Part shown: in pieces, positions 1 through 64,000 of the stretch
How positions within the stretch are numbered: position 1 is the stretch's first letter
Layout of the letters: the number at the start of each line of letters is the position of its first letter
NCBI RefSeq assembly: GCF_009720365.1
Contig: NZ_WBZD01000016.1
Location: 248,001-312,000 of the forward strand
Length of the DNA: 64,000 nucleotides
Source of the DNA: Catellatospora paridis
GTDB taxonomy: Bacteria > Actinomycetota > Actinomycetes > Mycobacteriales > Micromonosporaceae
Direction of reading: 5' to 3'
Notes under the pieces: generated by a model
Database searches by the model: none
What the model was told of the DNA's origin: nothing
What the model saw: the letters and a program-made list of their open reading frames with translations, nothing else
Program-made: the position numbers and the translations under genes

Positions 1-2
1 TG

Positions 3-305
3 GTGCGCCGGGACGCGGTGAACCTCGACTGGTTCAGCTTCCCGCCCAAGGCCGTGCTGCTCGCCGTCGAGATCGTCAGCCCCGGCACGCAGACCGCCGA
101 CCGCAAGCACAAGCACGCCGAGTACGCCGACGCCGGCATCCCCTGCTACTGGCGCATCGAGCCGCTGCCCGAACTCGTGGTGCACACCTACCAGCTCGAC
201 GAGACCGACGTGTACGAGTCCACCGGCGTCTTCCACCCCGGCGACCGCATCTCGGTCCCCCGCCTCGACTGGGCCACCATCCCCGTCACCGAACTCATCC
301 CCTGA
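3..305 (+). CDS. Uma2-family endonuclease-like protein, C-terminal part (cut by window edge)
   Basis: About 100 residues of the C-terminal half of a Uma2/DUF820 protein, a PD-(D/E)XK nuclease-fold family that is abundant in actinomycetes and of unclear physiological role. The core motif VEIVSPGT followed by D-R-K-H-K and the aromatic YWRIEP segment is characteristic. The reading frame is open to the left edge, so the internal GTG at position 3 is probably not the true start; full-length members have roughly 180-200 residues. A strong terminator hairpin follows at 358-400. Confidence 0.75.
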   Translation: MRRDAVNLDWFSFPPKAVLLAVEIVSPGTQTADRKHKHAEYADAGIPCYWRIEPLPELVVHTYQLDETDVYESTGVFHPGDRISVPRLDWATIPVTELIP

Positions 306-357
306 CCCCGGCCTGACACGCCGCGCCGGCCGACCCGCCGGCTCCTGTCCGCGCACT

Positions 358-400
358 GCTTCCCCAGCCCGGCCGGGGTTCCGGTCCGGGCTGGGGAAGC
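358..400. terminator. Bidirectional intrinsic terminator between convergent genes
   Basis: A perfect 15-bp stem (358-372 with 386-400) and a 13-nt loop sit between the Uma2 gene and the convergent glycosidase/phosphoesterase gene. There is no clear U-tract, as is usual for high-GC actinobacterial terminators. Confidence 0.7.
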
Positions 401-440
401 GCCGCGGTGGGCGGGACCCCCGTGCGGCTGGGTGAGGTGA

Positions 441-3400
441 TCAGGCCACGGTGACCGTCGCGGTGGCGGTCACGCCGTTCACGGTCACGGTCAGCGTGGC
501 TGTGCCCCGGCGCAGGGCCGTGAGCTGTCCGGTCGCCGGGTCGTACGCGGCGACCGCGGCACGGGGAGCCGTCCGGGCCGGGCCGATGTGGACCGTGCCC
601 GCCCAGTCCGCGGAGACCGGGTAGGCCACCGGCACGGCGCGTCCGGCCTGGGTGACCGCCGCCGACACCGGACCGGCCGTGCCGACCGCCAGCGTCGCGG
701 GCGCGCTGAGGTCCAGCGTGTCCACGTGCGGGCGGATCTCGGCGTGGAACCAGTCCGCGACCCCCGCCTGCGGGAACAGCCGCGGCACCAGCCACTCCAG
801 CGGACTGACCGGGTCGACGCCGATCATGGTCCAGCCGGTGAAGCCGCCCTCGGCGGGCGAGGTGGACGGGGCCTTGCCCGAGTTCCCGTTGATCAGGTAC
901 GGCACCCCGTCGACCTTGCTGGCCGCGAACGTGCCGACGTGGCTGTTCACCATGGCCGCGCCCTTGCCCGAGGCCCGCTGGAAGTCGGCCAGCCAGCGCT
1001 CCACGGTGGCCACCTCCTTCGCCTCGGCCAGCTCGCTGGCCTGCACCGGGGTGGGGTCGCGGGGCGGGTGGTGGAAGAAGACCGCGACCGAACCGATCGC
1101 CGGGTCGGCGGCCGCCTCGTCGAGCGCCTGCCGCAGCATCAGCACCTGGTCGAAGCCGCCGCCGCGCAGCGTGCCCTTGGAGGAGTCGAGCATGACGAAG
1201 CGGGTGCCCCGGTGGTCGACGACGCGGTGGGTGTCGCCGAACACGGCCCGCCAGTTGTCCAGGTTGCCGGGTCCCATGATCTCGTGGTTGCCGGGCACGT
1301 AGTAGTACGGCAGCGTGCCGCCCAGTTCCTCGTCGAGGATCTGCTTGGCCAGCGCGATGTCGGCCGGGGCGGCCTCGTCGACGAAGTCGCCGTTGATCAC
1401 GAGGAAGTCCGGCCCGGCCGCCTTGATCTCGCGCAGCGTGCGCCGGGCGTTGCGGACCAGCTCGCTGTCGGGGTTGCGGGCCACGAACTGGGCGTCGGAC
1501 ATGACCGCGAAGCGCCACTTCTCGTCCGCGGCGGCACCGTCGCGGATCACGAAGTCACGCTCGTACGCCGGGTCGGCCGGCACGTCGATGGTGGCGGGCA
1601 GCTTGACGGCGAGATCGTCGATGACGATCGCGTCGGTGTAGGAGGCCTCCGGTTTGACCTCGGCGGGGTAGAACCAGCGGAACTTCAGCGGGTGCTGCAG
1701 TCCGGCCGGCACCGGGAACTCGATCTTCTGCCAGCCGGTGCCGGTGAGGTACGGCCCGCTGAACGCGGGGACGAGCGCGCCGGTGGCGTCGTACACCTGC
1801 AACCGTGCCCACTCACCGCGCCCGGCCTCCGGGTTGACCCACATGCTCACCGCGAGCGGCTGCCCGGGCAGTTCGATCAGCGCCGGCGGGGTCGCGTACG
1901 ACGTGCGCGTGCCGGTGGACTGCGTGAAGTCGTACGACATGCGCAGGCCCAGCCCCTCGTGGCCCGGCACGGCGGAGACCGCGCAGGTCGCGCGGGCGGT
2001 GGTGCACTTCCAGGCGGCGGCGTCGTCGAAGTTCGCGACGACCACCTCGCGCGAGCCGACGGTGATGCCCACCCGGGTCGCCTTCCCGTCGACCTCCAGC
2101 TCGACGACGGTGCCGCCGTCGGCCTTGCCGGTGACCCGGAAGCCGCCCGCGCCGTCCGGGACGATGTCCACGATCGACGTGTCGTAGCTCAGCTTCACCT
2201 CGTCGGCTTCGATCGGCGCGCTCAGCGCGTCCCGGTCGAAGCCGAGCACGCCGAAGCCGCCGGTGCGGCCCGCCCCGGCCAGCGACAGCCGGCCCGTGGT
2301 CGGGCTGATCCGCTCCAGCCGGTTCAGCACGGTCATGGTGAGCTGCCCGGACGCCGACCCGCGGGACGCGGTGACGGTCGCCGTGCCCGGCAGCAGCCCG
2401 CGGAACGACCCGTCGGTGACCCGCCCGGCGAGCGAGGGGAACACCTTCCAGGACGGGGTGCCCGCGGCGGGCCCGTAGGTCTCGTCGTACCCGGCCGCGG
2501 TCAGCCGCCGGGAGTGCCCGGGGAACACCCGGTCGGGCCGCCCGCCGCGTACGTCGTTGAGCGTCGGGGCGGTCATCGGCGCGGTCGCGGTCTCCACCCA
2601 GAAGCCGTGCAGCCGCCCGCTGCCGACCGGCGAGAGCACCGCCAGGCCGTTGGGCGTGGGCCGCTCGCTGCCGTCGGACGGCGCGTTCTCGAGCTGCGGC
2701 ACGGCGGTGCCGGGCTCACGGGCCAGCAGCGTCGACGAGCCGCCGCCGTCGAGGTTGAGCGCGTCGTGCGCGCCCAGGCGCTGCATCGTCACGGCCAGGT
2801 CGCGCAGGGTCAGCCCGTGGCTGTCGGCCTGTCGCCCGTCCACCGTGAGCAGGTACATCTTCGTGCCGGTGGCGTCGAAGCCGACGGCGGTGCGCGGGTT
2901 GTCGGTGTCGACGGCCGCCTCGCCGGTGACCTGGCCGTCGCGCAGCAGCCAGACGTTGCCGCCGATGGCCGTCGTCAGCTCCGCCCCGTCCGAGCTGCGC
3001 GGCCGGTAGGCGACCGTGACCCGGGTGCCGGGGGTCAGCGCGGCCAGCGCGTCCGCGCCCGCCTCGCGGCCCAGCAGCACCTGGGTGCCCTCGGCGATGG
3101 GGCCGCTGCCCGGCGTCGTCGAGACCGACTCGACCACGCCGTCGCGCAGCACGACCTCGGTGGTCCGGCTCGCGCCGGTCACCGGCCGGGCGCGGCTGAA
3201 GTCGCCCCACTGGCCGGTGAACACGCCGACCGCGTTCGCGCCCAGGGCGTGGGTGTTGAAGCCGGTGAGCGCGATCGGCGCGCCGCCGTCGGGCGTGGCG
3301 GTGCCCTCGAAGTACACCTCCACCAGGCGGCCCACGTCACCGGAGGTGAAGCCGACGGCCTTGTGGTGCCCGGTGAGCGGGGCCTGGATCAGCTCGCCGC

Positions 3401-3857
3401 CCTGGATGCCGACGCCCTGCGCCGCGCCCGAGTTGTTGATGTCGAAGAAGTCGCCGTTGACCGCGCCGACGACTCGCTTGTCGGCGCGGGCGGCCAGCTG
3501 CTGCGACAGCGGCTGGGTGGCGGCCACCGCGCCCGGGAACACGTAGTCGACGGTGGCGCTGCCGGACAGGTCCACGGTGAGCGCGTCGGCACGCAGGAAG
3601 CCGCGGGCGTCGTACCGGTCGAAGGAGGTCAGCGTGACGCCGGGGGCGACCGGCCGGGTGCTGGTCGGGGTGTCCACGTAGTCGGGACCGGTCACGACGT
3701 CGCCGTCCGGGCCCGTTCCGGCCGTACCGAGCAGCGTGTACACGGAGCCGGCGGCGGGCAGGGCCGCCGCGGCAGGCTGCGGCAGGGCCGTGGCGGCGGT
3801 CGCGCTGAGCGCGGTCAGAGCTATGAGCAGGGGGTGTATCCGCCTTCGCGAAGGCAC
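441..3857 (-). CDS. Secreted phosphodiester glycosidase-metallophosphoesterase fusion protein
   Basis: A secreted protein of 1138 residues. I start it at GTG 3857 because a GGGAGGAA ribosome site lies just upstream and a basic plus hydrophobic signal peptide ending near AAA (about residue 32) follows immediately; the reading frame itself extends further upstream. Residues about 125-405 form a phosphodiester glycosidase (NAGPA-type) domain with the hallmark NLDGGGSST at about 368-376. A Big-like Ig domain (about 440-510) and a beta-rich, carbohydrate-binding-like region (about 605-750) follow. Residues about 780-1000 are a calcineurin-like metallophosphoesterase: MSDAQ, NGDF, PGNHE, HHP and NSHV give the full metal-ligand set. 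A second Big-like domain ends the protein. The likely role is removal of phosphodiester-linked sugars or phosphate from extracellular polymers, by inference. A divergent hydrolase lies upstream. Confidence 0.85.
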   Translation of the reverse strand: MPSRRRIHPLLIALTALSATAATALPQPAAAALPAAGSVYTLLGTAGTGPDGDVVTGPDYVDTPTSTRPVAPGVTLTSFDRYDARGFLRADALTVDLSGSATVDYVFPGAVAATQPLSQQLAARADKRVVGAVNGDFFDINNSGAAQGVGIQGGELIQAPLTGHHKAVGFTSGDVGRLVEVYFEGTATPDGGAPIALTGFNTHALGANAVGVFTGQWGDFSRARPVTGASRTTEVVLRDGVVESVSTTPGSGPIAEGTQVLLGREAGADALAALTPGTRVTVAYRPRSSDGAELTTAIGGNVWLLRDGQVTGEAAVDTDNPRTAVGFDATGTKMYLLTVDGRQADSHGLTLRDLAVTMQRLGAHDALNLDGGGSSTLLAREPGTAVPQLENAPSDGSERPTPNGLAVLSPVGSGRLHGFWVETATAPMTAPTLNDVRGGRPDRVFPGHSRRLTAAGYDETYGPAAGTPSWKVFPSLAGRVTDGSFRGLLPGTATVTASRGSASGQLTMTVLNRLERISPTTGRLSLAGAGRTGGFGVLGFDRDALSAPIEADEVKLSYDTSIVDIVPDGAGGFRVTGKADGGTVVELEVDGKATRVGITVGSREVVVANFDDAAAWKCTTARATCAVSAVPGHEGLGLRMSYDFTQSTGTRTSYATPPALIELPGQPLAVSMWVNPEAGRGEWARLQVYDATGALVPAFSGPYLTGTGWQKIEFPVPAGLQHPLKFRWFYPAEVKPEASYTDAIVIDDLAVKLPATIDVPADPAYERDFVIRDGAAADEKWRFAVMSDAQFVARNPDSELVRNARRTLREIKAAGPDFLVINGDFVDEAAPADIALAKQILDEELGGTLPYYYVPGNHEIMGPGNLDNWRAVFGDTHRVVDHRGTRFVMLDSSKGTLRGGGFDQVLMLRQALDEAAADPAIGSVAVFFHHPPRDPTPVQASELAEAKEVATVERWLADFQRASGKGAAMVNSHVGTFAASKVDGVPYLINGNSGKAPSTSPAEGGFTGWTMIGVDPVSPLEWLVPRLFPQAGVADWFHAEIRPHVDTLDLSAPATLAVGTAGPVSAAVTQAGRAVPVAYPVSADWAGTVHIGPARTAPRAAVAAYDPATGQLTALRRGTATLTVTVNGVTATATVTVA

Positions 3858-3932
3858 GGTTCCTCCCGGGGGTGTGGGGTGCTGCCGCCAGTGCAGTCCC
3901 CTCCGGAGAGGCGCGCGCGGCAGTGCGGATGC

Positions 3933-3949
3933 CTGAAGGAAAACTTCAG
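3933..3949. promoter_or_regulatory. Candidate operator palindrome upstream of the secreted glycosidase/phosphoesterase
   Basis: CTGAAG-5 nt-CTTCAG, a perfect 6-bp inverted repeat in a locally AT-rich stretch about 75-90 nt upstream of the GTG start. Such GAA/TTC palindromes are often sites for repressors of secreted hydrolase genes in actinomycetes; the regulator here is unknown. Confidence 0.3.
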
Positions 3950-4044
3950 ACAAACAATAGAACCCGAAAGGTAATTGCACATCCCCCGATGCCGGACCGG
4001 TTCCGGAGCCTCGCGATCCGGCCACCCGTATCCCCTGCCGGACC

Positions 4045-4050
4045 TAGCCT
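4045..4050 (+). promoter_or_regulatory. -10 box of a leaderless alpha/beta hydrolase mRNA
   Basis: TAGCCT ends 6 nt before the ATG at 4057 and there is no Shine-Dalgarno, so transcription probably starts at or next to the start codon. No convincing -35 element is visible. Confidence 0.45.
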
Positions 4051-4056
4051 GGGTAC

Positions 4057-4749
4057 ATGGCAGAAAAGCCGACCATCGTCCTGGTCCACGGGTTCTGGGG
4101 CGGTGCGGCCCACTGGGCCAAGGTCATCGTCGAGCTGCACCGCCGCGGCTACGACGCGCTGCGCGCGGTGGAGAATCCGCTCACCTCGTTGGCCGACGAC
4201 GCCGAGCGCACCCGCCGCATGGTGCGCCAGGCGCCGGGGCCGGTGCTGCTGGTCGGCCACTCCTACGGCGGAGCGGTGCTCACCGAGGCCGGGGACCTGC
4301 CCAACGTCACCGGCCTGGTCTACATCGCTGCGTTCGCGCCCGACGCCGGAGAGAGCCCCGGCCAGATCACCCAGGAGATGCCGCCCGCGGCCATCGCGAA
4401 CATCGGGCCGCCGGACTCCGACGGCTACCTGTGGATCCACCAGGACACGTTCCACGAGAGCTTCTGCCAGGACCTGCCCGCCGACGAGGCCCTGGCCATG
4501 GCGGTGACCCAGAAGGCGCCGCTGGCCTCCACCTTCGGCGACGCGATCGCCGCGCCCGCCTGGCGGGCCAAGCCCACCTGGTATCAGGTCTCCGCCCAGG
4601 ACCGCATGATCAATCCGGACAACCAGCGCCGGATGGCCGCGCGCATGGGCACCCGGCGGACCGTCGAACTGGACGCGGGCCACGCCTCGCTCGCCTCGCA
4701 GCCGGGCCCGGTGACCGACCTGATCGTCGAGGCGGCACAAGCGGGCTGA
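4057..4749 (+). CDS. Alpha/beta hydrolase (esterase-like)
   Basis: A 230-residue single-domain alpha/beta hydrolase, cytosolic because no signal or membrane segment is visible. HGFWGG near residue 12 supplies the oxyanion-hole region, GHSYGG near residue 69 is the nucleophile elbow with the catalytic Ser, and DAGHASL near the C-terminus supplies the catalytic His. The family (EstC/salicylate-esterase-like) cleaves small esters; the substrate cannot be read from sequence. The gene appears leaderless and ends at a strong hairpin shared with the convergent rho gene. Confidence 0.85.
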   Translation: MAEKPTIVLVHGFWGGAAHWAKVIVELHRRGYDALRAVENPLTSLADDAERTRRMVRQAPGPVLLVGHSYGGAVLTEAGDLPNVTGLVYIAAFAPDAGESPGQITQEMPPAAIANIGPPDSDGYLWIHQDTFHESFCQDLPADEALAMAVTQKAPLASTFGDAIAAPAWRAKPTWYQVSAQDRMINPDNQRRMAARMGTRRTVELDAGHASLASQPGPVTDLIVEAAQAG

Positions 4750-4763
4750 GGCCGTACACGCGA

Positions 4764-4793
4764 AAGGGCCGGCACCTCGCGGTGCCGGCCCTT
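4764..4793. terminator. Bidirectional intrinsic terminator between hydrolase and rho
   Basis: A perfect 13-bp stem (4764-4776 with 4781-4793) with a TCGC tetraloop, between convergent stop codons at 4749 and 4812. The AAGGG...CCCTT ends give a short U-run in each direction. Confidence 0.85.
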
Positions 4794-4811
4794 CATGTCG
4801 CTGCGCTCAGC

Positions 4812-6725
4812 TCACTCGTTGGGAGTGGACTTCGCGATCTGCATCAGGAACTCGATGTTGGTCCGGGTCTGCTTGAGCTTGTCGAGCAGCAGGTCCAGGG
4901 CCGCCTGCGAGTCCAGCGAGTGCAGGACCTTGCGGAGCTTGTGCACGATGACCAGCTCCTCCGGCGCCAGCAGGATCTCCTCCTTGCGGGTGCCGGACGG
5001 GTCGATGTCGATGGCCGGGAAGATGCGCTTGTCGGCGATCTTCCGGTCGAGCTTGAGCTCGGCGTTACCCGTGCCCTTGAACTCCTCGAAGATGACCGTG
5101 TCCATCATGGAGCCCGTCTCCACCAGCGCCGTGGCGAGGATGGTGAGCGAACCGCCGTTCTCGATGTTGCGGGCAGCGCCGAGGAAGCGCTTGGGCGGGT
5201 ACAGCGCGGTCGAGTCGATACCACCGGACAGGATGCGGCCGGAGGCCGGCGCGGCCAGGTTGTAGGCCCGGCCCAGACGCGTGATCGAGTCCAGCAGCAC
5301 CACCACGTCGTGACCCAGCTCGACCAGGCGCTTGGCCCGCTCGATCGCCAGCTCGGCGACGGTGGTGTGGTCCTGCGGCGGCCGGTCGAACGTCGAGGCG
5401 ATGACCTCGCCCTTGACCGAGCGCTGCATGTCGGTGACCTCTTCAGGCCGCTCGTCCACCAGCACCACCATCAGGTGGCACTCCGGGTTGTTCGTCGTGA
5501 TCGCGTTCGCCAGCGCCTGCAGGACCATGGTCTTGCCGGCCTTGGGCGGGGAGACGATCAGCGCACGCTGGCCCTTGCCGATCGGCATGACCAGGTCGAT
5601 GACCCGGGTGGTGAGGATGTGCGGCTCGGTCTCCAGGCGCAGACGGTCCTGCGGGTACAGCGGAGTGAGCTTGTAGAACTCGCCACGGCGGCGGGCCTCC
5701 TCGGGCTCCATGCCGTTGACGGTGTCCAGGCGCACCAGCGGGTTGTACTTGTCCCGCCGCTGCTCGCCGTCGCGCGGGCTGGCCTTGACGGCGCCGGTGA
5801 TGGCGTCGCCGCGGCGCAGGCCGTACTTCTTCACCTGCGACATCGACACGTAGACGTCGTTGGGGCCGGAGAGGTAGCCGGTGGTGCGCACGAAAGCGTA
5901 GTTGTCCAGGACGTCGACGATGCCGGCGACCGGCACGAGCACGTCGTCCTCACTTACGTGCGGCTCACCGCCGCCACCGCTTGCGCCGACCGTCTCGCCA
6001 CGCTCGCGGCCACGGCGGCGGTCACGGAACCGGCTGCGCCGGCCGCGACGGCCGTCGCCGTCCTCGTCGCCGTCGAAACCGCCCCGGTCGGGACCGCGGT
6101 CGTTGCCACGGTCGTTGCCACGGTCGGCGACGCGCTCCGGCCGGTCGCCGCGCTCGGCACGCTCCCCGCGCTCGGGCCGGTCACCACGCTCGGGCCGGTC
6201 ACCACGCTCGGGGCGCTCAGCGCGCTCGGCGTTGCGCTCCCCGCGCTCGGGCCGGTCGCCGCGCTCGGCACGGTCACCCCGGTCGCCTCGCTCAGTGCGC
6301 TCGCGGCGGGACTCGCGACGGTTCTCGCGGCCCTCGGCCGGCGCCTCCGCCTCACCACGGGGCTCCGGAGCGCGGCGGCTACGACGCTCGCCACGCGGCT
6401 CGGCGCCCTCGGCTGCTGTCGGCGCGGGCTCTCCCGCGGCCTCGCGGACCTCGGCCCGCACCTCCTCGCGAGCCGGGGCCGCGGCCGCGGCGACGTCAGC
6501 GCGGGGGCGCGGTGCGCCGCCGCCCTGGCTGGCCGTGATCGCGGCGATCAGCTCGCCCTTGCGCATGCGTGCGGTGCCCGTGATACCCAACCCCGCTGCC
6601 ATGGTCTGCAACTCAGGCAGCAGCTTCGCGGAGAGACCGCTGCCGGCGGAGCGGCGGCGCCGGCCGGTGGAGGCGTCGTCAGCGACGTGGGAGACATCCG
6701 ACGTCATGTCGGTGGTGTCGCTCAA
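4812..6725 (-). CDS. rho: Transcription termination factor Rho
   Basis: Rho is a hexameric RNA-dependent helicase that terminates untranslated transcripts. The 637-residue protein has an N-terminal Rho_N helical domain (about 28-65), a long arginine-, aspartate- and glutamate-rich disordered insertion (about 95-245) built of ERGDR/PERGDR units, the OB-fold RNA-binding domain (about 255-330, YLSGPNDVYVSMSQVKKYGL), and the ATPase core with Walker A SPPKAGKT (392-399) and Walker B VVVLLDSITR. Such insertions are known in high-GC actinobacterial Rho (Micrococcus luteus type) and aid termination on GC-rich RNA. The start is TTG at 6725 with GAAGGA upstream. A leader of about 290 nt is suggested by the promoter candidate at 7022-7051. 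Confidence 0.97.
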   Translation of the reverse strand: MSDTTDMTSDVSHVADDASTGRRRRSAGSGLSAKLLPELQTMAAGLGITGTARMRKGELIAAITASQGGGAPRPRADVAAAAAPAREEVRAEVREAAGEPAPTAAEGAEPRGERRSRRAPEPRGEAEAPAEGRENRRESRRERTERGDRGDRAERGDRPERGERNAERAERPERGDRPERGDRPERGERAERGDRPERVADRGNDRGNDRGPDRGGFDGDEDGDGRRGRRSRFRDRRRGRERGETVGASGGGGEPHVSEDDVLVPVAGIVDVLDNYAFVRTTGYLSGPNDVYVSMSQVKKYGLRRGDAITGAVKASPRDGEQRRDKYNPLVRLDTVNGMEPEEARRRGEFYKLTPLYPQDRLRLETEPHILTTRVIDLVMPIGKGQRALIVSPPKAGKTMVLQALANAITTNNPECHLMVVLVDERPEEVTDMQRSVKGEVIASTFDRPPQDHTTVAELAIERAKRLVELGHDVVVLLDSITRLGRAYNLAAPASGRILSGGIDSTALYPPKRFLGAARNIENGGSLTILATALVETGSMMDTVIFEEFKGTGNAELKLDRKIADKRIFPAIDIDPSGTRKEEILLAPEELVIVHKLRKVLHSLDSQAALDLLLDKLKQTRTNIEFLMQIAKSTPNE

Positions 6726-7109
6726 TGGATTCCTTCCCTCGATTGGCCGGGGCAGCCCGGGTCTTCTTACGACAGTTGGCGGCCGGGCGGCCTCGGAAGC
6801 CCGTGGTGCTCGTCCAGAGCGCTACGGGAGTTTTGGCGCAGTCGCGACGGCGTTCCGCCACCGTCCACAAACGACGGTGTGGACACGCCTGGAGCGTGCG
6901 ATCAGTCTGCGGCAGGCATAGGACTGGGGGTGGACGGCCGTCTGGCTAACGTATCCGTCTGAACCGAGCTCCGGTTGCGCCGCCCCGCAAGATCGGGCGC
7001 TTCGCGGCTGTGCTGCCCTAGAGCGTAATCAACGACTGAGACCAGCGGCAACACCGGGCTACTCGGCGTGTCTGAAATGCTGCAAAAGACAGGTGATACG
7101 CCCCGGTTT
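6726..7109. other. rho leader and promoter region, no gene seen
   Basis: This 384-nt spacer between rho and thrB (both minus strand) has no plausible gene on either strand. It holds the rho ribosome site, a probable long 5' untranslated leader and a candidate promoter. Long rho leaders are used for autoregulation in other bacteria; no specific structure could be assigned here. Confidence 0.5.
7022..7051 (-). promoter_or_regulatory. Candidate rho promoter
   Basis: On the minus strand, TTGCCG (7046-7051) lies 18 bp before TACGCT (7022-7027), an acceptable housekeeping sigma-factor promoter for a high-GC actinomycete. It is placed downstream of the thrB stop. Confidence 0.4.
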
Positions 7110-8021
7110 CTAACCAGGGATCCTACCCGCCGAAACGCGGGCGCCACCAGCGAACACGGCAAGAGTGTGTGCCAACCAACTCCCATCCGGCGCGAAACCG
7201 GACGGCACGGCGGAAAACGCCAGCACGCTCGGCCCCGCCCCGCTCACCACAGCGGCGACGCCGGCCGCTCGCAGCTGTGCAACCAGCGCGGCGGTCTCCG
7301 GCATTCCCGCGGCCCGGTAGCCCTGGTGGAGGCGGTCCTCGGTGGCCTCGAAGAGCAGGCCCGGGGCGCTGGTCAGGGCGTGGGTCAGCAGGGCCGCCCG
7401 GCCCGCGTTGAAGGCGGCGTCGCCGTGCGGCACGGTGGCCGGCAGCGCGGCCCGCGCGTGGGCGGTCAGGCCGCGTACGGCGGGCACGAAGACCGTCGGC
7501 CGGATCTCGGCGGCCACCGGCAGCGCGACGGCACGCGCCCCGCCTGCCTCGGTCCAGGCGATAGTGAAGCCGCCCAGCAGGCATGGCGCGATGTTGTCCG
7601 GGTGCCCCTCGATCCGGCCCGCGATGCGCACCTCGTCGGCCCGGGTGAGCCGCCCGCCGGCCAGCGCGTTGGCCAGGGTCACCCCGGCCGTGATCGCGGC
7701 GCTGGAGGAGCCCATGCCGCGCGCCTGCGGGATCCGGTTGACACAGCGCAGGCCCAGCCCGCCGGGCTGGGCGCCCAGCTCGGCGAAGGTCTCCCGCATC
7801 GCGCGAACGACCAGGTGCGTCTCGTCCTGGGGCAGCTCGCCCGCGCCCTCGCCGGTCACCTCGACGGTCGTCTTGCCGTCGTCGGCCACCCAGGCGGTGA
7901 CCTCGTCGCAGAGGTCGAGCGCCAGGCCCAGGGCGTCGAAGCCCGGTCCGAGGTTGGCGCTGGTGGCGGGCGCATGGACGGTGTACGCCCCGGGCGCGAA
8001 GGAGATCGTCACGGTGGTCAT
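7110..8021 (-). CDS. thrB: Homoserine kinase
   Basis: ThrB phosphorylates homoserine with ATP, the step before threonine synthase. The protein has 303 residues and belongs to the GHMP kinase family: APATSANLGPGFD near the N-terminus is the homoserine-kinase signature, the ATP-binding GHMP loop is MGSSSAAITAG near residue 95, and VSGAGPSVLAF is the C-terminal glycine motif. I chose ATG 8021 (MTTVTISF) over the longer frame because the extra upstream residues are low-complexity and unrelated to the family. It lies between rho and an inserted block, away from hom and thrC. Confidence 0.95.
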   Translation of the reverse strand: MTTVTISFAPGAYTVHAPATSANLGPGFDALGLALDLCDEVTAWVADDGKTTVEVTGEGAGELPQDETHLVVRAMRETFAELGAQPGGLGLRCVNRIPQARGMGSSSAAITAGVTLANALAGGRLTRADEVRIAGRIEGHPDNIAPCLLGGFTIAWTEAGGARAVALPVAAEIRPTVFVPAVRGLTAHARAALPATVPHGDAAFNAGRAALLTHALTSAPGLLFEATEDRLHQGYRAAGMPETAALVAQLRAAGVAAVVSGAGPSVLAFSAVPSGFAPDGSWLAHTLAVFAGGARVSAGRIPG

Positions 8022-8269
8022 GGTAGGGCCGCGCCCCGTCCCACCCGCCCATCCGGTGCCCCGGCCGCCCACCCCTCGGGAGCCGGCCCCCGTCGCCGCC
8101 CGACCTCATCCTGGCCCAACTCTCAGGGACTTGCGGCGTCAGGACTGCCCGCAAGCCGCAAGCCTTCAAGAGTTGCGGCAGGGCTGGGCGCGTTGGCCGG
8201 CACGGGGCTGCGCGGAGATGGCGGGCGCTCGATACGGTGTCGGGGTCGCCCACCCCTCAGGAGCGTGCT

Positions 8270-8644
8270 GTGGAATCGTTCGATCTGTCGCTGCTCGGTG
8301 TCATCCTGCCGCAGGCCGTCGGCGTGCTGCTCATGATCGCCGGTCTGGTCGCCGCGCTGACCCTGCGTGCCCGCCTGGGCTCCACCGCCACCGGCCTCAC
8401 CGTCGCGGCGACCGGCCTGGGTGCGCTGACCTTCCTGATCAGCACCTGGTGGCAGACTTTCGGCCTGCGCTCGGTGATCGAGGAGGGCGGCGGCTCGCGC
8501 TATGCGATGATCAGCTTTGTCAGCCTCGTCCTCTGGTTGCTCCACCTCGTCTGGACGGGTCTGCTCATCGGCGCGGTGTTCGCCGGGCGGCGGCGGCCGC
8601 CGGTGGTGGAGAACGCCGTGATGTCACCCGGATCACCGCTGTAG
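8270..8644 (+). CDS. Small three-helix membrane protein, unknown function
   Basis: A 124-residue protein that I do not recognise as a named family. It has three clear hydrophobic segments (about residues 8-28, 38-58 and 82-105) and a short basic C-terminal tail beginning GRRRPP. The start is GTG 8270, preceded at 6 nt by AGGAG; the reading frame opens earlier at 8237 but without a ribosome site. It is a lone plus-strand gene inside a minus-strand block and converges on the ribbon-helix-helix gene with only 24 nt between stops. Confidence 0.7.
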   Translation: MESFDLSLLGVILPQAVGVLLMIAGLVAALTLRARLGSTATGLTVAATGLGALTFLISTWWQTFGLRSVIEEGGGSRYAMISFVSLVLWLLHLVWTGLLIGAVFAGRRRPPVVENAVMSPGSPL

Positions 8645-8668
8645 CGTCCGGGATGGAGGGAGCGCGGC

Positions 8669-8866
8669 TCAGTCGCCGTCGGACTCCTCGTCGGCGGACA
8701 CGGCGGAGGTGGGGCGGTCGACCGCCCGCCCCACCGACTTCAGCGCCGCCCGCAGGGCGTACTCGATCTGCGCGTTGACGCTGCGCAGGTCGTCGGCCGC
8801 CCAGCGGGCCACCGCGTCGTACACCGCGGGATCCAGCCGCAGCAACAGCTTCTTGCGCTCAGGCAC
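8669..8866 (-). CDS. Arc-type ribbon-helix-helix DNA-binding protein
   Basis: A 65-residue protein with the Arc/CopG-like ribbon-helix-helix core: KKLLLRLDPAVYDAVARWA followed by RSVNAQIEYALRAAL, the pattern beta-strand, helix, S-x-N-x-x-I-E, helix. Proteins like this dimerise and bind short palindromes through the strand. The gene starts 9 nt after the SPFH stop, so the two form one transcript. The acidic tail (DEESDGD) is unusual but harmless. Autoregulation through the palindrome at 9770-9781 is a reasonable inference. Confidence 0.8.
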   Translation of the reverse strand: MPERKKLLLRLDPAVYDAVARWAADDLRSVNAQIEYALRAALKSVGRAVDRPTSAVSADEESDGD

Positions 8867-8875
8867 GCGTCGTCC

Positions 8876-9748
8876 TCAGTAGAGGGAGCCCGTGTTGACG
8901 ATGGGCTGCACGTTGCGGTCGCCGCAGAGCACCACCAGCAGGTTCGACACCATGTGCGCCTTACGCTCCTCGTCCAGCTCGACGACGCCCTGCTCGCGCA
9001 GCTGCTCCAGCGCGCTGGAGACCATGCCGACCGCGCCCTCCACGATGGTGGACCGCGCCGCGACGATGGCCTGCGCCTGCTGGCGGGCCAGCATCGCCTG
9101 CGCGATCTCCGCAGCATAGGCGAGATGGGTGATCCGCGACTCGACCACCTCGACGCCCGCCAGGGTGACCCGCTCGCGCAGCTCCGCGGTGAGCTCCTCG
9201 CTGGCGGCGGCGCTGTCGCGCAGGCTGGTCCGGCCGCTGGCGTGCGCCTCGTACGGGTAGCTGGTGGCCAGGTGCCGCACCGCGGTCTCGGCCTGCACCT
9301 CGACGAAGTGCACGAAGTCGTCGACGGCGAACTTGGCGGCGTAGGTGTCCACGACCCGCCACACCACGACCGCGGCGATCTCGACCGGGTTGCCGTCGGC
9401 GTCGGAGACCTTCAGCCGGTTGGACTCGAAGTTCCGGAGCCGCTTGGAGATCTTGGACTTCCCGGTCATCGGCCAGGTCCAGTGGAAGCCCGGCTCGCCG
9501 ATGGTGCCGACGTACTTGCCGAAGAACTGGATGACCCGGGCGTCGTTCGGGCTGATCACGATGAAGCCGGTCGCGATCAGCACGAGCAGCAGCGTGCCGA
9601 CCGCGACGGCGGGGGCGATGGCGGCGATGGCGTCGTCGGCGTCGGGCACGCCGACGTTGGCAGCGATGACCGCGATCATGGCGGCCAGCACCAGCAGGCT
9701 GACGACGATCATGATGAACCCGGACACCCGGAACGCCTTACGCTGCAT
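8876..9748 (-). CDS. SPFH/band 7 domain membrane protein
   Basis: A 290-residue stomatin/prohibitin/flotillin-type protein. Two hydrophobic N-terminal segments (about 8-30 and 42-64) precede an SPFH domain beginning near [20 protein letters not shown] and running to about residue 245, with the typical helical ending [20 protein letters not shown] proteins scaffold membrane microdomains; no substrate can be inferred. ATG 9748 follows GAGGAAG at 6 nt. It is transcribed with the ribbon-helix-helix gene from a near-consensus promoter whose -10 box sits inside a perfect palindrome. Confidence 0.9.
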
Positions 9749-9769
9749 GGCGGCTTCCTCTACTATCGA

Positions 9770-9801
9770 AGTGATATCACTAAGCTAGCAGGCGATGTCA
9801 A
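9770..9801 (-). promoter_or_regulatory. SPFH operon promoter with palindromic operator over the -10 box
   Basis: TTGACA (9796-9801) is a perfect -35 box; 17 bp further on, GATATC (9773-9778) is the -10 box. The -10 lies at the centre of the perfect 12-bp palindrome AGTGATATCACT (9770-9781). A protein bound here would block RNA polymerase. The ribbon-helix-helix protein of the same operon is the natural candidate. Confidence 0.65.
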
Positions 9802-9821
9802 GGCGTTCGCGTTCGCGCCGG

Positions 9822-11054
9822 TCATTCGGCGAGCGCCGCCACCGGGGCCTGGACCGGGATGCGGCGGGTGACCAGGAACCAGCCCACCGCGTACGACAGC
9901 GTCGTGACGCCGCAGCAGGCGACCAGCACCCGCCAGTCCACCGAGTCCACGAACGCGCCCACGACCAGCTGGGACACGGTCACCGCGAGCATGGCGATCA
10001 TCGTGTCGGTGGCGTTGACCCGGCCCCGCAGCTCGTCGGGCACCTCCTGGGCGATCGCGTAGTTCGACATCACCCAGTTGCCGCCGCCGGCCGCGTGCGC
10101 CAGGAAGATGCCCGCCAGTACCACCGGGAACCAGGCCGCCCCGGCCACGCCGAGGTAGACCAGCCCGTAGGTGGACATGGACAGTGCCAGGGCCGGGAAC
10201 AGCCAGTGCGGCCGCGCCAGCGCCGCCCGGAACAGGAACGGGCCGACCACGCTGCCCAGGCCGCGCACCGCGAACATCAGGCCCAGCCCGCGCGCGCCCA
10301 CCCCGAACGTCGCCGCGATCAGCGGGAACGTGGCCAGCAGGCCGTTGCCGGTGCCCACCGCCGACTTCACGGTGACCAGGGCCAGCAGCCGCGGCTCGCG
10401 GCGCAGGTAGCCCATCGCCTCGCGGATGGCGGCGAACGCCGGGCGGGACACCGTCGGCAGCGAGTCCTGGGTCGGCCGCTTGATGCCCGAGGTGAGCAGT
10501 GCCGAGGTCACCAGGCTCACCGCGACCAGGCCGAAGCAGGCGTACGGCGACAGCCACTCGGTGACCAGGCCGCCCAGCGACGAGGCGACCACGGTCATGG
10601 TGCCCCACGCGGTGCCGTTGACGGCCATCGCCGGGCCCATGTCGGCGGGGTCGACCAGATTGGGCACCGCCGCGTTGGCGGCCGGGGTGTAGAACGCCTT
10701 CGCCGCGGCGAGCGCGCCCAGCGCCACCAGCGCGATCGGGCCCGCACCGGGGCCGCGCACCAGGAACAGGCCGCCGACGGCGACCAGCGCGGAGAGGTTG
10801 GAGGCGATCAGGATGTGCTTGCGGTTGAACCGGTCGGCGATGGTGCCCGCGTACGGCAGCAGCAGCGCGACCGTGCCCGTCTCCACGGCGAGCGCCAGCC
10901 CGCCCCACAGCCCCTGGCCGGTCTCCCGGTTGAGCAGCACCAGCAGCGGAACCATGACGAACCAGTCCGCACCGAAGACGATGACCTCGGCGAGGAACAG
11001 GCGGCGGAAGTCGGCGCTACGCGTAAGGACCCTGAGCACGTAGGCACCGTACAC
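9822..11054 (-). CDS. Major facilitator superfamily transporter
   Basis: An exporter-like MFS protein of 410 residues with 10-12 hydrophobic segments and loop-2 motifs typical of the MFS_3/EntS-like subfamily (YAGTIADRFNRKHIL near residue 75, the D-R-x-x-R/K pattern). Substrate unknown. I start it at GTG 11054 (VYGAYVLRVLTRSADFRRL), because the upstream residues of the frame are non-hydrophobic filler; GGGAGA lies about 10 nt upstream. It sits between thrC and the SPFH operon on the same strand, in a block that separates thrB from the rest of the threonine genes. Confidence 0.88.
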   Translation of the reverse strand: MYGAYVLRVLTRSADFRRLFLAEVIVFGADWFVMVPLLVLLNRETGQGLWGGLALAVETGTVALLLPYAGTIADRFNRKHILIASNLSALVAVGGLFLVRGPGAGPIALVALGALAAAKAFYTPAANAAVPNLVDPADMGPAMAVNGTAWGTMTVVASSLGGLVTEWLSPYACFGLVAVSLVTSALLTSGIKRPTQDSLPTVSRPAFAAIREAMGYLRREPRLLALVTVKSAVGTGNGLLATFPLIAATFGVGARGLGLMFAVRGLGSVVGPFLFRAALARPHWLFPALALSMSTYGLVYLGVAGAAWFPVVLAGIFLAHAAGGGNWVMSNYAIAQEVPDELRGRVNATDTMIAMLAVTVSQLVVGAFVDSVDWRVLVACCGVTTLSYAVGWFLVTRRIPVQAPVAALAE

Positions 11055-11120
11055 CTGAGAGCGATCTCCCGGACCGCGGGCACGCTGTGACGTGCGCCCC
11101 GATGGCTCGAGGCGCACGGG

Positions 11121-12170
11121 TCAGGCGAGGCCGAGTTCGCGGGCGGCGGCCAGCAGGTCGTTGCCGATGGTGGTCGGGGCGGGCGCGGTGGAGATGGCCC
11201 ACTCCGGGTCCTTGAGGCCGTGGCCGGTCACCGTGCAGACGATGCGCGAGCCGGGCGGCACCTTGCCGGCCGCGGACGCCTGCAGCAGGCCCGCCACGCT
11301 CGCCGCCGAGCCCAGTTCGACGAAGACGCCGACCTCGCGGGCCAGCAGCCGGTAGGCCGAGAGGATCTCGCGGTCGGTGACGGCGTCGATGAGGCCGCCG
11401 GAGGCGTCGCGCGCGTCCAGGGCCTTGGTCCACGAGGCAGGGTTGCCGATCCGGATCGCGGTGGCGATCGTGGACGGGTTCGGCACGACCGCCCCGTTGA
11501 CGATCGGGGCGGAGCCGGCGGCCTGGAAGCCGTACATCTTCGGGGCCTTGGTGGCGTTGCCCGCCGCGACGTCCTCGTTGTAGCCCATCCAGTACGCGCT
11601 GATGTTGCCGGCGTTGCCGACCGGCAGGCAGTGGATGTCCGGCGCGTCGCCGAGGGCCTCGACGATCTCGAACGCGGCCGTCTTCTGCCCGTGCAGCCGG
11701 TCGATGTTCACCGAGTTGACCAGCGCCACCGGGTAGTCCTGGGACAGCTTGCCCGCCATCGCCAGGCAGTCGTCGAAGTTGCCGCTGACCTGCAGCAGCT
11801 TCGCGCCGTGCACGAGCGCCTGGGCCAGCTTGCCCAGCGCGATCTTGCCCTGCGGCACGAGCACCGCGCAGGTGATGCCGGCGCGGGCGGCATATGCCGC
11901 GGCGCTGGCGGAGGTGTTGCCGGTCGACGCGCAGATGATCGCCTTCGCGCCGTGCTCGACGGCGGTGGACACCGCCACCGTCATGCCCCGGTCCTTGAAC
12001 GAGCCGGTCGGGTTGGCCCCCTCGACCTTCAGATAGACGTCACACCCGGTGCGGTCGGACAGCACCGGCGCGGGCACCAGCGGCGTGTTGCCCTCGTGCA
12101 GCGTGATCACGGGCGTCTTGTCCGTCACCGGCAGCCGGTCCCGGTACTGCTCGATCAACCCACGCCACAT
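11121..12170 (-). CDS. thrC: Threonine synthase
   Basis: ThrC converts O-phosphohomoserine to threonine with pyridoxal phosphate. The protein has 349 residues, matching the short actinobacterial class. The PLP lysine is in [13 protein letters not shown] near residue 60, and HEGNTPL near residue 26 is the conserved entry motif; GNAGNIS is the phosphate-binding loop. ATG 12170 follows a strong AAGGAGG at 5 nt, so the 8 residues further upstream in the frame are excluded. It lies downstream of hom, separated by a 194-nt spacer holding a long inverted repeat. Confidence 0.96.
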
Positions 12171-12265
12171 GCTGGCCTCCTTACCGAGTGTCATCGAGTA
12201 CCTTGCCGCCTCGCCGCCCTTAACTCCACTCGGGTTCCAAGCAGCGAGACGCGCGCATCCTTATC

Positions 12266-12326
12266 GTTGATCATGAACTTATGTCAACGACGCGCCGACG
12301 AGCCGTGCCATAAGTTCATGATCAAC
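12266..12326. repeat. Perfect 18-bp inverted repeat between hom and thrC
   Basis: The arms are GTTGATCATGAACTTATG (12266-12283) and its exact reverse complement (12309-12326) with a 25-nt loop. The element is AT-rich against a GC-rich background. It could form an RNA hairpin between the two genes or be a mobile intergenic palindrome; I saw no second copy in the window. Confidence 0.8.
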
Positions 12327-12364
12327 CAGGTTGGGCCGGGCCGGGCCGGGCTAAGGCGGCCGGG

Positions 12365-13651
12365 CTAGAACTCCACGCGGAGGACGGAGGCTACGGCGCG
12401 GACGAAGTCCAGCGTGCGCAGTTCGGCGACCGTCGCGGCGAGGGCGCTGTCGGGGGCGGAGTGGGTGACGATGACGAGGCTGGCCTCGGCGCCGCGGCCC
12501 GACTGGTTGACGGTGGCGATGGAGACGTCGTGGCGGGCGAAGACACCGGCGACCGCGGCCAGCACGCCGGCGCGGTCGGCCACGTCGAGCGACACGTGGT
12601 AGCGGGTGCTGACCTCGCCCATCGGATGGACGGCGAGGTCGGCGTAGGCGGACTCGCTGGCGGCGCGTACCCCGGCCAGGCGGTTGCGGCCGACGGCGAC
12701 CAGGTCGCCGAGCACGGCGCTCGCGGTGGGCGCGCCACCCGCGCCGCGGCCGTAGAACATCAGCTGCCCGGCGGCCTCGGCCTCGACGAACACCGCGTTG
12801 AACGCCTCGCCGACGCCGGCCAGCGGGTGGGTGCGCGGGATCATCGCCGGGTGCACGCGCACGCTGACGCCGCCGTCGGCGGTGCGGCCCGCGATGCACA
12901 GCAGCTTGATCGTGCAGCCCATCGCCTTGGCGCTGGCCACGTCGGCCGCGCTGACCTCGGTGATGCCCTCGCGGTAGACGTCGGCAGCCTTCACCCGGGT
13001 GTGGAAGGCCAGGCTGGCCAGGATCGCGGCCTTCGCCGCGGCGTCGAAGCCCTCGACGTCGGCGGTGGGGTCGGCCTCGGCGTAGCCCAGCGCGGTCGCC
13101 TCTTCGAGGGCCTCGGAGAAGCCCGCGCCGGTGGCGTCCATCGCGGACAGGATGAAGTTCGTGGTGCCGTTCACGATGCCGGTGACCTGGGTGATGCGGT
13201 CCCCGTGCAGGGACTCGCGAAGCGGGCGCAGCAGCGGGATCGCGCCCGCCACCGACGCCTCGTAGTACAGGTCCGCGCCGCCCTCGGCCGCGGCGTCGTG
13301 CAGGCTGCCGCCGTCCTCGGCCAGCAGCGCCTTGTTGCCCGTGATCACGCTCTTGCCCGCGCGCAGCGCCTCGACCAGCCAGGTGCGGGCGGGCTCGATG
13401 CCGCCCACCACCTCGATGACCACGTCCACGTCGTCCCGCTTGACCAGGCCCAGCGCGTCGGTGGTGAACAGGTCGGGATTGACCGGCAGGTCGCTGCGAT
13501 CACGGCCCGCCCGGCGGACGGCGATGCCGACCAGTTCGACGGGTGCGCCGATACGCGCCGTCAGGTCGTCGGCCTGCTCGTGCAGCAGGCGTACGACCTC
13601 CGAGCCGACGGCGCCGCATCCCAGCAACGCCACCTTGACCGAGTCAGCCAC
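12365..13651 (-). CDS. hom: Homoserine dehydrogenase
   Basis: Hom reduces aspartate semialdehyde to homoserine, the branch to threonine and methionine. The 428-residue protein has the Rossmann motif VALLGCGAVGSEV near the N-terminus, the catalytic region VEGFDAAAKAAILASLAFH near residue 212, and a C-terminal ACT domain (about 350-425, YHVSLDVADRAGVLAAVA) that gives threonine feedback inhibition in this class. GTG 13651 is chosen because GGGAGA lies 5 nt upstream; a GTG seven codons earlier has none. It follows lysA by 43 nt and is probably co-transcribed with it. Confidence 0.96.
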   Translation of the reverse strand: MADSVKVALLGCGAVGSEVVRLLHEQADDLTARIGAPVELVGIAVRRAGRDRSDLPVNPDLFTTDALGLVKRDDVDVVIEVVGGIEPARTWLVEALRAGKSVITGNKALLAEDGGSLHDAAAEGGADLYYEASVAGAIPLLRPLRESLHGDRITQVTGIVNGTTNFILSAMDATGAGFSEALEEATALGYAEADPTADVEGFDAAAKAAILASLAFHTRVKAADVYREGITEVSAADVASAKAMGCTIKLLCIAGRTADGGVSVRVHPAMIPRTHPLAGVGEAFNAVFVEAEAAGQLMFYGRGAGGAPTASAVLGDLVAVGRNRLAGVRAASESAYADLAVHPMGEVSTRYHVSLDVADRAGVLAAVAGVFARHDVSIATVNQSGRGAEASLVIVTHSAPDSALAATVAELRTLDFVRAVASVLRVEF

Positions 13652-13694
13652 TTCGTCTCCCGTAACGCTCACCTGGACAGGGCGCAGCTGCGCC

Positions 13695-15077
13695 CTACCC
13701 CACGTCCAACGCCAGGAGATCGTCCTCGGTCTCCCTGCGCACGATCACCCGTGCCTGCCCGTTGCGCACGGCCACCACGGGGGGCCGGGGCACGTGGTTG
13801 TAGTTGCTGGCCATGCTCCGGCAGTAGGCGCCGGTTCCCGGCACCGCGATAAGATCTCCGGGCCGGACGTCAGCGGGCAGGAATTCATCCTTCACCACCA
13901 CGTCCCCCGCCTCACAATGTTTTCCCACCACGCGGGCAAGAATCGGCTCCGCCTGCGACGCACGCGACGCCAGCGTCGCCGAGTACGACGCGTCGTACAG
14001 CGCGGTGCGGATGTTGTCGCTCATGCCGCCGTCCACGCTCACGTAGGTGCGCAGGCCGTCGAGCGGCTTGACCGTGCCGACCTCGTACAGCGTGAAGGTG
14101 GACGGGCCGACGATGGCGCGGCCCGGCTCCACGGACAGGTGCGGCTGCGCGATGCCCAGGCCGCGGCACTCGTCCGCCACGATCTTGAACATGCGCTCGG
14201 CCAGATCACCGGCCGGCGAGGGCGTGTCCTGGCTGGTGTACGCGATGCCGAAGCCGCCGCCCAGGTCCAGCTCGGGCAGTTCCGCGCCCAGCTCGGTGCG
14301 GATGCGCTCCTGCAGCGTGAGCACCCGGCGGGCGCTGACCTCGAAGCCCGACGTGTCGAAGATCTGCGAGCCGATGTGCGAGTGCAGGCCGCGCAGCTCC
14401 AGGGCATCGTCGGCCAGGATGCGCCGGGCCGCCTCGAACGCCTTGCCGCCCGCCAGCGAGAACCCGAACTTCTGGTCCTCGTGCGCGGTCGCGATGAACT
14501 CGTGGGTGTGCGCCTCCACGCCCACGGTCACCCGGATCATGACCCGCGGGCGCACCCCGCGCTCCCGGGCGATCGCGGACAGCCGCTCGATCTCGTCGAA
14601 CGAGTCCACCACGATGCGGCCCACCCCGGCCTCGACGGCGCGGTTCAGCTCGCGTACCGACTTGTTGTTGCCGTGCAGCGCGAGCCGGGCCGGGTCCATG
14701 CCCGCCGCGAGCGCGGTGGCCAGCTCGCCGCCGCTGCACACGTCGAGGTTCATCTCCTCCTCGACCAGGATGCGCACGATCGCCCGGCACAGGAACGCCT
14801 TGCCCGCGTAGTACACGTCCGCCCCGGCGAAGCCCTGCTTGAAGTCGCGGCAGCGGGCCCGGAAGTCCTCCTCGTCGAGCAGGTACGCCGGGGTGCCGAA
14901 CTCCTGCGCCAGGGACGCCACGTCCCGGCCGCCCACGTGCAGCACACCGGCCGCGTCCTTGCTCGCGGTCCGCGGCCACAGCGGCGCCATCAGCTCGTTC
15001 ACATCAGCGGGCGTACGCAGCCAGGTCGGGCCCTGCCCGAAATCGCCGTGCATGGCCCCAGCCTCATGAGCCCTCAT
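13695..15077 (-). CDS. lysA: Diaminopimelate decarboxylase
   Basis: LysA decarboxylates meso-diaminopimelate to lysine using pyridoxal phosphate. It is a fold-type III alanine-racemase-like barrel of 460 residues. The PLP lysine is in VYYAGKAFLCRAI near residue 90; SGGELATAL and LHGNNK follow; GGGFGIAY is the phosphate-binding glycine loop; the C-terminal GAYCRSMASNYN contributes the substrate-binding tyrosine. The start could be ATG 15077 or the ATG at 15053 (MHGDFG); the second has GAGG 8 nt upstream, and the first lies inside a hairpin arm. It lies 82 nt downstream of argS. Confidence 0.95.
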   Translation of the reverse strand: MRAHEAGAMHGDFGQGPTWLRTPADVNELMAPLWPRTASKDAAGVLHVGGRDVASLAQEFGTPAYLLDEEDFRARCRDFKQGFAGADVYYAGKAFLCRAIVRILVEEEMNLDVCSGGELATALAAGMDPARLALHGNNKSVRELNRAVEAGVGRIVVDSFDEIERLSAIARERGVRPRVMIRVTVGVEAHTHEFIATAHEDQKFGFSLAGGKAFEAARRILADDALELRGLHSHIGSQIFDTSGFEVSARRVLTLQERIRTELGAELPELDLGGGFGIAYTSQDTPSPAGDLAERMFKIVADECRGLGIAQPHLSVEPGRAIVGPSTFTLYEVGTVKPLDGLRTYVSVDGGMSDNIRTALYDASYSATLASRASQAEPILARVVGKHCEAGDVVVKDEFLPADVRPGDLIAVPGTGAYCRSMASNYNHVPRPPVVAVRNGQARVIVRRETEDDLLALDVG

Positions 15078-15112
15078 GCGGCGAACCCGCTGCGCGCGTT
15101 CGCCGCATGAGG
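15072..15112 (-). repeat. Hairpin overlapping the lysA start region
   Basis: A perfect 15-bp inverted repeat (15072-15086 with 15098-15112; 11-nt loop) lies between argS and lysA and contains the first in-frame lysA ATG. It may end part of the argS transcript or limit lysA translation. It favours the internal ATG at 15053 as the real start. Confidence 0.65.
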
Positions 15113-15159
15113 TGCAGCACTGTGCCTCATGATTCGTTCGCTGCGCTCACTCATGCTGT

Positions 15160-16809
15160 TCACATCCGTTCAGGGGCGGTCACGCCGAGCAGGCCGAGGC
15201 CGTTGGCGATGACGGTGCGGGTCGCGTCGTTGAGCCAGAGCCGGGCGACGTTGCCGGGCTCGATCGGGGCGTCGCCGTGCGGCAGCACACGACAGGCCGG
15301 CTCGTCGTAGAAGCGGTGGTAGTCGCCCGCCAGGTCCTCCAGGTAGCGGGCCACCCGGTGCGGCTCGCGCAGCTCCGCCGCGCTCTTGACCACGGTCGGG
15401 TAGTCGCCGAGCGCCTTGAGCAGCTCCAGCTCCTTCGGGTGGGCTAGCAGCGCCGGGTCGAACTCCGCCGTGCTCCGCGTCAGCCCGAGTTCGGCCGCGT
15501 TGCGGGACACGCTCGCGGTGCGGGCGGCGACATACTGCACGTAGTAGACCGGGTTGTCGCGGGTGGCCCGGGTCCAGAGGTCCACGTCGATGTCGATCGG
15601 GGAGTCACTGCTGTAGCGGGCCAGGGCGTAGCGGGAGGCGTCCACACCGATCGCCTCGACCAGGTCCTCCATCGTGACCACGGTGCCCGCGCGCTTGCTC
15701 ATCCGCAGCGGCTGACCGTCACGGACCAGGCTCACCAGCTGCCCGATGAGGATCTCCAGGTTGGCGTCCGGGTCGTCGCCGAAGCAGGCCGCCATGGCGC
15801 GCATCCGGCCCACATATCCGTGGTGGTCCGCGCCCAGCATGATGACGACCCGGTCCGCGCCGCGGTCCCGCTTGTCGAGGTAGTAGGCGCAGTCGGCGGC
15901 GAAGTAGGTCCACTCGCCGTCGCTCTTGCGCAGCACCCGGTCCTTGTCGTCGCCGAAGTCGGTGGTGCGCAGCCAGGTCGCGCCGTCGGCCTCGTAGAGG
16001 TGGCCCTGCGAGCGCAGCCGCTCCAGGGCCAGGTCCAGCTCGCCCTTGGCGTGCAGGTCCTTCTCGTTGAAGTACACGTCGAAGTGCGTGCCGAACTCGG
16101 CCAGCGACGACTTGATCTGCGCGAACATCAGCTCGACGCCCTCGACCCGGAACGTCTCCAGGTCGTCCGCGCCGGGGTGCTCGGCCTGGACCGCCTCGGC
16201 GATCTCGGCGATGTACGCGCCGCCGTACCCGTCCTCCGGCGTCGCCTCACCCCGGGCCGCGGCCTGCAGCGACTTGGCGAACCGGTCGATCTGCGAGCCG
16301 GCGTCGTTGAAGTAGTACTCGGTGGTGACCTCCGCGCCGGCCGCCTTGAGCAGCCGCGCCAGCGCGTCGCCGACCGCGGCCCAGCGCACCCCGCCCAGGT
16401 GGATCGGGCCGGTCGGGTTCGCCGACACGAACTCCAGGTTCAGCCGCAGCCCGGCCAGCGCCGTGCCGTGCCCGTACGCCGGGCCCTGGGTGACCACCAG
16501 GCGGGCCAGCTCCCCCGCCGCCGCCGCGTCCACCCGGATGTTCAGGAAGCCCGGACCGGCGATCTCCACCGCAGCGATCCCTGTGAATTTGCTGAGTTCC
16601 TCGGCCAGCGCCGCGGCCAGCTCGCGAGGGTTCGCACCGACCTTCTTGCCGACCTGAAGGGCCAGGTTGGTGGCGTAATCCCCGTGCTCAGGGTTGCGCG
16701 GACGCTCCACCGTCGCCGCCGCGGGCAGGGCCGAAAGGTCGAGGCCGCGGGCGGCGAAGACGGCTTTTGCGGCGGTCAGGACAGCATCGGCGATATTCGC
16801 GGGAGTCAC
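15160..16809 (-). CDS. argS: Arginyl-tRNA synthetase
   Basis: ArgS charges tRNA-Arg with arginine. The 549-residue class I synthetase has the additional N-terminal domain (about 1-110) with [15 protein letters not shown], the HIGH-like [12 protein letters not shown] near residue 130, the KMSKS-type LRMSKRAG near residue 362, and a DALR anticodon-binding C-terminus ending [11 protein letters not shown]. The start is GTG 16809, 6 nt after a TAGCAT -10 box, with no ribosome site, so it is probably leaderless. It heads the lysA-hom-thrC gene string and is divergent from the DUF3105 gene. Confidence 0.97.
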
Positions 16810-16815
16810 CCGGCC

Positions 16816-16821
16816 ATGCTA
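16816..16821 (-). promoter_or_regulatory. -10 box of a leaderless argS mRNA
   Basis: On the minus strand TAGCAT lies 6 nt before the GTG start of argS. There is no Shine-Dalgarno. The opposite strand has a TAGACT (16828-16833) that could serve the divergent DUF3105 gene. Confidence 0.5.
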
Positions 16822-16881
16822 ACCGGGTAGACTTCGGCCCTCCGCGTCCCACCGCACGGCGGGCGCGCCCATCCCCTCGAT

Positions 16882-17700
16882 GTGACGGACACCACGATGA
16901 GCATCAGCACGCCAGGCGGGGAGCAGCACCGCCCCGGTCTCGTGAAGGTTGGCGGCAAGCCCGCGGCCGGCGCCAAGCCCGGCGCCAAGACCACCACCGG
17001 CGGCGGCAAGACCCCGCCCAAGGGTGGCAAGGGCGGCGGCCCCCGCAAGCCGATCACGCCGATCAAGGTCAACCAGGGTCGCAACTGGGGGCCCATCGCC
17101 ATGTTCGCCGCCGTCGGCCTCATCGCGGTCGGCATCATCGGCTGGGGCGCCTGGGCGGCGTTCAAGCCGGGCGGCGCGGGCTACGACTGGGAGACCCGGG
17201 CCGGTGCGATCGACGGCATCACGCACGTGACGACGGAGCTCAAGAGCAACCACACGTACAACCCGGAGAAGTACGAGCAGGACCCGCCGGTCGGCGGCAC
17301 CCACAGCTACGTGTGGCAGCAGTGCATGGGCAACATCTACGACGCGCCCATCCCCAAGGAGCACGCGGTGCACAGCCTCGAGCACGGCGCGGTCTGGATC
17401 ACGTACCGCAAGGACCTGCCCGCCGACCAGGTGGCCGCGCTGGCCGCCAAGGTCGAGGGCAAGGAGATGATGCTGCTGAGCCCGGTCGCGGACCTGGACA
17501 AGCCGATCTCCCTGCAGGCCTGGTCGTACCAGCTCAAGGTCGACAACGCGAGCGACGCCCGGATCGACGACTTCATCGGCGCCCTGCGTGTCAACGCGAC
17601 CCAGGAACCCGGCGCGACGTGCCAGGGCGGCAACACCGCCACCGGCGACAAGCCGCTGACCGAGGAGCAGGCCGCCGCCCTCCAGCAGCAGCAGGGCTGA
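16882..17700 (+). CDS. DUF3105 membrane-anchored protein
   Basis: A 272-residue protein with a Gly/Lys/Pro-rich cytoplasmic N-terminus (about 1-70), one membrane helix (about 72-94) and an extracytoplasmic DUF3105 domain (about 100-250) containing HTYNPEKY, PVGGTH and the conserved HSLEHGAVWITY. DUF3105 proteins have no proven biochemical role; the conserved histidines suggest metal binding. GTG 16882 is used; an ATG five codons later is an alternative. Its stop is 10 nt before the DUF305 gene, so the two are co-transcribed. Confidence 0.88.
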   Translation: MTDTTMSISTPGGEQHRPGLVKVGGKPAAGAKPGAKTTTGGGKTPPKGGKGGGPRKPITPIKVNQGRNWGPIAMFAAVGLIAVGIIGWGAWAAFKPGGAGYDWETRAGAIDGITHVTTELKSNHTYNPEKYEQDPPVGGTHSYVWQQCMGNIYDAPIPKEHAVHSLEHGAVWITYRKDLPADQVAALAAKVEGKEMMLLSPVADLDKPISLQAWSYQLKVDNASDARIDDFIGALRVNATQEPGATCQGGNTATGDKPLTEEQAAALQQQQG

Positions 17701-17710
17701 CGGGAGCACC

Positions 17711-18340
17711 ATGACGGACGTGGGGAACAGCCCTCGGTTCAGCACGCGAGGGCTGGCCCTCTCCGTGGCGCTCGCGCTGCTGGTCGGGCTCGCCATCGGT
17801 TTCGGCGTCACCCGGCTCGCGTCGGCCGGCACTCCGGCAGACGACTCGGCCGCCGCCGGCTTCGCGCGCGACATGAGTACGCACCATGCCCAGGCCGTGG
17901 CCATGGGCATGATCGCCGCGAAGAAGGGCAATGCGCACGAGGTGCGGACCCTCGGCGAGGACATCGCGCTGACCCAGCAGGCCCAGATCGGCATCATGAG
18001 CCAGTGGCTGCGGGACTGGGGCCTCAACATCAACTCGGACGCCAAGCCGATGGCCTGGATGCCCGACGGCGACAAGGCCCTGACCAACGGCAACCTGATG
18101 CCCGGCATGGCCACGTCGCAGGAGATGACGGCGCTGGAGAACGCGACCGGCAAGGACGCCGACCGCCTGTTCCTGGAGATGATGATCAAGCATCACCTGG
18201 GCGGCGTGCACATGGTCGACGCCGTGCTGACCCAGACCGACGACCCCGACGTGCTCTGGCTGGCCAAGGGCATGAAGGCCCGGCAGCAGCTGGAGATCTC
18301 GGAGATGCAGCAGCTGCAGACGACCCTCGCCAAGCGCTAG
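17711..18340 (+). CDS. DUF305 membrane-anchored protein
   Basis: A 209-residue protein with an N-terminal membrane helix (about 13-36) and an extracytoplasmic DUF305 domain. The paired histidine motifs MSTHHAQAVAMG (near 54) and MMIKHHLGGVHMV (near 158) are the family hallmark and look like metal ligands, with many methionines around. Family members are often found near copper-handling genes; that link is not visible here. GGGAG lies 4 nt before ATG 17711. The pair with DUF3105 is a recurrent actinobacterial arrangement. Confidence 0.9.
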   Translation: MTDVGNSPRFSTRGLALSVALALLVGLAIGFGVTRLASAGTPADDSAAAGFARDMSTHHAQAVAMGMIAAKKGNAHEVRTLGEDIALTQQAQIGIMSQWLRDWGLNINSDAKPMAWMPDGDKALTNGNLMPGMATSQEMTALENATGKDADRLFLEMMIKHHLGGVHMVDAVLTQTDDPDVLWLAKGMKARQQLEISEMQQLQTTLAKR

Positions 18341-18354
18341 GGAGTACCCGCGAG

Positions 18355-18386
18355 AAGGGCCCCGCCGGAGTTCCGGCGGGGCCCTT
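18355..18386. terminator. Bidirectional intrinsic terminator
   Basis: A perfect 14-bp stem (18355-18368 with 18373-18386) and an AGTT loop, just after the DUF305 stop and before the convergent LPXTG gene. Confidence 0.85.
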
Positions 18387-18424
18387 GCTCATCGCAGCAC
18401 GCCGGCGTCAGGCCGGTCCGGCGA

Positions 18425-19183
18425 TCAGACCTCGGTCGGCAGATCGCGGCGGCGACGCACCAGGAACATCGTCCCCGCCCCGCCGATGACCAGCGCCAGG
18501 CCCACCGCGGCGAAGACCGTCACGGCCGCGCCGGTCACCGGCAGGCCGGGCTCCGACGGCGACGGCGAGTCACCCGGGCCGCCCGGCGTCCCGGACGTAC
18601 CCGGCGTCCCGGACGTGCCCGGGGTCGGCGTGCCGGAGGCCGGCTTCCCGGGCGTCGGCGTGCCGCCGGACGACTCCGACGGGAACGGCGACGGGGTGTT
18701 GCCGCCCGCACCGGCGCAGGTGTGCGTCACCACGATCCGGTCGACGTCCTTGTCGCCGACACTCTTGCCCTCGGCGTCCAGCAGCGTCCACCCGGCCGGC
18801 ACGACCACCCAGGCCAGGTGCTTGTTCGTGGCGTTGGCGAAGCCGTGCGGGTACGGGTCGGCGTCGCCGTCCTTGATGAGGGTCGTCACCTGGCCGCTGC
18901 CGGTGTCGAACTTCGCCCACATGCCGATGGCGGTGTCGAACTCGTCCGGCGAGATGTTGAAGACCCAGCCGTCCTTGTCCGCGGCCTTGAGGTCGCCGAT
19001 CTCATCGCAGCCGCGCTCGAAGACCTTCGCCTTGGTGTCGTGGTGCGGCTGGTGCAGCACCGCGTCGTACGGGGCCGTGGGCGCGGGGTGCGCCTGCGCG
19101 GGCATGGCGAACAGCACGGCGAGCCCGGCGCCCGCGGCCGCCAGCGAGACGACGGCCAGCGGTGCCAGCAGACGCTTGTTCAT
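18425..19183 (-). CDS. Secreted LPXTG-anchored surface protein
   Basis: A 252-residue secreted protein of unknown function. ATG 19183 follows GGAGGA at 5 nt and opens a signal peptide (MNKRLLAPLAVVSLAAAGAG, cleavage near AQAHP). A globular domain (about 35-155) with two cysteines (GCDEIG and THTCAG) follows, then a Pro/Gly/Thr/Ser linker with PTPG-type repeats, and a sortase signal: LPVTG, a hydrophobic helix and RRRR tail. Sortase should link it to the cell wall. No sortase gene is in the window. It converges on the DUF305 gene and faces away from tRNA-Arg. Confidence 0.85.
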   Translation of the reverse strand: MNKRLLAPLAVVSLAAAGAGLAVLFAMPAQAHPAPTAPYDAVLHQPHHDTKAKVFERGCDEIGDLKAADKDGWVFNISPDEFDTAIGMWAKFDTGSGQVTTLIKDGDADPYPHGFANATNKHLAWVVVPAGWTLLDAEGKSVGDKDVDRIVVTHTCAGAGGNTPSPFPSESSGGTPTPGKPASGTPTPGTSGTPGTSGTPGGPGDSPSPSEPGLPVTGAAVTVFAAVGLALVIGGAGTMFLVRRRRDLPTEV

Positions 19184-19363
19184 GGATCCTCCGGAGGGGT
19201 GGAAGCGGTGCAACGCCACATCGTCGCCCGGTGCCACCGCGCACCGGATCGGATGAACCGGCCGCGACGCGATGATCGACACGACACGCCATCGGCCGAA
19301 CGGCCGACCCGGATACCGATTCGATGCCGCGAGGGGGACCTGCTACTCTTTGTCGGTCGCTGA

Positions 19364-19438
19364 GCCCCCGTAGCTCAGGGGATAGAGCACCGCCCTCCGG
19401 AGGCGGGGGCGCAGGTTCGAATCCTGCCGGGGGCACCA
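19364..19438 (+). tRNA. tRNA-Arg (anticodon CCG)
   Basis: A complete cloverleaf of 75 nt with CCA encoded (19436-19438). Acceptor GCCCCCG pairs with CGGGGGC; the D stem is GCTC/GAGC; the anticodon stem is CCGCC/GGCGG around loop CTCCGGA, giving anticodon CCG; the T arm is GCAGG-TTCGAAT-CCTGC. It reads the CGG codon, common in this genome. A hairpin follows at 19455-19490. Confidence 0.96.
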
Positions 19439-19454
19439 CGGATCATCACTAAGG

Positions 19455-19490
19455 GAAGCCGCTGACCTGCGAAAGCAGACCAGCGGCTTC
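19455..19490. terminator. Hairpin after tRNA-Arg, first copy
   Basis: A 10-bp stem, GAAGCCGCTG (19455-19464) with CAGCGGCTTC (19481-19490), and an inner CTGC/GCAG helix capped by GAAA. It probably terminates tRNA-Arg and the convergent FAD/NAD gene. A near-identical copy lies at 21743-21779. Confidence 0.7.
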
Positions 19491-19506
19491 AATCATGTTT
19501 CGACGG

Positions 19507-21420
19507 TCAACGTCGACCCAGTTCGTGGAGCGCAGCACGGGCGATCACGTCATTCTGGCGGAAGAATGCGTCATTACTCCGCGGGGACGGGAACCGGCCG
19601 GATGCCAGCACACTTCCCGAAAACAGGATTCCCGCCCCGAAGCGACTCTCGTGGGGGGTTCCATCAGCGCGCTTCAGGCGATGCAAAGAATCGGTATCGA
19701 TGAGACCCGCGGTATCGATAAGACCAGTGGGATACCGGTCGCCGCCGTCGGGGGCCGACTGGATCTCTTCCCTGATCTCATTGCGTTGGATGAGCTTGCA
19801 CAGCAATGGGTCATTCACGCGAAGCATCGTCCGCTCCGGGAGCCGGGCCTCGATGAGAGATCGGGCTGCGATCGATACGTTCACGTTGCTCGACCGCGCG
19901 TGAAAGAGCCCCTCGTGGGCGGTCACCGTCATCTCCGACCCAAGGAATCTGACGATACCGGCACGGGTCAGGGCAAGTAGCTCCTCCTGCCGCTGTCCAG
20001 GCGGTCCGCTGGTGAGAAATCGGCAGAAATCAAGGAACGCGGGCAGATCGTGCTCCCACGAGGCGGGAGATAGTCGTTCTTCGCTGACGAGTTCGATCAG
20101 CCTGGAGAAGGCAGAGCTCAGACCGTGCAGCATCGCCAGGCTCGCGCCGTGACGAGGATCGCGCCCGCGTCGAACTCCGGTAGCGATATGACTGATCATC
20201 CAGTTCTGGAGGGTATCCAGGTCGGGGAAGTGGCGACCGGCCAGCGGATGGGCTGTTTCCTCCAGGTCGATCCGGTCCTCGTCGAACCGCACTGCCCGAT
20301 CGACCAGCTCCTTGAGTGCCGGTCCATCCCAATCGAGGGTGTCGAGGCGGTGAATGAACTGACGAGCGTCGATGCCAAGGAGTTCTGGGTGCGATTCGGC
20401 AAGCTCGCGATAGCCCGCGTGGGTGACTTCGCGGGCAATCAACGGCCAGACGTCCATGGCGAAGTCGAGGGGGCGGTCGCCGAGGGCGGCCACGGCCGCG
20501 GCGTTGAGGTGGCCGAACGGTTCCGGGGGTGATCCGGTCAGGCTGTAGTCCATCTTCGACCAGTACGGTACGCCGCGCCGCGAGCCCACGAAGAGGACGG
20601 GTTCATTACCAGACGACTGGTAATGCAGCTCGCCGGAGTTGTCCCGATGGAATGTGCCACCGCGTCCGGAGGTCAGCAGCACGGCGGTGTCGATGAAACA
20701 CAATCCAAGCCCACGTACGATCACCGGTTCGGCGGCGGGTATCCGGTCAAAGCGATGATCGGCGGTCGATGGCAGATAACACAGGTCATGGGCGGCCGCG
20801 TATTCCGTCAGACGCGCCTCTTCCGCGTTCGGCGCGACATCGACGTTGCCTTGCGCGAACAGTACGACGTCGGCGTCCACCGGGGGAAGGCCGTCCGCCA
20901 TGACGACGCGTTGCCGGCCGAGAGGAAGGTCGTGCACATCGACGGCCCGGCCTACGTGTGAATGGACCTGTACCTGGGGCATGCCGTTCTTCGCTGACTG
21001 CCAGAACACCCACGACAGGTAGTCGCTCTGCGTCTGACGAGTAGTGAACCAGCCGCCCTGCATCCTCCTTGCCTCGGCCGACGTGGAGGGAGCGAGCCGG
21101 CATCCCGGGGGCGACGACAGGCGGCCCGTGGCCAGCTCCTGGGCCCATTCGCTGAGCGTGGGACCGGAGACGACCGGGCCTTCGCATTCGACGGTCTCGT
21201 CGGTGAACATCGTGCAGTCGTCGGATGTGGTGTTCATCCACAGCAGCGGCGACTGCTGGGACCGCCAGATGCGACCGCCCCCCGGCGGATAAGGATCGAT
21301 GACGTGGACGGCGATCGTCCGGTCCGGCGCGCACTCGGCAGCGTTGGCGATGAGACGTTCGAGAAGTGAGGTGCCGCGTGGGCCGGCACCGATGATTGCC
21401 ACGGTCAGTGTCCTGGTCAT
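19507..21420 (-). CDS. FAD/NAD(P)-binding oxidoreductase-like protein
   Basis: A 637-residue protein with an N-terminal dinucleotide-binding motif (VAIIGAGPRGTSLLERL, about 7-23) of the FAD-NAD(P)-binding family. GGGRIW near residue 47 and VIVRGLGLCFIDTAVLLTSG near residue 230 belong to the same fold. The family is found beside natural-product and stress genes, but the substrate is unknown. Its base composition and codon use are visibly less GC-biased than the neighbours, and it lies alone between two copies of one hairpin next to a tRNA gene, which suggests horizontal acquisition. ATG 21420 is used. Confidence 0.8.
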   Translation of the reverse strand: MTRTLTVAIIGAGPRGTSLLERLIANAAECAPDRTIAVHVIDPYPPGGGRIWRSQQSPLLWMNTTSDDCTMFTDETVECEGPVVSGPTLSEWAQELATGRLSSPPGCRLAPSTSAEARRMQGGWFTTRQTQSDYLSWVFWQSAKNGMPQVQVHSHVGRAVDVHDLPLGRQRVVMADGLPPVDADVVLFAQGNVDVAPNAEEARLTEYAAAHDLCYLPSTADHRFDRIPAAEPVIVRGLGLCFIDTAVLLTSGRGGTFHRDNSGELHYQSSGNEPVLFVGSRRGVPYWSKMDYSLTGSPPEPFGHLNAAAVAALGDRPLDFAMDVWPLIAREVTHAGYRELAESHPELLGIDARQFIHRLDTLDWDGPALKELVDRAVRFDEDRIDLEETAHPLAGRHFPDLDTLQNWMISHIATGVRRGRDPRHGASLAMLHGLSSAFSRLIELVSEERLSPASWEHDLPAFLDFCRFLTSGPPGQRQEELLALTRAGIVRFLGSEMTVTAHEGLFHARSSNVNVSIAARSLIEARLPERTMLRVNDPLLCKLIQRNEIREEIQSAPDGGDRYPTGLIDTAGLIDTDSLHRLKRADGTPHESRFGAGILFSGSVLASGRFPSPRSNDAFFRQNDVIARAALHELGRR

Positions 21421-21846
21421 ACCGTTCCTACGCCTCGCTCAGGGGTTGTCATGTCGCATGCGTTTGGCTGACGCGCCACAGGTCCGGCCCGATGGTTCTG
21501 TCGCGAAGAGTGGCGATGAGTCGGCTCCAGCGGTGCGGCAACCCGCCAAAAGACAGAATCTCGAGCGCGTTTCGAAAACATTGCTGTAGAAATGCGAGGC
21601 TAAATGCGTATTCGCGCTCTGCGCATCCGCGCCCAGTTCACTTTCAAGGACGTAACGCGCTGACTTTCCTCGCGCGTGTACACGTTTCACTTACCCGCGC
21701 ACCTGGATCACCGAGCGATTTCCAACTGGCGACGGCTACGAAGAAGCCGCTGACCTGCACGGAGCAGATCAGCGGCTTCATATGTGTACGGCTGAACCCA
21801 GGCCGGCGGTTGACCGAAGCCGCAGCGGATCCTGTCGCGGCGCCGT
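21421..21846. other. Intergenic region without a convincing gene
   Basis: 426 nt of lower GC than its surroundings. An 83-codon minus-strand frame (21439-21690) exists but shows no third-position GC bias and no ribosome site. The region holds the second hairpin copy (21743-21779) and probably the promoter of the FAD/NAD gene. Confidence 0.5.
21743..21779. terminator. Hairpin, second copy of the tRNA-Arg-associated element
   Basis: GAAGCCGCTG (21743-21752) pairs with CAGCGGCTTC (21770-21779) and the inner CTGC/GCAG helix is kept; only the loop (ACGG for GAAA) and one spacer base differ from 19455-19490. It lies downstream of the PAP2 gene and probably terminates it. Confidence 0.65.
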
Positions 21847-22701
21847 CTAGGCCGGCGGTCGGGTCGCGCGTCGGTCCAACCGCCACAGGGCGAGCAGGGT
21901 CCAGGTGCTCCAGACCAGCACCGCCGCCAGACCCAGCGACAGCGCCGACGGGCCGTCGTCGACGAGGACCAGTGACGCGGTGGCGACCGGGAGCACCCCG
22001 ACCGCGATGAGGGCCGCGGTGCGGCCGGTCTCCGGCATGGGACCGAACGTGCCCGGGTCGAGCTTGGCCGCCGGCGCGGCCACCGCGACGACGATCAGCG
22101 CCGCGGCGAACACGTCGCTCGGGCGGTGCCAGCCCGACGCCACGACCGCGAGGCAGACCCCGAGGGCCCACAGCCCGACCACCACACCCACGATCCGGCG
22201 ATGCCGGACGGGTATCGCCAGCAGCGTCGCGGCGTACACCGACAGCGCCAGGGCGGTGTGGCCGCTGGGGAAGCTCTGATCCCAGCGGCGTATGCCGACG
22301 TCGAGCAGGATGGGGCGGGTCAGCGCGTGCTTCAGCAGCTGGACGAGGCCGGCACTCACCACGACGATGCCGATCGCGAGGAGCACCGCGGCCCATCCGC
22401 GCCGACGCCGGCCGACCACCACCGCGCCCAGCAGTACGCCGAACGCCACCAGTGGCGTCAGCTTCAGCAATGCGCGTGCCAGCGTGTCCGCGAGCCCGCC
22501 CGACGCCTGTGCGGCGCCGTCCAGGACCGCGTCCTCGTATGCCTGTCCGGCCTCGGTGTTGACGGCACCCCAGTACAGTGCGGCCACCACAGAGATGCAT
22601 ACGATCACGAGCCAGCGGACCTGCGACGGTCCACGCCACGGCATGCGGCGCCGGGGCGGCGACGCGATGGGCGGTCGGGCGTGCGTGTCGGCAGTCGGCA
22701 C
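21847..22701 (-). CDS. PAP2-family membrane phosphatase
   Basis: A 284-residue integral membrane phosphatase with about six to eight hydrophobic segments. The three PAP2 motifs are present: KHALTRP near residue 124, PSGHT near 145 and SGWHRPSDV near 189, supplying the catalytic histidines. Family members dephosphorylate undecaprenyl pyrophosphate or phosphatidate. Its place at the edge of a polysaccharide locus makes lipid-carrier recycling plausible but unproven. GTG 22701 follows AAGGAGA at about 8 nt. Confidence 0.88.
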   Translation of the reverse strand: MPTADTHARPPIASPPRRRMPWRGPSQVRWLVIVCISVVAALYWGAVNTEAGQAYEDAVLDGAAQASGGLADTLARALLKLTPLVAFGVLLGAVVVGRRRRGWAAVLLAIGIVVVSAGLVQLLKHALTRPILLDVGIRRWDQSFPSGHTALALSVYAATLLAIPVRHRRIVGVVVGLWALGVCLAVVASGWHRPSDVFAAALIVVAVAAPAAKLDPGTFGPMPETGRTAALIAVGVLPVATASLVLVDDGPSALSLGLAAVLVWSTWTLLALWRLDRRATRPPA

Positions 22702-22951
22702 CCGGTCTTCTCCTTCATGGACGACGCCGCCGTGGCTACGCTGGCCCGTCCGCGACGGCGCAGCGGCGGCGGCCTTCGATCACAGACCGTAGGGACCGAA
22801 CGCACGACGTGCATGTCACGCTACCCGCTGCGATGGGTGGCGAGCGGCAAGGCCACGGGAGAAGTCAAGTTCCCGATAGGGCCGACTGGTGGCTGCCCTT
22901 CCGGCCGTCGGCTGGGCGACACTCTCAACGTCGACACGGAGGGAGAGCACG

Positions 22952-23983
22952 TTGCGGGTACTGGTAACCGGCCATGAGGGATACATCGGCTCGGTCTTGA
23001 CGCCCATGTTGCAGGCTGCTGGACATGAGGTGGTCGGTGTGGACACCGGTCTGTACGCAGACTGCCTGATCGGACCGCCGCCCGCCCCGGTCGAGTCGCT
23101 GCGGGTGGACCTGCGGGACGTCACCGTCGACGACTGCTCCGGCGTGGACGCCGTGATCCACCTGGCCGCGCTGTGCAACGACCCGCTGGGCAACCTCAAC
23201 CCGGACCTGACGTACAACGTGAACCTGCACGCGACCCTGCGCCTGGCCGAGGCGGCAAAGGCGGCCGGCGCCACCCGGTTCCTGTTCTCGTCCTCCTGCT
23301 CGCTGTACGGCAAGGGCCTGGACGACGCGCCGCTGGCCGAGGACGCCGGGTTCAACCCGATCACGCCGTACGGCACTTCGAAGATCGAGTCGGAGCAGGG
23401 GCTGCTCGCGCTGGCCGACGACAGCTTCTCGCCGGTGTTCCTGCGCAATGCCACCGCTTACGGCTTCTCCCCCCGGCTGCGGGGCGATCTGGTCGTCAAC
23501 GACCTGGTGGGACACGCGCTGCGCACGGGCGAGGTGCGGCTGCAGTCTGACGGCTCGGCCTGGCGGCCCCTGGTTCACGTCGAGGACATCTGCGCCGCGT
23601 TCCTCGCCATGCTTGCCGTCCCGCGCGAACGAATCCACGCGCGGGCGTACAACGTCGGCCAGACCGGCGAGAACTACCTGATCCGCCAGGTCGCAGAGCT
23701 GGTCGCCGAGGTGGTCCCGGGCAGCCGGGTCACCTTCGCCGCCGGGGCTGCCGCCGACCTGCGCAACTACCGGGTGTCCTGCGACCTGATCGCGGCCGAC
23801 GTGCCCGAGTTCCGGCCGGCCTGGACCCTGCGCAAGGGCATCGAGCAGCTGGTCGAAGCCTACACACGGTACGAGCTGAGGCTCGACGACCTGATGGGAT
23901 CGGCCCATCAGCGACTCAAGCGGATCAACGCGTTGCGGACGGCCGGTCGGCTGAGCGACGAGCTGCGCTGGATCGAACCGTGA
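22952..23983 (+). CDS. NAD-dependent nucleotide-sugar epimerase/dehydratase
   Basis: A 344-residue extended short-chain dehydrogenase. RVLVTGHEGYIGSVL is the NAD-binding glycine motif (a variant of GxxGxxG), HLAALCNDP follows, and the catalytic triad is Ser in SSSCSLYG plus YGTSK. It should act on an NDP-sugar, as epimerase, dehydratase or reductase; sequence alone does not decide. TTG 22952 is preferred because GGAGGGAG lies 6-9 nt upstream and the NAD motif begins at once; the frame extends to 22889 without a ribosome site. It is the first gene of a five-gene overlapping cassette. Confidence 0.88.
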   Translation: MRVLVTGHEGYIGSVLTPMLQAAGHEVVGVDTGLYADCLIGPPPAPVESLRVDLRDVTVDDCSGVDAVIHLAALCNDPLGNLNPDLTYNVNLHATLRLAEAAKAAGATRFLFSSSCSLYGKGLDDAPLAEDAGFNPITPYGTSKIESEQGLLALADDSFSPVFLRNATAYGFSPRLRGDLVVNDLVGHALRTGEVRLQSDGSAWRPLVHVEDICAAFLAMLAVPRERIHARAYNVGQTGENYLIRQVAELVAEVVPGSRVTFAAGAAADLRNYRVSCDLIAADVPEFRPAWTLRKGIEQLVEAYTRYELRLDDLMGSAHQRLKRINALRTAGRLSDELRWIEP

Positions 23984-25146
23984 TGCCGCGTCGTTGTGAT
24001 GCCTGCGCGGGCGCCGACCTCGTCCCGTTCGCCGACCTGGGCGAGGTGCCGATCCTGTGCGGCGTGCACTGGGCCGACCGGGACGACGCGGTCGGCTCCC
24101 CGTCAGGCCGCATGCACCTGGGCTACTGCCCGTCCTGCGGTTACGTCCGGAACCTGGCCTACGACCCGGCACGGCTCGTGTACGACCCGACGATGGACAC
24201 GAACCTGCACTTCTCGGCGGCCTTCGCCAGATACTCGAGCGGGCTCGTGCACGACCTGGTGGAGCGGTATCAGCTCGCAGGCAAGCAGGTGCTGGACATC
24301 GGCTGTGGGCAGGGCGAGTTCCTGCGGGAACTGTGCGGTCACGCGCCCTGCCGCGGGACCGGCTACGACGCCATGTACGCCGGACCGGAGGGAGCGGACC
24401 CGAGCGGCGCGACGCTGCACAGCGCGCTCGCCCCGCGCGGTGCCGGGCTGCCCGCCTTCGACTTCGTCACCTCCCGCCACTGGTTCGAGCACCTCGACGA
24501 CCCGTACGAGTTCCTGGCGGACCTGCGCGCACAGGCCGGCGACCGGACGGTGCACGGCTATCTCGAGGTGCCCGACGCGGGCTACGACCTGTCCACCGCC
24601 GGCTGGGAGGTCATCTACCCGCACGTCTCCTACTTCGACGGCTACGCCCTGTGCCGCATCGCGCGCCGGGCGGGGTGGCATGTGGCGGCCGGTGGCACCT
24701 ATTTCGACGGCATGTTCCGGTATCTCGAGATCACCACCGATCCGGCCAGGAGCCTGCCCGATCCGGAGCTGCCCACCGACCCGAGCGCGCACCTCGCCGC
24801 GGTCCTGGCCTTCGGCGACCGGCATCGCGTCGAACGTGCCCGCTGGCAGGAGAGCCTCGCGAAGTACGCGGCCGACGGCAGACGCCCGATCTTGTGGGGC
24901 GCGGGCTCGCGCGCTGTACAGTTCCTCACCGGTGTGGACATGGACCACAACCTCGCTGCCGTCGTCGACGTCAACCCGCGCAAATGGGGCCGATACCTGC
25001 CGGTCAGCGGCCATCGGGTCGACGCGCCTACCACGTTGGGTACGCTGCGGCCGGAAATCGTGATCATCACGAATCCCGCCTACCGTGCCGAGATCCAGGC
25101 CGCGCTCATGGACCTCGGGGTCGACGCAGAACTCGATGTGGCCTGA
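23983..25146 (+). CDS. SAM-dependent C-methyltransferase-like protein
   Basis: A 387-residue protein built like sugar C-methyltransferases: an N-terminal zinc-type cluster (CDACAGADLV and YCPSCGYVRN), a class I SAM-binding core beginning VLDIGCGQGEFLREL near residue 102, and a C-terminal Rossmann-like domain (ILWGAGSRAVQFL near 306, VIITNPAYR near 365). Such enzymes methylate NDP-keto-sugars. ATG 23983 overlaps the epimerase stop (TGATG); a GTG one codon earlier is possible. Translational coupling with both neighbours is likely. The exact methyl acceptor is unknown. Confidence 0.85.
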   Translation: MPRRCDACAGADLVPFADLGEVPILCGVHWADRDDAVGSPSGRMHLGYCPSCGYVRNLAYDPARLVYDPTMDTNLHFSAAFARYSSGLVHDLVERYQLAGKQVLDIGCGQGEFLRELCGHAPCRGTGYDAMYAGPEGADPSGATLHSALAPRGAGLPAFDFVTSRHWFEHLDDPYEFLADLRAQAGDRTVHGYLEVPDAGYDLSTAGWEVIYPHVSYFDGYALCRIARRAGWHVAAGGTYFDGMFRYLEITTDPARSLPDPELPTDPSAHLAAVLAFGDRHRVERARWQESLAKYAADGRRPILWGAGSRAVQFLTGVDMDHNLAAVVDVNPRKWGRYLPVSGHRVDAPTTLGTLRPEIVIITNPAYRAEIQAALMDLGVDAELDVA

Positions 25147-25173
25147 TGAACCGTGACAAAGAGAGGTGGCCGC

Positions 25174-25248
25174 ATGAGCAAGCGGGACAACCGAGCCGTG
25201 CGGCAGCGCGGCCCGCTGGGCCACGAGCAGAGCGAAGCGCGGGCATGA
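25174..25248 (+). CDS. Possible 24-residue leader peptide coupled to the second methyltransferase
   Basis: A short frame starting MSKRDNRAVRQRGPLG and ending EARA. GAGAGG lies 7 nt before its ATG at 25174, and its TGA overlaps the ATG of the next gene (ATGA at 25245-25248). The downstream ATG has no ribosome site of its own, so this peptide may serve mainly to deliver ribosomes. The peptide is basic and resembles no family I know. It could be chance; an alternative is that the methyltransferase starts at ATG 25146. Confidence 0.4.
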   Translation: MSKRDNRAVRQRGPLGHEQSEARA

Positions 25249-26471
25249 GCCCGGTGCCGTGTCGGCTGTGCGCCGCGCCCCTCAACACGACCTTTCTCGA
25301 CCTGGGCATGTCGCCGCTGTGCGAGAACTTCCTGCGCGCCGACCAGCTCGACGCGGGTGAGACGTTCTACCCGCTGCACGTACGCGTCTGTGACGAGTGC
25401 CTGCTGGTGCAGCTGCCGGCGTATGTGGGCGGCGAGGACATCTTCAGCGATTACGCCTACTTCTCCTCGTACTCGCAGTCCTGGGTCGAGCACGCGCGGG
25501 TTTACGCCGGCCGCATGATCGCTGAGCTGGGACTGGGCGCCGACAGCCTGGTCACCGAGGTCGCCAGCAACGACGGCTACCTGCTACGGCATTTCGTGGA
25601 CGCCGGCGTTCCCGTGCTCGGCGTGGAGCCTGCCGCCAACGTGGGCGCCGTCGCACGCGCCGCCGGGGTCCGGACCGAGACGCGGTTCCTCGGCCTGGAG
25701 ACCGGGACGGCGCTGGCCGAGCGGTACGGCCGCGCAGATCTCGTGGTCGCCAACAACGTGTACGCCCACATCCCCGATCTGATCGGGTTCACCGCCGGGC
25801 TGGCCGCCCTGGTCAAGCCCACCGGGCTGGTCACCCTCGAGTTCCAGCACTTGATGCGGATGATCGAGCGCAACCAGTACGACACCATCTACCACGAGCA
25901 CTACCACTACCTGACGCTGCGCACCGCCCAGCGCGCGCTCGCCACTGCCGGCCTGGTCGTGGTCCACGTCGAGGAACTGGCCAGCCACGGCGGTTCGCTG
26001 CGGGTGTTCGCGCGGCCGAGCGGGGTGCCCAGCGCCGCCGTCAAAGAGGTGCTGAACACGGAGGCCGCCGCTGGGCTGCACACCGCGGCCGGGCACCGCG
26101 GCTTCGCGGAATCGGTGTTCCAGGTCAAGCGGGAACTCGTGGACTTCCTGCACCAGGCGCGGGCCGAGGGCAAGCGGGTGGTGGGTTACGGCGCCCCGGG
26201 CAAGGGCAACACCCTGCTCAATCACTGCGCCATCCGCACCGACCTGCTCGAATACACCACGGACCGCAACCCGCACAAGCACGGCAGGTTCCTGCCCGGC
26301 ACGCACATCCCGATCCATCACCCGGACCGCATCGCCGCCGACCGGCCCGATTACGTGCTGGTGCTGCCCTGGAACCTGCGTAAGGAGATCAGCGCTCAGC
26401 TCGCCTATGTGGGCGACTGGGGTGGCCGGCTGGTCTTCCCGATTCCCCGGTTGGAGGTCGTGACGCCGTGA
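25245..26471 (+). CDS. Sugar C-methyltransferase (TylCIII/EvaC-like)
   Basis: A 408-residue enzyme with the three-domain layout of deoxysugar C-3 methyltransferases: zinc-binding N-terminus (CRLCAAPLN and CDECLLVQL), SAM-binding core (LVTEVASNDGYLL near residue 104; YDTIYHEHYHYLTL near 213, a conserved family segment with catalytic His/Tyr) and C-terminal domain (VVGYGAPGKGNTLLNH near 310). It adds a methyl group to an NDP-4-keto sugar. ATG 25245 is chosen because it overlaps the short upstream frame; an in-frame ATG at 25146 directly after the previous stop is the alternative. It overlaps the next gene by 4 nt. Confidence 0.9.
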   Translation: MSPVPCRLCAAPLNTTFLDLGMSPLCENFLRADQLDAGETFYPLHVRVCDECLLVQLPAYVGGEDIFSDYAYFSSYSQSWVEHARVYAGRMIAELGLGADSLVTEVASNDGYLLRHFVDAGVPVLGVEPAANVGAVARAAGVRTETRFLGLETGTALAERYGRADLVVANNVYAHIPDLIGFTAGLAALVKPTGLVTLEFQHLMRMIERNQYDTIYHEHYHYLTLRTAQRALATAGLVVVHVEELASHGGSLRVFARPSGVPSAAVKEVLNTEAAAGLHTAAGHRGFAESVFQVKRELVDFLHQARAEGKRVVGYGAPGKGNTLLNHCAIRTDLLEYTTDRNPHKHGRFLPGTHIPIHHPDRIAADRPDYVLVLPWNLRKEISAQLAYVGDWGGRLVFPIPRLEVVTP

Positions 26472-27277
26472 AGGTGGTCCTGTTCTGCGGCGGCTTCGGG
26501 TTGCGGATGCGCGAGGGACAGGGCAGCGCGCCCAAGCCGATGTCGATGATCGGCGACCGGCCGCTGCTGTGGCACGTCATGCGCTACTACGCCCACTTCG
26601 GCCACAACGACTTCATCCTGTGTCTGGGCTACGGCGCCAACGCGGTGAAGGACTACTTCCTGCGGTACGACGAGACGCTCAGCAACGACTTCACCCTGGC
26701 CAACGGCGGCCGGGAACTGCGCATGCATTCGACGGACATCTCCGAATGGAAGATCACGTTCATCGACACCGGCCTGACTGCCACCATCGGCGAACGGCTC
26801 ATGCGTGTGAAGGAGCAGCTCACCGGCGAGACGATGTTCCTCGCCAACTACGCCGACACGCTCACCAACGCCCCGCTGCCGGCCATGATCACACGGTTCG
26901 AGCAGAGCGACGCCATCGCGAGCGTGCTCGCCGTGCCGCCGGACTCCACCCACCACGTCATGGACATCCGTGCCGACGGCTCCGTGACCGGTGTGCGGGA
27001 GTTGCGCGAAGGCCAGTGGGAGAACGGGGGATACTTCGTCATGCGGCAGGGCGTGTTCGACACGCTGCGCGCCGGTGAGGACCTGGTCCCGCAGGCGTTC
27101 AACCGGCTCACCCAGCGCCGTGCCCTGCTCGCGCAGCGGTACGAAGGCTTCTGGCGGGCCGCCGACACGTTCAAGGACCGAGCCGAGCTCGAGGACATGT
27201 TCCAGCGCGGCAACTGCCCGTGGATGCTCTGGGATCCGCTGCGCAGCGGGCAGACCGACGTGCGGGGCCTGACCTGA
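26468..27277 (+). CDS. Glucose-1-phosphate cytidylyltransferase-like nucleotidyltransferase
   Basis: A 269-residue nucleotidyltransferase closest to RfbF, which makes CDP-glucose from CTP and glucose-1-phosphate. The N-terminus FCGGFGLRMRE is the nucleotide-binding loop, PKPMSMIGDRPLLWHVM gives the lysine and the IGxxPxLWH signature specific to the cytidylyl branch, and LEDMFQRGNCPWMLW near the C-terminus matches its ending. GTG 26468 overlaps the preceding stop (GTGA). A CDP-glucose 4,6-dehydratase, the usual next enzyme, is absent here; the upstream epimerase may fill that step. Confidence 0.87.
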   Translation: MKVVLFCGGFGLRMREGQGSAPKPMSMIGDRPLLWHVMRYYAHFGHNDFILCLGYGANAVKDYFLRYDETLSNDFTLANGGRELRMHSTDISEWKITFIDTGLTATIGERLMRVKEQLTGETMFLANYADTLTNAPLPAMITRFEQSDAIASVLAVPPDSTHHVMDIRADGSVTGVRELREGQWENGGYFVMRQGVFDTLRAGEDLVPQAFNRLTQRRALLAQRYEGFWRAADTFKDRAELEDMFQRGNCPWMLWDPLRSGQTDVRGLT

Positions 27278-27912
27278 TGCTGCGGCTGCCAGAGGTGCGA
27301 CAGGTGGTGCTCCTGGGCGCGCACCCTGACGACATCGAGATCGGCGCAGGCGGGTTCCTGCTCACGCTGGCCGCCGCCAATCCCGCAGTGCGCGTGCACT
27401 ACGTGCTGTGCACGGGCACTCCGTCGCGGCACGCGGAGGCGGCGGCCGCGGCGGCTGCGTTCCTGCCCGGCGTCACCCGCACCGCGGCCCTGCACACGCT
27501 GCCGGACGGGCGGCTGCCGGGCCACTGGGACGAGGTGAAGGCAATCCTCGACGACGCCGCGGGCTACCGGCCCGACCTGGTGCTGGCGCCCTGGGCCGGC
27601 GACGCGCACCAGGACCACCGGCTGCTCGGCGAGCTGGCGCCCACCGCGTTCCGGTCCGCGCTGCACTTGCAGTACGAGATCCCGAAGTGGGACGGGGACC
27701 TTGGCCGGCCGAACGTCTACGTGCCGCTGACCGGCGAGATCGCCGCCGCGAAGGTCGCGCACCTCGACGCCTGCTACGCCTCACAGCGCGACCGAGACTG
27801 GTGGACCGAGGAGACGTTCCGCGGCCTCATGCGACTGCGGGGCATCGAGTGCCGGGCGCCGTACGCCGAGGCGTTCCACTGCTCGAAGGTGACGCTCCAA
27901 CTCACCCCGTGA
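27277..27912 (+). CDS. PIG-L family deacetylase, first of two
   Basis: A 211-residue LmbE/PIG-L protein, zinc-dependent N-deacetylases acting on GlcNAc-containing molecules. LLGAHPDDIEIGAGG supplies the His and Asp-Asp zinc motif, and GDAHQDHRLLG near residue 108 supplies the second His. ATG 27277 overlaps the previous stop by one base (TGATG), closing the five-gene cassette. It converges on the aminotransferase gene 27 nt away without a visible terminator. It may remove an acetyl group from the sugar made by the cassette. Confidence 0.87.
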   Translation: MLRLPEVRQVVLLGAHPDDIEIGAGGFLLTLAAANPAVRVHYVLCTGTPSRHAEAAAAAAAFLPGVTRTAALHTLPDGRLPGHWDEVKAILDDAAGYRPDLVLAPWAGDAHQDHRLLGELAPTAFRSALHLQYEIPKWDGDLGRPNVYVPLTGEIAAAKVAHLDACYASQRDRDWWTEETFRGLMRLRGIECRAPYAEAFHCSKVTLQLTP

Positions 27913-27938
27913 CGCGAGCGGCCACCGACGCTGTGCGG

Positions 27939-29252
27939 TCAGTTGTACGGGCGGAACACCGGGCGCACGGCCCGCCCGGTCAGATGGTGCTCCCATCCGT
28001 CGGCGAGCGCCTTCGCGTAGGTGTCCAGCGCCAGGTCCACGGCCTCGACGGTACGGTCGATGTGCGCCTCGGTGTGCGAGTAGGACACGACGAACGACGG
28101 GGCGATGATCCCCTGCCGGATCAGCTGATCCATGAACAGGGTGCGGAACTCCTGGGACCGGTTGCCCTCCGCGTCCCGCGTCACGTGGACCAGGTTGGCG
28201 GGGTGTCCGGCCACGTCGACGTAGGCAGACAGCCCCCGCGCCGCCACGACCGCGCGCACCCCGTCTGCGAGCCGCTCCCCCAGCTGGCGCAACCGCTCGA
28301 TCACCGGTTCCGCCCGGTACACCGACATCGTCGCCATCGCCGCCGCCAGGGCGTGAGTCTCCGCACCGTACGTCGATGACAGCAGGAACACCCGCTCACG
28401 GGTGGTGCGTAGACCGCCGAGCTCCATCACGTCGGCCCGGCCCGTCAACGCGGCCACGGAGAACCCGTTGCCCATGCCCTTGGCGAAGGTGGCCAGGTCG
28501 GGCACGAGCCCGTGCACGTACGCGGCACCGCGTTCGTGCATCCGGAAACCGTTGATGATCTCGTCGACGATCAGCAGCGCACCGTGCTCGTCACAGAGCC
28601 GACGGACCCGGTCCAGGTATCCGGGCCGGGGCGGATCCTGGTAGGAGGCCTCCAGCACCAGCGCGGCGATCCGGCCCGGATGCTCGGCGAACAGCGCCGC
28701 CACGCTCTCCGCGTCGTTGAACGGGAACCGGGCGGTGAGCGCCCGCGTGGTCTCGGTGACACCGGCCGGCATCGCGGTGACGCCGATGAACCAGTCGTCG
28801 GTGGAGAAGAACGGTTGCCCGGCGCAGACGGCCACCATGTCGCGCCCGGTGTACGCCCGCGCCAGCTTCACCGCCGCGGTGGTCGCATCCGAGCCGTTCT
28901 TGGTGAACTTCACCATCCATTCCCGGTCGGGCGCGACGACGTCGAGGAACTGCTCCGCGCACGCCACCTCGATCGCGGCCGGCCGGGTGAAGTTCACGCC
29001 GAGCTCGAGCTGGGCCCGCACCGCCGCGAGCACCGGCTCGAAGGCATGGCCCAGCGTGACGGCGCGCAGCCCCATGCCGTACTCGATGAACTCGTTGCCG
29101 TCCACGTCCCAGACCGTGCATCCACTGCCCCGTGCGATGAAACCGGGTGCGTCCACCGGATACTGGTCGTCGCCCTTGGCGTAGGTGTGCGCGCCCCCGG
29201 GAATCAGGTCGTGGGCGCGGGCACCCAGCCTCCGCGACTCGTGCAGTCTCAT
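27939..29252 (-). CDS. Class III aminotransferase (glutamate-1-semialdehyde mutase-like)
   Basis: A 437-residue PLP enzyme of aminotransferase class III. NEFIEYGMGLRAVTLGHA, the loop KFTKNGSDATTAAVKLAR (residues about 114-131), LIVDEIINGFR (PLP aspartate) and FAKGMGNGFSVAAL (Schiff-base lysine) are all present. It resembles HemL-type enzymes but a hemL role is unlikely in this setting. It is probably the last gene of the carrier-protein operon, 60 nt after the NAD-synthase paralog, and may install an amino group on a small acid. The start ATG 29252 has only a weak GTGAGG upstream. Confidence 0.88.
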   Translation of the reverse strand: MRLHESRRLGARAHDLIPGGAHTYAKGDDQYPVDAPGFIARGSGCTVWDVDGNEFIEYGMGLRAVTLGHAFEPVLAAVRAQLELGVNFTRPAAIEVACAEQFLDVVAPDREWMVKFTKNGSDATTAAVKLARAYTGRDMVAVCAGQPFFSTDDWFIGVTAMPAGVTETTRALTARFPFNDAESVAALFAEHPGRIAALVLEASYQDPPRPGYLDRVRRLCDEHGALLIVDEIINGFRMHERGAAYVHGLVPDLATFAKGMGNGFSVAALTGRADVMELGGLRTTRERVFLLSSTYGAETHALAAAMATMSVYRAEPVIERLRQLGERLADGVRAVVAARGLSAYVDVAGHPANLVHVTRDAEGNRSQEFRTLFMDQLIRQGIIAPSFVVSYSHTEAHIDRTVEAVDLALDTYAKALADGWEHHLTGRAVRPVFRPYN

Positions 29253-29311
29253 GCCTCACCCTGTCCTGTCAGGTGGGAAGTTCGCGGAGGTCGGGTGCCC
29301 GTCATCCGATC

Positions 29312-30307
29312 TCAGTGCTCGATCTCCGACACGTCCGCGGCCAGCCGCGGCGTCAGGTGTAGGTAGTTCGACGTGCGCCGCTTCTGCTCGATGTCCCGGT
29401 ACACCCGGAGCACCTGCTCGGCGGTCAGGTCGGTCGTCGCGGCCACCTCGTCGATGGAGATCCCGTTGTTGAGCCCGTACAGGCACAGGTCCATCCGCTG
29501 GTACGGCAGGGAGAAGTAGAACTCCTCCTGCGACTGCGGCAGCGAGTAGGTGTCCGTGGTGGACGGCCGGGCGGAGATGTCGGCCGGCACGCCGAGGTGG
29601 TCGGCGAGCTGGTAGACCTGCGACTTGTACAGGTGCGCGATCGGCTTGACGTCGGCCGAGCCGTCACCGAGCTTCACGAAGAAGCCCTGGTCGTACTCGA
29701 GCCGGTTCGGGGTGCCCGACACCGCGTAGTTCAGCCGGTCCGCGTGGTAGTACTCCATCATCTTGCGGACCCGCTGCTTGAAGTTCGTCGCGGCGACGAT
29801 GCCGAGGTACGCCTCCGTGGTGAGGCGGTGCCTGGTCTGCGTTCCGTCGGGCGCCTGCACCACCACCGAGTAGAGCCGGAAGCTGTCGGAGTCGATCACG
29901 CTGGGCAGCACGATCTTCGACTTGTACCCCGGGCCGTACTCGGGGCAGACCAGCCGGATCGCGTCGTCGCGCCGCCGGTAGCAGCCGGCCGCGTCGAGCA
30001 GCGGGGTGATGTCCTCGTGCACCGACTCGATGCCGAGGCTGTCGGCCACCAGGCGGCTGAGGCCCAGCGTGTCGTCCGAGGAGTCGCGCTCGGGCATGTG
30101 CAGGCCGAACACGCGCTCCTTGCCGATGGCGGCGACGCAGGCGGCCGCGACCACGCTGGAGTCGATGCCACCGGACAGGGCGACGATGATGCCGCGGCGC
30201 TTGGTGCTCGCCAGATACTGGGTCAGCGTTGCCGAGATCCTGGCCATCTCCTGATCGGCGTCGATCCGCAGGCTGGCCGGCCCGAACGCCGTGGCCGAGC
30301 TGGTCAT
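29312..30307 (-). CDS. NAD synthase paralog (ammonia-dependent NadE-like)
   Basis: A 331-residue N-type ATP pyrophosphatase close to NadE. SGGIDSSVVAAACVAAIG is the PP-loop (residues about 45-62), and KQRVRKMMEYYHADRLNYAV, GTPNRLEYDQGFFVKLGDG and PIAHLYKSQVYQLADHLGVP are NadE signature stretches. It is longer than ordinary ammonia-dependent NadE (about 275) owing to an extra segment near 108-165. Its gene overlaps asnB by 4 nt and belongs to a polysaccharide operon, so it may act in the pathway as an adenylating amide synthetase and not in bulk NAD synthesis. That is inference. Confidence 0.85.
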   Translation of the reverse strand: MTSSATAFGPASLRIDADQEMARISATLTQYLASTKRRGIIVALSGGIDSSVVAAACVAAIGKERVFGLHMPERDSSDDTLGLSRLVADSLGIESVHEDITPLLDAAGCYRRRDDAIRLVCPEYGPGYKSKIVLPSVIDSDSFRLYSVVVQAPDGTQTRHRLTTEAYLGIVAATNFKQRVRKMMEYYHADRLNYAVSGTPNRLEYDQGFFVKLGDGSADVKPIAHLYKSQVYQLADHLGVPADISARPSTTDTYSLPQSQEEFYFSLPYQRMDLCLYGLNNGISIDEVAATTDLTAEQVLRVYRDIEQKRRTSNYLHLTPRLAADVSEIEH

Positions 30308-32325
30308 GCGTTGCCTCCATGGTGGTTGTCGTAGGCGCTGTCAATGCGGGTCATATCCACTGCCACCTGCAGTTCAGGCAGCGCCGAGGCCGCGGCCCCG
30401 CCGTCGCCTGAGATGAACTGCTGGTGGGTGAGTTGAGTCGAGATCACGGCCATGAGCCGCATGCTGTCGGTGTTGCTCATCTGCTCGCCGCCGGTCCGGC
30501 GGCACTTGGCGACCAGCCCGGCGACCTGCTCGGGCTGGAACACACCCGCGTCGGTCACCGCACGCGCGGAGGTGACCTCGTCGAACCAGTCGGGGGTGCC
30601 GGCGGCGAAGAAGCTCGCTGCGTCCGGCGCCCGGTAGGGCTGCTTCGGGCGGCGGCGGATCTCCTCGGGCACCAGGTCGGCGAAGGCCCGCTTGAGCAGG
30701 TGCTTCTCGTCCAGCCCGAAGAGCTTGTACCGGGCCGGGAGCGTGGCGGCGAACTCCAGCACGTCGGCGTCCAGGAACGGGAACCGGCCCTCGACCGAGT
30801 TCGCCATGAGCATGCGGTCGCCCTGAGACGCGAGGATGTAGCCGGACAGCAGCGTGGTCATCTCCAGCCACTGCGCGCGGCCCAGCGGGTCCCAGCGCTC
30901 GCTGCCGTCGGGCAGCGCGCCTGCCAGCCCTGCCGGGTCGGCCGGGTCCGTGCCGCCGATCGCGGCCTGCAGCTGCGGCGACAGCATCCGCTTGAGCACG
31001 GCGGTCGCGTCCCAGCGGGGCCGGTGCGACAGCGCCGGGTCGGTGGCATCGAGGTTGCGGCCGAAGAAGCTGCGCGCGAACGCGGGCGCCTGCCCGGGCG
31101 AGCGCACCATCCACGGGTACAGCAGCTCGGCGGCGCGGTGCCGCTTGGCCGAACCGGGGTCGGCGGCCCAGAAGCGCCGCACCCGGGCCTCCCGGAAGAT
31201 GTCGTAGCCGGCGAACACCTCGTCGGCGCCCTCGCCGGTGACGACGACCTTGTACCCGCTCTCGCGGACCAGCTTCGACAGCAGGTAGAGCGGCGCCGGG
31301 GCGGCGCGCAGCAACGGGGTCTCGGCGTGCCGCACCACCTCAGGGAACACGTCGGCGATGTCACGCGGGCCCACCACGATGTCGTGGTGCTGCGTGCCCA
31401 GCGCCGCGGACATGATCTTCTGGTAGCCGCCCTCGTCGAACTCGTCGCTGGAGAACCGTAGCGAGAACGTGTGCAGCGGGGCCCGGGTGTACCGGGCGAC
31501 GACCGCCGTCGTGATCGAGGAGTCGAGGCCGCCCGACAGGTAGGCGCCCACCGGCACGTCACTGCGCAGGAAACGCAGCCGCGCGGCCTCGACGAGCTTG
31601 TCGCGCAGCGCCTCGGTGGTCTCGCGCAGGTCGGGCAGCGGCTGCTGCCGGTCCGGGAACTCGATGCGCCAGTACGGCACGGTGCGGAACCCGGATTCGT
31701 CGTATACCGCGTAGTGCCCGGGTGGCAGCTGCTCGATGCCCTGGAACACGGTGCGCGGGGCGACGGTGGACCAGTAGGTCAGCGTCTCGTCGAGGCCTGC
31801 CGGATCGAACGCCCGCGGCAGGCGCGGATCGGCGAACAGCGCCTTCACCTCGGAGGCGAACAGCAGGCCCGACGGGGTGCGGGCGTAGTAGAGCGGCCGG
31901 ACGCCGACCCGGTCCCGGGACAGCACCAGCCGCCGCGCCCGCCGGTCCCAGAGGGCCACCGCCCACTGCCCGTTGAACCGGCGGAAGCAGTCCTCGCCCC
32001 ACTCCTCCCACGCGTGCACGATCACTTCGGTGTCGCTCGACGTTCGGAAGGTGTGGCCCAGCCCGCGCAGCTCCTCGGCGAGCTCGACGTAGTTGAAGAT
32101 CTCGCCGTTGAAGGACACCCACCGGCTGCCGTCGGCGTTGCTCATCGGCTGTGCCCCGCCGGCCGTGTCCACGATGGCGAGCCGGGTGTGCCCCAGCGCC
32201 ACGCGGTCGTCGCGGAAGAATCCGCAGCCGTCCGGCCCGCGGTGCACCAGCCGCCGCATCATGTCCAGCAGCAGCTCGCGGTCAGGGGTCTGCTCGAAGG
32301 AGGCGACACCGCACATCCCACACAT
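30304..32325 (-). CDS. asnB: Asparagine synthase-type amidotransferase (glutamine-hydrolysing)
   Basis: A 673-residue AsnB-family enzyme. The N-terminal Ntn glutaminase begins MCGMCGVASF, with Cys2 as nucleophile, and keeps HRGPDGCG and SFNGEIFNY. The synthetase domain has the PP-loop SGGLDSSITTAVVARYT near residue 263 and TGEGADEVFAGYD near 363. It is about 30-60 residues longer than standard AsnB, with a C-terminal extension. Family members of this length in surface-polysaccharide clusters amidate carboxylates other than aspartate, so the true acceptor is uncertain. ATG 32325 gives the required Met-Cys start. Confidence 0.88.
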   Translation of the reverse strand: MCGMCGVASFEQTPDRELLLDMMRRLVHRGPDGCGFFRDDRVALGHTRLAIVDTAGGAQPMSNADGSRWVSFNGEIFNYVELAEELRGLGHTFRTSSDTEVIVHAWEEWGEDCFRRFNGQWAVALWDRRARRLVLSRDRVGVRPLYYARTPSGLLFASEVKALFADPRLPRAFDPAGLDETLTYWSTVAPRTVFQGIEQLPPGHYAVYDESGFRTVPYWRIEFPDRQQPLPDLRETTEALRDKLVEAARLRFLRSDVPVGAYLSGGLDSSITTAVVARYTRAPLHTFSLRFSSDEFDEGGYQKIMSAALGTQHHDIVVGPRDIADVFPEVVRHAETPLLRAAPAPLYLLSKLVRESGYKVVVTGEGADEVFAGYDIFREARVRRFWAADPGSAKRHRAAELLYPWMVRSPGQAPAFARSFFGRNLDATDPALSHRPRWDATAVLKRMLSPQLQAAIGGTDPADPAGLAGALPDGSERWDPLGRAQWLEMTTLLSGYILASQGDRMLMANSVEGRFPFLDADVLEFAATLPARYKLFGLDEKHLLKRAFADLVPEEIRRRPKQPYRAPDAASFFAAGTPDWFDEVTSARAVTDAGVFQPEQVAGLVAKCRRTGGEQMSNTDSMRLMAVISTQLTHQQFISGDGGAAASALPELQVAVDMTRIDSAYDNHHGGNA

Positions 32326-32329
32326 GGGC

Positions 32330-33001
32330 TCACGCTCCGCTCAGGGCGCGGCCGAGGACCCGCACCATGGCGTCGGGGTCGCTCAGCACGGCCAGGTCGA
32401 TGTCGTCGTCGGTCAGCGTCACGTCGAAGGAGTCCTCGAACAGGATCGCCAGCCGCAGCGCCGCGAGTTCGGGGTCGGCGTCCGCCTCCCCCATGCCCGA
32501 CCACTCGGTCAGGACCTGTTCGACCTGTCCGCGATCCACCACGGCACCACCTGTCGCTTCGAGTGGGCGCGCGGGGGCGCCCGACTGGCTGGCTTCGGTC
32601 CGCGCCGGCTGCGGCGTGGGCCGTCGTGCGGACGAGGTCACCAGGGCCACGGCCGTGGCGTACTCGTCGCAATGTGACATCGAGATGCTGATCTCGACGA
32701 CACCGGCCTGTTCGGCTTCGGCCAGCACGGCGCCGGACAGCTGGACGCCCGGCGCTCCGTGCCCGCCGTTCACGATCTCGACCATCCGCCACGGCACCGG
32801 GCCGGACCACGCGAACGGCAGCGCCTTGAGCACCGCCTCCTTCGCGGCCAGCCGTGCCGCGACGTGCCGGCTCGGCACCGCTTTGCTCACGCAGTACGCG
32901 ACCTCGCCCGGCGTGAACCAGCGCTGCAGGAACGCCGCTCCGCTGCGGTCCATGAGGGCCGCGACCCGCACGACCGAGACGATGTCGGTACCGACGTTCA
33001 C
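32330..33001 (-). CDS. Holo-ACP synthase fused to an ACP-like domain lacking the serine
   Basis: A 223-residue two-domain protein. Residues 1-125 are an AcpS-type phosphopantetheinyl transferase: GTDIVSV (metal Asp), AAKEAVLKAL (53-60) and SISMSHCDEYATAVAL are all typical. After a Pro/Ala/Ser linker (about 126-153), residues about 155-223 resemble the C-terminal two thirds of an acyl carrier protein (AALRLAILFEDSFDVTLTDDDI), but the DSL attachment site reads PEL at 177-179, so no serine can carry the cofactor. It probably primes the carrier protein encoded at 35451-35714. Separated from asnB by 4 nt. Confidence 0.8.
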   Translation of the reverse strand: MNVGTDIVSVVRVAALMDRSGAAFLQRWFTPGEVAYCVSKAVPSRHVAARLAAKEAVLKALPFAWSGPVPWRMVEIVNGGHGAPGVQLSGAVLAEAEQAGVVEISISMSHCDEYATAVALVTSSARRPTPQPARTEASQSGAPARPLEATGGAVVDRGQVEQVLTEWSGMGEADADPELAALRLAILFEDSFDVTLTDDDIDLAVLSDPDAMVRVLGRALSGA

Positions 33002-33009
33002 AGCCGCGG

Positions 33010-33939
33010 TTACTTCGACGACGCCTGCGCGACGGCGGCGAGCCAGGCGACCGCCGCCCGCTGCGCGCCCTCGCCGTTGAGGTGGCCCTCGTCCGCGGCG
33101 AACGCGTCCGCGAGCACGAAGTAGGGCTGCCCGTCGTAGGTGCCGCCGGCCCGGTCACCGTCCGGCGCCGCGGACTCCACCGCGGCCACGTCGAACAGGT
33201 GCGCGTCGCCGTACTCCTTGCGGATCAGCTGGTTAAGCCGCTCCCGGGTCACATTCGAGGCCGGGCCGAACAGGTCGCCGTGGGCTGTGCCCGTGACCCA
33301 CTGCTTGAGCCGCGTCAAGCGGCCGTACTGCGTGGTCAGCGGCACCGTGGCCTTGACGAAGGTGACGTTCGGGAAGTCGCGCTCCAGTGCCGCGATCGTG
33401 TCGCGGTAGGCCGCGAAGAGCGCGTCGACGTCGGTACCCGGCGCGATGTCGACGTAGCAGAGTTTCATCATCGCGACGTCGACCTGGGCCCCGATACCGC
33501 CGCGGATGAGCGCGTCGAAGTCCTTGATCTTGTCAAGCGGCTTGGTGTTCTCGCCGATGGGCGCGTGCGCCACGAAGCCTCCCGAGGCGGTCGGCGCGTC
33601 CCGGCGCTCCTCGATCGGCGGGGCCGACAGGCTGTGCGCGCCGTAGACCGCGCCGACGCCGTTGAGCACGTTGCCCCCGACCGACTGGTGCCCGAAGAAC
33701 ACCCTGGTCCGGCTGACCTTGGCCAGGTCTTCCGCTGACACCTGCGCGGTGGCGACGCCACCGACCACTTCGTCCGTGGTCACGGCCTTGTCCTTTCCGT
33801 CGAAGATGAGCCATGCCGAGCCGGCGACGACCACCAGTGCCGCCGCCGCGGCGACCAGCCGCCCGGGCTTGCGCCAGGCACCGCCCGATCGCCCGGCCTC
33901 GGGCACGGCGGTCTCGATATCGGTCTTCGTCATCGTCAC
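33010..33939 (-). CDS. Membrane-anchored SGNH/GDSL-like protein
   Basis: A 309-residue protein with a cytoplasmic N-terminus, one membrane helix (about 28-46) and an extracytoplasmic domain resembling SGNH hydrolases or acyltransferases: VFFGHQSVGGNVLNG near residue 80 has the candidate catalytic Ser, and DEGHLNGEGAQ near residue 285 has the D-x-x-H pair. Family assignment is from motif shape and not secure. In the operon, between an AMP ligase and the carrier-protein synthase, it could transfer or remove an acyl group on the exported polymer, similar in position and topology to DltD. Confidence 0.65.
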   Translation of the reverse strand: MTMTKTDIETAVPEAGRSGGAWRKPGRLVAAAAALVVVAGSAWLIFDGKDKAVTTDEVVGGVATAQVSAEDLAKVSRTRVFFGHQSVGGNVLNGVGAVYGAHSLSAPPIEERRDAPTASGGFVAHAPIGENTKPLDKIKDFDALIRGGIGAQVDVAMMKLCYVDIAPGTDVDALFAAYRDTIAALERDFPNVTFVKATVPLTTQYGRLTRLKQWVTGTAHGDLFGPASNVTRERLNQLIRKEYGDAHLFDVAAVESAAPDGDRAGGTYDGQPYFVLADAFAADEGHLNGEGAQRAAVAWLAAVAQASSK

Positions 33940-33958
33940 TCCTCGTTCGTCGGGCGGG

Positions 33959-35473
33959 TCACGTCGTCGGGGCGCCTTCGGCTGCCGCCGCGACCAGGCG
34001 CGCCTTGGCCACCTTGCCGTTGCTCGTCAGCGGCAGGGCATCCACCACGAACACGTTGGCCGGCACCATGTGCTTGGCGAGGTGCTCCCGGCAGACCGCC
34101 AGCACCTCGTCCGCGGTGACCTCAGCGCCGGGCCGGGCCACGACGAACAGGGTGACCGCCTCACCCGCCGCCAGGTCGGGCATACCGACGGCCGCGGCCG
34201 AGGTGAGCCGGTCGATGCGCAGCGCGCAGTCCTCGACCTCCTGGCTGGAGATGCGGTATCCCCACGACTTGATGAAGTCGTCGCGGCGATCGAGGACGAA
34301 GATGTCGCCGTCACCGTCCACGGTGGCGAGGTCGCCGGTACGCAACCCTGACGGGGTGAACTTGGCCGCCGACTCCTCCGGCGCACCGAGGTATCCCGGA
34401 GAGATGTTCTCTCCCCGGGCGTAGATCTCACCCTGCTCACCGGGGCGCACTGACCGGCCGGTGTCGTCGAGCACTCGCAGCTCGACACCCGGGATGCCCC
34501 GGCCGATCGAGGCCGGCTTGCTGCGCAGCAGCGCCGGCGGCAGGTAGGACAGGCGCGCGGTCGCCTCGGTCTGCCCGTACATGAGAAACAGGTCCGCGGT
34601 GCTCTTCGCCTCCAGCAGCTCGTCCACGAGCACTGGGGCCAGTTTCCCGCCCGCCTGCTGGATCACCCGGAGCGAGGGCAGTTCCCGGTCGCGGAAGCTC
34701 GCCGCCCGCAGCAGCAGCTGGAACGTCGACGGCACGCCGGCCAGCACCGTGCACTCCTCGCGTTCCAGCAGATCCAGCGCGGTCTCCGGGAAGGCGAACG
34801 AGTGCAGCAGCACGATCCGGCCACCGACGCGCAGGTGCGTGTGCAGCAGCGAGGCGCCGTAGCAGTAGTAGAAGGGCAGCACCGCCAGCACCCGATCCTC
34901 GGCACGCAGGCCGAGGTAGTCGACGATGGAGTCGGTGTTGGCGAGGATGTTGCGATGGGTGACCCGCACCGCCTTGGGCCGCGACGTCGTGCCGGACGTG
35001 AACATCAGGGCGGCGTCGGCGTCGAGGTCGCAGGGGCGCGGAGCGGGTGGCTCCACCGCCTCTGTCGAGGCGAGCCGCTCCTCGGTGATCACCGCGACGC
35101 CCTCCAGCACCGCACCGAACCGGCGCAGCGCGCGGCGGTCCACGAATGCGGCTGCCACCTCGACCAGCGCCAGGTTGCGGCGGGCCTCCTCCGGCGTGAC
35201 CTTGTCCGCCACCGGCACCGCGACGCAACCCGCCTTCATGGCGGCGAGGTAACCCGCGATCCAGAAGAACGAGTTGGGCCCCAGGACGGCGACCCGGGAG
35301 CCGACCGGCAGCTCCAGCGCGGCCAGGGCGCCGACCAGGCGGGCCACCGCCGCGCGCAGGTCGCGGTAGGTGTGCCGGTGGGCGCCGTCCACGACTGCGA
35401 TGTCGTCGGGGCGTCCCTGGCCGAGCAGGTGGTCGCCGGCGGTCAGGCGCTCATCGCGCCAGGCCACTGCCAA
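33959..35473 (-). CDS. AMP-dependent acyl or aminoacyl ligase
   Basis: A 504-residue ANL-superfamily adenylating enzyme. ALMFTSGTTSRPKAVRVTH (about 156-174) is the P-loop motif, YGQTEATARLS near 297 is motif A5, TGDLATVDGDGDIFVLDRRDDFIKSWGYRIS near the C-terminal hinge holds A7 and A8, and NGKVAKARL near the end holds the catalytic A10 lysine. It activates a carboxylic or amino acid as adenylate and probably loads the carrier protein encoded immediately upstream. The start overlaps the carrier-protein stop by 23 nt. The pocket residues give no confident substrate. Confidence 0.9.
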   Translation of the reverse strand: MAVAWRDERLTAGDHLLGQGRPDDIAVVDGAHRHTYRDLRAAVARLVGALAALELPVGSRVAVLGPNSFFWIAGYLAAMKAGCVAVPVADKVTPEEARRNLALVEVAAAFVDRRALRRFGAVLEGVAVITEERLASTEAVEPPAPRPCDLDADAALMFTSGTTSRPKAVRVTHRNILANTDSIVDYLGLRAEDRVLAVLPFYYCYGASLLHTHLRVGGRIVLLHSFAFPETALDLLEREECTVLAGVPSTFQLLLRAASFRDRELPSLRVIQQAGGKLAPVLVDELLEAKSTADLFLMYGQTEATARLSYLPPALLRSKPASIGRGIPGVELRVLDDTGRSVRPGEQGEIYARGENISPGYLGAPEESAAKFTPSGLRTGDLATVDGDGDIFVLDRRDDFIKSWGYRISSQEVEDCALRIDRLTSAAAVGMPDLAAGEAVTLFVVARPGAEVTADEVLAVCREHLAKHMVPANVFVVDALPLTSNGKVAKARLVAAAAEGAPTT

Positions 35474-35714
35474 CCTGCTTGCCCTCGACGTACTTCGTCA
35501 GGTTGGCGATCGAACCCAGGTTGTCCGGGACGGTCTCGACCTCCAGCACCTCGATGCCGAACGACTCCTCGAGGAACTCGACGAGCTCCAGCACGCCGGT
35601 CGAATCGATGATGCCCTGGTCCACGAGCGACTCATGGTCGCTCGGCAGCCGAGCCGAGTCGCCGAACAGGTAGTTGTTGACCACGAAGTCAACGAGCTTC
35701 TCGCGGATCTGCAT
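35451..35714 (-). CDS. Acyl or peptidyl carrier protein
   Basis: An 87-residue carrier protein. The phosphopantetheine serine is in IIDSTGVLELVEFLEESFGI (Ser near residue 46), followed by the usual third and fourth helices. ATG 35714 (MQIREKL) follows GGTGGGGA; the frame extends 11 residues upstream without support. It is the first gene of the seven-gene minus-strand operon and overlaps the AMP ligase start, so the two are likely made in step. Comparable in size to DltC and to stand-alone carrier proteins. Confidence 0.88.
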   Translation of the reverse strand: MQIREKLVDFVVNNYLFGDSARLPSDHESLVDQGIIDSTGVLELVEFLEESFGIEVLEVETVPDNLGSIANLTKYVEGKQVGSGLAR

Positions 35715-35975
35715 TTCCCCACCTAACACGTTCCACGCGACTGCCATTGCCCCGCGGAGCCTACCGGACCGGCTGGCGCCGGCGCGATGAACCGAATTGA
35801 CGCATGTCTATCAGAGTTTCCGGCGTTCCGAGCGCCGATCGACACCGGCACCGCCCCGAGATGCGGGTCCGAGGTGAGGTCCAGTCACGTGCTTGAATGA
35901 CTGACAGCATGCCGCGGCGCTGGCCGTCACATATCCGACAACGACCAGGCCACGGCGTCAAGCCTGCTGCCGCGC

Positions 35976-37589
35976 TCAGCGGCGGCCGCGGACGATCCGC
36001 GCCACCCGCGTCGACACCTCGCGGTCGGTGACCGCCAGCATCGCCGCCGCGACGACGGCCGCGACGACACCGGTGACGATCAGGCTGACGGTGGTGTTCG
36101 TGCCGTGCAGCAGCGCCTGGCTCGCCGAGCCCGCGGCACCGGCTCCGACCGCCGCGGCCACAGCCGGGAGCGACGGCCGCAGACCGGCCATCAACGACCG
36201 GACCATGACCCGGGAGAACATCAGCGCGAGTGCGATGAGGGCGGCGGTCCACTGAAGGATCGCGAACGTCGTGGCGATGGCCAGGACCTGCGTGCCGGGA
36301 GAGCTGTCGTTGAACAACGCTCCGGCCGCCAGCATGAGCCCGACCGAAGCCGCGGCCGAACCCCAGTTGATCGCCGCGAGCGTGTCGGGGCGGCCCGCCG
36401 CCTGGAAGATCGCGCCCATCAGCGGACCCAGCGCCACGGCCGCCATGGCCACGCACAGCACCCGGAAAGCCGGCCCAGCCGGCGTCCACTGCGGACCGAC
36501 CCAGGTCAGGAACAGCGGACCGGCCGCGAACAGGATGCCCAGCACCGGGAACGCGATCAGCGTGCCGGTGTGCAGGTATCGAGCCGCGTAGCGGTCGAAC
36601 TCGTCGCGCGAGGCCGCGGCACGCGACAGGTGGGGCATCGCGACCTGGGCGAGCCCACCGGTGGCGACATCGTTCACCATCTCGGCGATGCGCGTGATGA
36701 ACCGGTAGAGGCCGATCGCCGCCGGACCGAACATCGGGCCCAGAATCAGCGCGTCGGTGCGCATCGCGACGAAATAGGCGAAGAAGCCCGACAGCGAATG
36801 CAGCGAATATTGCCGCAGCTCCCGCAGCGCGGGGCCGATACGACGGAACCGCGGCCGCCACTGCACCCCGATCCACACCGCCGTGGCCGAGATGGTGGTC
36901 ATCACGAGTTGCTGCGCCACGAGGGCCCAGACGCCCCATCCCAGCACCGCGCCAGCGACGCCGACGCCACCACTGACCAGCCCAGCCAGCAGCCAGCGCA
37001 TGGACAGCGACCGGAACTTCAGCTCGCGCCGCAGGATCGCGTCGGGCACGACGAGCACCGCGTTGAGCACCATGGCCGGGGCCAGCGCCAGACAGATCGG
37101 GATCAGGTCCGCCGTCTGGTTTACCGCCGCCCACAGCGGCACCGCGATCACGAAGACGGCCGCCAGGGCCGTACCCGTGCCGACGGTGACCCAGAACGCG
37201 GCGTCGTAGTGGCTGTCGTCGACCTCCTCGCGCTGCGTGATCGCCTGCACCAGGCCGTGTATGGAGAGCGACTGCGCGAAGGTCACCCAGACCAGTGCGA
37301 GCGCCACCAGGCCGTAGTCGGCCGGCGAGAGGAACTTCGCCATGACGATGGTGACGCCGGCGGTGGTGCCGAAACGACCGATCGTCAAGACGTACGACCA
37401 CAGCACGGCCGCGCGCGGCAACCGGCCGTCCGGCGTCGCCGGCGCAGGTTCCTCCTGCAGCACCGGCGCCGGCGACTCCGTGGTCGCGTCAGCCATGTCG
37501 TCGGTCACACGCTCCTGGCGCACCGGCCCCGGCTGTGCGACGGCGGCAAGGCTCGGCGCAGCGGCTTCCATGCGGTCCGCACTCATCAT
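35976..37589 (-). CDS. Polysaccharide flippase (Wzx/MOP superfamily)
   Basis: A 537-residue integral membrane protein with about 12-14 hydrophobic segments after a 70-residue Pro/Ala/Glu-rich cytoplasmic N-terminus. FLSPADYGLVALALVWVTFAQSL near residue 90 is the polysaccharide-synthesis flippase signature, as in Wzx, RfbX and MurJ-like transporters. It should move lipid-linked repeat units across the membrane for the Wzy polymerase encoded at 45577. ATG 37589 overlaps the stop of the upstream glycosyltransferase (ATGATGA), so the longer frame is rejected. The 261-nt gap that follows holds the carrier operon promoter region. Confidence 0.88.
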   Translation of the reverse strand: MMSADRMEAAAPSLAAVAQPGPVRQERVTDDMADATTESPAPVLQEEPAPATPDGRLPRAAVLWSYVLTIGRFGTTAGVTIVMAKFLSPADYGLVALALVWVTFAQSLSIHGLVQAITQREEVDDSHYDAAFWVTVGTGTALAAVFVIAVPLWAAVNQTADLIPICLALAPAMVLNAVLVVPDAILRRELKFRSLSMRWLLAGLVSGGVGVAGAVLGWGVWALVAQQLVMTTISATAVWIGVQWRPRFRRIGPALRELRQYSLHSLSGFFAYFVAMRTDALILGPMFGPAAIGLYRFITRIAEMVNDVATGGLAQVAMPHLSRAAASRDEFDRYAARYLHTGTLIAFPVLGILFAAGPLFLTWVGPQWTPAGPAFRVLCVAMAAVALGPLMGAIFQAAGRPDTLAAINWGSAAASVGLMLAAGALFNDSSPGTQVLAIATTFAILQWTAALIALALMFSRVMVRSLMAGLRPSLPAVAAAVGAGAAGSASQALLHGTNTTVSLIVTGVVAAVVAAAMLAVTDREVSTRVARIVRGRR

Positions 37590-38515
37590 GTGTCCTTCGA
37601 GGTCATCGCGTCCCTTGCCCACCCCCGGCGTCGGCGCAGCGCGCCAAGCCGGATGCGTGCCTCGGTTGCCGGCCACACCATACCGAACGCGGCGATCGCC
37701 CCCGCCTTACCGCGTAGCGGTAGTTCGCTGACGGCCAGGGAGCGGATGGTCTCGCGGTAGAAGCGCAGCTGTTCGTTGTTGCCGGTGAACCTGAGCCGCC
37801 GCCGCGTCGCCAGCTCGGGCTCCAGCCAGGCATACCGGTCGCGGGCGTTGGTGGCTCCGCCGAAATCGTTGCCGTCGCGGGAGCCGCGCCGGTAGAAGAG
37901 ATACTCCGGGACGAGCTCGATCTGGCCCCGCGCGACGAGTTCGAGGATCAGCGTACGGTCTGCCGTCCCGAAGGCCAGATGCAGCCTGGTCCGGCGCAGC
38001 ACGTCCATGCGCACGAGGCCGAAGACCGCATTGCTGTATCGCAGCAGTCCCATGCCGCCCGCGATGCGCGCCGCCGGCGTCGCCTGCCGCACGGCCGGCT
38101 CGTCCGTGCAGGCGAAGAGTTGCTGCCCGGTGTGGTCTATGACGATGCTCTGGGGATAGGACGCGACCGCTGCCGGATTGTCGTCCAGGGCCTGCACGCA
38201 GCGGCGGAGCAGGGCCGGCGCCATCAGGTCGTCGTGCGAGGTCAGCCGGAAGAACTCCCCCCGGGCCAGGCTCACCACACGTGCGTAGTTGCCTGATTCA
38301 CCGAGGTTCGACTCGTTGCGGAAGACCCGCACCCGTGCGTCTCGGGCGGCGTACGCCTGCAGGATGTCCCACGTCGCGTCCGTCGACCGGTTGTCGCACG
38401 CGACCACCTCGAAGTCGGCGAATTCCTGGGCGAGCGCGGCATCGAGCGCGCCAGGCAGGTATCGCTCGTTGTTGTACGCGGTGATGCCGAGTGTCACCCT
38501 CGGTCGGTCAGACAT
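37586..38515 (-). CDS. Glycosyltransferase family 2
   Basis: A 309-residue GT-A transferase. VTLGITAYNNERYLPGALD at the N-terminus, CDNRSTDATWDIL near residue 50 and LTSHDDLMAP near 92 (the D-x-D-type metal site) define the family. The sugar donor and acceptor are unknown. ATG 38515 has GGGGAGA about 5 nt upstream and lies 8 nt inside the previous gene; the eight earlier residues of the frame are rejected. It overlaps the flippase gene, so the three genes 39737 to 35976 form one operon. Confidence 0.88.
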   Translation of the reverse strand: MSDRPRVTLGITAYNNERYLPGALDAALAQEFADFEVVACDNRSTDATWDILQAYAARDARVRVFRNESNLGESGNYARVVSLARGEFFRLTSHDDLMAPALLRRCVQALDDNPAAVASYPQSIVIDHTGQQLFACTDEPAVRQATPAARIAGGMGLLRYSNAVFGLVRMDVLRRTRLHLAFGTADRTLILELVARGQIELVPEYLFYRRGSRDGNDFGGATNARDRYAWLEPELATRRRLRFTGNNEQLRFYRETIRSLAVSELPLRGKAGAIAAFGMVWPATEARIRLGALRRRRGWARDAMTSKDT

Positions 38516-39737
38516 GCTCTCCCCATCTCGATGCTCCACCGCTGCCTGGCGGCCAGTCGGCCGGCGCGAAGCCGAGCAGCGCCGCGAGTTCGTCGCCGCG
38601 TCGGCGCCATGAGTGGAGCTCGGCGAACGCCCGACGGGCCACCACCCGGTCTGGCTCGTGAGCCTCCGCGCTGGCCTTCCACACGGCTGCCGTGAACGCC
38701 TCAGCGCTCGTGGCGATGTGTATCAGATCTGTCCCCAGAAAACGGGTGGCGGGCAGATCGGTGCTCACCGCGGGTCGGCCCGCGGCCAGATATTCCAGAG
38801 TCTTCAGGGGGAACGACGCGCGGTTGAAGTCCGAGTCGGTGTATGGCGTGATGCCGACGTCGATGTGGTGCAGATATGCGGGAAGCCTCGCGAAGGGCTG
38901 CTTGCCGACGTAATGCACGCGCGGGTGGCTGACGAGCCGTGCGAACCGATCCGGCTCGAACCGTGGATCGTGCGGGCCGACCAGCAGCAGCGACAGGTCG
39001 GCCGCCACGATGGCTTCGAGCAGCTCGATGTCGATGCGCTCCGAAAGGTAGCCGATGATGCCGGCGACCGGATGAGGCAGGTTGACCTCGGGCGCCGGTG
39101 CCATGGCGTCAAGGTCCCGGTACGCCTCGACGGGCACGCCGTTGGCGAGCAGCTTGGCCTTCCGCCCGAGCCCGGCCAGCCGGGCGACCAGCGTGTCCGA
39201 TACGGCGAGCACCAGATCGGCGTGCGCGAGCGTCTCCCGCTCGTCCTCCTCCACCGCCGACACGTCACGGCCCATCAGGTAGGCACCGGCCACGGCATCG
39301 TCCGTGGCGTACATGACGTTCAGGACCCCGCGGCCCCAGAAACCCGTCATGCGGCCGAACCGTGCGTCGATCACGACCTGCGGCTGCCGGCCCATCGCGC
39401 GCAGCGCGCGCCGCACCTGCACCCGCAACAGCCGCGGCGTCAGATGCCGCACGCCGCGCCGGGTGTGCGCGGGCAGAGCCACCGGCCGCAACAGCGTCAG
39501 ATGGGGCCCTACGTGCTCCACCTCGGGCCACAGCGCGTGCAGCCGGCCCCGCTCCTTGGCTCGCTCGGAGAGCACCGACAGGTGCTGATCGATGAACAAC
39601 ACGTCGCAATGGCGTTGCAGCTCAATAGCGAGCAGCCGATCGTTGACGAGAATGCCGTCCCACGAATTGGCTCCGAAGAGGACCACCAACGGTCGCGTGC
39701 CGACACTGTCGACAAAATGACGAACGCCGATGGTCAT
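38508..39737 (-). CDS. Glycosyltransferase family 4-like
   Basis: A 409-residue GT-B transferase. GANSWDGILVNDRLLAIEL near residue 22 is the acceptor-domain entry, AGIIGYLSERIDIELLEAI near 222 opens the donor domain, and FPLKTLEYLAAGRPAVSTDLP near 308 is the E-rich nucleotide-sugar motif common in cell-surface glycan enzymes. ATG 39737 is preceded by GGAGCCC at 6 nt; the frame extends 15 residues upstream without a site. First gene of the operon containing the GT2 and flippase genes; divergent from the acyltransferase. Confidence 0.87.
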   Translation of the reverse strand: MTIGVRHFVDSVGTRPLVVLFGANSWDGILVNDRLLAIELQRHCDVLFIDQHLSVLSERAKERGRLHALWPEVEHVGPHLTLLRPVALPAHTRRGVRHLTPRLLRVQVRRALRAMGRQPQVVIDARFGRMTGFWGRGVLNVMYATDDAVAGAYLMGRDVSAVEEDERETLAHADLVLAVSDTLVARLAGLGRKAKLLANGVPVEAYRDLDAMAPAPEVNLPHPVAGIIGYLSERIDIELLEAIVAADLSLLLVGPHDPRFEPDRFARLVSHPRVHYVGKQPFARLPAYLHHIDVGITPYTDSDFNRASFPLKTLEYLAAGRPAVSTDLPATRFLGTDLIHIATSAEAFTAAVWKASAEAHEPDRVVARRAFAELHSWRRRGDELAALLGFAPADWPPGSGGASRWGEHV

Positions 39738-40015
39738 CAGGGCTCCAGCGCCGAATCGGCACGACGATCGTGCACGAGGCACTTTACTATGGCGGGCGCG
39801 CCGGAACTCGGCCGTAAAGTCTGCCTTTTCGGCTCGCAGCAGACGCCCGGTCGGCCGGTGGCCCAGCCCTCCGTGTGGCCGGGCGCCGCAGTGATCGCCT
39901 GGCGGACGCGCCCTCCATCTGCTAAGAACGAGCCTGGCAGGCCCACCGGGGGTGGGTGCGCCGTGCCGAGTTATTCGACTCGATCGATTGCATCATCTGG
40001 GGTCCGGGAGGCCGA

Positions 40016-40693
40016 GTGATCCGGCGGGTGTTGGTGAAGCTCTATGGGATTCGCCGCGCACGCGTGCGAAGCATGGTGCTGTGGCTCCTACGCCGAACGG
40101 ACGGCGACGAATTCACGTCGTCCGCTCTTCGGGAGATCTTCAAGAGATACTGGGGCGTGGAGATAGGCATGTACACCCACGGCGGCTGCTTCGCGCCATG
40201 GATGATCGATCGGGACACGACCATCGGCCGTTACTGCTCCATAGCCGCGGGCGTCCGCGTCGTCAATCACAACCACCCGCTGACGTTCAAGAGCACCAGC
40301 GGACTGTTCTTCAACCCGGCGCTCGGTCTGACCGACCGGTGGCTGGTCGAGCACCGGCCGCTGGAGATCGGTAGCGACGTCTGGATCGGCGCCAACGCGG
40401 TCATCCTGCCCGAGGTCAACCGGATCGGGCATGGTGCCGTCATCGGCGCCGGCGCCGTCGTGAACCGGGACGTGCCGCCGTACGCCGTGGTGCTCGGCAA
40501 CCCGGCGCGGGTGGTGAAGTACCGCTTCTCGGAGCAGACGATCGCGAAACTGCTCGCCGAGCGGTGGTGGGATCGCGACATCAACCAGCTGGGCGATCTG
40601 AGCGCCTTCCAGAATCCGATGACGGACGAGGCACCGGAGGCGCCTGTGCCGGCACCGGCCGCGACTTCCAGCCAGACTTCGACGGTGCGCTGA
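40016..40693 (+). CDS. Hexapeptide-repeat O-acyltransferase
   Basis: A 225-residue left-handed beta-helix acyltransferase. Hexapeptide repeats run from [19 protein letters not shown] to [33 protein letters not shown], and VVNHNHPLT holds the catalytic histidine region typical of sugar O-acetyltransferases (VatD/NodL/WbbJ type). GTG 40016 is preferred over the upstream GTG 39956 because GGGAGG lies 5 nt before it. It likely acetylates a sugar of the exported polymer using acetyl-CoA. A strong terminator follows at 40702-40739. Confidence 0.85.
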
Positions 40694-40701
40694 TACGGGA
40701 C

Positions 40702-40739
40702 AACGGCGACGGCGGTTCTCACCGGCCGCCGTCGCCGTT
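40702..40739. terminator. Bidirectional intrinsic terminator
   Basis: A perfect 14-bp stem (40702-40715 with 40726-40739) and 10-nt loop, followed by TTT. It lies between the acyltransferase and the convergent glycosyltransferase. Confidence 0.85.
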
Positions 40740-40814
40740 TCATGTCACGCACCCGGTCGGCCGGGTCCGGTCGCACTGTCGGCCCAGGCGGCGCTCAGGC
40801 CGTTGGCGCACCGG

Positions 40815-41849
40815 TCATAGCAGTTGCCCGTAGCAGGCGAGCAGGTCATCGCGCAGACCGTCATCGGAGTAACGCGCGAGAATGCGCTCGGAGGCGACTC
40901 GGCCCGCCTTGACGATTTCCTCGGGGTCATGCGCGAACGCCGTCATCGCCGCCTCGGCGGCGCCGGCGAATGCCAGCAGATCATTCTCCGCGACCGGCGA
41001 ACAGTGCTCCGGGTCGAAGAACTCGCGGCCGCCCAGTCCCGAGAAACCTACGACATAACAGCCGCTGGCCATGGCCTCGGCGGGCGGTAGCCCGAAGCCT
41101 TCCCGGTCGCTGAAGCTGAAGAAGATGGCACACTCGCGCATCAACGCCGCCGCTTCCGTCTCACTGCGGCCTTCGATCGGCACAAGCTCCCAGCCATCGA
41201 GGACGCCGCGGGCCCGCAGCATGTGCAGCAGGTGCTCGCGTTCAGCCGCCCGCCGGTTGAGCAGGAAGGCGACCCGGCGGCCTGGCGCACCGACCCTGGG
41301 ATGGAAGACCTTGCTGTCGACCACCGGGCGGCAGCGGTGGACCGGGATCGCCGGAAAGGTGTATCGCAGCAGGGCTTCGTTGTCCTCGGACACCGCGAGC
41401 AGCGCCACCAGGTCCGGCACAGCCGCGTAGGGCGCGCCCGCGGCGGTGCCCTCGAAAGGGACGTAGTCGAACGTGTGATACACGCCCTGATTGAATACGA
41501 CCTTACGCGGGCCACGGGGCAGCTGGTGCAGGCTGTACCACTCCGGAATCACCAGAATGTCGGAACCGCGCACGGTAACCTCGGCCGCCGCCACCGTGCG
41601 GGTGTGGTGGGGAAACCAACCACAACGGAAGCCCGCCTTCGTATGCATGACCGCGGCGTCGATGCCGAGAGCGTTCAGCGCATCCACGTGCCGGTAGATG
41701 TTTCGCACGCCCCCGCTCGGCGTGGCCAGGTCAGGGGCCAGGTAATAGACGGTCGGCCGCTGGTGGGCACCGGATTCGACCCGGATCGGTGGCGGCTTTC
41801 GCCTGCGCAACTCGCGGGCGTGGCTTGCTGCTCGGACGAGCTGTCGCAT
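40815..41849 (-). CDS. Glycosyltransferase family 4 (group 1)
   Basis: A GT-B transferase of 344 residues from ATG 41849 (MRQLVRAASH). The core contains VYYLAPDLATPSGGVRNIYRH near the N-terminus (a GG-type acceptor motif) and SDREGFGLPPAEAMASGCYVVGF near 245, the E-x7-E donor motif. The frame extends upstream another 101 residues that look like non-coding filler; the ribosome site is weak (GGTGGGCGA), so the start is uncertain. Sugar specificity unknown. Divergent from the second PIG-L gene. Confidence 0.82.
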   Translation of the reverse strand: MRQLVRAASHARELRRRKPPPIRVESGAHQRPTVYYLAPDLATPSGGVRNIYRHVDALNALGIDAAVMHTKAGFRCGWFPHHTRTVAAAEVTVRGSDILVIPEWYSLHQLPRGPRKVVFNQGVYHTFDYVPFEGTAAGAPYAAVPDLVALLAVSEDNEALLRYTFPAIPVHRCRPVVDSKVFHPRVGAPGRRVAFLLNRRAAEREHLLHMLRARGVLDGWELVPIEGRSETEAAALMRECAIFFSFSDREGFGLPPAEAMASGCYVVGFSGLGGREFFDPEHCSPVAENDLLAFAGAAEAAMTAFAHDPEEIVKAGRVASERILARYSDDGLRDDLLACYGQLL

Positions 41850-42172
41850 CGTGTCGCCCACCAGGTATCCATGTCCTTCAGCTAGCGGTGCGGCCTGCCG
41901 ATCGATCGTACGAGCGGGCCCTGTCACCAATTCTGTTGTGTCCGCTTCAAGACACCGTCGTGGCGGCTCGAACGGCGTCTCGTCGCCCCATCGGGTGTCT
42001 CCCCCCTGCCAGGTCACATGCTCGGCCAACGACCGTTCCCGATATGCTGCCGACGTGACTGCCCACCAGCGCCAGATCGTGCCCGTGCCTGGATCGGAGT
42101 GTGCATGATGCTGCGATGCCGTGGGCCGTTCGCCCGGCGTGAGCCACGCCATGTCGTGAGCCGAGGGCTGCG
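41850..42172. other. Divergent intergenic region, no gene seen
   Basis: 323 nt between the divergent glycosyltransferase and PIG-L genes, of lower GC. It must hold both promoters. The long upstream extension of the minus-strand frame through it has no ribosome site or recognisable protein features. No other structure was identified. Confidence 0.4.
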
Positions 42173-42997
42173 GTGAGCGCCATGCTCGCCGGCCTGCGCC
42201 GGTTGTTCGGCTCGTTGACGAAGCTGAGCGCCAAGGATGTCACCGAAACGGTGGCTGCTCGAGATGCGCTGGTCATTGCTCCGCATCCCGATGACGAGAC
42301 GCTCGGCTGCGGCGCGACCATCATGCGCAAGCTCGCGGCAGGCGCGGCAGTGACGGTGCTCGTGGTCACCGACGGCAGCAGATCGCACACCAGCGCATAC
42401 CTCTCGCCCGCTGCGTTGGCCGCGTTGCGGGCCGAGGAGATGGCTGAGGCCGCTCGCCGGCTCGGCCTCCGGGCGGATGCCCTCCGTTGGGCCGGCTTCG
42501 TCGACGGCACGCTGGCAGCGGCCGAGGATCGGCTCGTCGACGTCATCGCAGAGGTCATCAAGGACGTGCGACCTCAAGAGGTCTATGCGACATGTTCGGA
42601 TGAACCACATCCGGATCATGCGGCACTGGGGCGTGCGGCACGCCGTGCATGTGCGGCAGTCGGCACGGTGCAGCTGCTGGAGTATCCGGTATGGCTCTGG
42701 CACGCGTGGCCGATGACGCCCGGACACCGCCTGAGGTCGACAGCGGCCGCGATCGCCACGGTCGTGCGCCGCCGTGCGGTTGTGGTGCGAACCGAACATC
42801 TCCGCCACGCCAAGATGCATGCGCTGGCGGCACACGGAACACAGTTGGGTCGCCCACCGCAGGTGCCGCCGGCTGAGCCTTGGGACGGCCTGCCACCGGC
42901 TGTGCTGCGCGCCGCGGGTGGCACGACCGAGCTGTTCTTCCCGATCGCGTTGCCTGGTCAGGACCAGGCCCGGCTGCTCGGACGAGTAAACCGGTGA
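42173..42997 (+). CDS. PIG-L family deacetylase, second of two
   Basis: A 274-residue LmbE/PIG-L zinc deacetylase. ALVIAPHPDDETLGCGAT near residue 32 and CSDEPHPDHAALGRAARRA near 141 provide the zinc ligands and catalytic Asp. It differs clearly from the first PIG-L gene (27277) in length and C-terminus, so it is not a duplicate. GTG 42173 or the ATG three codons later may be the start; GAGGG lies a few nt upstream. It likely deacetylates an N-acetylated sugar of the repeat unit or lipid carrier. Confidence 0.87.
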   Translation: MSAMLAGLRRLFGSLTKLSAKDVTETVAARDALVIAPHPDDETLGCGATIMRKLAAGAAVTVLVVTDGSRSHTSAYLSPAALAALRAEEMAEAARRLGLRADALRWAGFVDGTLAAAEDRLVDVIAEVIKDVRPQEVYATCSDEPHPDHAALGRAARRACAAVGTVQLLEYPVWLWHAWPMTPGHRLRSTAAAIATVVRRRAVVVRTEHLRHAKMHALAAHGTQLGRPPQVPPAEPWDGLPPAVLRAAGGTTELFFPIALPGQDQARLLGRVNR

Positions 42998-43075
42998 CGG
43001 CCGGGGTGCGTGAGTCGGCGACGGCCGAGGCGATGGGCAGACCCGGTCGAGCCCCGGCGTGACCGAAGCACGCTC

Positions 43076-43957
43076 CTAGCCGGCAAGCCGGCCGAGCAGA
43101 TGTTTGGCCCGGTCGAAGCCGTTCTGACCGAGCAGGCGGAAGGCCACTGCCTTGACACCGGCCCGCGCCGCCTCACGCGTCGCGCGGACGGGGCCGTGCA
43201 CCAGCCGGTCGCGCAGCCGGTCGCGGCCGCTCGGAATCTCCGCCTCATCGAGGAGGTTGCCGAAACGGGCACGGTATGGCCTGGGGTCGACGAGCCGCCC
43301 GCGTACCCGGTTGCTCACGTTGCGCTCGTGGATGACCTGTAGCCAGGTGGGGGCCCCCGTGTCCAGCACCGTCGGCATCTGCCGGCCCAGCAGGTTGTGC
43401 CATCCTGCCCAGCAGGTCACCGGCGAGTCCCACGACTCCGCCACCGACACGAAGGCGTTGGTCGGATCCTTGCGCAGGTAGAGCCCGCTCGGCGCGTGCA
43501 CCAGCCCGTAGGCGACATAGATGGCGTGACGACCGGTCCCGCCCGGGTCCGCAGCGCGCACGCGCTCGGCGAAGTCGGCGGCCAGACCGTCATCATTGTC
43601 GATGTTCGTCGTGATCAGCCGAGTCGAGCCGGCGCCGGCGACTCGCCGGACATCGGCGGCGAGCTGCTCGGGCGGCACCGACTCCCGGTAGATCGGCTCG
43701 AAGAGTCCCTCCGCGATGAAGGGAGCCAGTCGCTCGAGCAGCCATGCCGGGCTCTCGGGATCGAGGTACACGATCCACTTCACCGGGACCGTCTGCGCCC
43801 GGACCGACGGCACGGTGAACCGCTCGAAGAGACCGATCCGCTCGTGCAGCCAGCCCTCCTTGGCGCGGATCAGGGACTCCACGCCCTGGCTCGGCAGGTT
43901 GAAGCGGGTCAGGAAGACCTGGCTCACCGAGTCGGCATGCGGGTCAGGGGTTTGCAC
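43076..43957 (-). CDS. Putative rhamnosyltransferase-like glycosyltransferase
   Basis: A 293-residue protein like the Rhamno_transf family: VFLTRFNLP, then WLHERIGLFERFTVPSVRAQ near residue 37, WIVYLDPESP (acidic metal site) and TTNIDNDDGLAADFAERV near 118. These proteins are GT-A-like and are found in polysaccharide clusters; biochemical proof of rhamnose use is limited. GTG 43957 follows GAGGAGA at 8 nt, so the 15 upstream residues are excluded. It lies 41 nt after the preceding GT2 gene and is probably co-transcribed with it. Confidence 0.78.
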   Translation of the reverse strand: MQTPDPHADSVSQVFLTRFNLPSQGVESLIRAKEGWLHERIGLFERFTVPSVRAQTVPVKWIVYLDPESPAWLLERLAPFIAEGLFEPIYRESVPPEQLAADVRRVAGAGSTRLITTNIDNDDGLAADFAERVRAADPGGTGRHAIYVAYGLVHAPSGLYLRKDPTNAFVSVAESWDSPVTCWAGWHNLLGRQMPTVLDTGAPTWLQVIHERNVSNRVRGRLVDPRPYRARFGNLLDEAEIPSGRDRLRDRLVHGPVRATREAARAGVKAVAFRLLGQNGFDRAKHLLGRLAG

Positions 43958-43998
43958 GTGGGGGTCTCCTCGTTCCGGAGGCGGGGGTGGACGTCCGA

Positions 43999-44949
43999 TC
44001 ACTGCATGGCGGAGAGGACACGCTGCTCATCGACCGGTGGCCACCCGCCCAGCCAGGTGGTCCGGCTCCGCCACACCGAGATCCAGTCGGCCGAGCCGAG
44101 GCCGACGCCGCCGGCCACGGCGCGGGTCAGCACCTCGACCCTCATCAGCGCCAGGCCGAGCGCCATCGCAGAGCGTGGCCAGTGGTGGCGGAGGAACGTG
44201 GTCTTGCCACGCATGACCATGACCTTCTGCCGCACGGAGCTCGACGATCCGCCCACATCGTGCAGCACCTTCACGGTCGGCACCAGCAGGGGGCGGGCGC
44301 CGGCCACCCGGGCGCGCACGCTCAGATCGATGTCCTCGCAGTACATGAAGTACCTCGGATCGAACCCGTCGATCCGGGCGAAGAGTTCGCGGTCGATCAA
44401 CAGGATGCACCCCGAGACCGCCGGCACCTCGTGCGGCTGGCTCCGGTCGAGATGCGGCAGGCTCTCCGGATTCGCCCACCGCGCGGACGGGGCCAGCGAC
44501 CTGATCCCCGTCGCCGCGGTGAACAGGCTCCACAGCGAGGGAAGGCCGCGGATGGAATACCCGTCGTCCGACCCGTCGGACCTGAGCGACCTACCGACGT
44601 AGAGCCCGTGCCCAGGCTGCCGGGTGGCGACGTCGACGAAGTTGTCTACGACCGGGCCGACAGTCTCGGCATCCGGATTCAACAGCATGAGGAAATCACT
44701 GGAGATCGTGGCAGCGGCACGGTTGACCGCCCGGCCGAAGCCGACGTTCTCCAGGAGCCGCAGCACCCGCACGCCGGGGAACGCCTGCTCGATGGCGTCT
44801 GCCGACCCGTCCGACGAGGCATTGTCGACGACGACCACCTCGAACGGCGCGGCCACCGACTGCTCGGTGAGCCGGGCGAGGCACTGCAGCGTGCGCTCGC
44901 GGGTGTTGTAGGAAACGATGACGGCGCTGACGCTGGCACGACCTGGCAT
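43999..44949 (-). CDS. Glycosyltransferase family 2 (rhamnosyltransferase WbbL-like)
   Basis: A 316-residue GT-A transferase. VSAVIVSYNTRERTLQCL at the N-terminus, VVVVDNASSDGSAD near residue 38, MLLNPDAE near 88 (metal site) and GCILLIDRELFARIDGFDPRY near 178 with YCEDIDLSVRA match the WbbL/rhamnosyltransferase branch. With rmlABD nearby, dTDP-rhamnose is a reasonable donor. ATG 44949 is chosen because the family motif begins seven residues later; the frame's 224-residue upstream extension shows no protein-like features. Confidence 0.87.
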   Translation of the reverse strand: MPGRASVSAVIVSYNTRERTLQCLARLTEQSVAAPFEVVVVDNASSDGSADAIEQAFPGVRVLRLLENVGFGRAVNRAAATISSDFLMLLNPDAETVGPVVDNFVDVATRQPGHGLYVGRSLRSDGSDDGYSIRGLPSLWSLFTAATGIRSLAPSARWANPESLPHLDRSQPHEVPAVSGCILLIDRELFARIDGFDPRYFMYCEDIDLSVRARVAGARPLLVPTVKVLHDVGGSSSSVRQKVMVMRGKTTFLRHHWPRSAMALGLALMRVEVLTRAVAGGVGLGSADWISVWRSRTTWLGGWPPVDEQRVLSAMQ

Positions 44950-45576
44950 CAGCCCACGCCCTTGCCGTGACGGGCGGCGCGGGTCCCTCGCTTCGCGCGC
45001 AAGCTGCTCACCGGACCGTCTGGGCCGTCGCCACCAGATGCCTTGTGGACGACTCGCCGAAGCCGTTCCGGCTCGCTCCGCTGTGTGGTCACGCAGGGAT
45101 GCTAGCGGCGGCGTCAGCAGGTGCGAACCTCCACGCCTGTCGGGCATACGACATGCCTCGACATGACGGTCACCAGTGCCTTCGTCCGCTGGACGCCGAG
45201 CCGGCCGGCTCGGGCCGGGTGCCGCCCGTGTCGCGGCCTGTTGCCTTTGCGCACCGTGCGGAGGAGGCTGCGACGGCAGCGCCGCCACGAACCCGGTCGG
45301 CGCGTCGCCCGAGCCGATGGTCTGATTCCACGGATTCCTCGGGTCGACACCTGTCAGGTAACCTGGCGCCAGACACGAGATGCTGCGCGAGCAGACGTCG
45401 CGTCCCGACGCGCCACGGGCGAACCCACGAAGAGGACGAATCGTAGACGTGTGCCATCTGCCGAAGCCCCTTGCGCCGCAGTGGCGGGACACCTCCCGTG
45501 CGTGGCGTGCGCTGACCGTCAGCCCGTCCGGTGACGCCACGACCCACCTGCCGGCCGTTTCCGGCCCCTGCCGTGC
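44950..45576. other. Divergent intergenic region, no convincing gene
   Basis: 627 nt between the divergent GT2 gene and the Wzy-like gene. Open frames here (for example 44967-45446 on the plus strand) have an amino-acid make-up unlike a protein and no ribosome site. A cluster of ACCTG/CAGGT half-sites and a palindrome lie at 45349-45372. Confidence 0.45.
45349..45372. promoter_or_regulatory. Clustered ACCTG/CAGGT half-sites with CTGGCGCCAG palindrome
   Basis: ACCTG-T-CAGGT (45349-45359) is followed directly by AACCTGG and the perfect 10-bp palindrome CTGGCGCCAG (45363-45372), about 205-230 nt upstream of the Wzy-like gene. It could be a regulator site; no matching regulator gene is visible. 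Confidence 0.3.
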
Positions 45577-46974
45577 GTGGCCGGCCCGATGACGACCACA
45601 CCCGCACTCGAGACGCGGCACCCGGTCGACTTCGAGCCCAGCTGGCTCGGGCAGCAGACGTACCTCAGCCGCCGGCGGCCCATGAAGATCGATGCGGCGG
45701 TGGTGCTGTCCGTGACGATCTGCCTACTGACCCTGATCCCATCGCGTCTGGTGTTGCCCGGGCTGACCGGGTTGGGTCGCCCCGCCATGGTGCTGGCGAT
45801 CATGACGGTGGCGTGGTGGATCCTCGTCAAGCTGAGCCCGCGGCTCGTCATGCGAGGGCGGCAGCCGATCCGCTGGATCGCACTGCTGCTGCTCGTCGAC
45901 ATGCTCGTCTCCTACGCGGTGGGTTACGGGCGTGGCCTGACCATGATGGAGGCGAACTCCGCGGACCGGTGGATGCTCCAGGCGGCGGCCATGTGCGGGC
46001 TGATGCTGCTGGCGTCGGACGGCATCTCCAACTGGGAGCGGCTGAAGGCCGTGCTGAAGGCCTTCGTCTGGTGTGCCGCGTTCATGGCTGTGGTCGGCGT
46101 CCTGCAGTCGTTCCTGGCCTTGGACATCACCACCTACTTCGTCATTCCCGGGCTCCGGGAGGGAGCGGAGGCCGCGGACATCGTCGCTCGCGGCGGTGGC
46201 ATCCGCGTCGCCAGCACCGCGACCCATTACATCGAATTCAGTGTGGTCATGGCGTTGGCGCTGCCGTTCGGCATCCATTTCGCCGCCTTCGCGCCGACGA
46301 GCAAGGCCCGCCAGACCTACTGGGCACTGGCCGGGCTCATCGCGATCGCCATCCCGCTGACCATCTCCCGAACCGGAATCATCTGCGCGGTGCTCGCGAT
46401 GCTGGTCGTCGCATCGGTCTGGACCTGGCGCCTGCGCTACAACCTGTTCGTCATCGCATTGGTGTTCGGCGCGGTCCTGGCCGGCACGAAGCCGAGTCTG
46501 GTGGGCACGCTGCTATGGATGTTCACCGGTGCGAGCGAGGATCCGAGCATCACCTCGCGGACCGACCGCTACCAGATGGTGCTCGATTTCTTCGTGCAGC
46601 GCCCGTGGTTCGGCCGGGGCACGGGCACGTGGGTGTGGCCCCAATACCAGTACCTCGACAACCAGTGGTTCGCGACCGCGCTCGAGAACGGCATCGTCGG
46701 CGTGGCCGCCCTGGCGAGCCTGCACATCTGCGCGATCGTCCTGGTCGCCGTAGCCTGGCGCCGATCGAAGACGGCCGCCGACCGGCACCTGGCGGCTGCC
46801 CTCATGTCGACGCAGATCACCGCCATCGCGGCGAGCGCCACGTTCGACTCGCTGAGCTTCACCACCTACGTCGTGCTGATCGCCATCCTGGTGGGCCTCT
46901 GCGGTGCCGTGTGGCGCCTCACCCATCCCGAGCGCCTCGTCCGCACGGCGAGCGTCTCCGTCGGCAAGATCTAG
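45577..46974 (+). CDS. Wzy-type polysaccharide polymerase/ligase
   Basis: A 465-residue integral membrane protein with about 11-12 hydrophobic segments, of the O-antigen ligase/polymerase (Wzy_C) family. The long periplasm-facing loop holds SRTGIICAVLAML and TDRYQMVLDFFVQRPWFGRGTG with WFATALENGIVGVAAL, the conserved R-x-x and D/N-x-x patterns of the family. It should polymerise flipped repeat units, with the flippase at 35976 and the Wzz-like protein at 49353. GTG 45577 or ATG 45589 may be the start; neither has a good ribosome site. Confidence 0.86.
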   Translation: MAGPMTTTPALETRHPVDFEPSWLGQQTYLSRRRPMKIDAAVVLSVTICLLTLIPSRLVLPGLTGLGRPAMVLAIMTVAWWILVKLSPRLVMRGRQPIRWIALLLLVDMLVSYAVGYGRGLTMMEANSADRWMLQAAAMCGLMLLASDGISNWERLKAVLKAFVWCAAFMAVVGVLQSFLALDITTYFVIPGLREGAEAADIVARGGGIRVASTATHYIEFSVVMALALPFGIHFAAFAPTSKARQTYWALAGLIAIAIPLTISRTGIICAVLAMLVVASVWTWRLRYNLFVIALVFGAVLAGTKPSLVGTLLWMFTGASEDPSITSRTDRYQMVLDFFVQRPWFGRGTGTWVWPQYQYLDNQWFATALENGIVGVAALASLHICAIVLVAVAWRRSKTAADRHLAAALMSTQITAIAASATFDSLSFTTYVVLIAILVGLCGAVWRLTHPERLVRTASVSVGKI

Positions 46975-47151
46975 TGATGGCGGTTCTGCGGGCGTGAGCC
47001 GCGACCGCGTCGCGGCGACGACCCGGCCGGGGCGGAGCCCGCACGGGGTGATCGGCCTACCTCACGGGTTCACGCGCCGTGGCGGCGATCCACCGGCCTG
47101 TCGGCCCGGCCGGATCACCGCCACGGATTACGGTCTGATCGCTTGTGCCGG

Positions 47152-48546
47152 TCAGATGACGATGCGGTAGACGTGGTAGGTGTACTCGTGCGGGAACGAG
47201 TCCCGGAACGAGTGATCGGACACGTCGATGGTGCGGTTCTCACCCACGACCTCTACCGACTTGCCCGAAACCTCCGGGGGAAGCTTGAACGTGCGCTGCC
47301 CGGTCGTGCCGTCGGTCATGGCGAAGATGTACGCGCTGCCGTTCTGGGCCTTGAGCATCGTGTCGAGGCCCGACCCGAAGTTCCACTTGTAGGACTGCGT
47401 GTTGATGACGCGGGCGAGGCTGTGGATGAACTTGTTGACCTGGCCCATCGCCTCGATCTGCGCGTGACCGCAGAAGCTGCTGCCCTTCGTCTGAGCCTCA
47501 CGCAGCACGCCACTGCTCTGACACGGGCCGGTGAACGACTGGTTGAACCACAACAGGCCGCGGGCCTCGTTGATGACCGAACTCATGGCCGCGGCTTTGA
47601 GCTGCTCGGGCGTGATGTACGACAGGTGCGCATGGCCGGACAGTCCATTGAAGTTCTCGATGAACATCCACCGGGGCTGCAGCCGTCCGTCGACGGCGTC
47701 GCGCACGGTGAGACCGTTGACGGCGCGGCCGTAGCTCGACGCGGTGCGGCAGGTGCGGGCCGGCACCGGATCGGCGTACAGCGTGCCGCGGTAGGGCTTC
47801 CAGTCGCAGAACGGGATCGTGTACCAGTACATGTCGAGCGACACGGCGTCGGCGAAGTCGTTGACGTAACGCTCCTGGTCGCGCCGGCCCATGTCGGAAC
47901 CGATCACGAGCTGGGTGTAGTTGGTGTAGAGGAACTTCTTGGTGCCCGCGTTGTCGCTCTTGATCTTCTGTAGCTTCCGGAAGCCCTCCGCCGGGCTGGC
48001 CGCGGTGCCGTCCACCTCGTCGTCCATGAAGATCCCCGGCCAGTTCCGCGAGGAGTCCTTGAACGTCGGGTTGAGCTTGTCGCCGATCCAGTACATGTCG
48101 TTGCGTTCGAAGAGTGCGAAGTTCGTGCCCTCGTGCATGCCGATGTAGAAGTTGATGCCGTGCTGCTTGTCCCATTGGGCCTCGGCGTCGGAGCTGATGC
48201 CGCTGAACCAGATCCCGACCGGGAAGAACGCGGGGTCCGTCCAGTCGGCCGCGTCGGGGAACTTCTTCCAGAAGGCAGGCCCGCCTTCCCACTCGATACG
48301 CGGCAGGTTCAGCGTCTTCTGCGTCGCCTTCTCCGTCGGCTTGGCCGCGGACGGGCTGGACGTCGGGCCTCCGGTCTCGTCGACCACCGCGACCGGTGAC
48401 TCGCTGGAGGCGGCGCTGGGGCCCTGCTCCTCCGCCGGGGAGGTGCAGGCCAGTAGGGACCCGGTCATCACCGCGAGGAGAGCTGTGGCGGTGCCGCCTG
48501 TCTTCGCCAATTTCGTACGGGCTCGGCTGGTGTCACGTCGCTTCAT
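47152..48546 (-). CDS. Lipoprotein with glycoside-hydrolase-like domain
   Basis: A 464-residue secreted lipoprotein: ATG 48546 follows AGGATCC, and a signal peptide ends in the lipobox LLAC near residue 33. A Ser/Pro/Thr-rich linker leads to a mostly alpha/beta domain (about 85-370) with WPGIFMDDEVDG near 180 and FLYTNYTQLVIGSD near 214, patterns expected of a TIM-barrel glycoside hydrolase, and a beta-rich C-terminal domain ending YTYHVYRIVI. I do not recognise a named family. Convergent with the Wzy gene, it may trim or depolymerise the exported polymer. Confidence 0.72.
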   Translation of the reverse strand: MKRRDTSRARTKLAKTGGTATALLAVMTGSLLACTSPAEEQGPSAASSESPVAVVDETGGPTSSPSAAKPTEKATQKTLNLPRIEWEGGPAFWKKFPDAADWTDPAFFPVGIWFSGISSDAEAQWDKQHGINFYIGMHEGTNFALFERNDMYWIGDKLNPTFKDSSRNWPGIFMDDEVDGTAASPAEGFRKLQKIKSDNAGTKKFLYTNYTQLVIGSDMGRRDQERYVNDFADAVSLDMYWYTIPFCDWKPYRGTLYADPVPARTCRTASSYGRAVNGLTVRDAVDGRLQPRWMFIENFNGLSGHAHLSYITPEQLKAAAMSSVINEARGLLWFNQSFTGPCQSSGVLREAQTKGSSFCGHAQIEAMGQVNKFIHSLARVINTQSYKWNFGSGLDTMLKAQNGSAYIFAMTDGTTGQRTFKLPPEVSGKSVEVVGENRTIDVSDHSFRDSFPHEYTYHVYRIVI

Positions 48547-49352
48547 CGGGATCCTGTGTGTCGGCGTCGGGATTCTGATCTCGGTGTCACAGGCGTGGCC
48601 GGCGAAAGCCGGCAGTATCGCAATGCTCGCAACATGGACTCGCCGCCTCTGCGCCACCGTTCCACGTTCCCCACGGTACTAGTGGTCCGAGGGTGCGACG
48701 TGCCGCCACTCACCTCGAATCAGCGCGTGCTCCGCTCGATTCACGCTGACACGGCCAGAGAATCCCCAGGTGGCGGCAGCCCGAGTCGGAAGTGCGCCAG
48801 TGTTGCCGAAACCCGGTGACGCTCATGCGATTCCACCGTCGGGGTAGTCCGATTGTCGACAGCGGCCTTCGTACTGATCGGCGCCACCGCGGGACGGCGG
48901 TCGCCCGGCGGCGCGGGGTGCGGAAACGCTGGACGACGGCCACGTGCGCCCCGGCGGCGTCATACGTTCGTCGGAGCGTCGTCGACCGTCGGCACCATCG
49001 CGTTCACGGATCGGTCCTCGCACGACGCTCGCCGTGGTGTGAGAATGCAGGTGGCACCGGCGGAGTCACCGCTCCGACGCGATGCCGGACGATTCGAGGC
49101 GTCAGCACCGACCCGTCGGTCCGGTAGACCGACAGGTCGCGCGGCTCGCTGCGAAGTGGCCCGAGCAAGTGACGCGATCTGGCCGAGCCCCGACGGGGAC
49201 TGCCGGGATGCGCGATGGTGAGGGCCGTCGTCGAGTCTGTATCCTGCCGGACGTTGACCTCCATCCGGACGTAGTCAACTTCAACAAGGCGGCCCTTCCG
49301 GTCTCGCGAGAACCTCTCGAGGGACGCGTCGCTCAAGCATGGGAGGAGGACG
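48547..49352. other. 806-nt intergenic region, nothing recognised
   Basis: A long, lower-GC spacer between the divergent lipoprotein and Wzz-like genes. Several small open frames on both strands have basic, low-complexity translations and no ribosome site, so none is called. It may contain a remnant gene, a regulatory RNA or just extended promoter regions. Only the GGGAGGAGG ribosome site at its right end (for the Wzz-like gene) is clear. Confidence 0.45.
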
Positions 49353-50225
49353 GTGGACCTCTGGGACATTACGAAGCTGCTGGCTCGCCGGTGGATGATC
49401 TTCGTGCCGTTGCTCGTGGTCTGCGGCGCCGTAGCCGCGCTGGCCACAGCCCGCGTAAACCCTTCCTACGTCGCCACCTCCTACGTGCAGCTCGTGCCGC
49501 CGACCATCGGGCAGGTGCAACCCGGTCAGGCCAACGCCTTCGACCGCAACCCGTGGGCCGGGCTCGGCCTGCAGGCCCTGGGCAATGCGTCGATCGTGAC
49601 CGTGACCGACGCCTCGGTCGCCAAAGAGCTGTACGACAACGGATACAGCGACTCCTACACGGTCCTCTTGAGCCCGAGCTCACCGCTCATCACCTTCGAG
49701 GTCGTCGGGGACAGCGCCGCGCAGGCCAACGGGACGACTGAGCAGCTGATCACCCGGTTCAGCAGGACCGTCAGCACCCTGCAGACGGCATACGGGGTGA
49801 AGCAGGCTGACATGATCACCAGCTACCGGCTGGACGTCGGGACCAACGTCAAGGAGTCCTCCTCGACGATCAAGCGTGCCGCGGTGGTGTTCGCCGGTGT
49901 CGGCTTCCTGCTCTCCATCGGCTTGACCATCGCGATCGACGCCCTGCTCCGCCGCCGTCAACGCCGTCGGGCGTCGGCTGCGGTCGTGCCCGCGATAACG
50001 CCGGTGATCGTGCCGCAGTGGGACATCGAGCCCGGCGCCGGCCAGCCCTCGGACGACGCGTCGGCGAAGGCCTCCGGCCCGGACGACGGCGAAGACGACG
50101 CGTCCCGTTGGGACGACGAGCCTCAGGAACTGCCGAAGACAGGGTCAGGCCAGGCTCCGGACGTGGAGCGCGACGCGGACGCCACGATCGTTCTGCCCGG
50201 ACTGTCGGACCGCGTACGCGGATAA
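49353..50225 (+). CDS. Wzz-like chain-length or polysaccharide co-polymerase protein
   Basis: A 290-residue protein with two membrane helices (about 13-35 and 170-192) around an extracytoplasmic domain, the layout of Wzz/YveK co-polymerases that set polymer length. The N-terminal LWDITKLLARRWMIFVPLLVV is typical. No tyrosine-kinase domain follows; instead there is a 95-residue acidic cytoplasmic tail (GPDDGEDDASRWDDE). GTG 49353 follows GGGAGGAGG, one of the best ribosome sites in the window. A terminator follows at 50237-50281. Confidence 0.83.
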   Translation: MDLWDITKLLARRWMIFVPLLVVCGAVAALATARVNPSYVATSYVQLVPPTIGQVQPGQANAFDRNPWAGLGLQALGNASIVTVTDASVAKELYDNGYSDSYTVLLSPSSPLITFEVVGDSAAQANGTTEQLITRFSRTVSTLQTAYGVKQADMITSYRLDVGTNVKESSSTIKRAAVVFAGVGFLLSIGLTIAIDALLRRRQRRRASAAVVPAITPVIVPQWDIEPGAGQPSDDASAKASGPDDGEDDASRWDDEPQELPKTGSGQAPDVERDADATIVLPGLSDRVRG

Positions 50226-50236
50226 CCGCCGAATGA

Positions 50237-50281
50237 CCGAATGACCGGACCCGCCCGCATCGGGCAGGTCCGGTCATTCGG
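50237..50281. terminator. Bidirectional intrinsic terminator
   Basis: A perfect 15-bp stem (50237-50251 with 50267-50281), with a further GCCC/GGGC helix inside the loop, between the convergent Wzz-like and GT2 genes. Confidence 0.85.
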
Positions 50282-50298
50282 CGTATGAAGGGTTGTGC

Positions 50299-51168
50299 TC
50301 AGTCGGTCCCGAGGCGGGAGCTGGCGTCCCGCTCCCAGCCGTTGCGCTGCCGAGGGGCCAGGCGTGACACGAGCCGCGCGGTCACCACCAGCCCGGAGTA
50401 GGCGGCGGCGTCGACCAGGCCGGTCGGGGAGCCGAAGGCGAGCTTGCGGATGTCCCGGGCGGTGTCCCCGGCGGTCTCGCGGGCTGCCGGCGCCGACGCG
50501 TGGAACTCCGACTTGCCCCGGTAGGTGCGCCGCAGGATCCGCATCAGGCTCGCCACGTCACCGGGGGTCGTCACCACGACCGACGGGCAGTTCACGATCT
50601 CGATCTCGTCCGGCTCGAAGATCTGGTCGATCCAGAGATCGTCGGCGACCAGATCGGGGAACTCCGTGAACCGCTCACGACCTCGGGCCGACACCGCGTA
50701 AACTCCCGCTCCCCATAGCGAACGGTGCAGCGCGGGTATCTGCGCACGTGCCCGGTAATAGCGGCGGACCAGGCCGTCCGCTGTCTGCTGCCGATAGCTC
50801 ACGGGCGGCCGCGCGGCGAGCGGACCGTCACCGGCCATGTCCGGGGCCAGCCGATCGACGAGGGCCAGGGCGGACGACAGCGGCAGCACCACGTCAGCGT
50901 CGAGGTAGATGCGCGGCAGGGCCGTGACAGCCCTCTCACCGGCCCGCAACGCGGCGGACTTCGAACCCTCGGCGAGCTCGATGACACGGACGCCCGGATA
51001 TCTTCTGGCGACGGCAGCGGTCGCGTCGGTGCACCCGTTCGCCACCACGACGCCCTCCAGCACCCCGCTGGCGAACGCTTCCGCCAGCGGGTCCAGGCAG
51101 GCCGCGAGCACAGCTTCCTCGTTGTGCGCCGGAACGACGACAGATCCGCGCGGGACGGAAAGGTTCAC
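50299..51168 (-). CDS. Glycosyltransferase family 2
   Basis: A 289-residue GT-A transferase. SVVVPAHNEEAVLAACLDPL at the N-terminus, VVANGCTDATAAVAR near 41 and RIYLDADVVLP near 84 (D-x-D metal site) define it, and LWGAGVYAVSARGRERF near 152 is a conserved acceptor-side segment. GTG 51168 follows GAGGAG at 6 nt. It is followed by a shared terminator and lies 60 nt downstream of the WecB/TagA/CpsF gene on the same strand. Donor sugar unknown. Confidence 0.85.
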   Translation of the reverse strand: MNLSVPRGSVVVPAHNEEAVLAACLDPLAEAFASGVLEGVVVANGCTDATAAVARRYPGVRVIELAEGSKSAALRAGERAVTALPRIYLDADVVLPLSSALALVDRLAPDMAGDGPLAARPPVSYRQQTADGLVRRYYRARAQIPALHRSLWGAGVYAVSARGRERFTEFPDLVADDLWIDQIFEPDEIEIVNCPSVVVTTPGDVASLMRILRRTYRGKSEFHASAPAARETAGDTARDIRKLAFGSPTGLVDAAAYSGLVVTARLVSRLAPRQRNGWERDASSRLGTD

Positions 51169-51228
51169 ATCAGCTCCTCGGGGCAGGGCAGCCGGACCGG
51201 TCACGGACGATCTGTCGCCGGCTGTCGA

Positions 51229-52002
51229 TCAAGGCAGATATGACTTCGTGCGCAATTTCCACCAGGCCGGCGGGCCCTGGACGAGATAGCGGCGAGCGAG
51301 TCGACGCGGCTCACGCAGCAGCCGATACGCCCACTCGGCGCCCATGGCGGCCACCCACTCGGGCGCCCGGCCCACGGTTCCGGCGAGGAAGTCGGCCGCA
51401 GCGCCGAAGGCGAGAATCACGCGTGCACCGGTCGCCGCGCCGTGCTGCGCGATCCAACGCTCCTGGCGCGGCTTGCCCAGCCCCACCACGAGGATCTCGG
51501 GCCCGGCTACGCGGATCTCGTCGGCGAGGGCGGCACTGGCACCCAGGTCGTCGACGATGTCACGACTCGGCGACCACTGCCCGACCACTTTCAGCGTCGG
51601 GTGCTGGTCGGCCAGCGCGAGGCTCAGCCTCTCGTGCATCGCCGGCATCCCGCCGAGGAATCCGACCGTGGCACCGACGCGTTCGGCGAACTCGACGACG
51701 CGAGGCAGAATGTCCGATCCCGACAGCTTCGCCTCGGCGCGCCCCGAGAGCCGGCTGGCTCTGCGTACCAGGGGCACGCCGTCGAGCAGGACCAGCCATT
51801 CGACCTCCGACGCTGATCGGTCCAGGTCCCGGGGGGCCGAGAAGTGGTGGATGTGGTCGATGTTGGCCGAAGCGATCGCGAGCGGTCGCGGAAGGTCCGC
51901 CGCGACAGCGCGGCTCACGGCGGCCATGAGCTCGTCGGTATTGAGCAGGTCGACGGTGGTGCCACCGAGCACGACCCGCTCTCGGCGTGCGGATTCGGTC
52001 AT
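51229..52002 (-). CDS. WecB/TagA/CpsF family glycosyltransferase
   Basis: A 257-residue GT26 enzyme, which adds N-acetylmannosamine-type sugars to lipid-linked GlcNAc in capsule, teichoic acid and exopolysaccharide pathways. VGLGKPRQERWIAQHG near residue 178 is the family signature, and AFGAAADFLAGTVGRAPEW with the C-terminal EWAYRLLREPRRLARRYL are typical. ATG 52002 has GAGG 6 nt upstream; another ATG two codons earlier has none. It probably adds the second sugar after the initiating transferase encoded at 52170. Confidence 0.9.
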   Translation of the reverse strand: MTESARRERVVLGGTTVDLLNTDELMAAVSRAVAADLPRPLAIASANIDHIHHFSAPRDLDRSASEVEWLVLLDGVPLVRRASRLSGRAEAKLSGSDILPRVVEFAERVGATVGFLGGMPAMHERLSLALADQHPTLKVVGQWSPSRDIVDDLGASAALADEIRVAGPEILVVGLGKPRQERWIAQHGAATGARVILAFGAAADFLAGTVGRAPEWVAAMGAEWAYRLLREPRRLARRYLVQGPPAWWKLRTKSYLP

Positions 52003-52169
52003 TGTCATCCTCAGGAAGTCGGCGTCGGGAACCACGTGTTCATGTGGCACGCGGTCAGCGATCGCCTGCGGCTACAACCTAGTCACGGCGGCGGTGAGCG
52101 CTCGCCTAATGTCGGTCTTGTGACAGACACCGGGCTGTGCTTCACCGCCGCCGCGAAATTACTCGTCGC

Positions 52170-53717
52170 TCAGTACGCACCGGTTCCCTTGAGCACCGCA
52201 CGGGCGGTACGCGCCAGGATCAGCAGGTCCATCCACAACGACCAGTTCTCGACGTAGTGGACGTCCAGTCGCACCGCCTCCGCCCACGGCAGGTCGGATC
52301 TGCCCGACACCTGCCACAGACCAGTCAGGCCCGGCTTGACCAGCAACCGGCGGCGCATCTCGAAGCCGTACTCGGCGACCTCGGTCGGTAGCGGGGGCCG
52401 CGGGCCGACCAGCGACATGTCGCCCTTGAGCACGTTGCACAGCTGCGGCAGTTCGTCCAGCGAGTACTTGCGCAGCCACCGGCCGATCGGCGTGACCCGG
52501 GGATCCGCGCGAATCTTGAAGAGCGAGCCGTCATGTTCGTTGAGCGTGCGCAGCTTCTGCAGCTGACTCTCCGCATCGCTGTACATGGTGCGGAACTTGT
52601 AGATCCGGAACGGGGCACCGTTGCGACCGACCCGGGTCTGCCGGAAGATCACTGGGCCGCGCCGGCCCGGCGTAATCTTGATCAGCAGGCCGATCAGCAG
52701 GAAGAAGGGCATCAGCAGCAGCGTTCCGGCCAGGCCACCGACGAAGTCGACCGCGTCCTTGAGCATCCGGCTGCCGCCCTTGAGCCGGGCGTGCTCGACG
52801 TGCAGCAGCGGCAGGCCGACCACCGGCCGGATGGTCGTCCGGTCGCCGGTGACGTCGACCAGGGCGCTTGCCAGGATCAGATCGATCTCGTCGCGCTCCA
52901 GCTTCCACGCCAGCCGCCGGACCGCGTTGCTGCCGAATTCGGGGCACGGCAGGACGATCACCGTATCGCTACCGGATGCGGCGACCGCGTGCGCCACCTC
53001 GTCGACGTCGAGCGTGCCGTACACCCGGGGGTGGCGCTGCCCGCGACCGAGCATCGCACCGGCCAGCTTGGCTTCAGAGGGCAGGCAGACGCCGGCGACC
53101 TCCATGCCGTGATAGCGCTCGCGACGCAGCTGCGCCGTCAGCTCCCAGACCGCCTGCTCATGACCGGCCACGATGACCCGGCGCAGCAGCCGGCCGCTGG
53201 CCCAGCGCGCGTGCAGGCCGCGACGGAGCAGATACCTGCAGGACAGCGACAGCAGCACCACCATCGGGATGGCGATCAGCGGGTAGGCCCGGGAGATGTT
53301 CAGGTTCAGCATGTACGACGCGAACGCGATTATCGTGGAGATCCACATCGCCGCGCGTAGCACACGCAGGTATTCCTCATTGCCGATGAACATGTACCTC
53401 GCGTCATAGGCACGCGTCACCAGCAGCGCCGTCAGCCATCCCAGCGGGAACAGCACCGCGATGGCCAGATGGATCCGGTTCCAAGGACTGTTCCAGGTTT
53501 GACCGAATCGAACATAGACCGCGAATACCGCGGCAAAGGCGGCGACGGCGATGTCGCACAGCACGGCGAGCCGGACGTACCCGGTCTCCCAGTTCACCCG
53601 TGCGAACCCGGCCTGGTTTCCCGAGGGAATCCTGGGCAGGACGACGGTGATGCCCTCCTCGGCGTCTTGGTACGCGTGGGTGTTGCTTGCTCGCATGTCG
53701 GTCTGGGTGATGCTCAC
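52170..53717 (-). CDS. Initiating polyprenyl-phosphate sugar-1-phosphate transferase (WbaP/CpsE-like)
   Basis: A 515-residue phosphoglycosyltransferase that starts repeat-unit synthesis on undecaprenyl phosphate. About five hydrophobic segments (45-165) precede a CoA-binding-like Rossmann region (about 180-310), then a re-entrant helix and the bacterial sugar transferase domain with FRQTRVGRNGAPFRIYKFRTM near 363, KYSLDELPQLCNVLKGDMSLVGPRP near 420 and GLTGLWQVSGRSDL. GTG 53717 is used. Its leader carries a run of eight C on the plus strand (53726-53733) and an imperfect palindrome at 53737-53759. Confidence 0.93.
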   Translation of the reverse strand: MSITQTDMRASNTHAYQDAEEGITVVLPRIPSGNQAGFARVNWETGYVRLAVLCDIAVAAFAAVFAVYVRFGQTWNSPWNRIHLAIAVLFPLGWLTALLVTRAYDARYMFIGNEEYLRVLRAAMWISTIIAFASYMLNLNISRAYPLIAIPMVVLLSLSCRYLLRRGLHARWASGRLLRRVIVAGHEQAVWELTAQLRRERYHGMEVAGVCLPSEAKLAGAMLGRGQRHPRVYGTLDVDEVAHAVAASGSDTVIVLPCPEFGSNAVRRLAWKLERDEIDLILASALVDVTGDRTTIRPVVGLPLLHVEHARLKGGSRMLKDAVDFVGGLAGTLLLMPFFLLIGLLIKITPGRRGPVIFRQTRVGRNGAPFRIYKFRTMYSDAESQLQKLRTLNEHDGSLFKIRADPRVTPIGRWLRKYSLDELPQLCNVLKGDMSLVGPRPPLPTEVAEYGFEMRRRLLVKPGLTGLWQVSGRSDLPWAEAVRLDVHYVENWSLWMDLLILARTARAVLKGTGAY

Positions 53718-53958
53718 ACTCGAATCCCCCCCCGCACCGGACCGTTATGCATCGTCCGGGCGTGTCCGCTTCAGGGCTGCACGACCGCGCCGAGTCTATG
53801 GTTGGGCAGGGCATTACCGGGGTCAGCTACCTGACATTCCGCAATGGACCGACTACACAGCCATTTCGGGCCTGGCTATACGGCTGATCTTTTCTCCTGC
53901 ATCCGGGCAGAACATGCCAATGATCTATTTCGGACATGTTAAGTGCGACGGATACGAA

Positions 53959-53995
53959 GACGGTGCCGGGGGCAGCCTGCACCCCCGGCACCGTC
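53959..53995. terminator. Intrinsic terminator after rmlD
   Basis: A perfect 14-bp stem (53959-53972 with 53982-53995) and 9-nt loop, 13 nt past the rmlD stop on the minus strand. Confidence 0.8.
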
Positions 53996-54008
53996 ACGCG
54001 TCGACCCG

Positions 54009-54890
54009 CTAGACCGCCACCCGCCCGACCCCGGCGGCGAGCGCCTGGCGCAACTGCGTGTGCCAATCGGGCTGCACCGGCACGCCCGCGGCCGCCCACA
54101 TGTCGTGCGCGAGCACGCTGCGCACAGGTCGCACGGCGGGCCGCGGGAACTGTGCGGACGTGACCGGGGAGATACGGTCGGGATCAAGGCCGGCTGCGGC
54201 GAAGATCGCCCGGGCAAAGCCGTACCACGTCGTCTCCCCTGCGGCCGTGCCGTGATAGATGCCCGCCGCCGCCCGCCCGGCCACCGCCGCCGCCGCCAGG
54301 TCGACCAGCTGGCGGGCCAGCTCGACGGTCCAGGTCGGTTGGCCGTGCTGATCGTCGACGACGGTCAGGCTCGGCCGATTCTGTGCCAAGGACAGCATGG
54401 TGGACACGAAGTTTCGCCCGTGTGCACCGTAGAGCCAGGCGGTGCGCACGACGTAGCCGGTGTCCGGCAGGAGCTCCCGGGTGGCCAGCTCCCCCACCAG
54501 CTTGCTGCGGCCATAGGCGTTGACCGGCCCGGTGGCCGCGTCGGCCGGCCACGCGCGCGCCGGTCCGGAACCGGACAGCACGTAGTCGGTCGAGATCTGG
54601 ATCAAGCGGGTGCCGCGATCCGCGCAGGCCTGCGCGAGCACCGCCACCGCAGTGCCGTTGACCGCGGTGGCGGCGGCTTCGTCGGCCTCGGCCCCGTCCA
54701 CGTCCGTCCAGGCGGCAGCATTCACGACCACGTCTGCCCCGGCCACCGCGGCGCGCACCGCGGTGGGCTCGCGCAGGTCGAGCTCATCCCGGCGCAGGCC
54801 GACGACGTCGAACCCGGGCGCGTCCCGCAGCGCCGCGACGAGATCCCGGCCCAGCATGCCCCCGGCGCCGGTGACGAGCGCGCGGATCAA
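54009..54890 (-). CDS. rmlD: dTDP-4-dehydrorhamnose reductase
   Basis: RmlD reduces dTDP-4-keto-rhamnose to dTDP-L-rhamnose with NAD(P)H, the last step of the pathway. The 293-residue protein has ALVTGAGGMLGRDLV at the N-terminus (cofactor loop), VVNAAAWTDVDGAE, ISTDYVLSG, and YGRSKLVGE with the catalytic Tyr and Lys. TTG 54890 overlaps the rmlB stop (TTGA), so the longer frame reaching 55460 is a shadow of rmlB and is rejected. A terminator follows. Confidence 0.94.
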   Translation of the reverse strand: MIRALVTGAGGMLGRDLVAALRDAPGFDVVGLRRDELDLREPTAVRAAVAGADVVVNAAAWTDVDGAEADEAAATAVNGTAVAVLAQACADRGTRLIQISTDYVLSGSGPARAWPADAATGPVNAYGRSKLVGELATRELLPDTGYVVRTAWLYGAHGRNFVSTMLSLAQNRPSLTVVDDQHGQPTWTVELARQLVDLAAAAVAGRAAAGIYHGTAAGETTWYGFARAIFAAAGLDPDRISPVTSAQFPRPAVRPVRSVLAHDMWAAAGVPVQPDWHTQLRQALAAGVGRVAV

Positions 54891-55870
54891 CTGAGCCCCG
54901 CGCGCGCCTTGAGCGGCTCCCACCAGGCACGGTTGTCGCGGTACCAGGCCACGGTGCGGGCCAGACCGTCCGCCAGCGAAACCGCCGGCTCGTATCCCAG
55001 CTCGGCGCGGATCTTCTCGATGCTCAGCGAGTAGCGCCGGTCGTGGCCCTGGCGGTCGGCCACGTAAGTAACCGCGGACCAGTCCCGCCCGGTCGCGGTC
55101 AGCAGCCGCTCGGTCAGCTCGCGGTTGGTGAGCTCGGTGCCGCCGCCGATGTGGTAGACCTGACCCGGACGGCCCTTGGCCAGCACCAGGTTGATGCCCT
55201 GGCAGTGGTCGGAGACGTGCAGCCAGTCGCGGATGTTGAGCCCGTCGCCGTACAGCGGCACGGTGCCCCCGTCCAGCAGGTTCGTCACGAACAGCGGGAT
55301 GACCTTCTCCGGGAACTGGTGGTGGCCATAGTTGTTGGAGCAGCGAGTGACCACCACGTCCAGCCCGTAGGTGGTGTGGTAAGCCAGCGCGAGCAGGTCG
55401 GAGCCCGCCTTCGCGGCGGAGTACGCCGAGCGCGGGGCAAGCGGCCAGTCCTCGGTCCACGAGCCCTGCTCGATCGAGCCGTACACCTCGTCGGTGGAGA
55501 CGTGCACGAAGCGCCCGACGCCATGCCGGTGCGCGGCCTCCAGCAGGACCTGAGTACCGACCACATTGGTCTGCACGAACGCGGCCGGCTGGTGCACCGC
55601 ACGGTCGACGTGGGTCTCCGCCGCGAAGTGGACCACAGCATCGTGGCCGGGCATCACGTCATGCACGAGATCAAGATCGCAGATGTCGCCTTGCACGAAG
55701 GTCAGGCGCGGGTCGTCGCGAATGACGTCGAGGTTCGCGACATTGCCGGAGTAGGTCAGCTTGTCCAACACGGTCACTGTCGTATCGACATCGCCGTAAA
55801 CGCCACCGAGGACATTACGCACGTATTCGGAGCCGATGAATCCGGCTCCACCCGTGACGAGGATTTTCAT
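54887..55870 (-). CDS. rmlB: dTDP-glucose 4,6-dehydratase
   Basis: RmlB makes dTDP-4-keto-6-deoxyglucose from dTDP-glucose. The 327-residue extended SDR has [21 protein letters not shown] at the start, [24 protein letters not shown] (catalytic Thr-Asp-Glu) and [11 protein letters not shown] with Tyr-x3-Lys, then [20 protein letters not shown] 55870 has a weak ribosome site. Its start is 29 nt from the divergent rmlA start, so at least one promoter lies inside a neighbouring coding region. Confidence 0.96.
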
Positions 55871-55899
55871 GGCTTTGGATTCTAGAGGAGGACTCCGGT

Positions 55900-56793
55900 A
55901 TGTTGCACGCCATGCGTGGCATCATCCTTGCCGGTGGTACCGGTTCCCGACTCTGGCCGGTCACCCAGGCAGTGTCCAAGCAGCTGATGCCGGTGTACGA
56001 CAAGCCGATGGTCTATTACCCGCTCAGCACGCTGATGATGGCCGGTGTGCGGGAGATCCTGGTCATCACGACACCGTACGACAGGTCGTCATTCGAGCGA
56101 CTGCTCGGTGACGGCAGCCGCTGGGGAATCTCCATCGGATATGCGACACAAGAGGTTCCGGCCGGTATTGCCCAGGCATTCGTCATCGGCGCCGAATTCA
56201 TCGGCGACCAATCAGTGGCACTGATTCTCGGCGACAACATCTTCTATGGCAGCGGCCTCGGGCGCCAGCTCGCCGGCAGCGTCGGCGACCGCGGTGCGCG
56301 CATTTTCGCCCACCACGTGGCCAACCCGTCGGAATACGGCGTGGTCGAGTTCGTCGACGGCCGCGCGGTGTCCATCGAGGAGAAACCCGTCGCGCCGAAG
56401 TCCCGGTACGCCATCCCGGGTCTGTACTTCTACGACAACCAGGTGGTCGACATCGCCCGGGACCTCAAGCCGAGCGACCGCGGTGAGCTGGAGATCACCG
56501 ATGTGAACCTGGCCTACCTGCGCCGGAACGAGCTCACCGTGACGGTCCTGGACCGCGGCACGGCATGGCTGGACACCGGCACATTCCAGTCGATGATGCA
56601 GGCGGCCGAGTTCGTCCGGGTGGTCGAGGAGCGGCAGGGGTTGAAGGTCGGCTGTGTCGAGGAGGTGGCCTGGCGTGCCGGCTACATCAGTGACGACCAG
56701 CTGCGCACACTGGCCGAGCCGCTGGTCAAGAGCGGCTACGGCAGTTACCTGCTCAACCTGGTGCAGCACCGGGGCGCCGAGACGGGGCACTGA
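55900..56793 (+). CDS. rmlA: Glucose-1-phosphate thymidylyltransferase
   Basis: RmlA condenses dTTP and glucose-1-phosphate into dTDP-glucose, the first rhamnose step. The 297-residue enzyme has [17 protein letters not shown] (nucleotide loop), [27 protein letters not shown] (metal Asp) and [20 protein letters not shown], all diagnostic. ATG 55900 has GAGGAGG 8 nt upstream; a second ATG lies four codons on. Divergent from rmlB-rmlD. No rmlC (3,5-epimerase) occurs in the window. Confidence 0.97.
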
Positions 56794-56841
56794 AGACGAC
56801 GCCGCTCAGTGGGAGCGAGGCCCCGGCCGGGTTCCCGTCTG

Positions 56842-56847
56842 TAACGT
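56842..56847 (+). promoter_or_regulatory. -10 box of a leaderless VOC-protein mRNA
   Basis: TAACGT lies 7 nt before ATG 56855, without a Shine-Dalgarno, indicating a leaderless transcript. Confidence 0.45.
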
Positions 56848-56854
56848 GAGCTGC

Positions 56855-57271
56855 ATGGACATCAAGGTCTCACACTGCTTCATCATCGTCGACGACCACG
56901 ACAAGGCCATCGGGTTCTACCGCGACGTGCTCGGCTTCGAGGTGCGCACCGATGTCAGCTACGAGGGCATGCGCTGGGTGACCGTCGTACCGCCGAGCCA
57001 GCCCGACCTCGAGATCACCATCGAGACCCCCGAATCACACCCGGACGCCTCCGCCGAGGACAAGCAGAAGGAGTACGACCTGCTCGCCAAAGGTCTGCTG
57101 CGCGGGCTCATCTTCACCACCGACGATGTCGACGCCGCCTTCGAGCACATCCGCGCCTCGGGCGCCGAGGTGCTCCAGGAGCCTGCCGACCAGGCGTACG
57201 GCGTGCGCGACTGCGCCTTCCGCGACCCGGCCGGGAACATGATCCGCCTCAACCAGCCCAGCCGGAGCTGA
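56855..57271 (+). CDS. VOC superfamily protein (glyoxalase/bleomycin-resistance fold)
   Basis: A 138-residue vicinal-oxygen-chelate protein. VSHCFIIVDDHDKAIGFYRDVLGF opens the first beta-alpha-beta module with a metal-binding His, and FRDPAGNMIRLNQP ends the second with the usual D-P-x-G-N. Family members include glyoxalases, dioxygenases and drug-binding proteins, and nothing here selects among them. ATG 56855 follows a leaderless-type -10 box; the upstream part of the frame overlaps rmlA and is a shadow. Confidence 0.85.
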   Translation: MDIKVSHCFIIVDDHDKAIGFYRDVLGFEVRTDVSYEGMRWVTVVPPSQPDLEITIETPESHPDASAEDKQKEYDLLAKGLLRGLIFTTDDVDAAFEHIRASGAEVLQEPADQAYGVRDCAFRDPAGNMIRLNQPSRS

Positions 57272-57328
57272 CCGGGCCGTCCGGCCACGACGCGGGCGAC
57301 CGCCGACCGGGGTGCGCTGATCCCTCGG

Positions 57329-57334
57329 TAGGCT
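57329..57334 (+). promoter_or_regulatory. -10 box of a leaderless murB mRNA
   Basis: TAGGCT lies 7 nt before the murB GTG at 57342. No ribosome site is present. Confidence 0.5.
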
Positions 57335-57341
57335 CGGGCCC

Positions 57342-58355
57342 GTGACCATCACGTTTGCCGAGCTGACCACGATGCGGGTCGGTGGCCCGGTGGGACGGCT
57401 GGAAGTCGCCCGCAGCACGCCGCACGCGATCGAGTTGCTCCGCGAGGCGGACCGGACCGCCGCGCCGCTGCTGGTGATGGGCGGCGGCTCGAACCTCGTC
57501 GTCGGCGACGTCGGCTGGGACGGCACGGTCGTGCGCATGGAGTCGGCCGAGTTCGCCGTCGACGGCGAGCTGGTCACCGCCGCCGCCGGGGTCGAGTGGG
57601 ATCACCTGGTCCGCACGGTGCTGGCCGAGGGCCTGGCCGGAGTCGAGGCGCTGTCGGGCATCCCCGGGTCGGTCGGCGGCACACCCGTGCAGAACGTCGG
57701 CGCGTACGGCACCCTGACCTCCGACGTGCTGGAGTCGCTGTCCGTGTACGACCGCACGACGGGCGAGGTGGCGCGCTGGACGCCGGAGCGGTGCGGGTTC
57801 GGCAGCCACCGGCAGTCGGTCTTCAAGCACAGCGACCGCTGGGTGGTGCTGGACGTCACGTTCCGGCTCCGCCGGGGCGGGCAGTCCGCCCCGATCACGT
57901 TCCCGGCGGTCGCCGAGCGGCTGTCGATCGAGGTCGGCGGCACCGCGGACCCGGCCGACGTGCGCGAGGCGGTCCTGGAACAGCGCCGGGCCCGCAAGAT
58001 GGTCCTGGACGCCGCCGACCACGACACCTGGAGCGTCGGCTCCTTCTTCCTCAACCCGGTGCTCGCCGAGGTGCCGGAGCGTGCCCGTGCGTGCCCCAGC
58101 CAGCCGGACGCCAAGGGCACGAAGCTGCACGCCGCGTGGCTCATCCAGCACGCCGGCTTCGGCCAGGGCTACGGGACCGAGTGGGGCAACGGCACCGTCG
58201 CGCTCTCCACCAGGCACACGCTCGCCCTGACCAACCGGGGCGGGGCGACCACCGCGGACGTGCTGAAGTTCGCCGCGCACCTCCGCGACGGGGTCCAGGC
58301 CATGTTCGACGTCCCGCTGACCCCCGAGTGCCACCTGGTCAACTGCTCGTTCTGA
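57342..58355 (+). CDS. murB: UDP-N-acetylenolpyruvoylglucosamine reductase
   Basis: MurB reduces UDP-GlcNAc-enolpyruvate to UDP-MurNAc with FAD and NADPH, an early peptidoglycan step. The 337-residue protein has TTMRVGGPVGRL (FAD site), GGGSNLVVGD, GIPGSVGGTPVQNVGAYG and SVGSFFLNP (catalytic Ser), and ends CHLVNCSF. This is a typical type I MurB. GTG 57342 sits 7 nt after TAGGCT. It converges closely on the serine hydrolase gene (stops 15 nt apart). Confidence 0.96.
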   Translation: MTITFAELTTMRVGGPVGRLEVARSTPHAIELLREADRTAAPLLVMGGGSNLVVGDVGWDGTVVRMESAEFAVDGELVTAAAGVEWDHLVRTVLAEGLAGVEALSGIPGSVGGTPVQNVGAYGTLTSDVLESLSVYDRTTGEVARWTPERCGFGSHRQSVFKHSDRWVVLDVTFRLRRGGQSAPITFPAVAERLSIEVGGTADPADVREAVLEQRRARKMVLDAADHDTWSVGSFFLNPVLAEVPERARACPSQPDAKGTKLHAAWLIQHAGFGQGYGTEWGNGTVALSTRHTLALTNRGGATTADVLKFAAHLRDGVQAMFDVPLTPECHLVNCSF

Positions 58356-58369
58356 CCGGTGGCCGACGG

Positions 58370-59350
58370 TCACCCGTGGAGTGCCGCCACGGCTTCGAGC
58401 AGGCAGACGCACCAGTCGCGGAACCGCTCCGGGTGCTCGCGCGAGGTGTGCACGCGGTTGCTGAGCACGACCACGCCATAGCCGCGCGCGGGCTCCAGCC
58501 AGATTCGGTTGCCGACGAAACCCGAGCAGCCGTAAGCGTCGGCGCCCGCCGAGGGCCCGCAGATGCCCCGGGTCGGCGGCAGCCACCAGCCGAGCCCGAA
58601 GCGCTCGTCCGCCGCGTTCTCCGCCCAGCAGCGGGACGCGGCGCGGTGCAGGTGCGACGGCAGCACCTCGCCCGTCAACCAGGCCTGCGCCGCCGCGGTG
58701 ACCTGCGCGAGGGTGCCGAACGCGCCGGCGTGGCCGGCGACACCGCCCATGGCGTACGCGTTCTCGTCGTGCACCTCGCCGACGATCAGCCGGCCGCGCC
58801 ACGCGCAGATCTCGGTGGCCACGGCGGCGCCCGGCGCCGGCCCGTAGCGCAGCCCGCTGCGCCGCCGGGCGAGTTCGGCCAGGCTCAGCCCGGTGTGGTC
58901 CTGGACCGCCTCGCCGAGCAGCAGGAACCCGAGGTCGCTGTACTCCGCCCCGCTGCCGGGCGCGCGCACCAGCGGGGTCGCCACGGCCTGTGCGACGATC
59001 TCCTGCCTGGTGGCGGCCGTGCGGAAGAACTGCCGGACCGCGGGCAGGCCCGCCTGGTGCGAGAGCAGCTGACCGACCGTCGCCCGGCCGACGGGATGGT
59101 CACGCGTGGGAGACCACACGTCGGCGAGCGGGCTGTCGAGGTCGAGATGTGCCAGCACCTCGGGCAGCGTCACCAGGGTCTTGGTCACGCTGGCGAGGTC
59201 CCACCAGTCGTGCGGGCCGACCGGCCGGCCGGTCGTGGCGTCGGCGGTACCTGTCACCTCGCTGAACCGGGTGGTGGTGCGGTCGAAGACGCTGACGGCC
59301 ACCGCCGGCATCGGCGCGGCCGCCATCAGCGCGCTGATCTCGTCGTACAC
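58370..59350 (-). CDS. Serine hydrolase, class C beta-lactamase/penicillin-binding-protein fold
   Basis: A 326-residue cytosolic-looking member of the beta-lactamase (Pfam Beta-lactamase) family. WDLASVTKTLVTLPEVL near residue 50 has the S-x-x-K catalytic pair, and GAEYSDLGFLLLGEAVQ near 134 has the Tyr of the Y-x-N/D motif. GGVAGHAGAFGT near 200 is family-typical. These enzymes are esterases or peptidases; antibiotic resistance is not implied. GTG 59350 lies 7 nt past the FAH-gene stop, with GTGAGGA upstream, so the two are co-transcribed. Confidence 0.85.
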   Translation of the reverse strand: MYDEISALMAAAPMPAVAVSVFDRTTTRFSEVTGTADATTGRPVGPHDWWDLASVTKTLVTLPEVLAHLDLDSPLADVWSPTRDHPVGRATVGQLLSHQAGLPAVRQFFRTAATRQEIVAQAVATPLVRAPGSGAEYSDLGFLLLGEAVQDHTGLSLAELARRRSGLRYGPAPGAAVATEICAWRGRLIVGEVHDENAYAMGGVAGHAGAFGTLAQVTAAAQAWLTGEVLPSHLHRAASRCWAENAADERFGLGWWLPPTRGICGPSAGADAYGCSGFVGNRIWLEPARGYGVVVLSNRVHTSREHPERFRDWCVCLLEAVAALHG

Positions 59351-59357
59351 CGTGTCC

Positions 59358-60260
59358 TCACCGTCCCCCGACCGGCTGCGCGCCGCCGTCCTCGGCGTAT
59401 GCGGGCAGGCCGCGCCGTACCGGGTTGGCCAGGGTGCCGATCGAGTCGATGGTGATCTGCACGGTGTCGCCGTCGCGCAGGCTGAACGGCGCGGGCGGGA
59501 CAAGGCAGGTACCGGTGGACAGCACCACGCCGTCGGGGTGGACGTCGCCGCGCATCAGGTAGCCGACCAGCTCGTCGAGCCGCCGGTGCAGCAGCGAGGT
59601 GCCGGCCGTGCCCTGCCAGGCGGTGGCCCCGTCGCGCGTGATCGCGAGCGCGATGTCCAGATCGTAGGGATCGGGCACCTCCCAGGCGGGCGTGATCCAC
59701 GGGCCGAGGGCGCAGGCCCCGAAGTAGATCTTCGCCTGGGGCAGGTACAGCGGGTTCTCGCCCTCGATGGTGCGCGAGGACACGTCGTCGCAGATCGTGT
59801 AGCCGACGATCTCGCCGAACCGGTTGACGACGAGGGCCAGCTCGGGCTCGGGCACGTCCACCTCGGAGTCCGTGCGTACGCCGATGTCCTGGCCGGGGCC
59901 GCGCACCCGCCACGCCGCCGACTTGAAGAACAGTTCGGGGCGGGCCGCGTCGTAGACGAGCTGGTAGACGTCGGCGGCGCGTTCGCTCTCCTCGACCCGG
60001 GCCTCGCGGGAGACGCGGTAGGTGACGCCGCTCGCCCATACCTCGGTGGTTCCGTCGACGGGCGCGAGCAGGCGCACCTGCGCCAGCGGCAGCGCCGGGC
60101 CCGGATCCGGCCGGGCCAGCCGGTCGCGCAGCTCCGCCAGCGGCAGCCGCCACAGCTGCGCCAGCGACACGACGCCGTGCAATTCGGTGACCTCGCCGTC
60201 GACGTGCCGGCCGACGCGGACGTCCGGCGCACCGGCCACCTGGTATCTGACGATGTTCAC
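59358..60260 (-). CDS. Fumarylacetoacetate hydrolase (FAH) family protein
   Basis: A 300-residue FAH-fold enzyme. GVTYRVSREAR near residue 75, the metal ligands in DSEVDVPEPELALVVN (E-x-E) and the D in YTICDDVSSRTIEGEN are present. In bacteria such proteins act as hydrolases or as 2-keto-3-deoxy-sugar-acid dehydratases; next to an IlvD-type sugar-acid dehydratase the second role is more likely. GTG 60260 is chosen because the family N-terminus begins here. Divergent from the dehydratase, 140 nt apart. Confidence 0.85.
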   Translation of the reverse strand: MNIVRYQVAGAPDVRVGRHVDGEVTELHGVVSLAQLWRLPLAELRDRLARPDPGPALPLAQVRLLAPVDGTTEVWASGVTYRVSREARVEESERAADVYQLVYDAARPELFFKSAAWRVRGPGQDIGVRTDSEVDVPEPELALVVNRFGEIVGYTICDDVSSRTIEGENPLYLPQAKIYFGACALGPWITPAWEVPDPYDLDIALAITRDGATAWQGTAGTSLLHRRLDELVGYLMRGDVHPDGVVLSTGTCLVPPAPFSLRDGDTVQITIDSIGTLANPVRRGLPAYAEDGGAQPVGGR

Positions 60261-60400
60261 GGCCGGGGCTCCGACCTGCCCGGCCGGCGCTGTGGTGCCG
60301 ACATGCCAGCAGACCCTAGTGTGTCGATGCAGGTAATCCCAGCGCGGCCGTCGCGGCACCGAACCGGTCACCGCACGGCGGCGCACGGCCGGAGGTGGAC

Positions 60401-62140
60401 ATGGACGCGGAGGCCTCGCCGGCACGGCGCAGCCGGCACTGGTTCGGCGCCGAGGGGCGGTCGGGCATGGTGTACCGGTCCTGGATGCGCAATCAGGGCC
60501 ACGGGCCCGAGGTCTTCGACGGCCGGCCCGTGATCGGTATCGCCTCCACCTGGTCGGAGCTCGCGCCGTGCAACGCCCACCTGGACCGGGTCGCCGAGTC
60601 CGTCAAGCGGGGCGTCTGGCAGGCCGGCGGCTTCCCGCTGGTGTTCCCGGTGATGGCGACCGGCGAGACGCTGATGCGCCCCACCGCGATGCTCTACCGC
60701 AACCTGGTGGCGATGGTGGGCGAGGAGCTGATCCGGGCCAACCCGCTCGACGGCGTCGTGCTGCTGTCCGGCTGCGACAAGACCACGCCCGGCCTGCTGA
60801 TGGCCGCGGCGAGCGTGGACCTGCCGGCGATCATGGTCACCGGCGGGCCGATGCTCAACGGCAAGTTCCAGGGCGCGGACGTCGGATCTGGCACGCACGT
60901 CTGGAAGTTCGAGGCCGAGGTGAAGGCCGGCCGGATGACCGTCGCCGAGTGCGAGGTGGCCGAGGGCTGTATGGCCCGCTCCAACGGGCACTGCATGACG
61001 ATGGGCACCGCCTCGACCATGGCGTGCCTGGCCGAGGCCCTCGGCATGCAGCTGCCCGGCTCGGCGAGCTGGCCCGCGGTCGACGCCCGCCGGTACGAGA
61101 CGGCCCAGGCCGCCGGCCGCCGCATCGTCGCGATGGTCGACGAGGACCTTCGGCCCAGCGCGATCCTGACCCGGGCGGCCTTCGAGAACGCCATCCGGGC
61201 CAACGCCGCGATCGGCGGTTCGACCAACGCGGTGCTGCACCTGCTCGCGCTGGCCGGACGGGTCGGGGTCGAGTTGAGCCTCGACGACTTCGACCGGCTG
61301 ATCCGGCAGGTGCCGACCCTGGTCGACCTGATGCCGTCGGGCCGGTTCCTGATGGAGGACTTCTGCTACGCGGGCGGGCTGCCGGTGGTGCTGCGGCGGC
61401 TCGCCGAGGCGGGGCTGCTGCACGGCGAGGCGGTCACCGTCACCGGCCGCGGCGTCGGGACCGAGTCCGCAGAGGCCGGGTGCTGGAACGACGAGGTGAT
61501 CCGCCCCTGGGACAAGCCGCTGCAGGCCCCCGGCAGCGGCACCGCCGTGCTGACCGGCAACCTGTGCCCGCGCGGCGCGGTGCTCAAGCAGTCGGCGGCC
61601 TCGCCGCACCTGCTGACGCACGAGGGCCGCGCCGTGGTCTTCGACTCGCCCGAGGACTACCACGCCGTCTGCGACGACGAGGACCTGGACGTGACGGCCG
61701 ACGACGTGATCGTGGTCCGGGGCGCGGGGCCGAAGGGATACCCGGGCATGCCGGAGGTGGCCAACGTGCCGATCCCGACCAGGCTGCTCCGGCAGGGCGT
61801 GACGGACATGGTGCGGATCAGCGACGGGCGGATGAGCGGCACCGGCTTCGGCACGGTGGTCCTGCACGTGTCCCCGGAGGCGGCCGTCGGCGGGCCGCTC
61901 GCCCTGGTCCGCACCGGCGACCGGATCCGGCTCGACGTGCCGGGGCGCACCCTCGACCTGCTGGTCCCGGACGAGGAGCTGGCGGCGAGGGCCGCGGACT
62001 GGACGGAGCAGACGCAGGCGGCGGACCGCTCGGGTTACCGCTGGCTCTACCGCGCCCACGTGCAGCAGGCCGACCTGGGGGCCGACTTCGACTTCCTCAC
62101 CGGCTGCCGCGGCTCCGAGGTCCCGCGCGACTCGCACTAG
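60401..62140 (+). CDS. IlvD/Edd-family sugar-acid dehydratase (L-arabinonate/xylonate type)
   Basis: A 579-residue iron-sulfur dehydratase. The N-terminus SRHWFGAEGRSGMVYRSW and GHGPEVFDGRPVIGIASTW are specific to the arabinonate/xylonate branch and differ from IlvD proper. GCDKTTPG provides a cluster cysteine, GGPMLNGKF and MGTASTMACLAEALG follow, and SDGRMSGTGFGTV is near the C-terminus. It removes water from a pentonic acid to give a 2-keto-3-deoxy acid, which the FAH protein may process. ATG 60401 follows GGAGG at 5 nt. Confidence 0.9.
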   Translation: MDAEASPARRSRHWFGAEGRSGMVYRSWMRNQGHGPEVFDGRPVIGIASTWSELAPCNAHLDRVAESVKRGVWQAGGFPLVFPVMATGETLMRPTAMLYRNLVAMVGEELIRANPLDGVVLLSGCDKTTPGLLMAAASVDLPAIMVTGGPMLNGKFQGADVGSGTHVWKFEAEVKAGRMTVAECEVAEGCMARSNGHCMTMGTASTMACLAEALGMQLPGSASWPAVDARRYETAQAAGRRIVAMVDEDLRPSAILTRAAFENAIRANAAIGGSTNAVLHLLALAGRVGVELSLDDFDRLIRQVPTLVDLMPSGRFLMEDFCYAGGLPVVLRRLAEAGLLHGEAVTVTGRGVGTESAEAGCWNDEVIRPWDKPLQAPGSGTAVLTGNLCPRGAVLKQSAASPHLLTHEGRAVVFDSPEDYHAVCDDEDLDVTADDVIVVRGAGPKGYPGMPEVANVPIPTRLLRQGVTDMVRISDGRMSGTGFGTVVLHVSPEAAVGGPLALVRTGDRIRLDVPGRTLDLLVPDEELAARAADWTEQTQAADRSGYRWLYRAHVQQADLGADFDFLTGCRGSEVPRDSH

Positions 62141-62226
62141 GGCCGGGCCCAGGTCACTGCCCGGGGCACGCGGGTGCCGCGGTCCGAGCGCGGCGGCGCG
62201 GCCGCTTCCCCGCACGCGACAAGCAC

Positions 62227-62280
62227 GAAAGGAAGGGCACCTTCTACATCGCGGAGCGATAAGAAGGTGCCCTTCCTTTC
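62227..62280. terminator. Long bidirectional terminator, 19-bp stem
   Basis: A perfect 19-bp stem (62227-62245 with 62262-62280), loop 16 nt, between the convergent dehydratase and BNR-repeat genes. The purine-rich GAAAGGAAGGG arm yields a U/C-rich tail on either strand. The strong arm symmetry also suits an intergenic palindromic element. Confidence 0.8.
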
Positions 62281-62282
62281 TG

Positions 62283-63995
62283 CTAGTGGAGGGGGATGCG
62301 GTGGATGCCGCCGCGGAGGGTGCCGGCGAACAGCCAGCGGCCGTCGGGGCTCACCGCGAGGGTGGTGACGTCCAGGTTCTGCAGGCCGGACGAGATGTTG
62401 TGCCAGGTCCGGCCGCCGTCGACGCTACGCAGCACGCCGCGCCCGCCCTTGGCCAACCCGTACGCGGACCAGGTGGTGGTGGCCGCGTAGAGGGTGTCGC
62501 CCTTGGCGGCGAAGTCGGACACCATCAGATCCAGGGAACCGGTGTCGGCGGTGCGGAAGGTCCGGCCGCCGTCGGTGCTGGTCCGGATGCTCGGACCGCC
62601 GACCACCAGCCGCTTGCCGTCCACCCGCAGCGCGGTGACCTGGCCGTCGGCGACCTTGGTCAGGGTGACGCCGCCGTCGTCGGAGCGGTAGAGGCCGCTG
62701 TTCATGCCCAGCCACAGCCGCTTCGCGTCCGCCGGGTCCCCGGCCAGCGCGTTGACCCGCTCGTCCAGGTACAGGTTCTTCCAGGTCCGGCCGCCGTCGA
62801 GGGTGACGGTGAGGCCCTGGCCGGACAGCCGCTCGAAGCCGGCGTACACCCGGTTCGGATCGGCGGGGTGGATCAGCAGCGAGGTCGGCTTCTCGGTGCC
62901 GGTGTAGACCTCGGTCCAGGTCCGGCCGCCGTCGTCGCTGCGGCCGAACATGAACTGGTCGCCCCAGGCGGCCCGGCGGATCTTCCAGACCACCTTGGCG
63001 TCGGCCGGGGAGACGGCGAGGAACTCCGCGCCCGCGCCGATCCAGCCCTCGCCCTCGGCCGCGCCCCAGTCCGGGCCGGTCGCGGGCGACGCCGTGCGGT
63101 AGAGGCCGTTCTCGGTGCCCGCCAGCAGGTCGCCGCCGGCCACCGCGAGGTCGTGCACGGTGGTGCCCTGCACGCCCAGGCGGTGGTAACCGTCCGGCCC
63201 GGTCGCGTAGAGCCCGGCTGAGGTGGCCGTGGTCGCCGTTCCGTCGGCCCAGCGGTCGTAGTCGGTGACCAGTGCGTCGTGCGCCGGCAGCGCCACCGAC
63301 TCCCAGGTGCGGCCGTGGTCGCGGCCGACCAGGCCCTCGCCGGACAGGGTGGCGACGTACAGGTCGCCGCCCGAGGTCCGCATCGTGTGCAGGCCGAACT
63401 CGCGGCGCAACAGCGTGGACCAGTTCTTGCCGCCGTCGTGTGAGCCGACCACGCCGTCGCCCCACACCACTGCCGCGACCACGCCGTCGTCGGCACTCAG
63501 CGAGGCGACGAACTTCGAGGCGCTGTCGTACACCCGCACGGCCGGAGCGGGCGTGCCGGAGACGACGCCGGACAGCTTCCACACGCCGTCGAAGTCGGCG
63601 AGGTAGAGGTCGTCGCCGCCGATCGCCGCGTGCTGGATCTCGCCGGGCAGCCCGGACTGCTGCGGCGTCCAGCTGTCGCCGCCGTCCACGCTGGTCCACA
63701 GCGCGCCGCCGATGACCGCCACCAGCACGCGGGTCTGCGCGTCGGCGACCAGCACGTCGACCCAGCCGGCCGGGGTGGGCAGCGTCTGCCAGGTGCGGCC
63801 CCGGTCGGTGGTGCGCAGGATCTTCCCGCCGGTCTGCGGATCGTTGACGGCGTACCACCAGCGCGACGCGTTCTTCGTGTCGAGCACGGGTGTGCCGACG
63901 CCCGCGTTCCCGGCGACGGGGAGCCGGTTGAGCTGGCTCCAGCTCTTGCCATGGTCGGTGGTGAGCCAGGGGCCCGCCTTGTAGTCGGTGCTCAT
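62283..63995 (-). CDS. BNR/VPS10-type beta-propeller protein, N-terminus cut by window edge
   Basis: At least 570 residues of a repeat protein with many BNR Asp-box-like units (S/T-x-D-x-G-x-T-W, for example TTDHGKSWSQL, SVDGGDSWTPQ, SVDGGRTWHNIS). The arrangement is that of the sialidase/VPS10 sortilin-like beta-propeller fold, used by secreted glycosidases and by surface proteins. No enzyme-specific residues can be assigned. The visible ATG at 63995 opens directly into a repeat with no signal peptide, and the frame is open to the window edge, so the true start probably lies beyond it. Confidence 0.82.
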   Translation of the reverse strand: MSTDYKAGPWLTTDHGKSWSQLNRLPVAGNAGVGTPVLDTKNASRWWYAVNDPQTGGKILRTTDRGRTWQTLPTPAGWVDVLVADAQTRVLVAVIGGALWTSVDGGDSWTPQQSGLPGEIQHAAIGGDDLYLADFDGVWKLSGVVSGTPAPAVRVYDSASKFVASLSADDGVVAAVVWGDGVVGSHDGGKNWSTLLRREFGLHTMRTSGGDLYVATLSGEGLVGRDHGRTWESVALPAHDALVTDYDRWADGTATTATSAGLYATGPDGYHRLGVQGTTVHDLAVAGGDLLAGTENGLYRTASPATGPDWGAAEGEGWIGAGAEFLAVSPADAKVVWKIRRAAWGDQFMFGRSDDGGRTWTEVYTGTEKPTSLLIHPADPNRVYAGFERLSGQGLTVTLDGGRTWKNLYLDERVNALAGDPADAKRLWLGMNSGLYRSDDGGVTLTKVADGQVTALRVDGKRLVVGGPSIRTSTDGGRTFRTADTGSLDLMVSDFAAKGDTLYAATTTWSAYGLAKGGRGVLRSVDGGRTWHNISSGLQNLDVTTLAVSPDGRWLFAGTLRGGIHRIPLH

Positions 63996-64000
63996 GACAC

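Follow-up and report, generated by a model that had tools for sequence, protein, structure and literature searches.

What is done by seven closely packed genes for a carrier protein, an acid-activating ligase and several further enzymes, placed as they are inside a sugar-coat gene cluster of a soil actinobacterium? The genes were examined in a window of 64,000 nucleotides from Catellatospora paridis, the whole stretch of DNA that was analysed. The reading preferred here, tentatively and with a rough probability of just under one half, is that the operon forms a module which depends on its carrier protein and tailors a surface polysaccharide.

All seven open reading frames lie on the minus strand in the order and with the tight spacing given in the initial annotation (overlaps of 23 and 4 nt; gaps of 19, 8, 4 and 59 nt), and their positions, their high third-position GC and family scans bear this arrangement out. 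They encode an acyl/peptidyl carrier protein (ACP; 35451..35714) with a DSTG attachment site; an AMP-forming acid:carrier ligase (33959..35473; PF00501); an exported or membrane-anchored SGNH-fold protein (33010..33939), assigned from invariant residues and a predicted fold; an AcpS fused to a degenerate ACP-like domain that lacks the serine (32330..33001; PF01648, and TIGR00516 over its cut-off); an AsnB-type glutamine amidotransferase (30304..32325; TIGR01536 over its cut-off); a NadE-like ATP pyrophosphatase of the PRK00876 subfamily (29312..30307); and a class III aminotransferase of the PRK06209 family (27939..29252; PF00202, and NF004856 over its cut-off). Scans for promoters and terminators found nothing.

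The linkage of these genes is not a matter of chance. ACP, ligase, SGNH protein, AcpS, AsnB and NadE-like protein occur together in six further actinobacterial loci, and ACP, ligase, AsnB and NadE-like protein in one more actinobacterium and in all 12 plasmid loci examined (rhizobia, Azospirillum and Roseateles). Among 24 tabulated loci, two of which (L033 and L035) are both from Sinorhizobium meliloti, the NadE-like gene is present in 21, of which 11 had been chosen by NadE, two by the ligase and eight by the SGNH protein; it is accompanied by AsnB and the ligase in 21/21 and by the ACP in 20/21. All four genes lie close together in the window and in 20 of the 24 loci, and they are the conserved core; literature searches found no description of an ACP-ligase-AsnB-NadE core. 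Orthologues are kept together in related genomes, and the co-occurrence of seven families that had been proposed at the outset holds for six of them, the exception being the class III aminotransferase.

In Catellatospora sichuanensis the aminotransferase has been lost along with the neighbouring CDP-sugar genes, and the other six reading frames are still open. Among the 10 loci of the SGNH scan, none was found within the stretches examined in nine and the tenth retains a stump of 33 residues; an intact copy is present only in L015, from the same genus. The enzyme had been counted as a member of the system that might aminate the acid, and this loss pattern rules it out as the acid maker of the core: it belongs with the neighbouring CDP-sugar cassette. 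Beyond it on the plus strand lie genes for a PIG-L family de-N-acetylase (27220..27912), a sugar-1-phosphate cytidylyltransferase-like protein (26468..27277; TIGR02623 at 191 bits, below the cut-off of 300, and no Pfam match), a C-methyltransferase (25149..26471, start approximate; PF08421, PF13489 and PF08484), a second C-methyltransferase-like protein (23980..25146) and an NAD-dependent sugar epimerase/dehydratase (22889..23983), the first and the last two assigned from family scans.

The carrier has no Pfam match and matches four NCBIfam carrier models, every one below its cut-off. The DSTG site is present in 11/11 aligned carriers, and a DST site in 20 of 21 with that of the window counted, the exception being L032 with DSL. 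A profile of the family matches solved carrier proteins, peptidyl carrier proteins best and DltC lower down, and by this proximity the carrier appears closest to the peptidyl type. The best NCBIfam model for the ligase is TIGR03098 (309 bits; cut-off 592). At the position aligned with the Asp of NRPS A-domains the ligase has Cys in the window, Asp in L035 and L036 and Gly in L037 and L038, and because this pocket residue varies it does not reveal which acid the ligase takes, D-alanine included. A VOC/methylmalonyl-epimerase-like gene hints at an acid of the methylmalonyl type, but among 18 sequences searched it was found in L019 and L021 only.

Its replicon, its gene pair and the DST motif indicate that the S. 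meliloti locus on pSymB is most probably SMb20650/SMb20651. As in the window, the ligase adjoins a DST-type ACP and is accompanied by AsnB and the same NadE subfamily; unlike the window, the locus has no adjacent SGNH, AcpS or polysaccharide genes, and a GNAT-like gene lies about 10 kb away. SMb20650 is reported to acylate holo-SMb20651 in E. coli, to be unable to replace FadD and to be inefficient in linking long-chain fatty acids to CoA, and the carrier itself was described in 2009 (PMC7232532 and a reference therein). Because that assay concerned the linking of fatty acids to CoA, the ACP may still carry fatty acids. Elsewhere the function of the pair is given as unknown or needing study (PMC12391972, PMC5686131).

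The domain fused to AcpS had been described as a second ACP-like domain. The fusion and the likeness to ACP hold (AcpS approximately residues 1-125; tail approximately 32333-32548), but a second working carrier is ruled out, since none of five aligned sequences has a serine at the phosphopantetheine attachment position and the tail therefore lacks the usual means of holding an acyl group. A structure search with the whole fusion has AcpS domains among the matches listed. For the tail, an hhalign probability of 85 over 38 columns and a four-helix pattern in the predicted model, set beside weak PDB matches (best E 0.21), make a moderate case for kinship to ACP.

Around the operon, family scans place a Wzx-type flippase (35976..37676, minus strand), a Wzy/O-antigen-ligase-type polymerase (45577..46974, plus strand) and an initiating bacterial sugar transferase (52170..53717, minus strand); a gene of 501 residues (47152-48657) has no match in Pfam, NCBIfam or PDB. 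On two annotated Azospirillum plasmids (L046 and L047), a flippase, a sugar transferase, an O-antigen-ligase-type protein, three glycosyltransferases and a polysaccharide deacetylase are followed by ACP-ligase-AsnB-NadE-GNAT, so that the core closes an exopolysaccharide locus. Relatives of this deacetylase are also found in L038 and L039, and tblastn with the PIG-L protein of the window and the Azospirillum deacetylase, together with scans of part of the genes, found none in L019, L020 or L021. The best surviving alternative is that the product is a small compound, soluble or lipid-linked, which is then released, the polysaccharide context being incidental. The carrier is similar to carriers from pathways for small natural products, and rhizobial copies, which have a GNAT-like gene, show no adjoining polysaccharide genes within their incompletely annotated stretches, so that a polymer acceptor is not general; but in Catellatospora, in Azospirillum and in L019 and L021, which are mycobacterial, the core sits among polysaccharide genes, and we regard a released product as unlikely. 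The initial proposal that an acid is activated, loaded on the carrier and then attached to a polymer as a decoration is supported as probable by the genes being kept together and by the Azospirillum loci.

AsnB retains Cys2 and the SGG-x-DS loop in 11/11 aligned sequences. Its second-best NCBIfam model is TIGR03108, the family of WbpS and WbqG, which is tied to uronamide formation (PMC7468200), and AsnB might accordingly be WbpS-like and amidate a hexuronic acid of the polymer, with ACP and ligase making an unrelated acyl group and the genes merely sharing a locus. The match to TIGR03108, however, stays at 422 bits where the cut-off is 817, a non-exhaustive scan of the window genes brought up no conspicuous gene of a uronic acid pathway, and in the rhizobial loci without adjoining polysaccharide genes AsnB still accompanies ACP, ligase and NadE; this second alternative is improbable too.

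The SGNH protein has no sequence match in Pfam, NCBIfam or PDB, but its predicted structure (pLDDT 81) matches SGNH hydrolases in a structure search, and Ser86, Asp283 and His286 are invariant in 11/11 aligned sequences; predicted fold, invariant Ser and invariant Asp-x-x-His are features of the SGNH hydrolase superfamily. An N-terminal membrane helix, read by eye (helix 27-46 in the model), and lipoprotein-like signals, also read by eye, at the start of some relatives indicate that the protein most likely acts outside the cell; its description as membrane-anchored and SGNH-like was apt. Relatives on plasmids numbered 0 at E<=1e-5, and in three of 10 loci, one of the three only 4.5 kb long, the SGNH gene occurs without the core. 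A Dlt-like scheme, in which an amino acid loaded by the ligase would be passed from the carrier to the polymer outside by the SGNH protein, in the manner of DltD, draws on a single operon that encodes a ligase, a carrier and a membrane-anchored SGNH protein, and on DltC being among the solved relatives of the carrier. Against it, PF03062 (MBOAT, the family of DltB) has 0 matches in the genome (3 of 14 control genomes match), none of the 50 structure matches listed for the SGNH protein is titled DltD, and the protein is missing from 13 of the 21 NadE-bearing loci, those 13 having been chosen by NadE or the ligase and the other eight by SGNH. The scheme is thus quite improbable, and a Dlt-type system proper is ruled out by the lack of an MBOAT match.

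The NadE-like protein scores 506 bits against NF002048 (cut-off 313), and its SGGIDSS loop, invariant in 12/12 sequences, means that it might simply make NAD. The NF002048 family also matches Methanosarcina acetivorans. On a further view, the NadE-like protein and AsnB would be nothing more than a second NAD synthetase and an asparagine synthetase of the usual kind, both recruited for supply, and only ACP and ligase would matter. This accords with the conserved ATP loops of both enzymes and the title of NF002048, NAD(+) synthase, but is the least probable reading of all in view of a further NadE-like match, a distant one, at another place in the genome and of the presence of the subfamily in only 2 of 396 genomes of a phylum sample, both copies beside AsnB, ACP and ligase. 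A term look-up in the accessible text of PMC9850573 found no mention of AsnB enzymes.

Under the preferred reading, tailoring of a polysaccharide, a transferase is needed, and the SGNH protein, which had been proposed to take the acid off the carrier, is probably not that enzyme, being most likely sited outside in a genome without an MBOAT match, whereas a GNAT-like protein of one of two families is encoded in 11 of the 13 core loci without SGNH. The GNAT-like gene adjoins the core in 10 loci and lies about 10 kb off in L033; Pfam assigns GNAT in some members only, and a PDB profile search yielded nothing at E<=0.01. In the window, family scans point to a hexapeptide (LbH) acyltransferase (39956..40693, plus strand), 4.2 kb from the ACP and on the opposite strand, as a candidate cytoplasmic transferase. 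Hexapeptide proteins, common in polysaccharide loci, are encoded in 8/8 loci that have SGNH together with ACP, ligase, AsnB and NadE (the window, L015, L018, L019, L020, L021, L023 and L027), and in L019 and L021 the operon itself contains an orthologue, with 63-65% identity.

For the tailoring module we infer every catalytic step, as well as the acid, what is amidated and where the acyl group goes, as follows. The substrate of the ligase would be a carboxylic acid, with amino acids and small dicarboxylic acids as the likeliest candidates and a fatty acid as a further possibility; the ligase would adenylate it and load it onto the DST-type carrier primed by the dedicated AcpS. Carboxylates of this acid, whether still free or already on the carrier, would be turned into amides by AsnB, using glutamine, and by the NadE-like protein, using ammonia. 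The acyl group would next pass to a sugar unit, onto an amino or hydroxyl group that a deacetylase may have exposed; the cytoplasmic acyltransferase responsible would in the window probably be the hexapeptide protein (39956-40693) and in other lineages the GNAT-like protein. Wzx would export the acylated unit, and outside the cell the SGNH protein may trim or rearrange acyl groups on the polymer, while the aminotransferase would serve the neighbouring CDP-sugar cassette.

A wider scheme is possible but doubtful: a cross-phylum form of glycan tailoring in which AsnB- and NadE-type amide synthases work with the ligase and a peptidyl-type carrier of their own to produce an amidated acyl group that lineage-specific transferases (GNAT-like or hexapeptide) put on amino sugars. 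The actinobacterial serine-less ACP mimic on AcpS would help to select or hand over the carrier, and the NadE-like protein would be an amide synthase specific for the acid or the carrier, not an NAD synthetase, so that a paralogue of that enzyme could gain a function outside NAD metabolism. One four-gene core across actinobacteria, rhizobia and Azospirillum points to a single chemistry, and the orphan S. meliloti carrier, as the most probable counterpart, gains a testable role because the core closes Azospirillum exopolysaccharide loci and accompanies likely acyltransferases.

Several known systems share parts of this gene set. The operon and DltABCD have a ligase, a carrier and an SGNH protein in common, but the operon is without MBOAT and has AsnB and NadE in addition; the parallel drawn in the initial annotation stands as a loose analogy for this trio and not for the Dlt system itself. 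Exosortase A/PEP-CTERM loci are echoed by TIGR03098, the best model of the ligase, and by TIGR03108, the next for AsnB after the generic AsnB model, both in the window and in S. meliloti; neither family cut-off is reached by the proteins of either, PF09721 has 0 matches in the genome (1 of 14 control genomes matches), and an exosortase A system is ruled out on these grounds. That system is not known to include a NadE-like gene. OxyD of oxytetracycline biosynthesis is presumably an enzyme of the AsnB type. It makes a malonamate starter (PMC6164072), and in the AMT-ACP-AT loading modules for glutarimide starters an AsnB-type enzyme paired with an ACP, as in the operon, is proposed to amidate the ACP-bound acid (PMC4853412). 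These systems differ from the operon in making polyketide starters, in lacking NadE and in having an acyltransferase in place of the ligase. In the Wbp/Vim linking-sugar pathway, for which the accessible part of the source describes no ACP, ligase or NadE, amidation by WbpS was demonstrated by deletion, and deacetylation and aminoacyl transfer are proposed for one surface sugar (PMC7468200). With the deacetylase VimE, the transferase VimA and WbpS, this pathway resembles the proposed model in its combination of deacetylation, aminoacylation and AsnB-type amidation.

The operon lies on the minus strand of the window, which belongs to the 8.97 Mb genome of Catellatospora paridis, and runs from 35714 to 27939 in the order acyl carrier protein (ACP), AMP ligase, SGNH protein, AcpS with a C-terminal extension, AsnB, NadE-like protein and class III aminotransferase. 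Five of its six junctions overlap or leave at most 19 nt, and the last one measures 59 nt. It is enclosed by a polysaccharide locus, with a Wzx flippase gene immediately upstream and genes for glycosyltransferases, a Wzy-type polymerase, WecG-type and initiating sugar transferases and nucleotide-sugar functions in the same locus. Genes for an epimerase, two C-methyltransferase-like proteins, a cytidylyltransferase-like protein and a PIG-L deacetylase are located downstream on the opposite strand. A tRNA-Arg (ccg) gene is found at 19364-19438 (+), a few kilobases ahead of the polysaccharide genes.

The core of ACP, ligase, AsnB and NadE also occurs apart from SGNH. The NadE subfamily (searched as NF002048, E<=1e-70) was detected in two of 396 phylum genomes, that of the window and comparison genome G223, where NadE, AsnB, ACP and ligase form one gene run without SGNH. 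NF002048 also exceeded its cut-off in one of 14 control genomes, Methanosarcina acetivorans. NadE relatives (E<=1e-30) are encoded by 116 of 72,556 plasmid records (76 Sinorhizobium, 12 Azospirillum), and all four core genes were present together in each of the 12 plasmid loci inspected (10 chosen by NadE, 2 by ligase; 2 of the 12 from S. meliloti). Among the 24 tabulated loci from other genomes and plasmids (L-numbers), 21 contain NadE, accompanied by AsnB and ligase in all 21 and by ACP in 20. The ligase match in S. meliloti L033 is split over two frames, and this gene may be broken; the ligase of L035 (S. meliloti 1021) is spanned by one match. The Mesorhizobium AR07 locus holds a second, more distant ligase-like match (L048:6415-7656). 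In Roseateles (L049:10032-13486) the core adjoins genes for RidA, alanine racemase and D-amino acid dehydrogenase, perhaps a hint of an amino acid substrate.

The SGNH protein is rare, being found in 3 of 61 near-relative genomes (window counted) and in 3 of 396 at phylum scale, a count that takes in the window and one weak match. AsnB of the operon type (E<=1e-200) and SGNH occur in the identical 3 of 11 genus genomes; G004 is the congener Catellatospora sichuanensis H14505. Searching the species-genome collection with an alignment of SGNH sequences yielded ten loci, with ligase, AsnB and NadE near SGNH in seven, ACP in six and AcpS in five. All five are missing in L022, L024 and L025 (the L024 stretch is only 4.5 kb); the loosest member of the group of seven is L026 (30-42% identity, ACP and AcpS not seen), and the operon genes of L023 are spread over both strands. 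Ser86, Asp283 and His286 are unchanged in 11 of 11 aligned SGNH sequences. Best structure matches of the AlphaFold model (pLDDT 81) include PAF-acetylhydrolase-like and sialate O-acetylesterase structures, and the periplasmic domain of a Salmonella LPS acetyltransferase ranks 23rd; the model fits an esterase or a transferase alike. SGNH relatives away from the core were observed as a second copy (L023:4049-4846) and as sole copies (L024:260-1150, L025:9929-10762, L022:10001-10816), three of the four beginning with lipoprotein-like signals as judged by eye. A 501-residue protein encoded at 47152-48657 (-) had no match in Pfam, NCBIfam or PDB; its relative in L024 (51%) adjoins SGNH, followed by a rhamnosyltransferase-like gene, and another (56% over 110 residues) shares locus L023 with SGNH.

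Regarding the ligase, the closest NCBIfam model is the exosortase-A ligase, with a score under that model's cut-off. Where NRPS domains have their amino-acid-binding Asp, the aligned residue of the window ligase is Cys, while L035 and L036 have Asp and L037 and L038 have Gly, so the acid cannot be predicted from the ligase. Cys2 and the ATP loop of AsnB are preserved in 11 of 11 sequences and SGGIDSS of NadE in 12 of 12; the window genome has an additional NadE-like match outside the operon. The carriers show DSTG in 11 of 11 aligned (alignment without L032), and DST in 20 of all 21, window counted, with DSL in L032. Their closest solved structures are peptidyl carrier proteins, including PigG and PltL, with DltC and fatty acid ACPs ranking behind them. 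The DST carrier SMb20651 is reported to have been unprimed by basal E. coli AcpS and primed by overexpressed AcpS (PMC12391972), which fits a dedicated AcpS. A second AcpS-like match in the window genome shows 36% identity and one TGA inside the matched stretch. The AcpS extension is fused in Catellatospora (window, L014/L018, L015), whereas in L019, L020 and L021 it has a short reading frame of its own. It lacks the attachment-position serine in 5 of 5 aligned sequences, and profile comparison suggests with moderate confidence that it is akin to ACP. The separate serine-less ACP-like proteins (65-74 residues) come straight after AcpS (L019:11235-11441, L020:11199-11393, L021:11236-11457); those of L019 and L020, the two that were scanned, had no NCBIfam match.

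Within the stretches covered, the ten SGNH-scan loci yielded no aminotransferase beyond a stump of 33 residues in C. sichuanensis L018; the gene is complete in L015 of the same genus. Past NadE, L018 DNA aligns to window positions 29336-29155, then 23170-23097, then 22957-22696. From aminotransferase codon 33 it is without about 6 kb of window sequence, which takes in the rest of that gene, the deacetylase and cytidylyltransferase genes, the two methyltransferase genes and most of the gene for the epimerase; an additional 140 nt or so are missing, and the six genes ahead of the gap keep open frames. The scar of this probable loss of aminotransferase and CDP-sugar genes is at L018:14685-14860. 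Loss in L018 appears likelier than gain in the window because two gene stumps remain, and the aminotransferase would group with the CDP-sugar cassette, since L018 lacks most of both and retains six operon genes.

A polysaccharide link is also seen elsewhere. In Azospirillum plasmid loci L046 and L047, genes for a flippase, a sugar transferase, an O-antigen-ligase-type protein, three glycosyltransferases and a polysaccharide deacetylase precede the core, as do relatives of this deacetylase in L038 and L039; C. sichuanensis has a PIG-L gene and its hexapeptide acyltransferase gene as neighbours beside Wzx. Counting against the link, rhizobial core copies had no polysaccharide neighbours in the stretches examined, which are incompletely annotated, and L019-L021 had no deacetylase in the genes scanned or by tblastn with two deacetylases.

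A protein of about 350-370 residues, a candidate partner transferase, accompanies the core in 11 of 13 SGNH-free loci and was not found in L035 (9 kb flanks examined) or L048. One family (L032, L033, L034, L036, L037, L040, L049; 24-78% identity) and a second (L038, L039, L046, L047; 71-74% to L038) are weakly alike (best E 3.5e-4 over 137 residues). The gene adjoins the core in ten loci and is about 10 kb off in L033; in the four Azospirillum loci there is a 4-nt overlap between its start and the stop of NadE. Three Pfam GNAT models each matched 3 of 8 members scanned; regarding two more members, L046 matched three GNAT models and L049 none, and plasmid annotation labels the L046 and L047 proteins GNAT. 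The Ensifer locus has a second GNAT-like copy (L034:14483-15550). A hexapeptide acyltransferase is encoded in all eight loci with SGNH, ACP, ligase, AsnB and NadE (window, L015, L018, L019, L020, L021, L023, L027); because polysaccharide loci often contain enzymes of this kind, this supports, and does not prove, a role as partner transferase of the core. Close orthologues of the window protein (63-85%) occur only in L018, L019 and L021, and only in L019 and L021 is the hexapeptide gene within the operon, between ACP and ligase. A VOC protein closest to methylmalonyl-CoA epimerase (L019 below cut-off) is also encoded between ACP and ligase (L019:6409-6918, L021:6402-6899).

Gene content, conservation and motifs form the basis of the proposed mechanism, the simplest reading, to which we assign a probability slightly under one half: an acid would be loaded on the carrier, amidated, placed on a sugar in the cytoplasm and exported by Wzx. 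Its acid, amide target and acceptor we infer. The closest experiment is that on S. meliloti SMb20650/SMb20651, whose locus is probably L035. SMb20650 is reported to have given acylated SMb20651 in E. coli and to be no substitute for FadD, i.e., it did not efficiently join long-chain fatty acids to CoA (PMC7232532). In the literature searched, with most subscription journals outside its coverage, no account was found that describes the four core genes as one system; the core is filed, as a variant new to that literature, under carrier-protein-dependent acyl tailoring.
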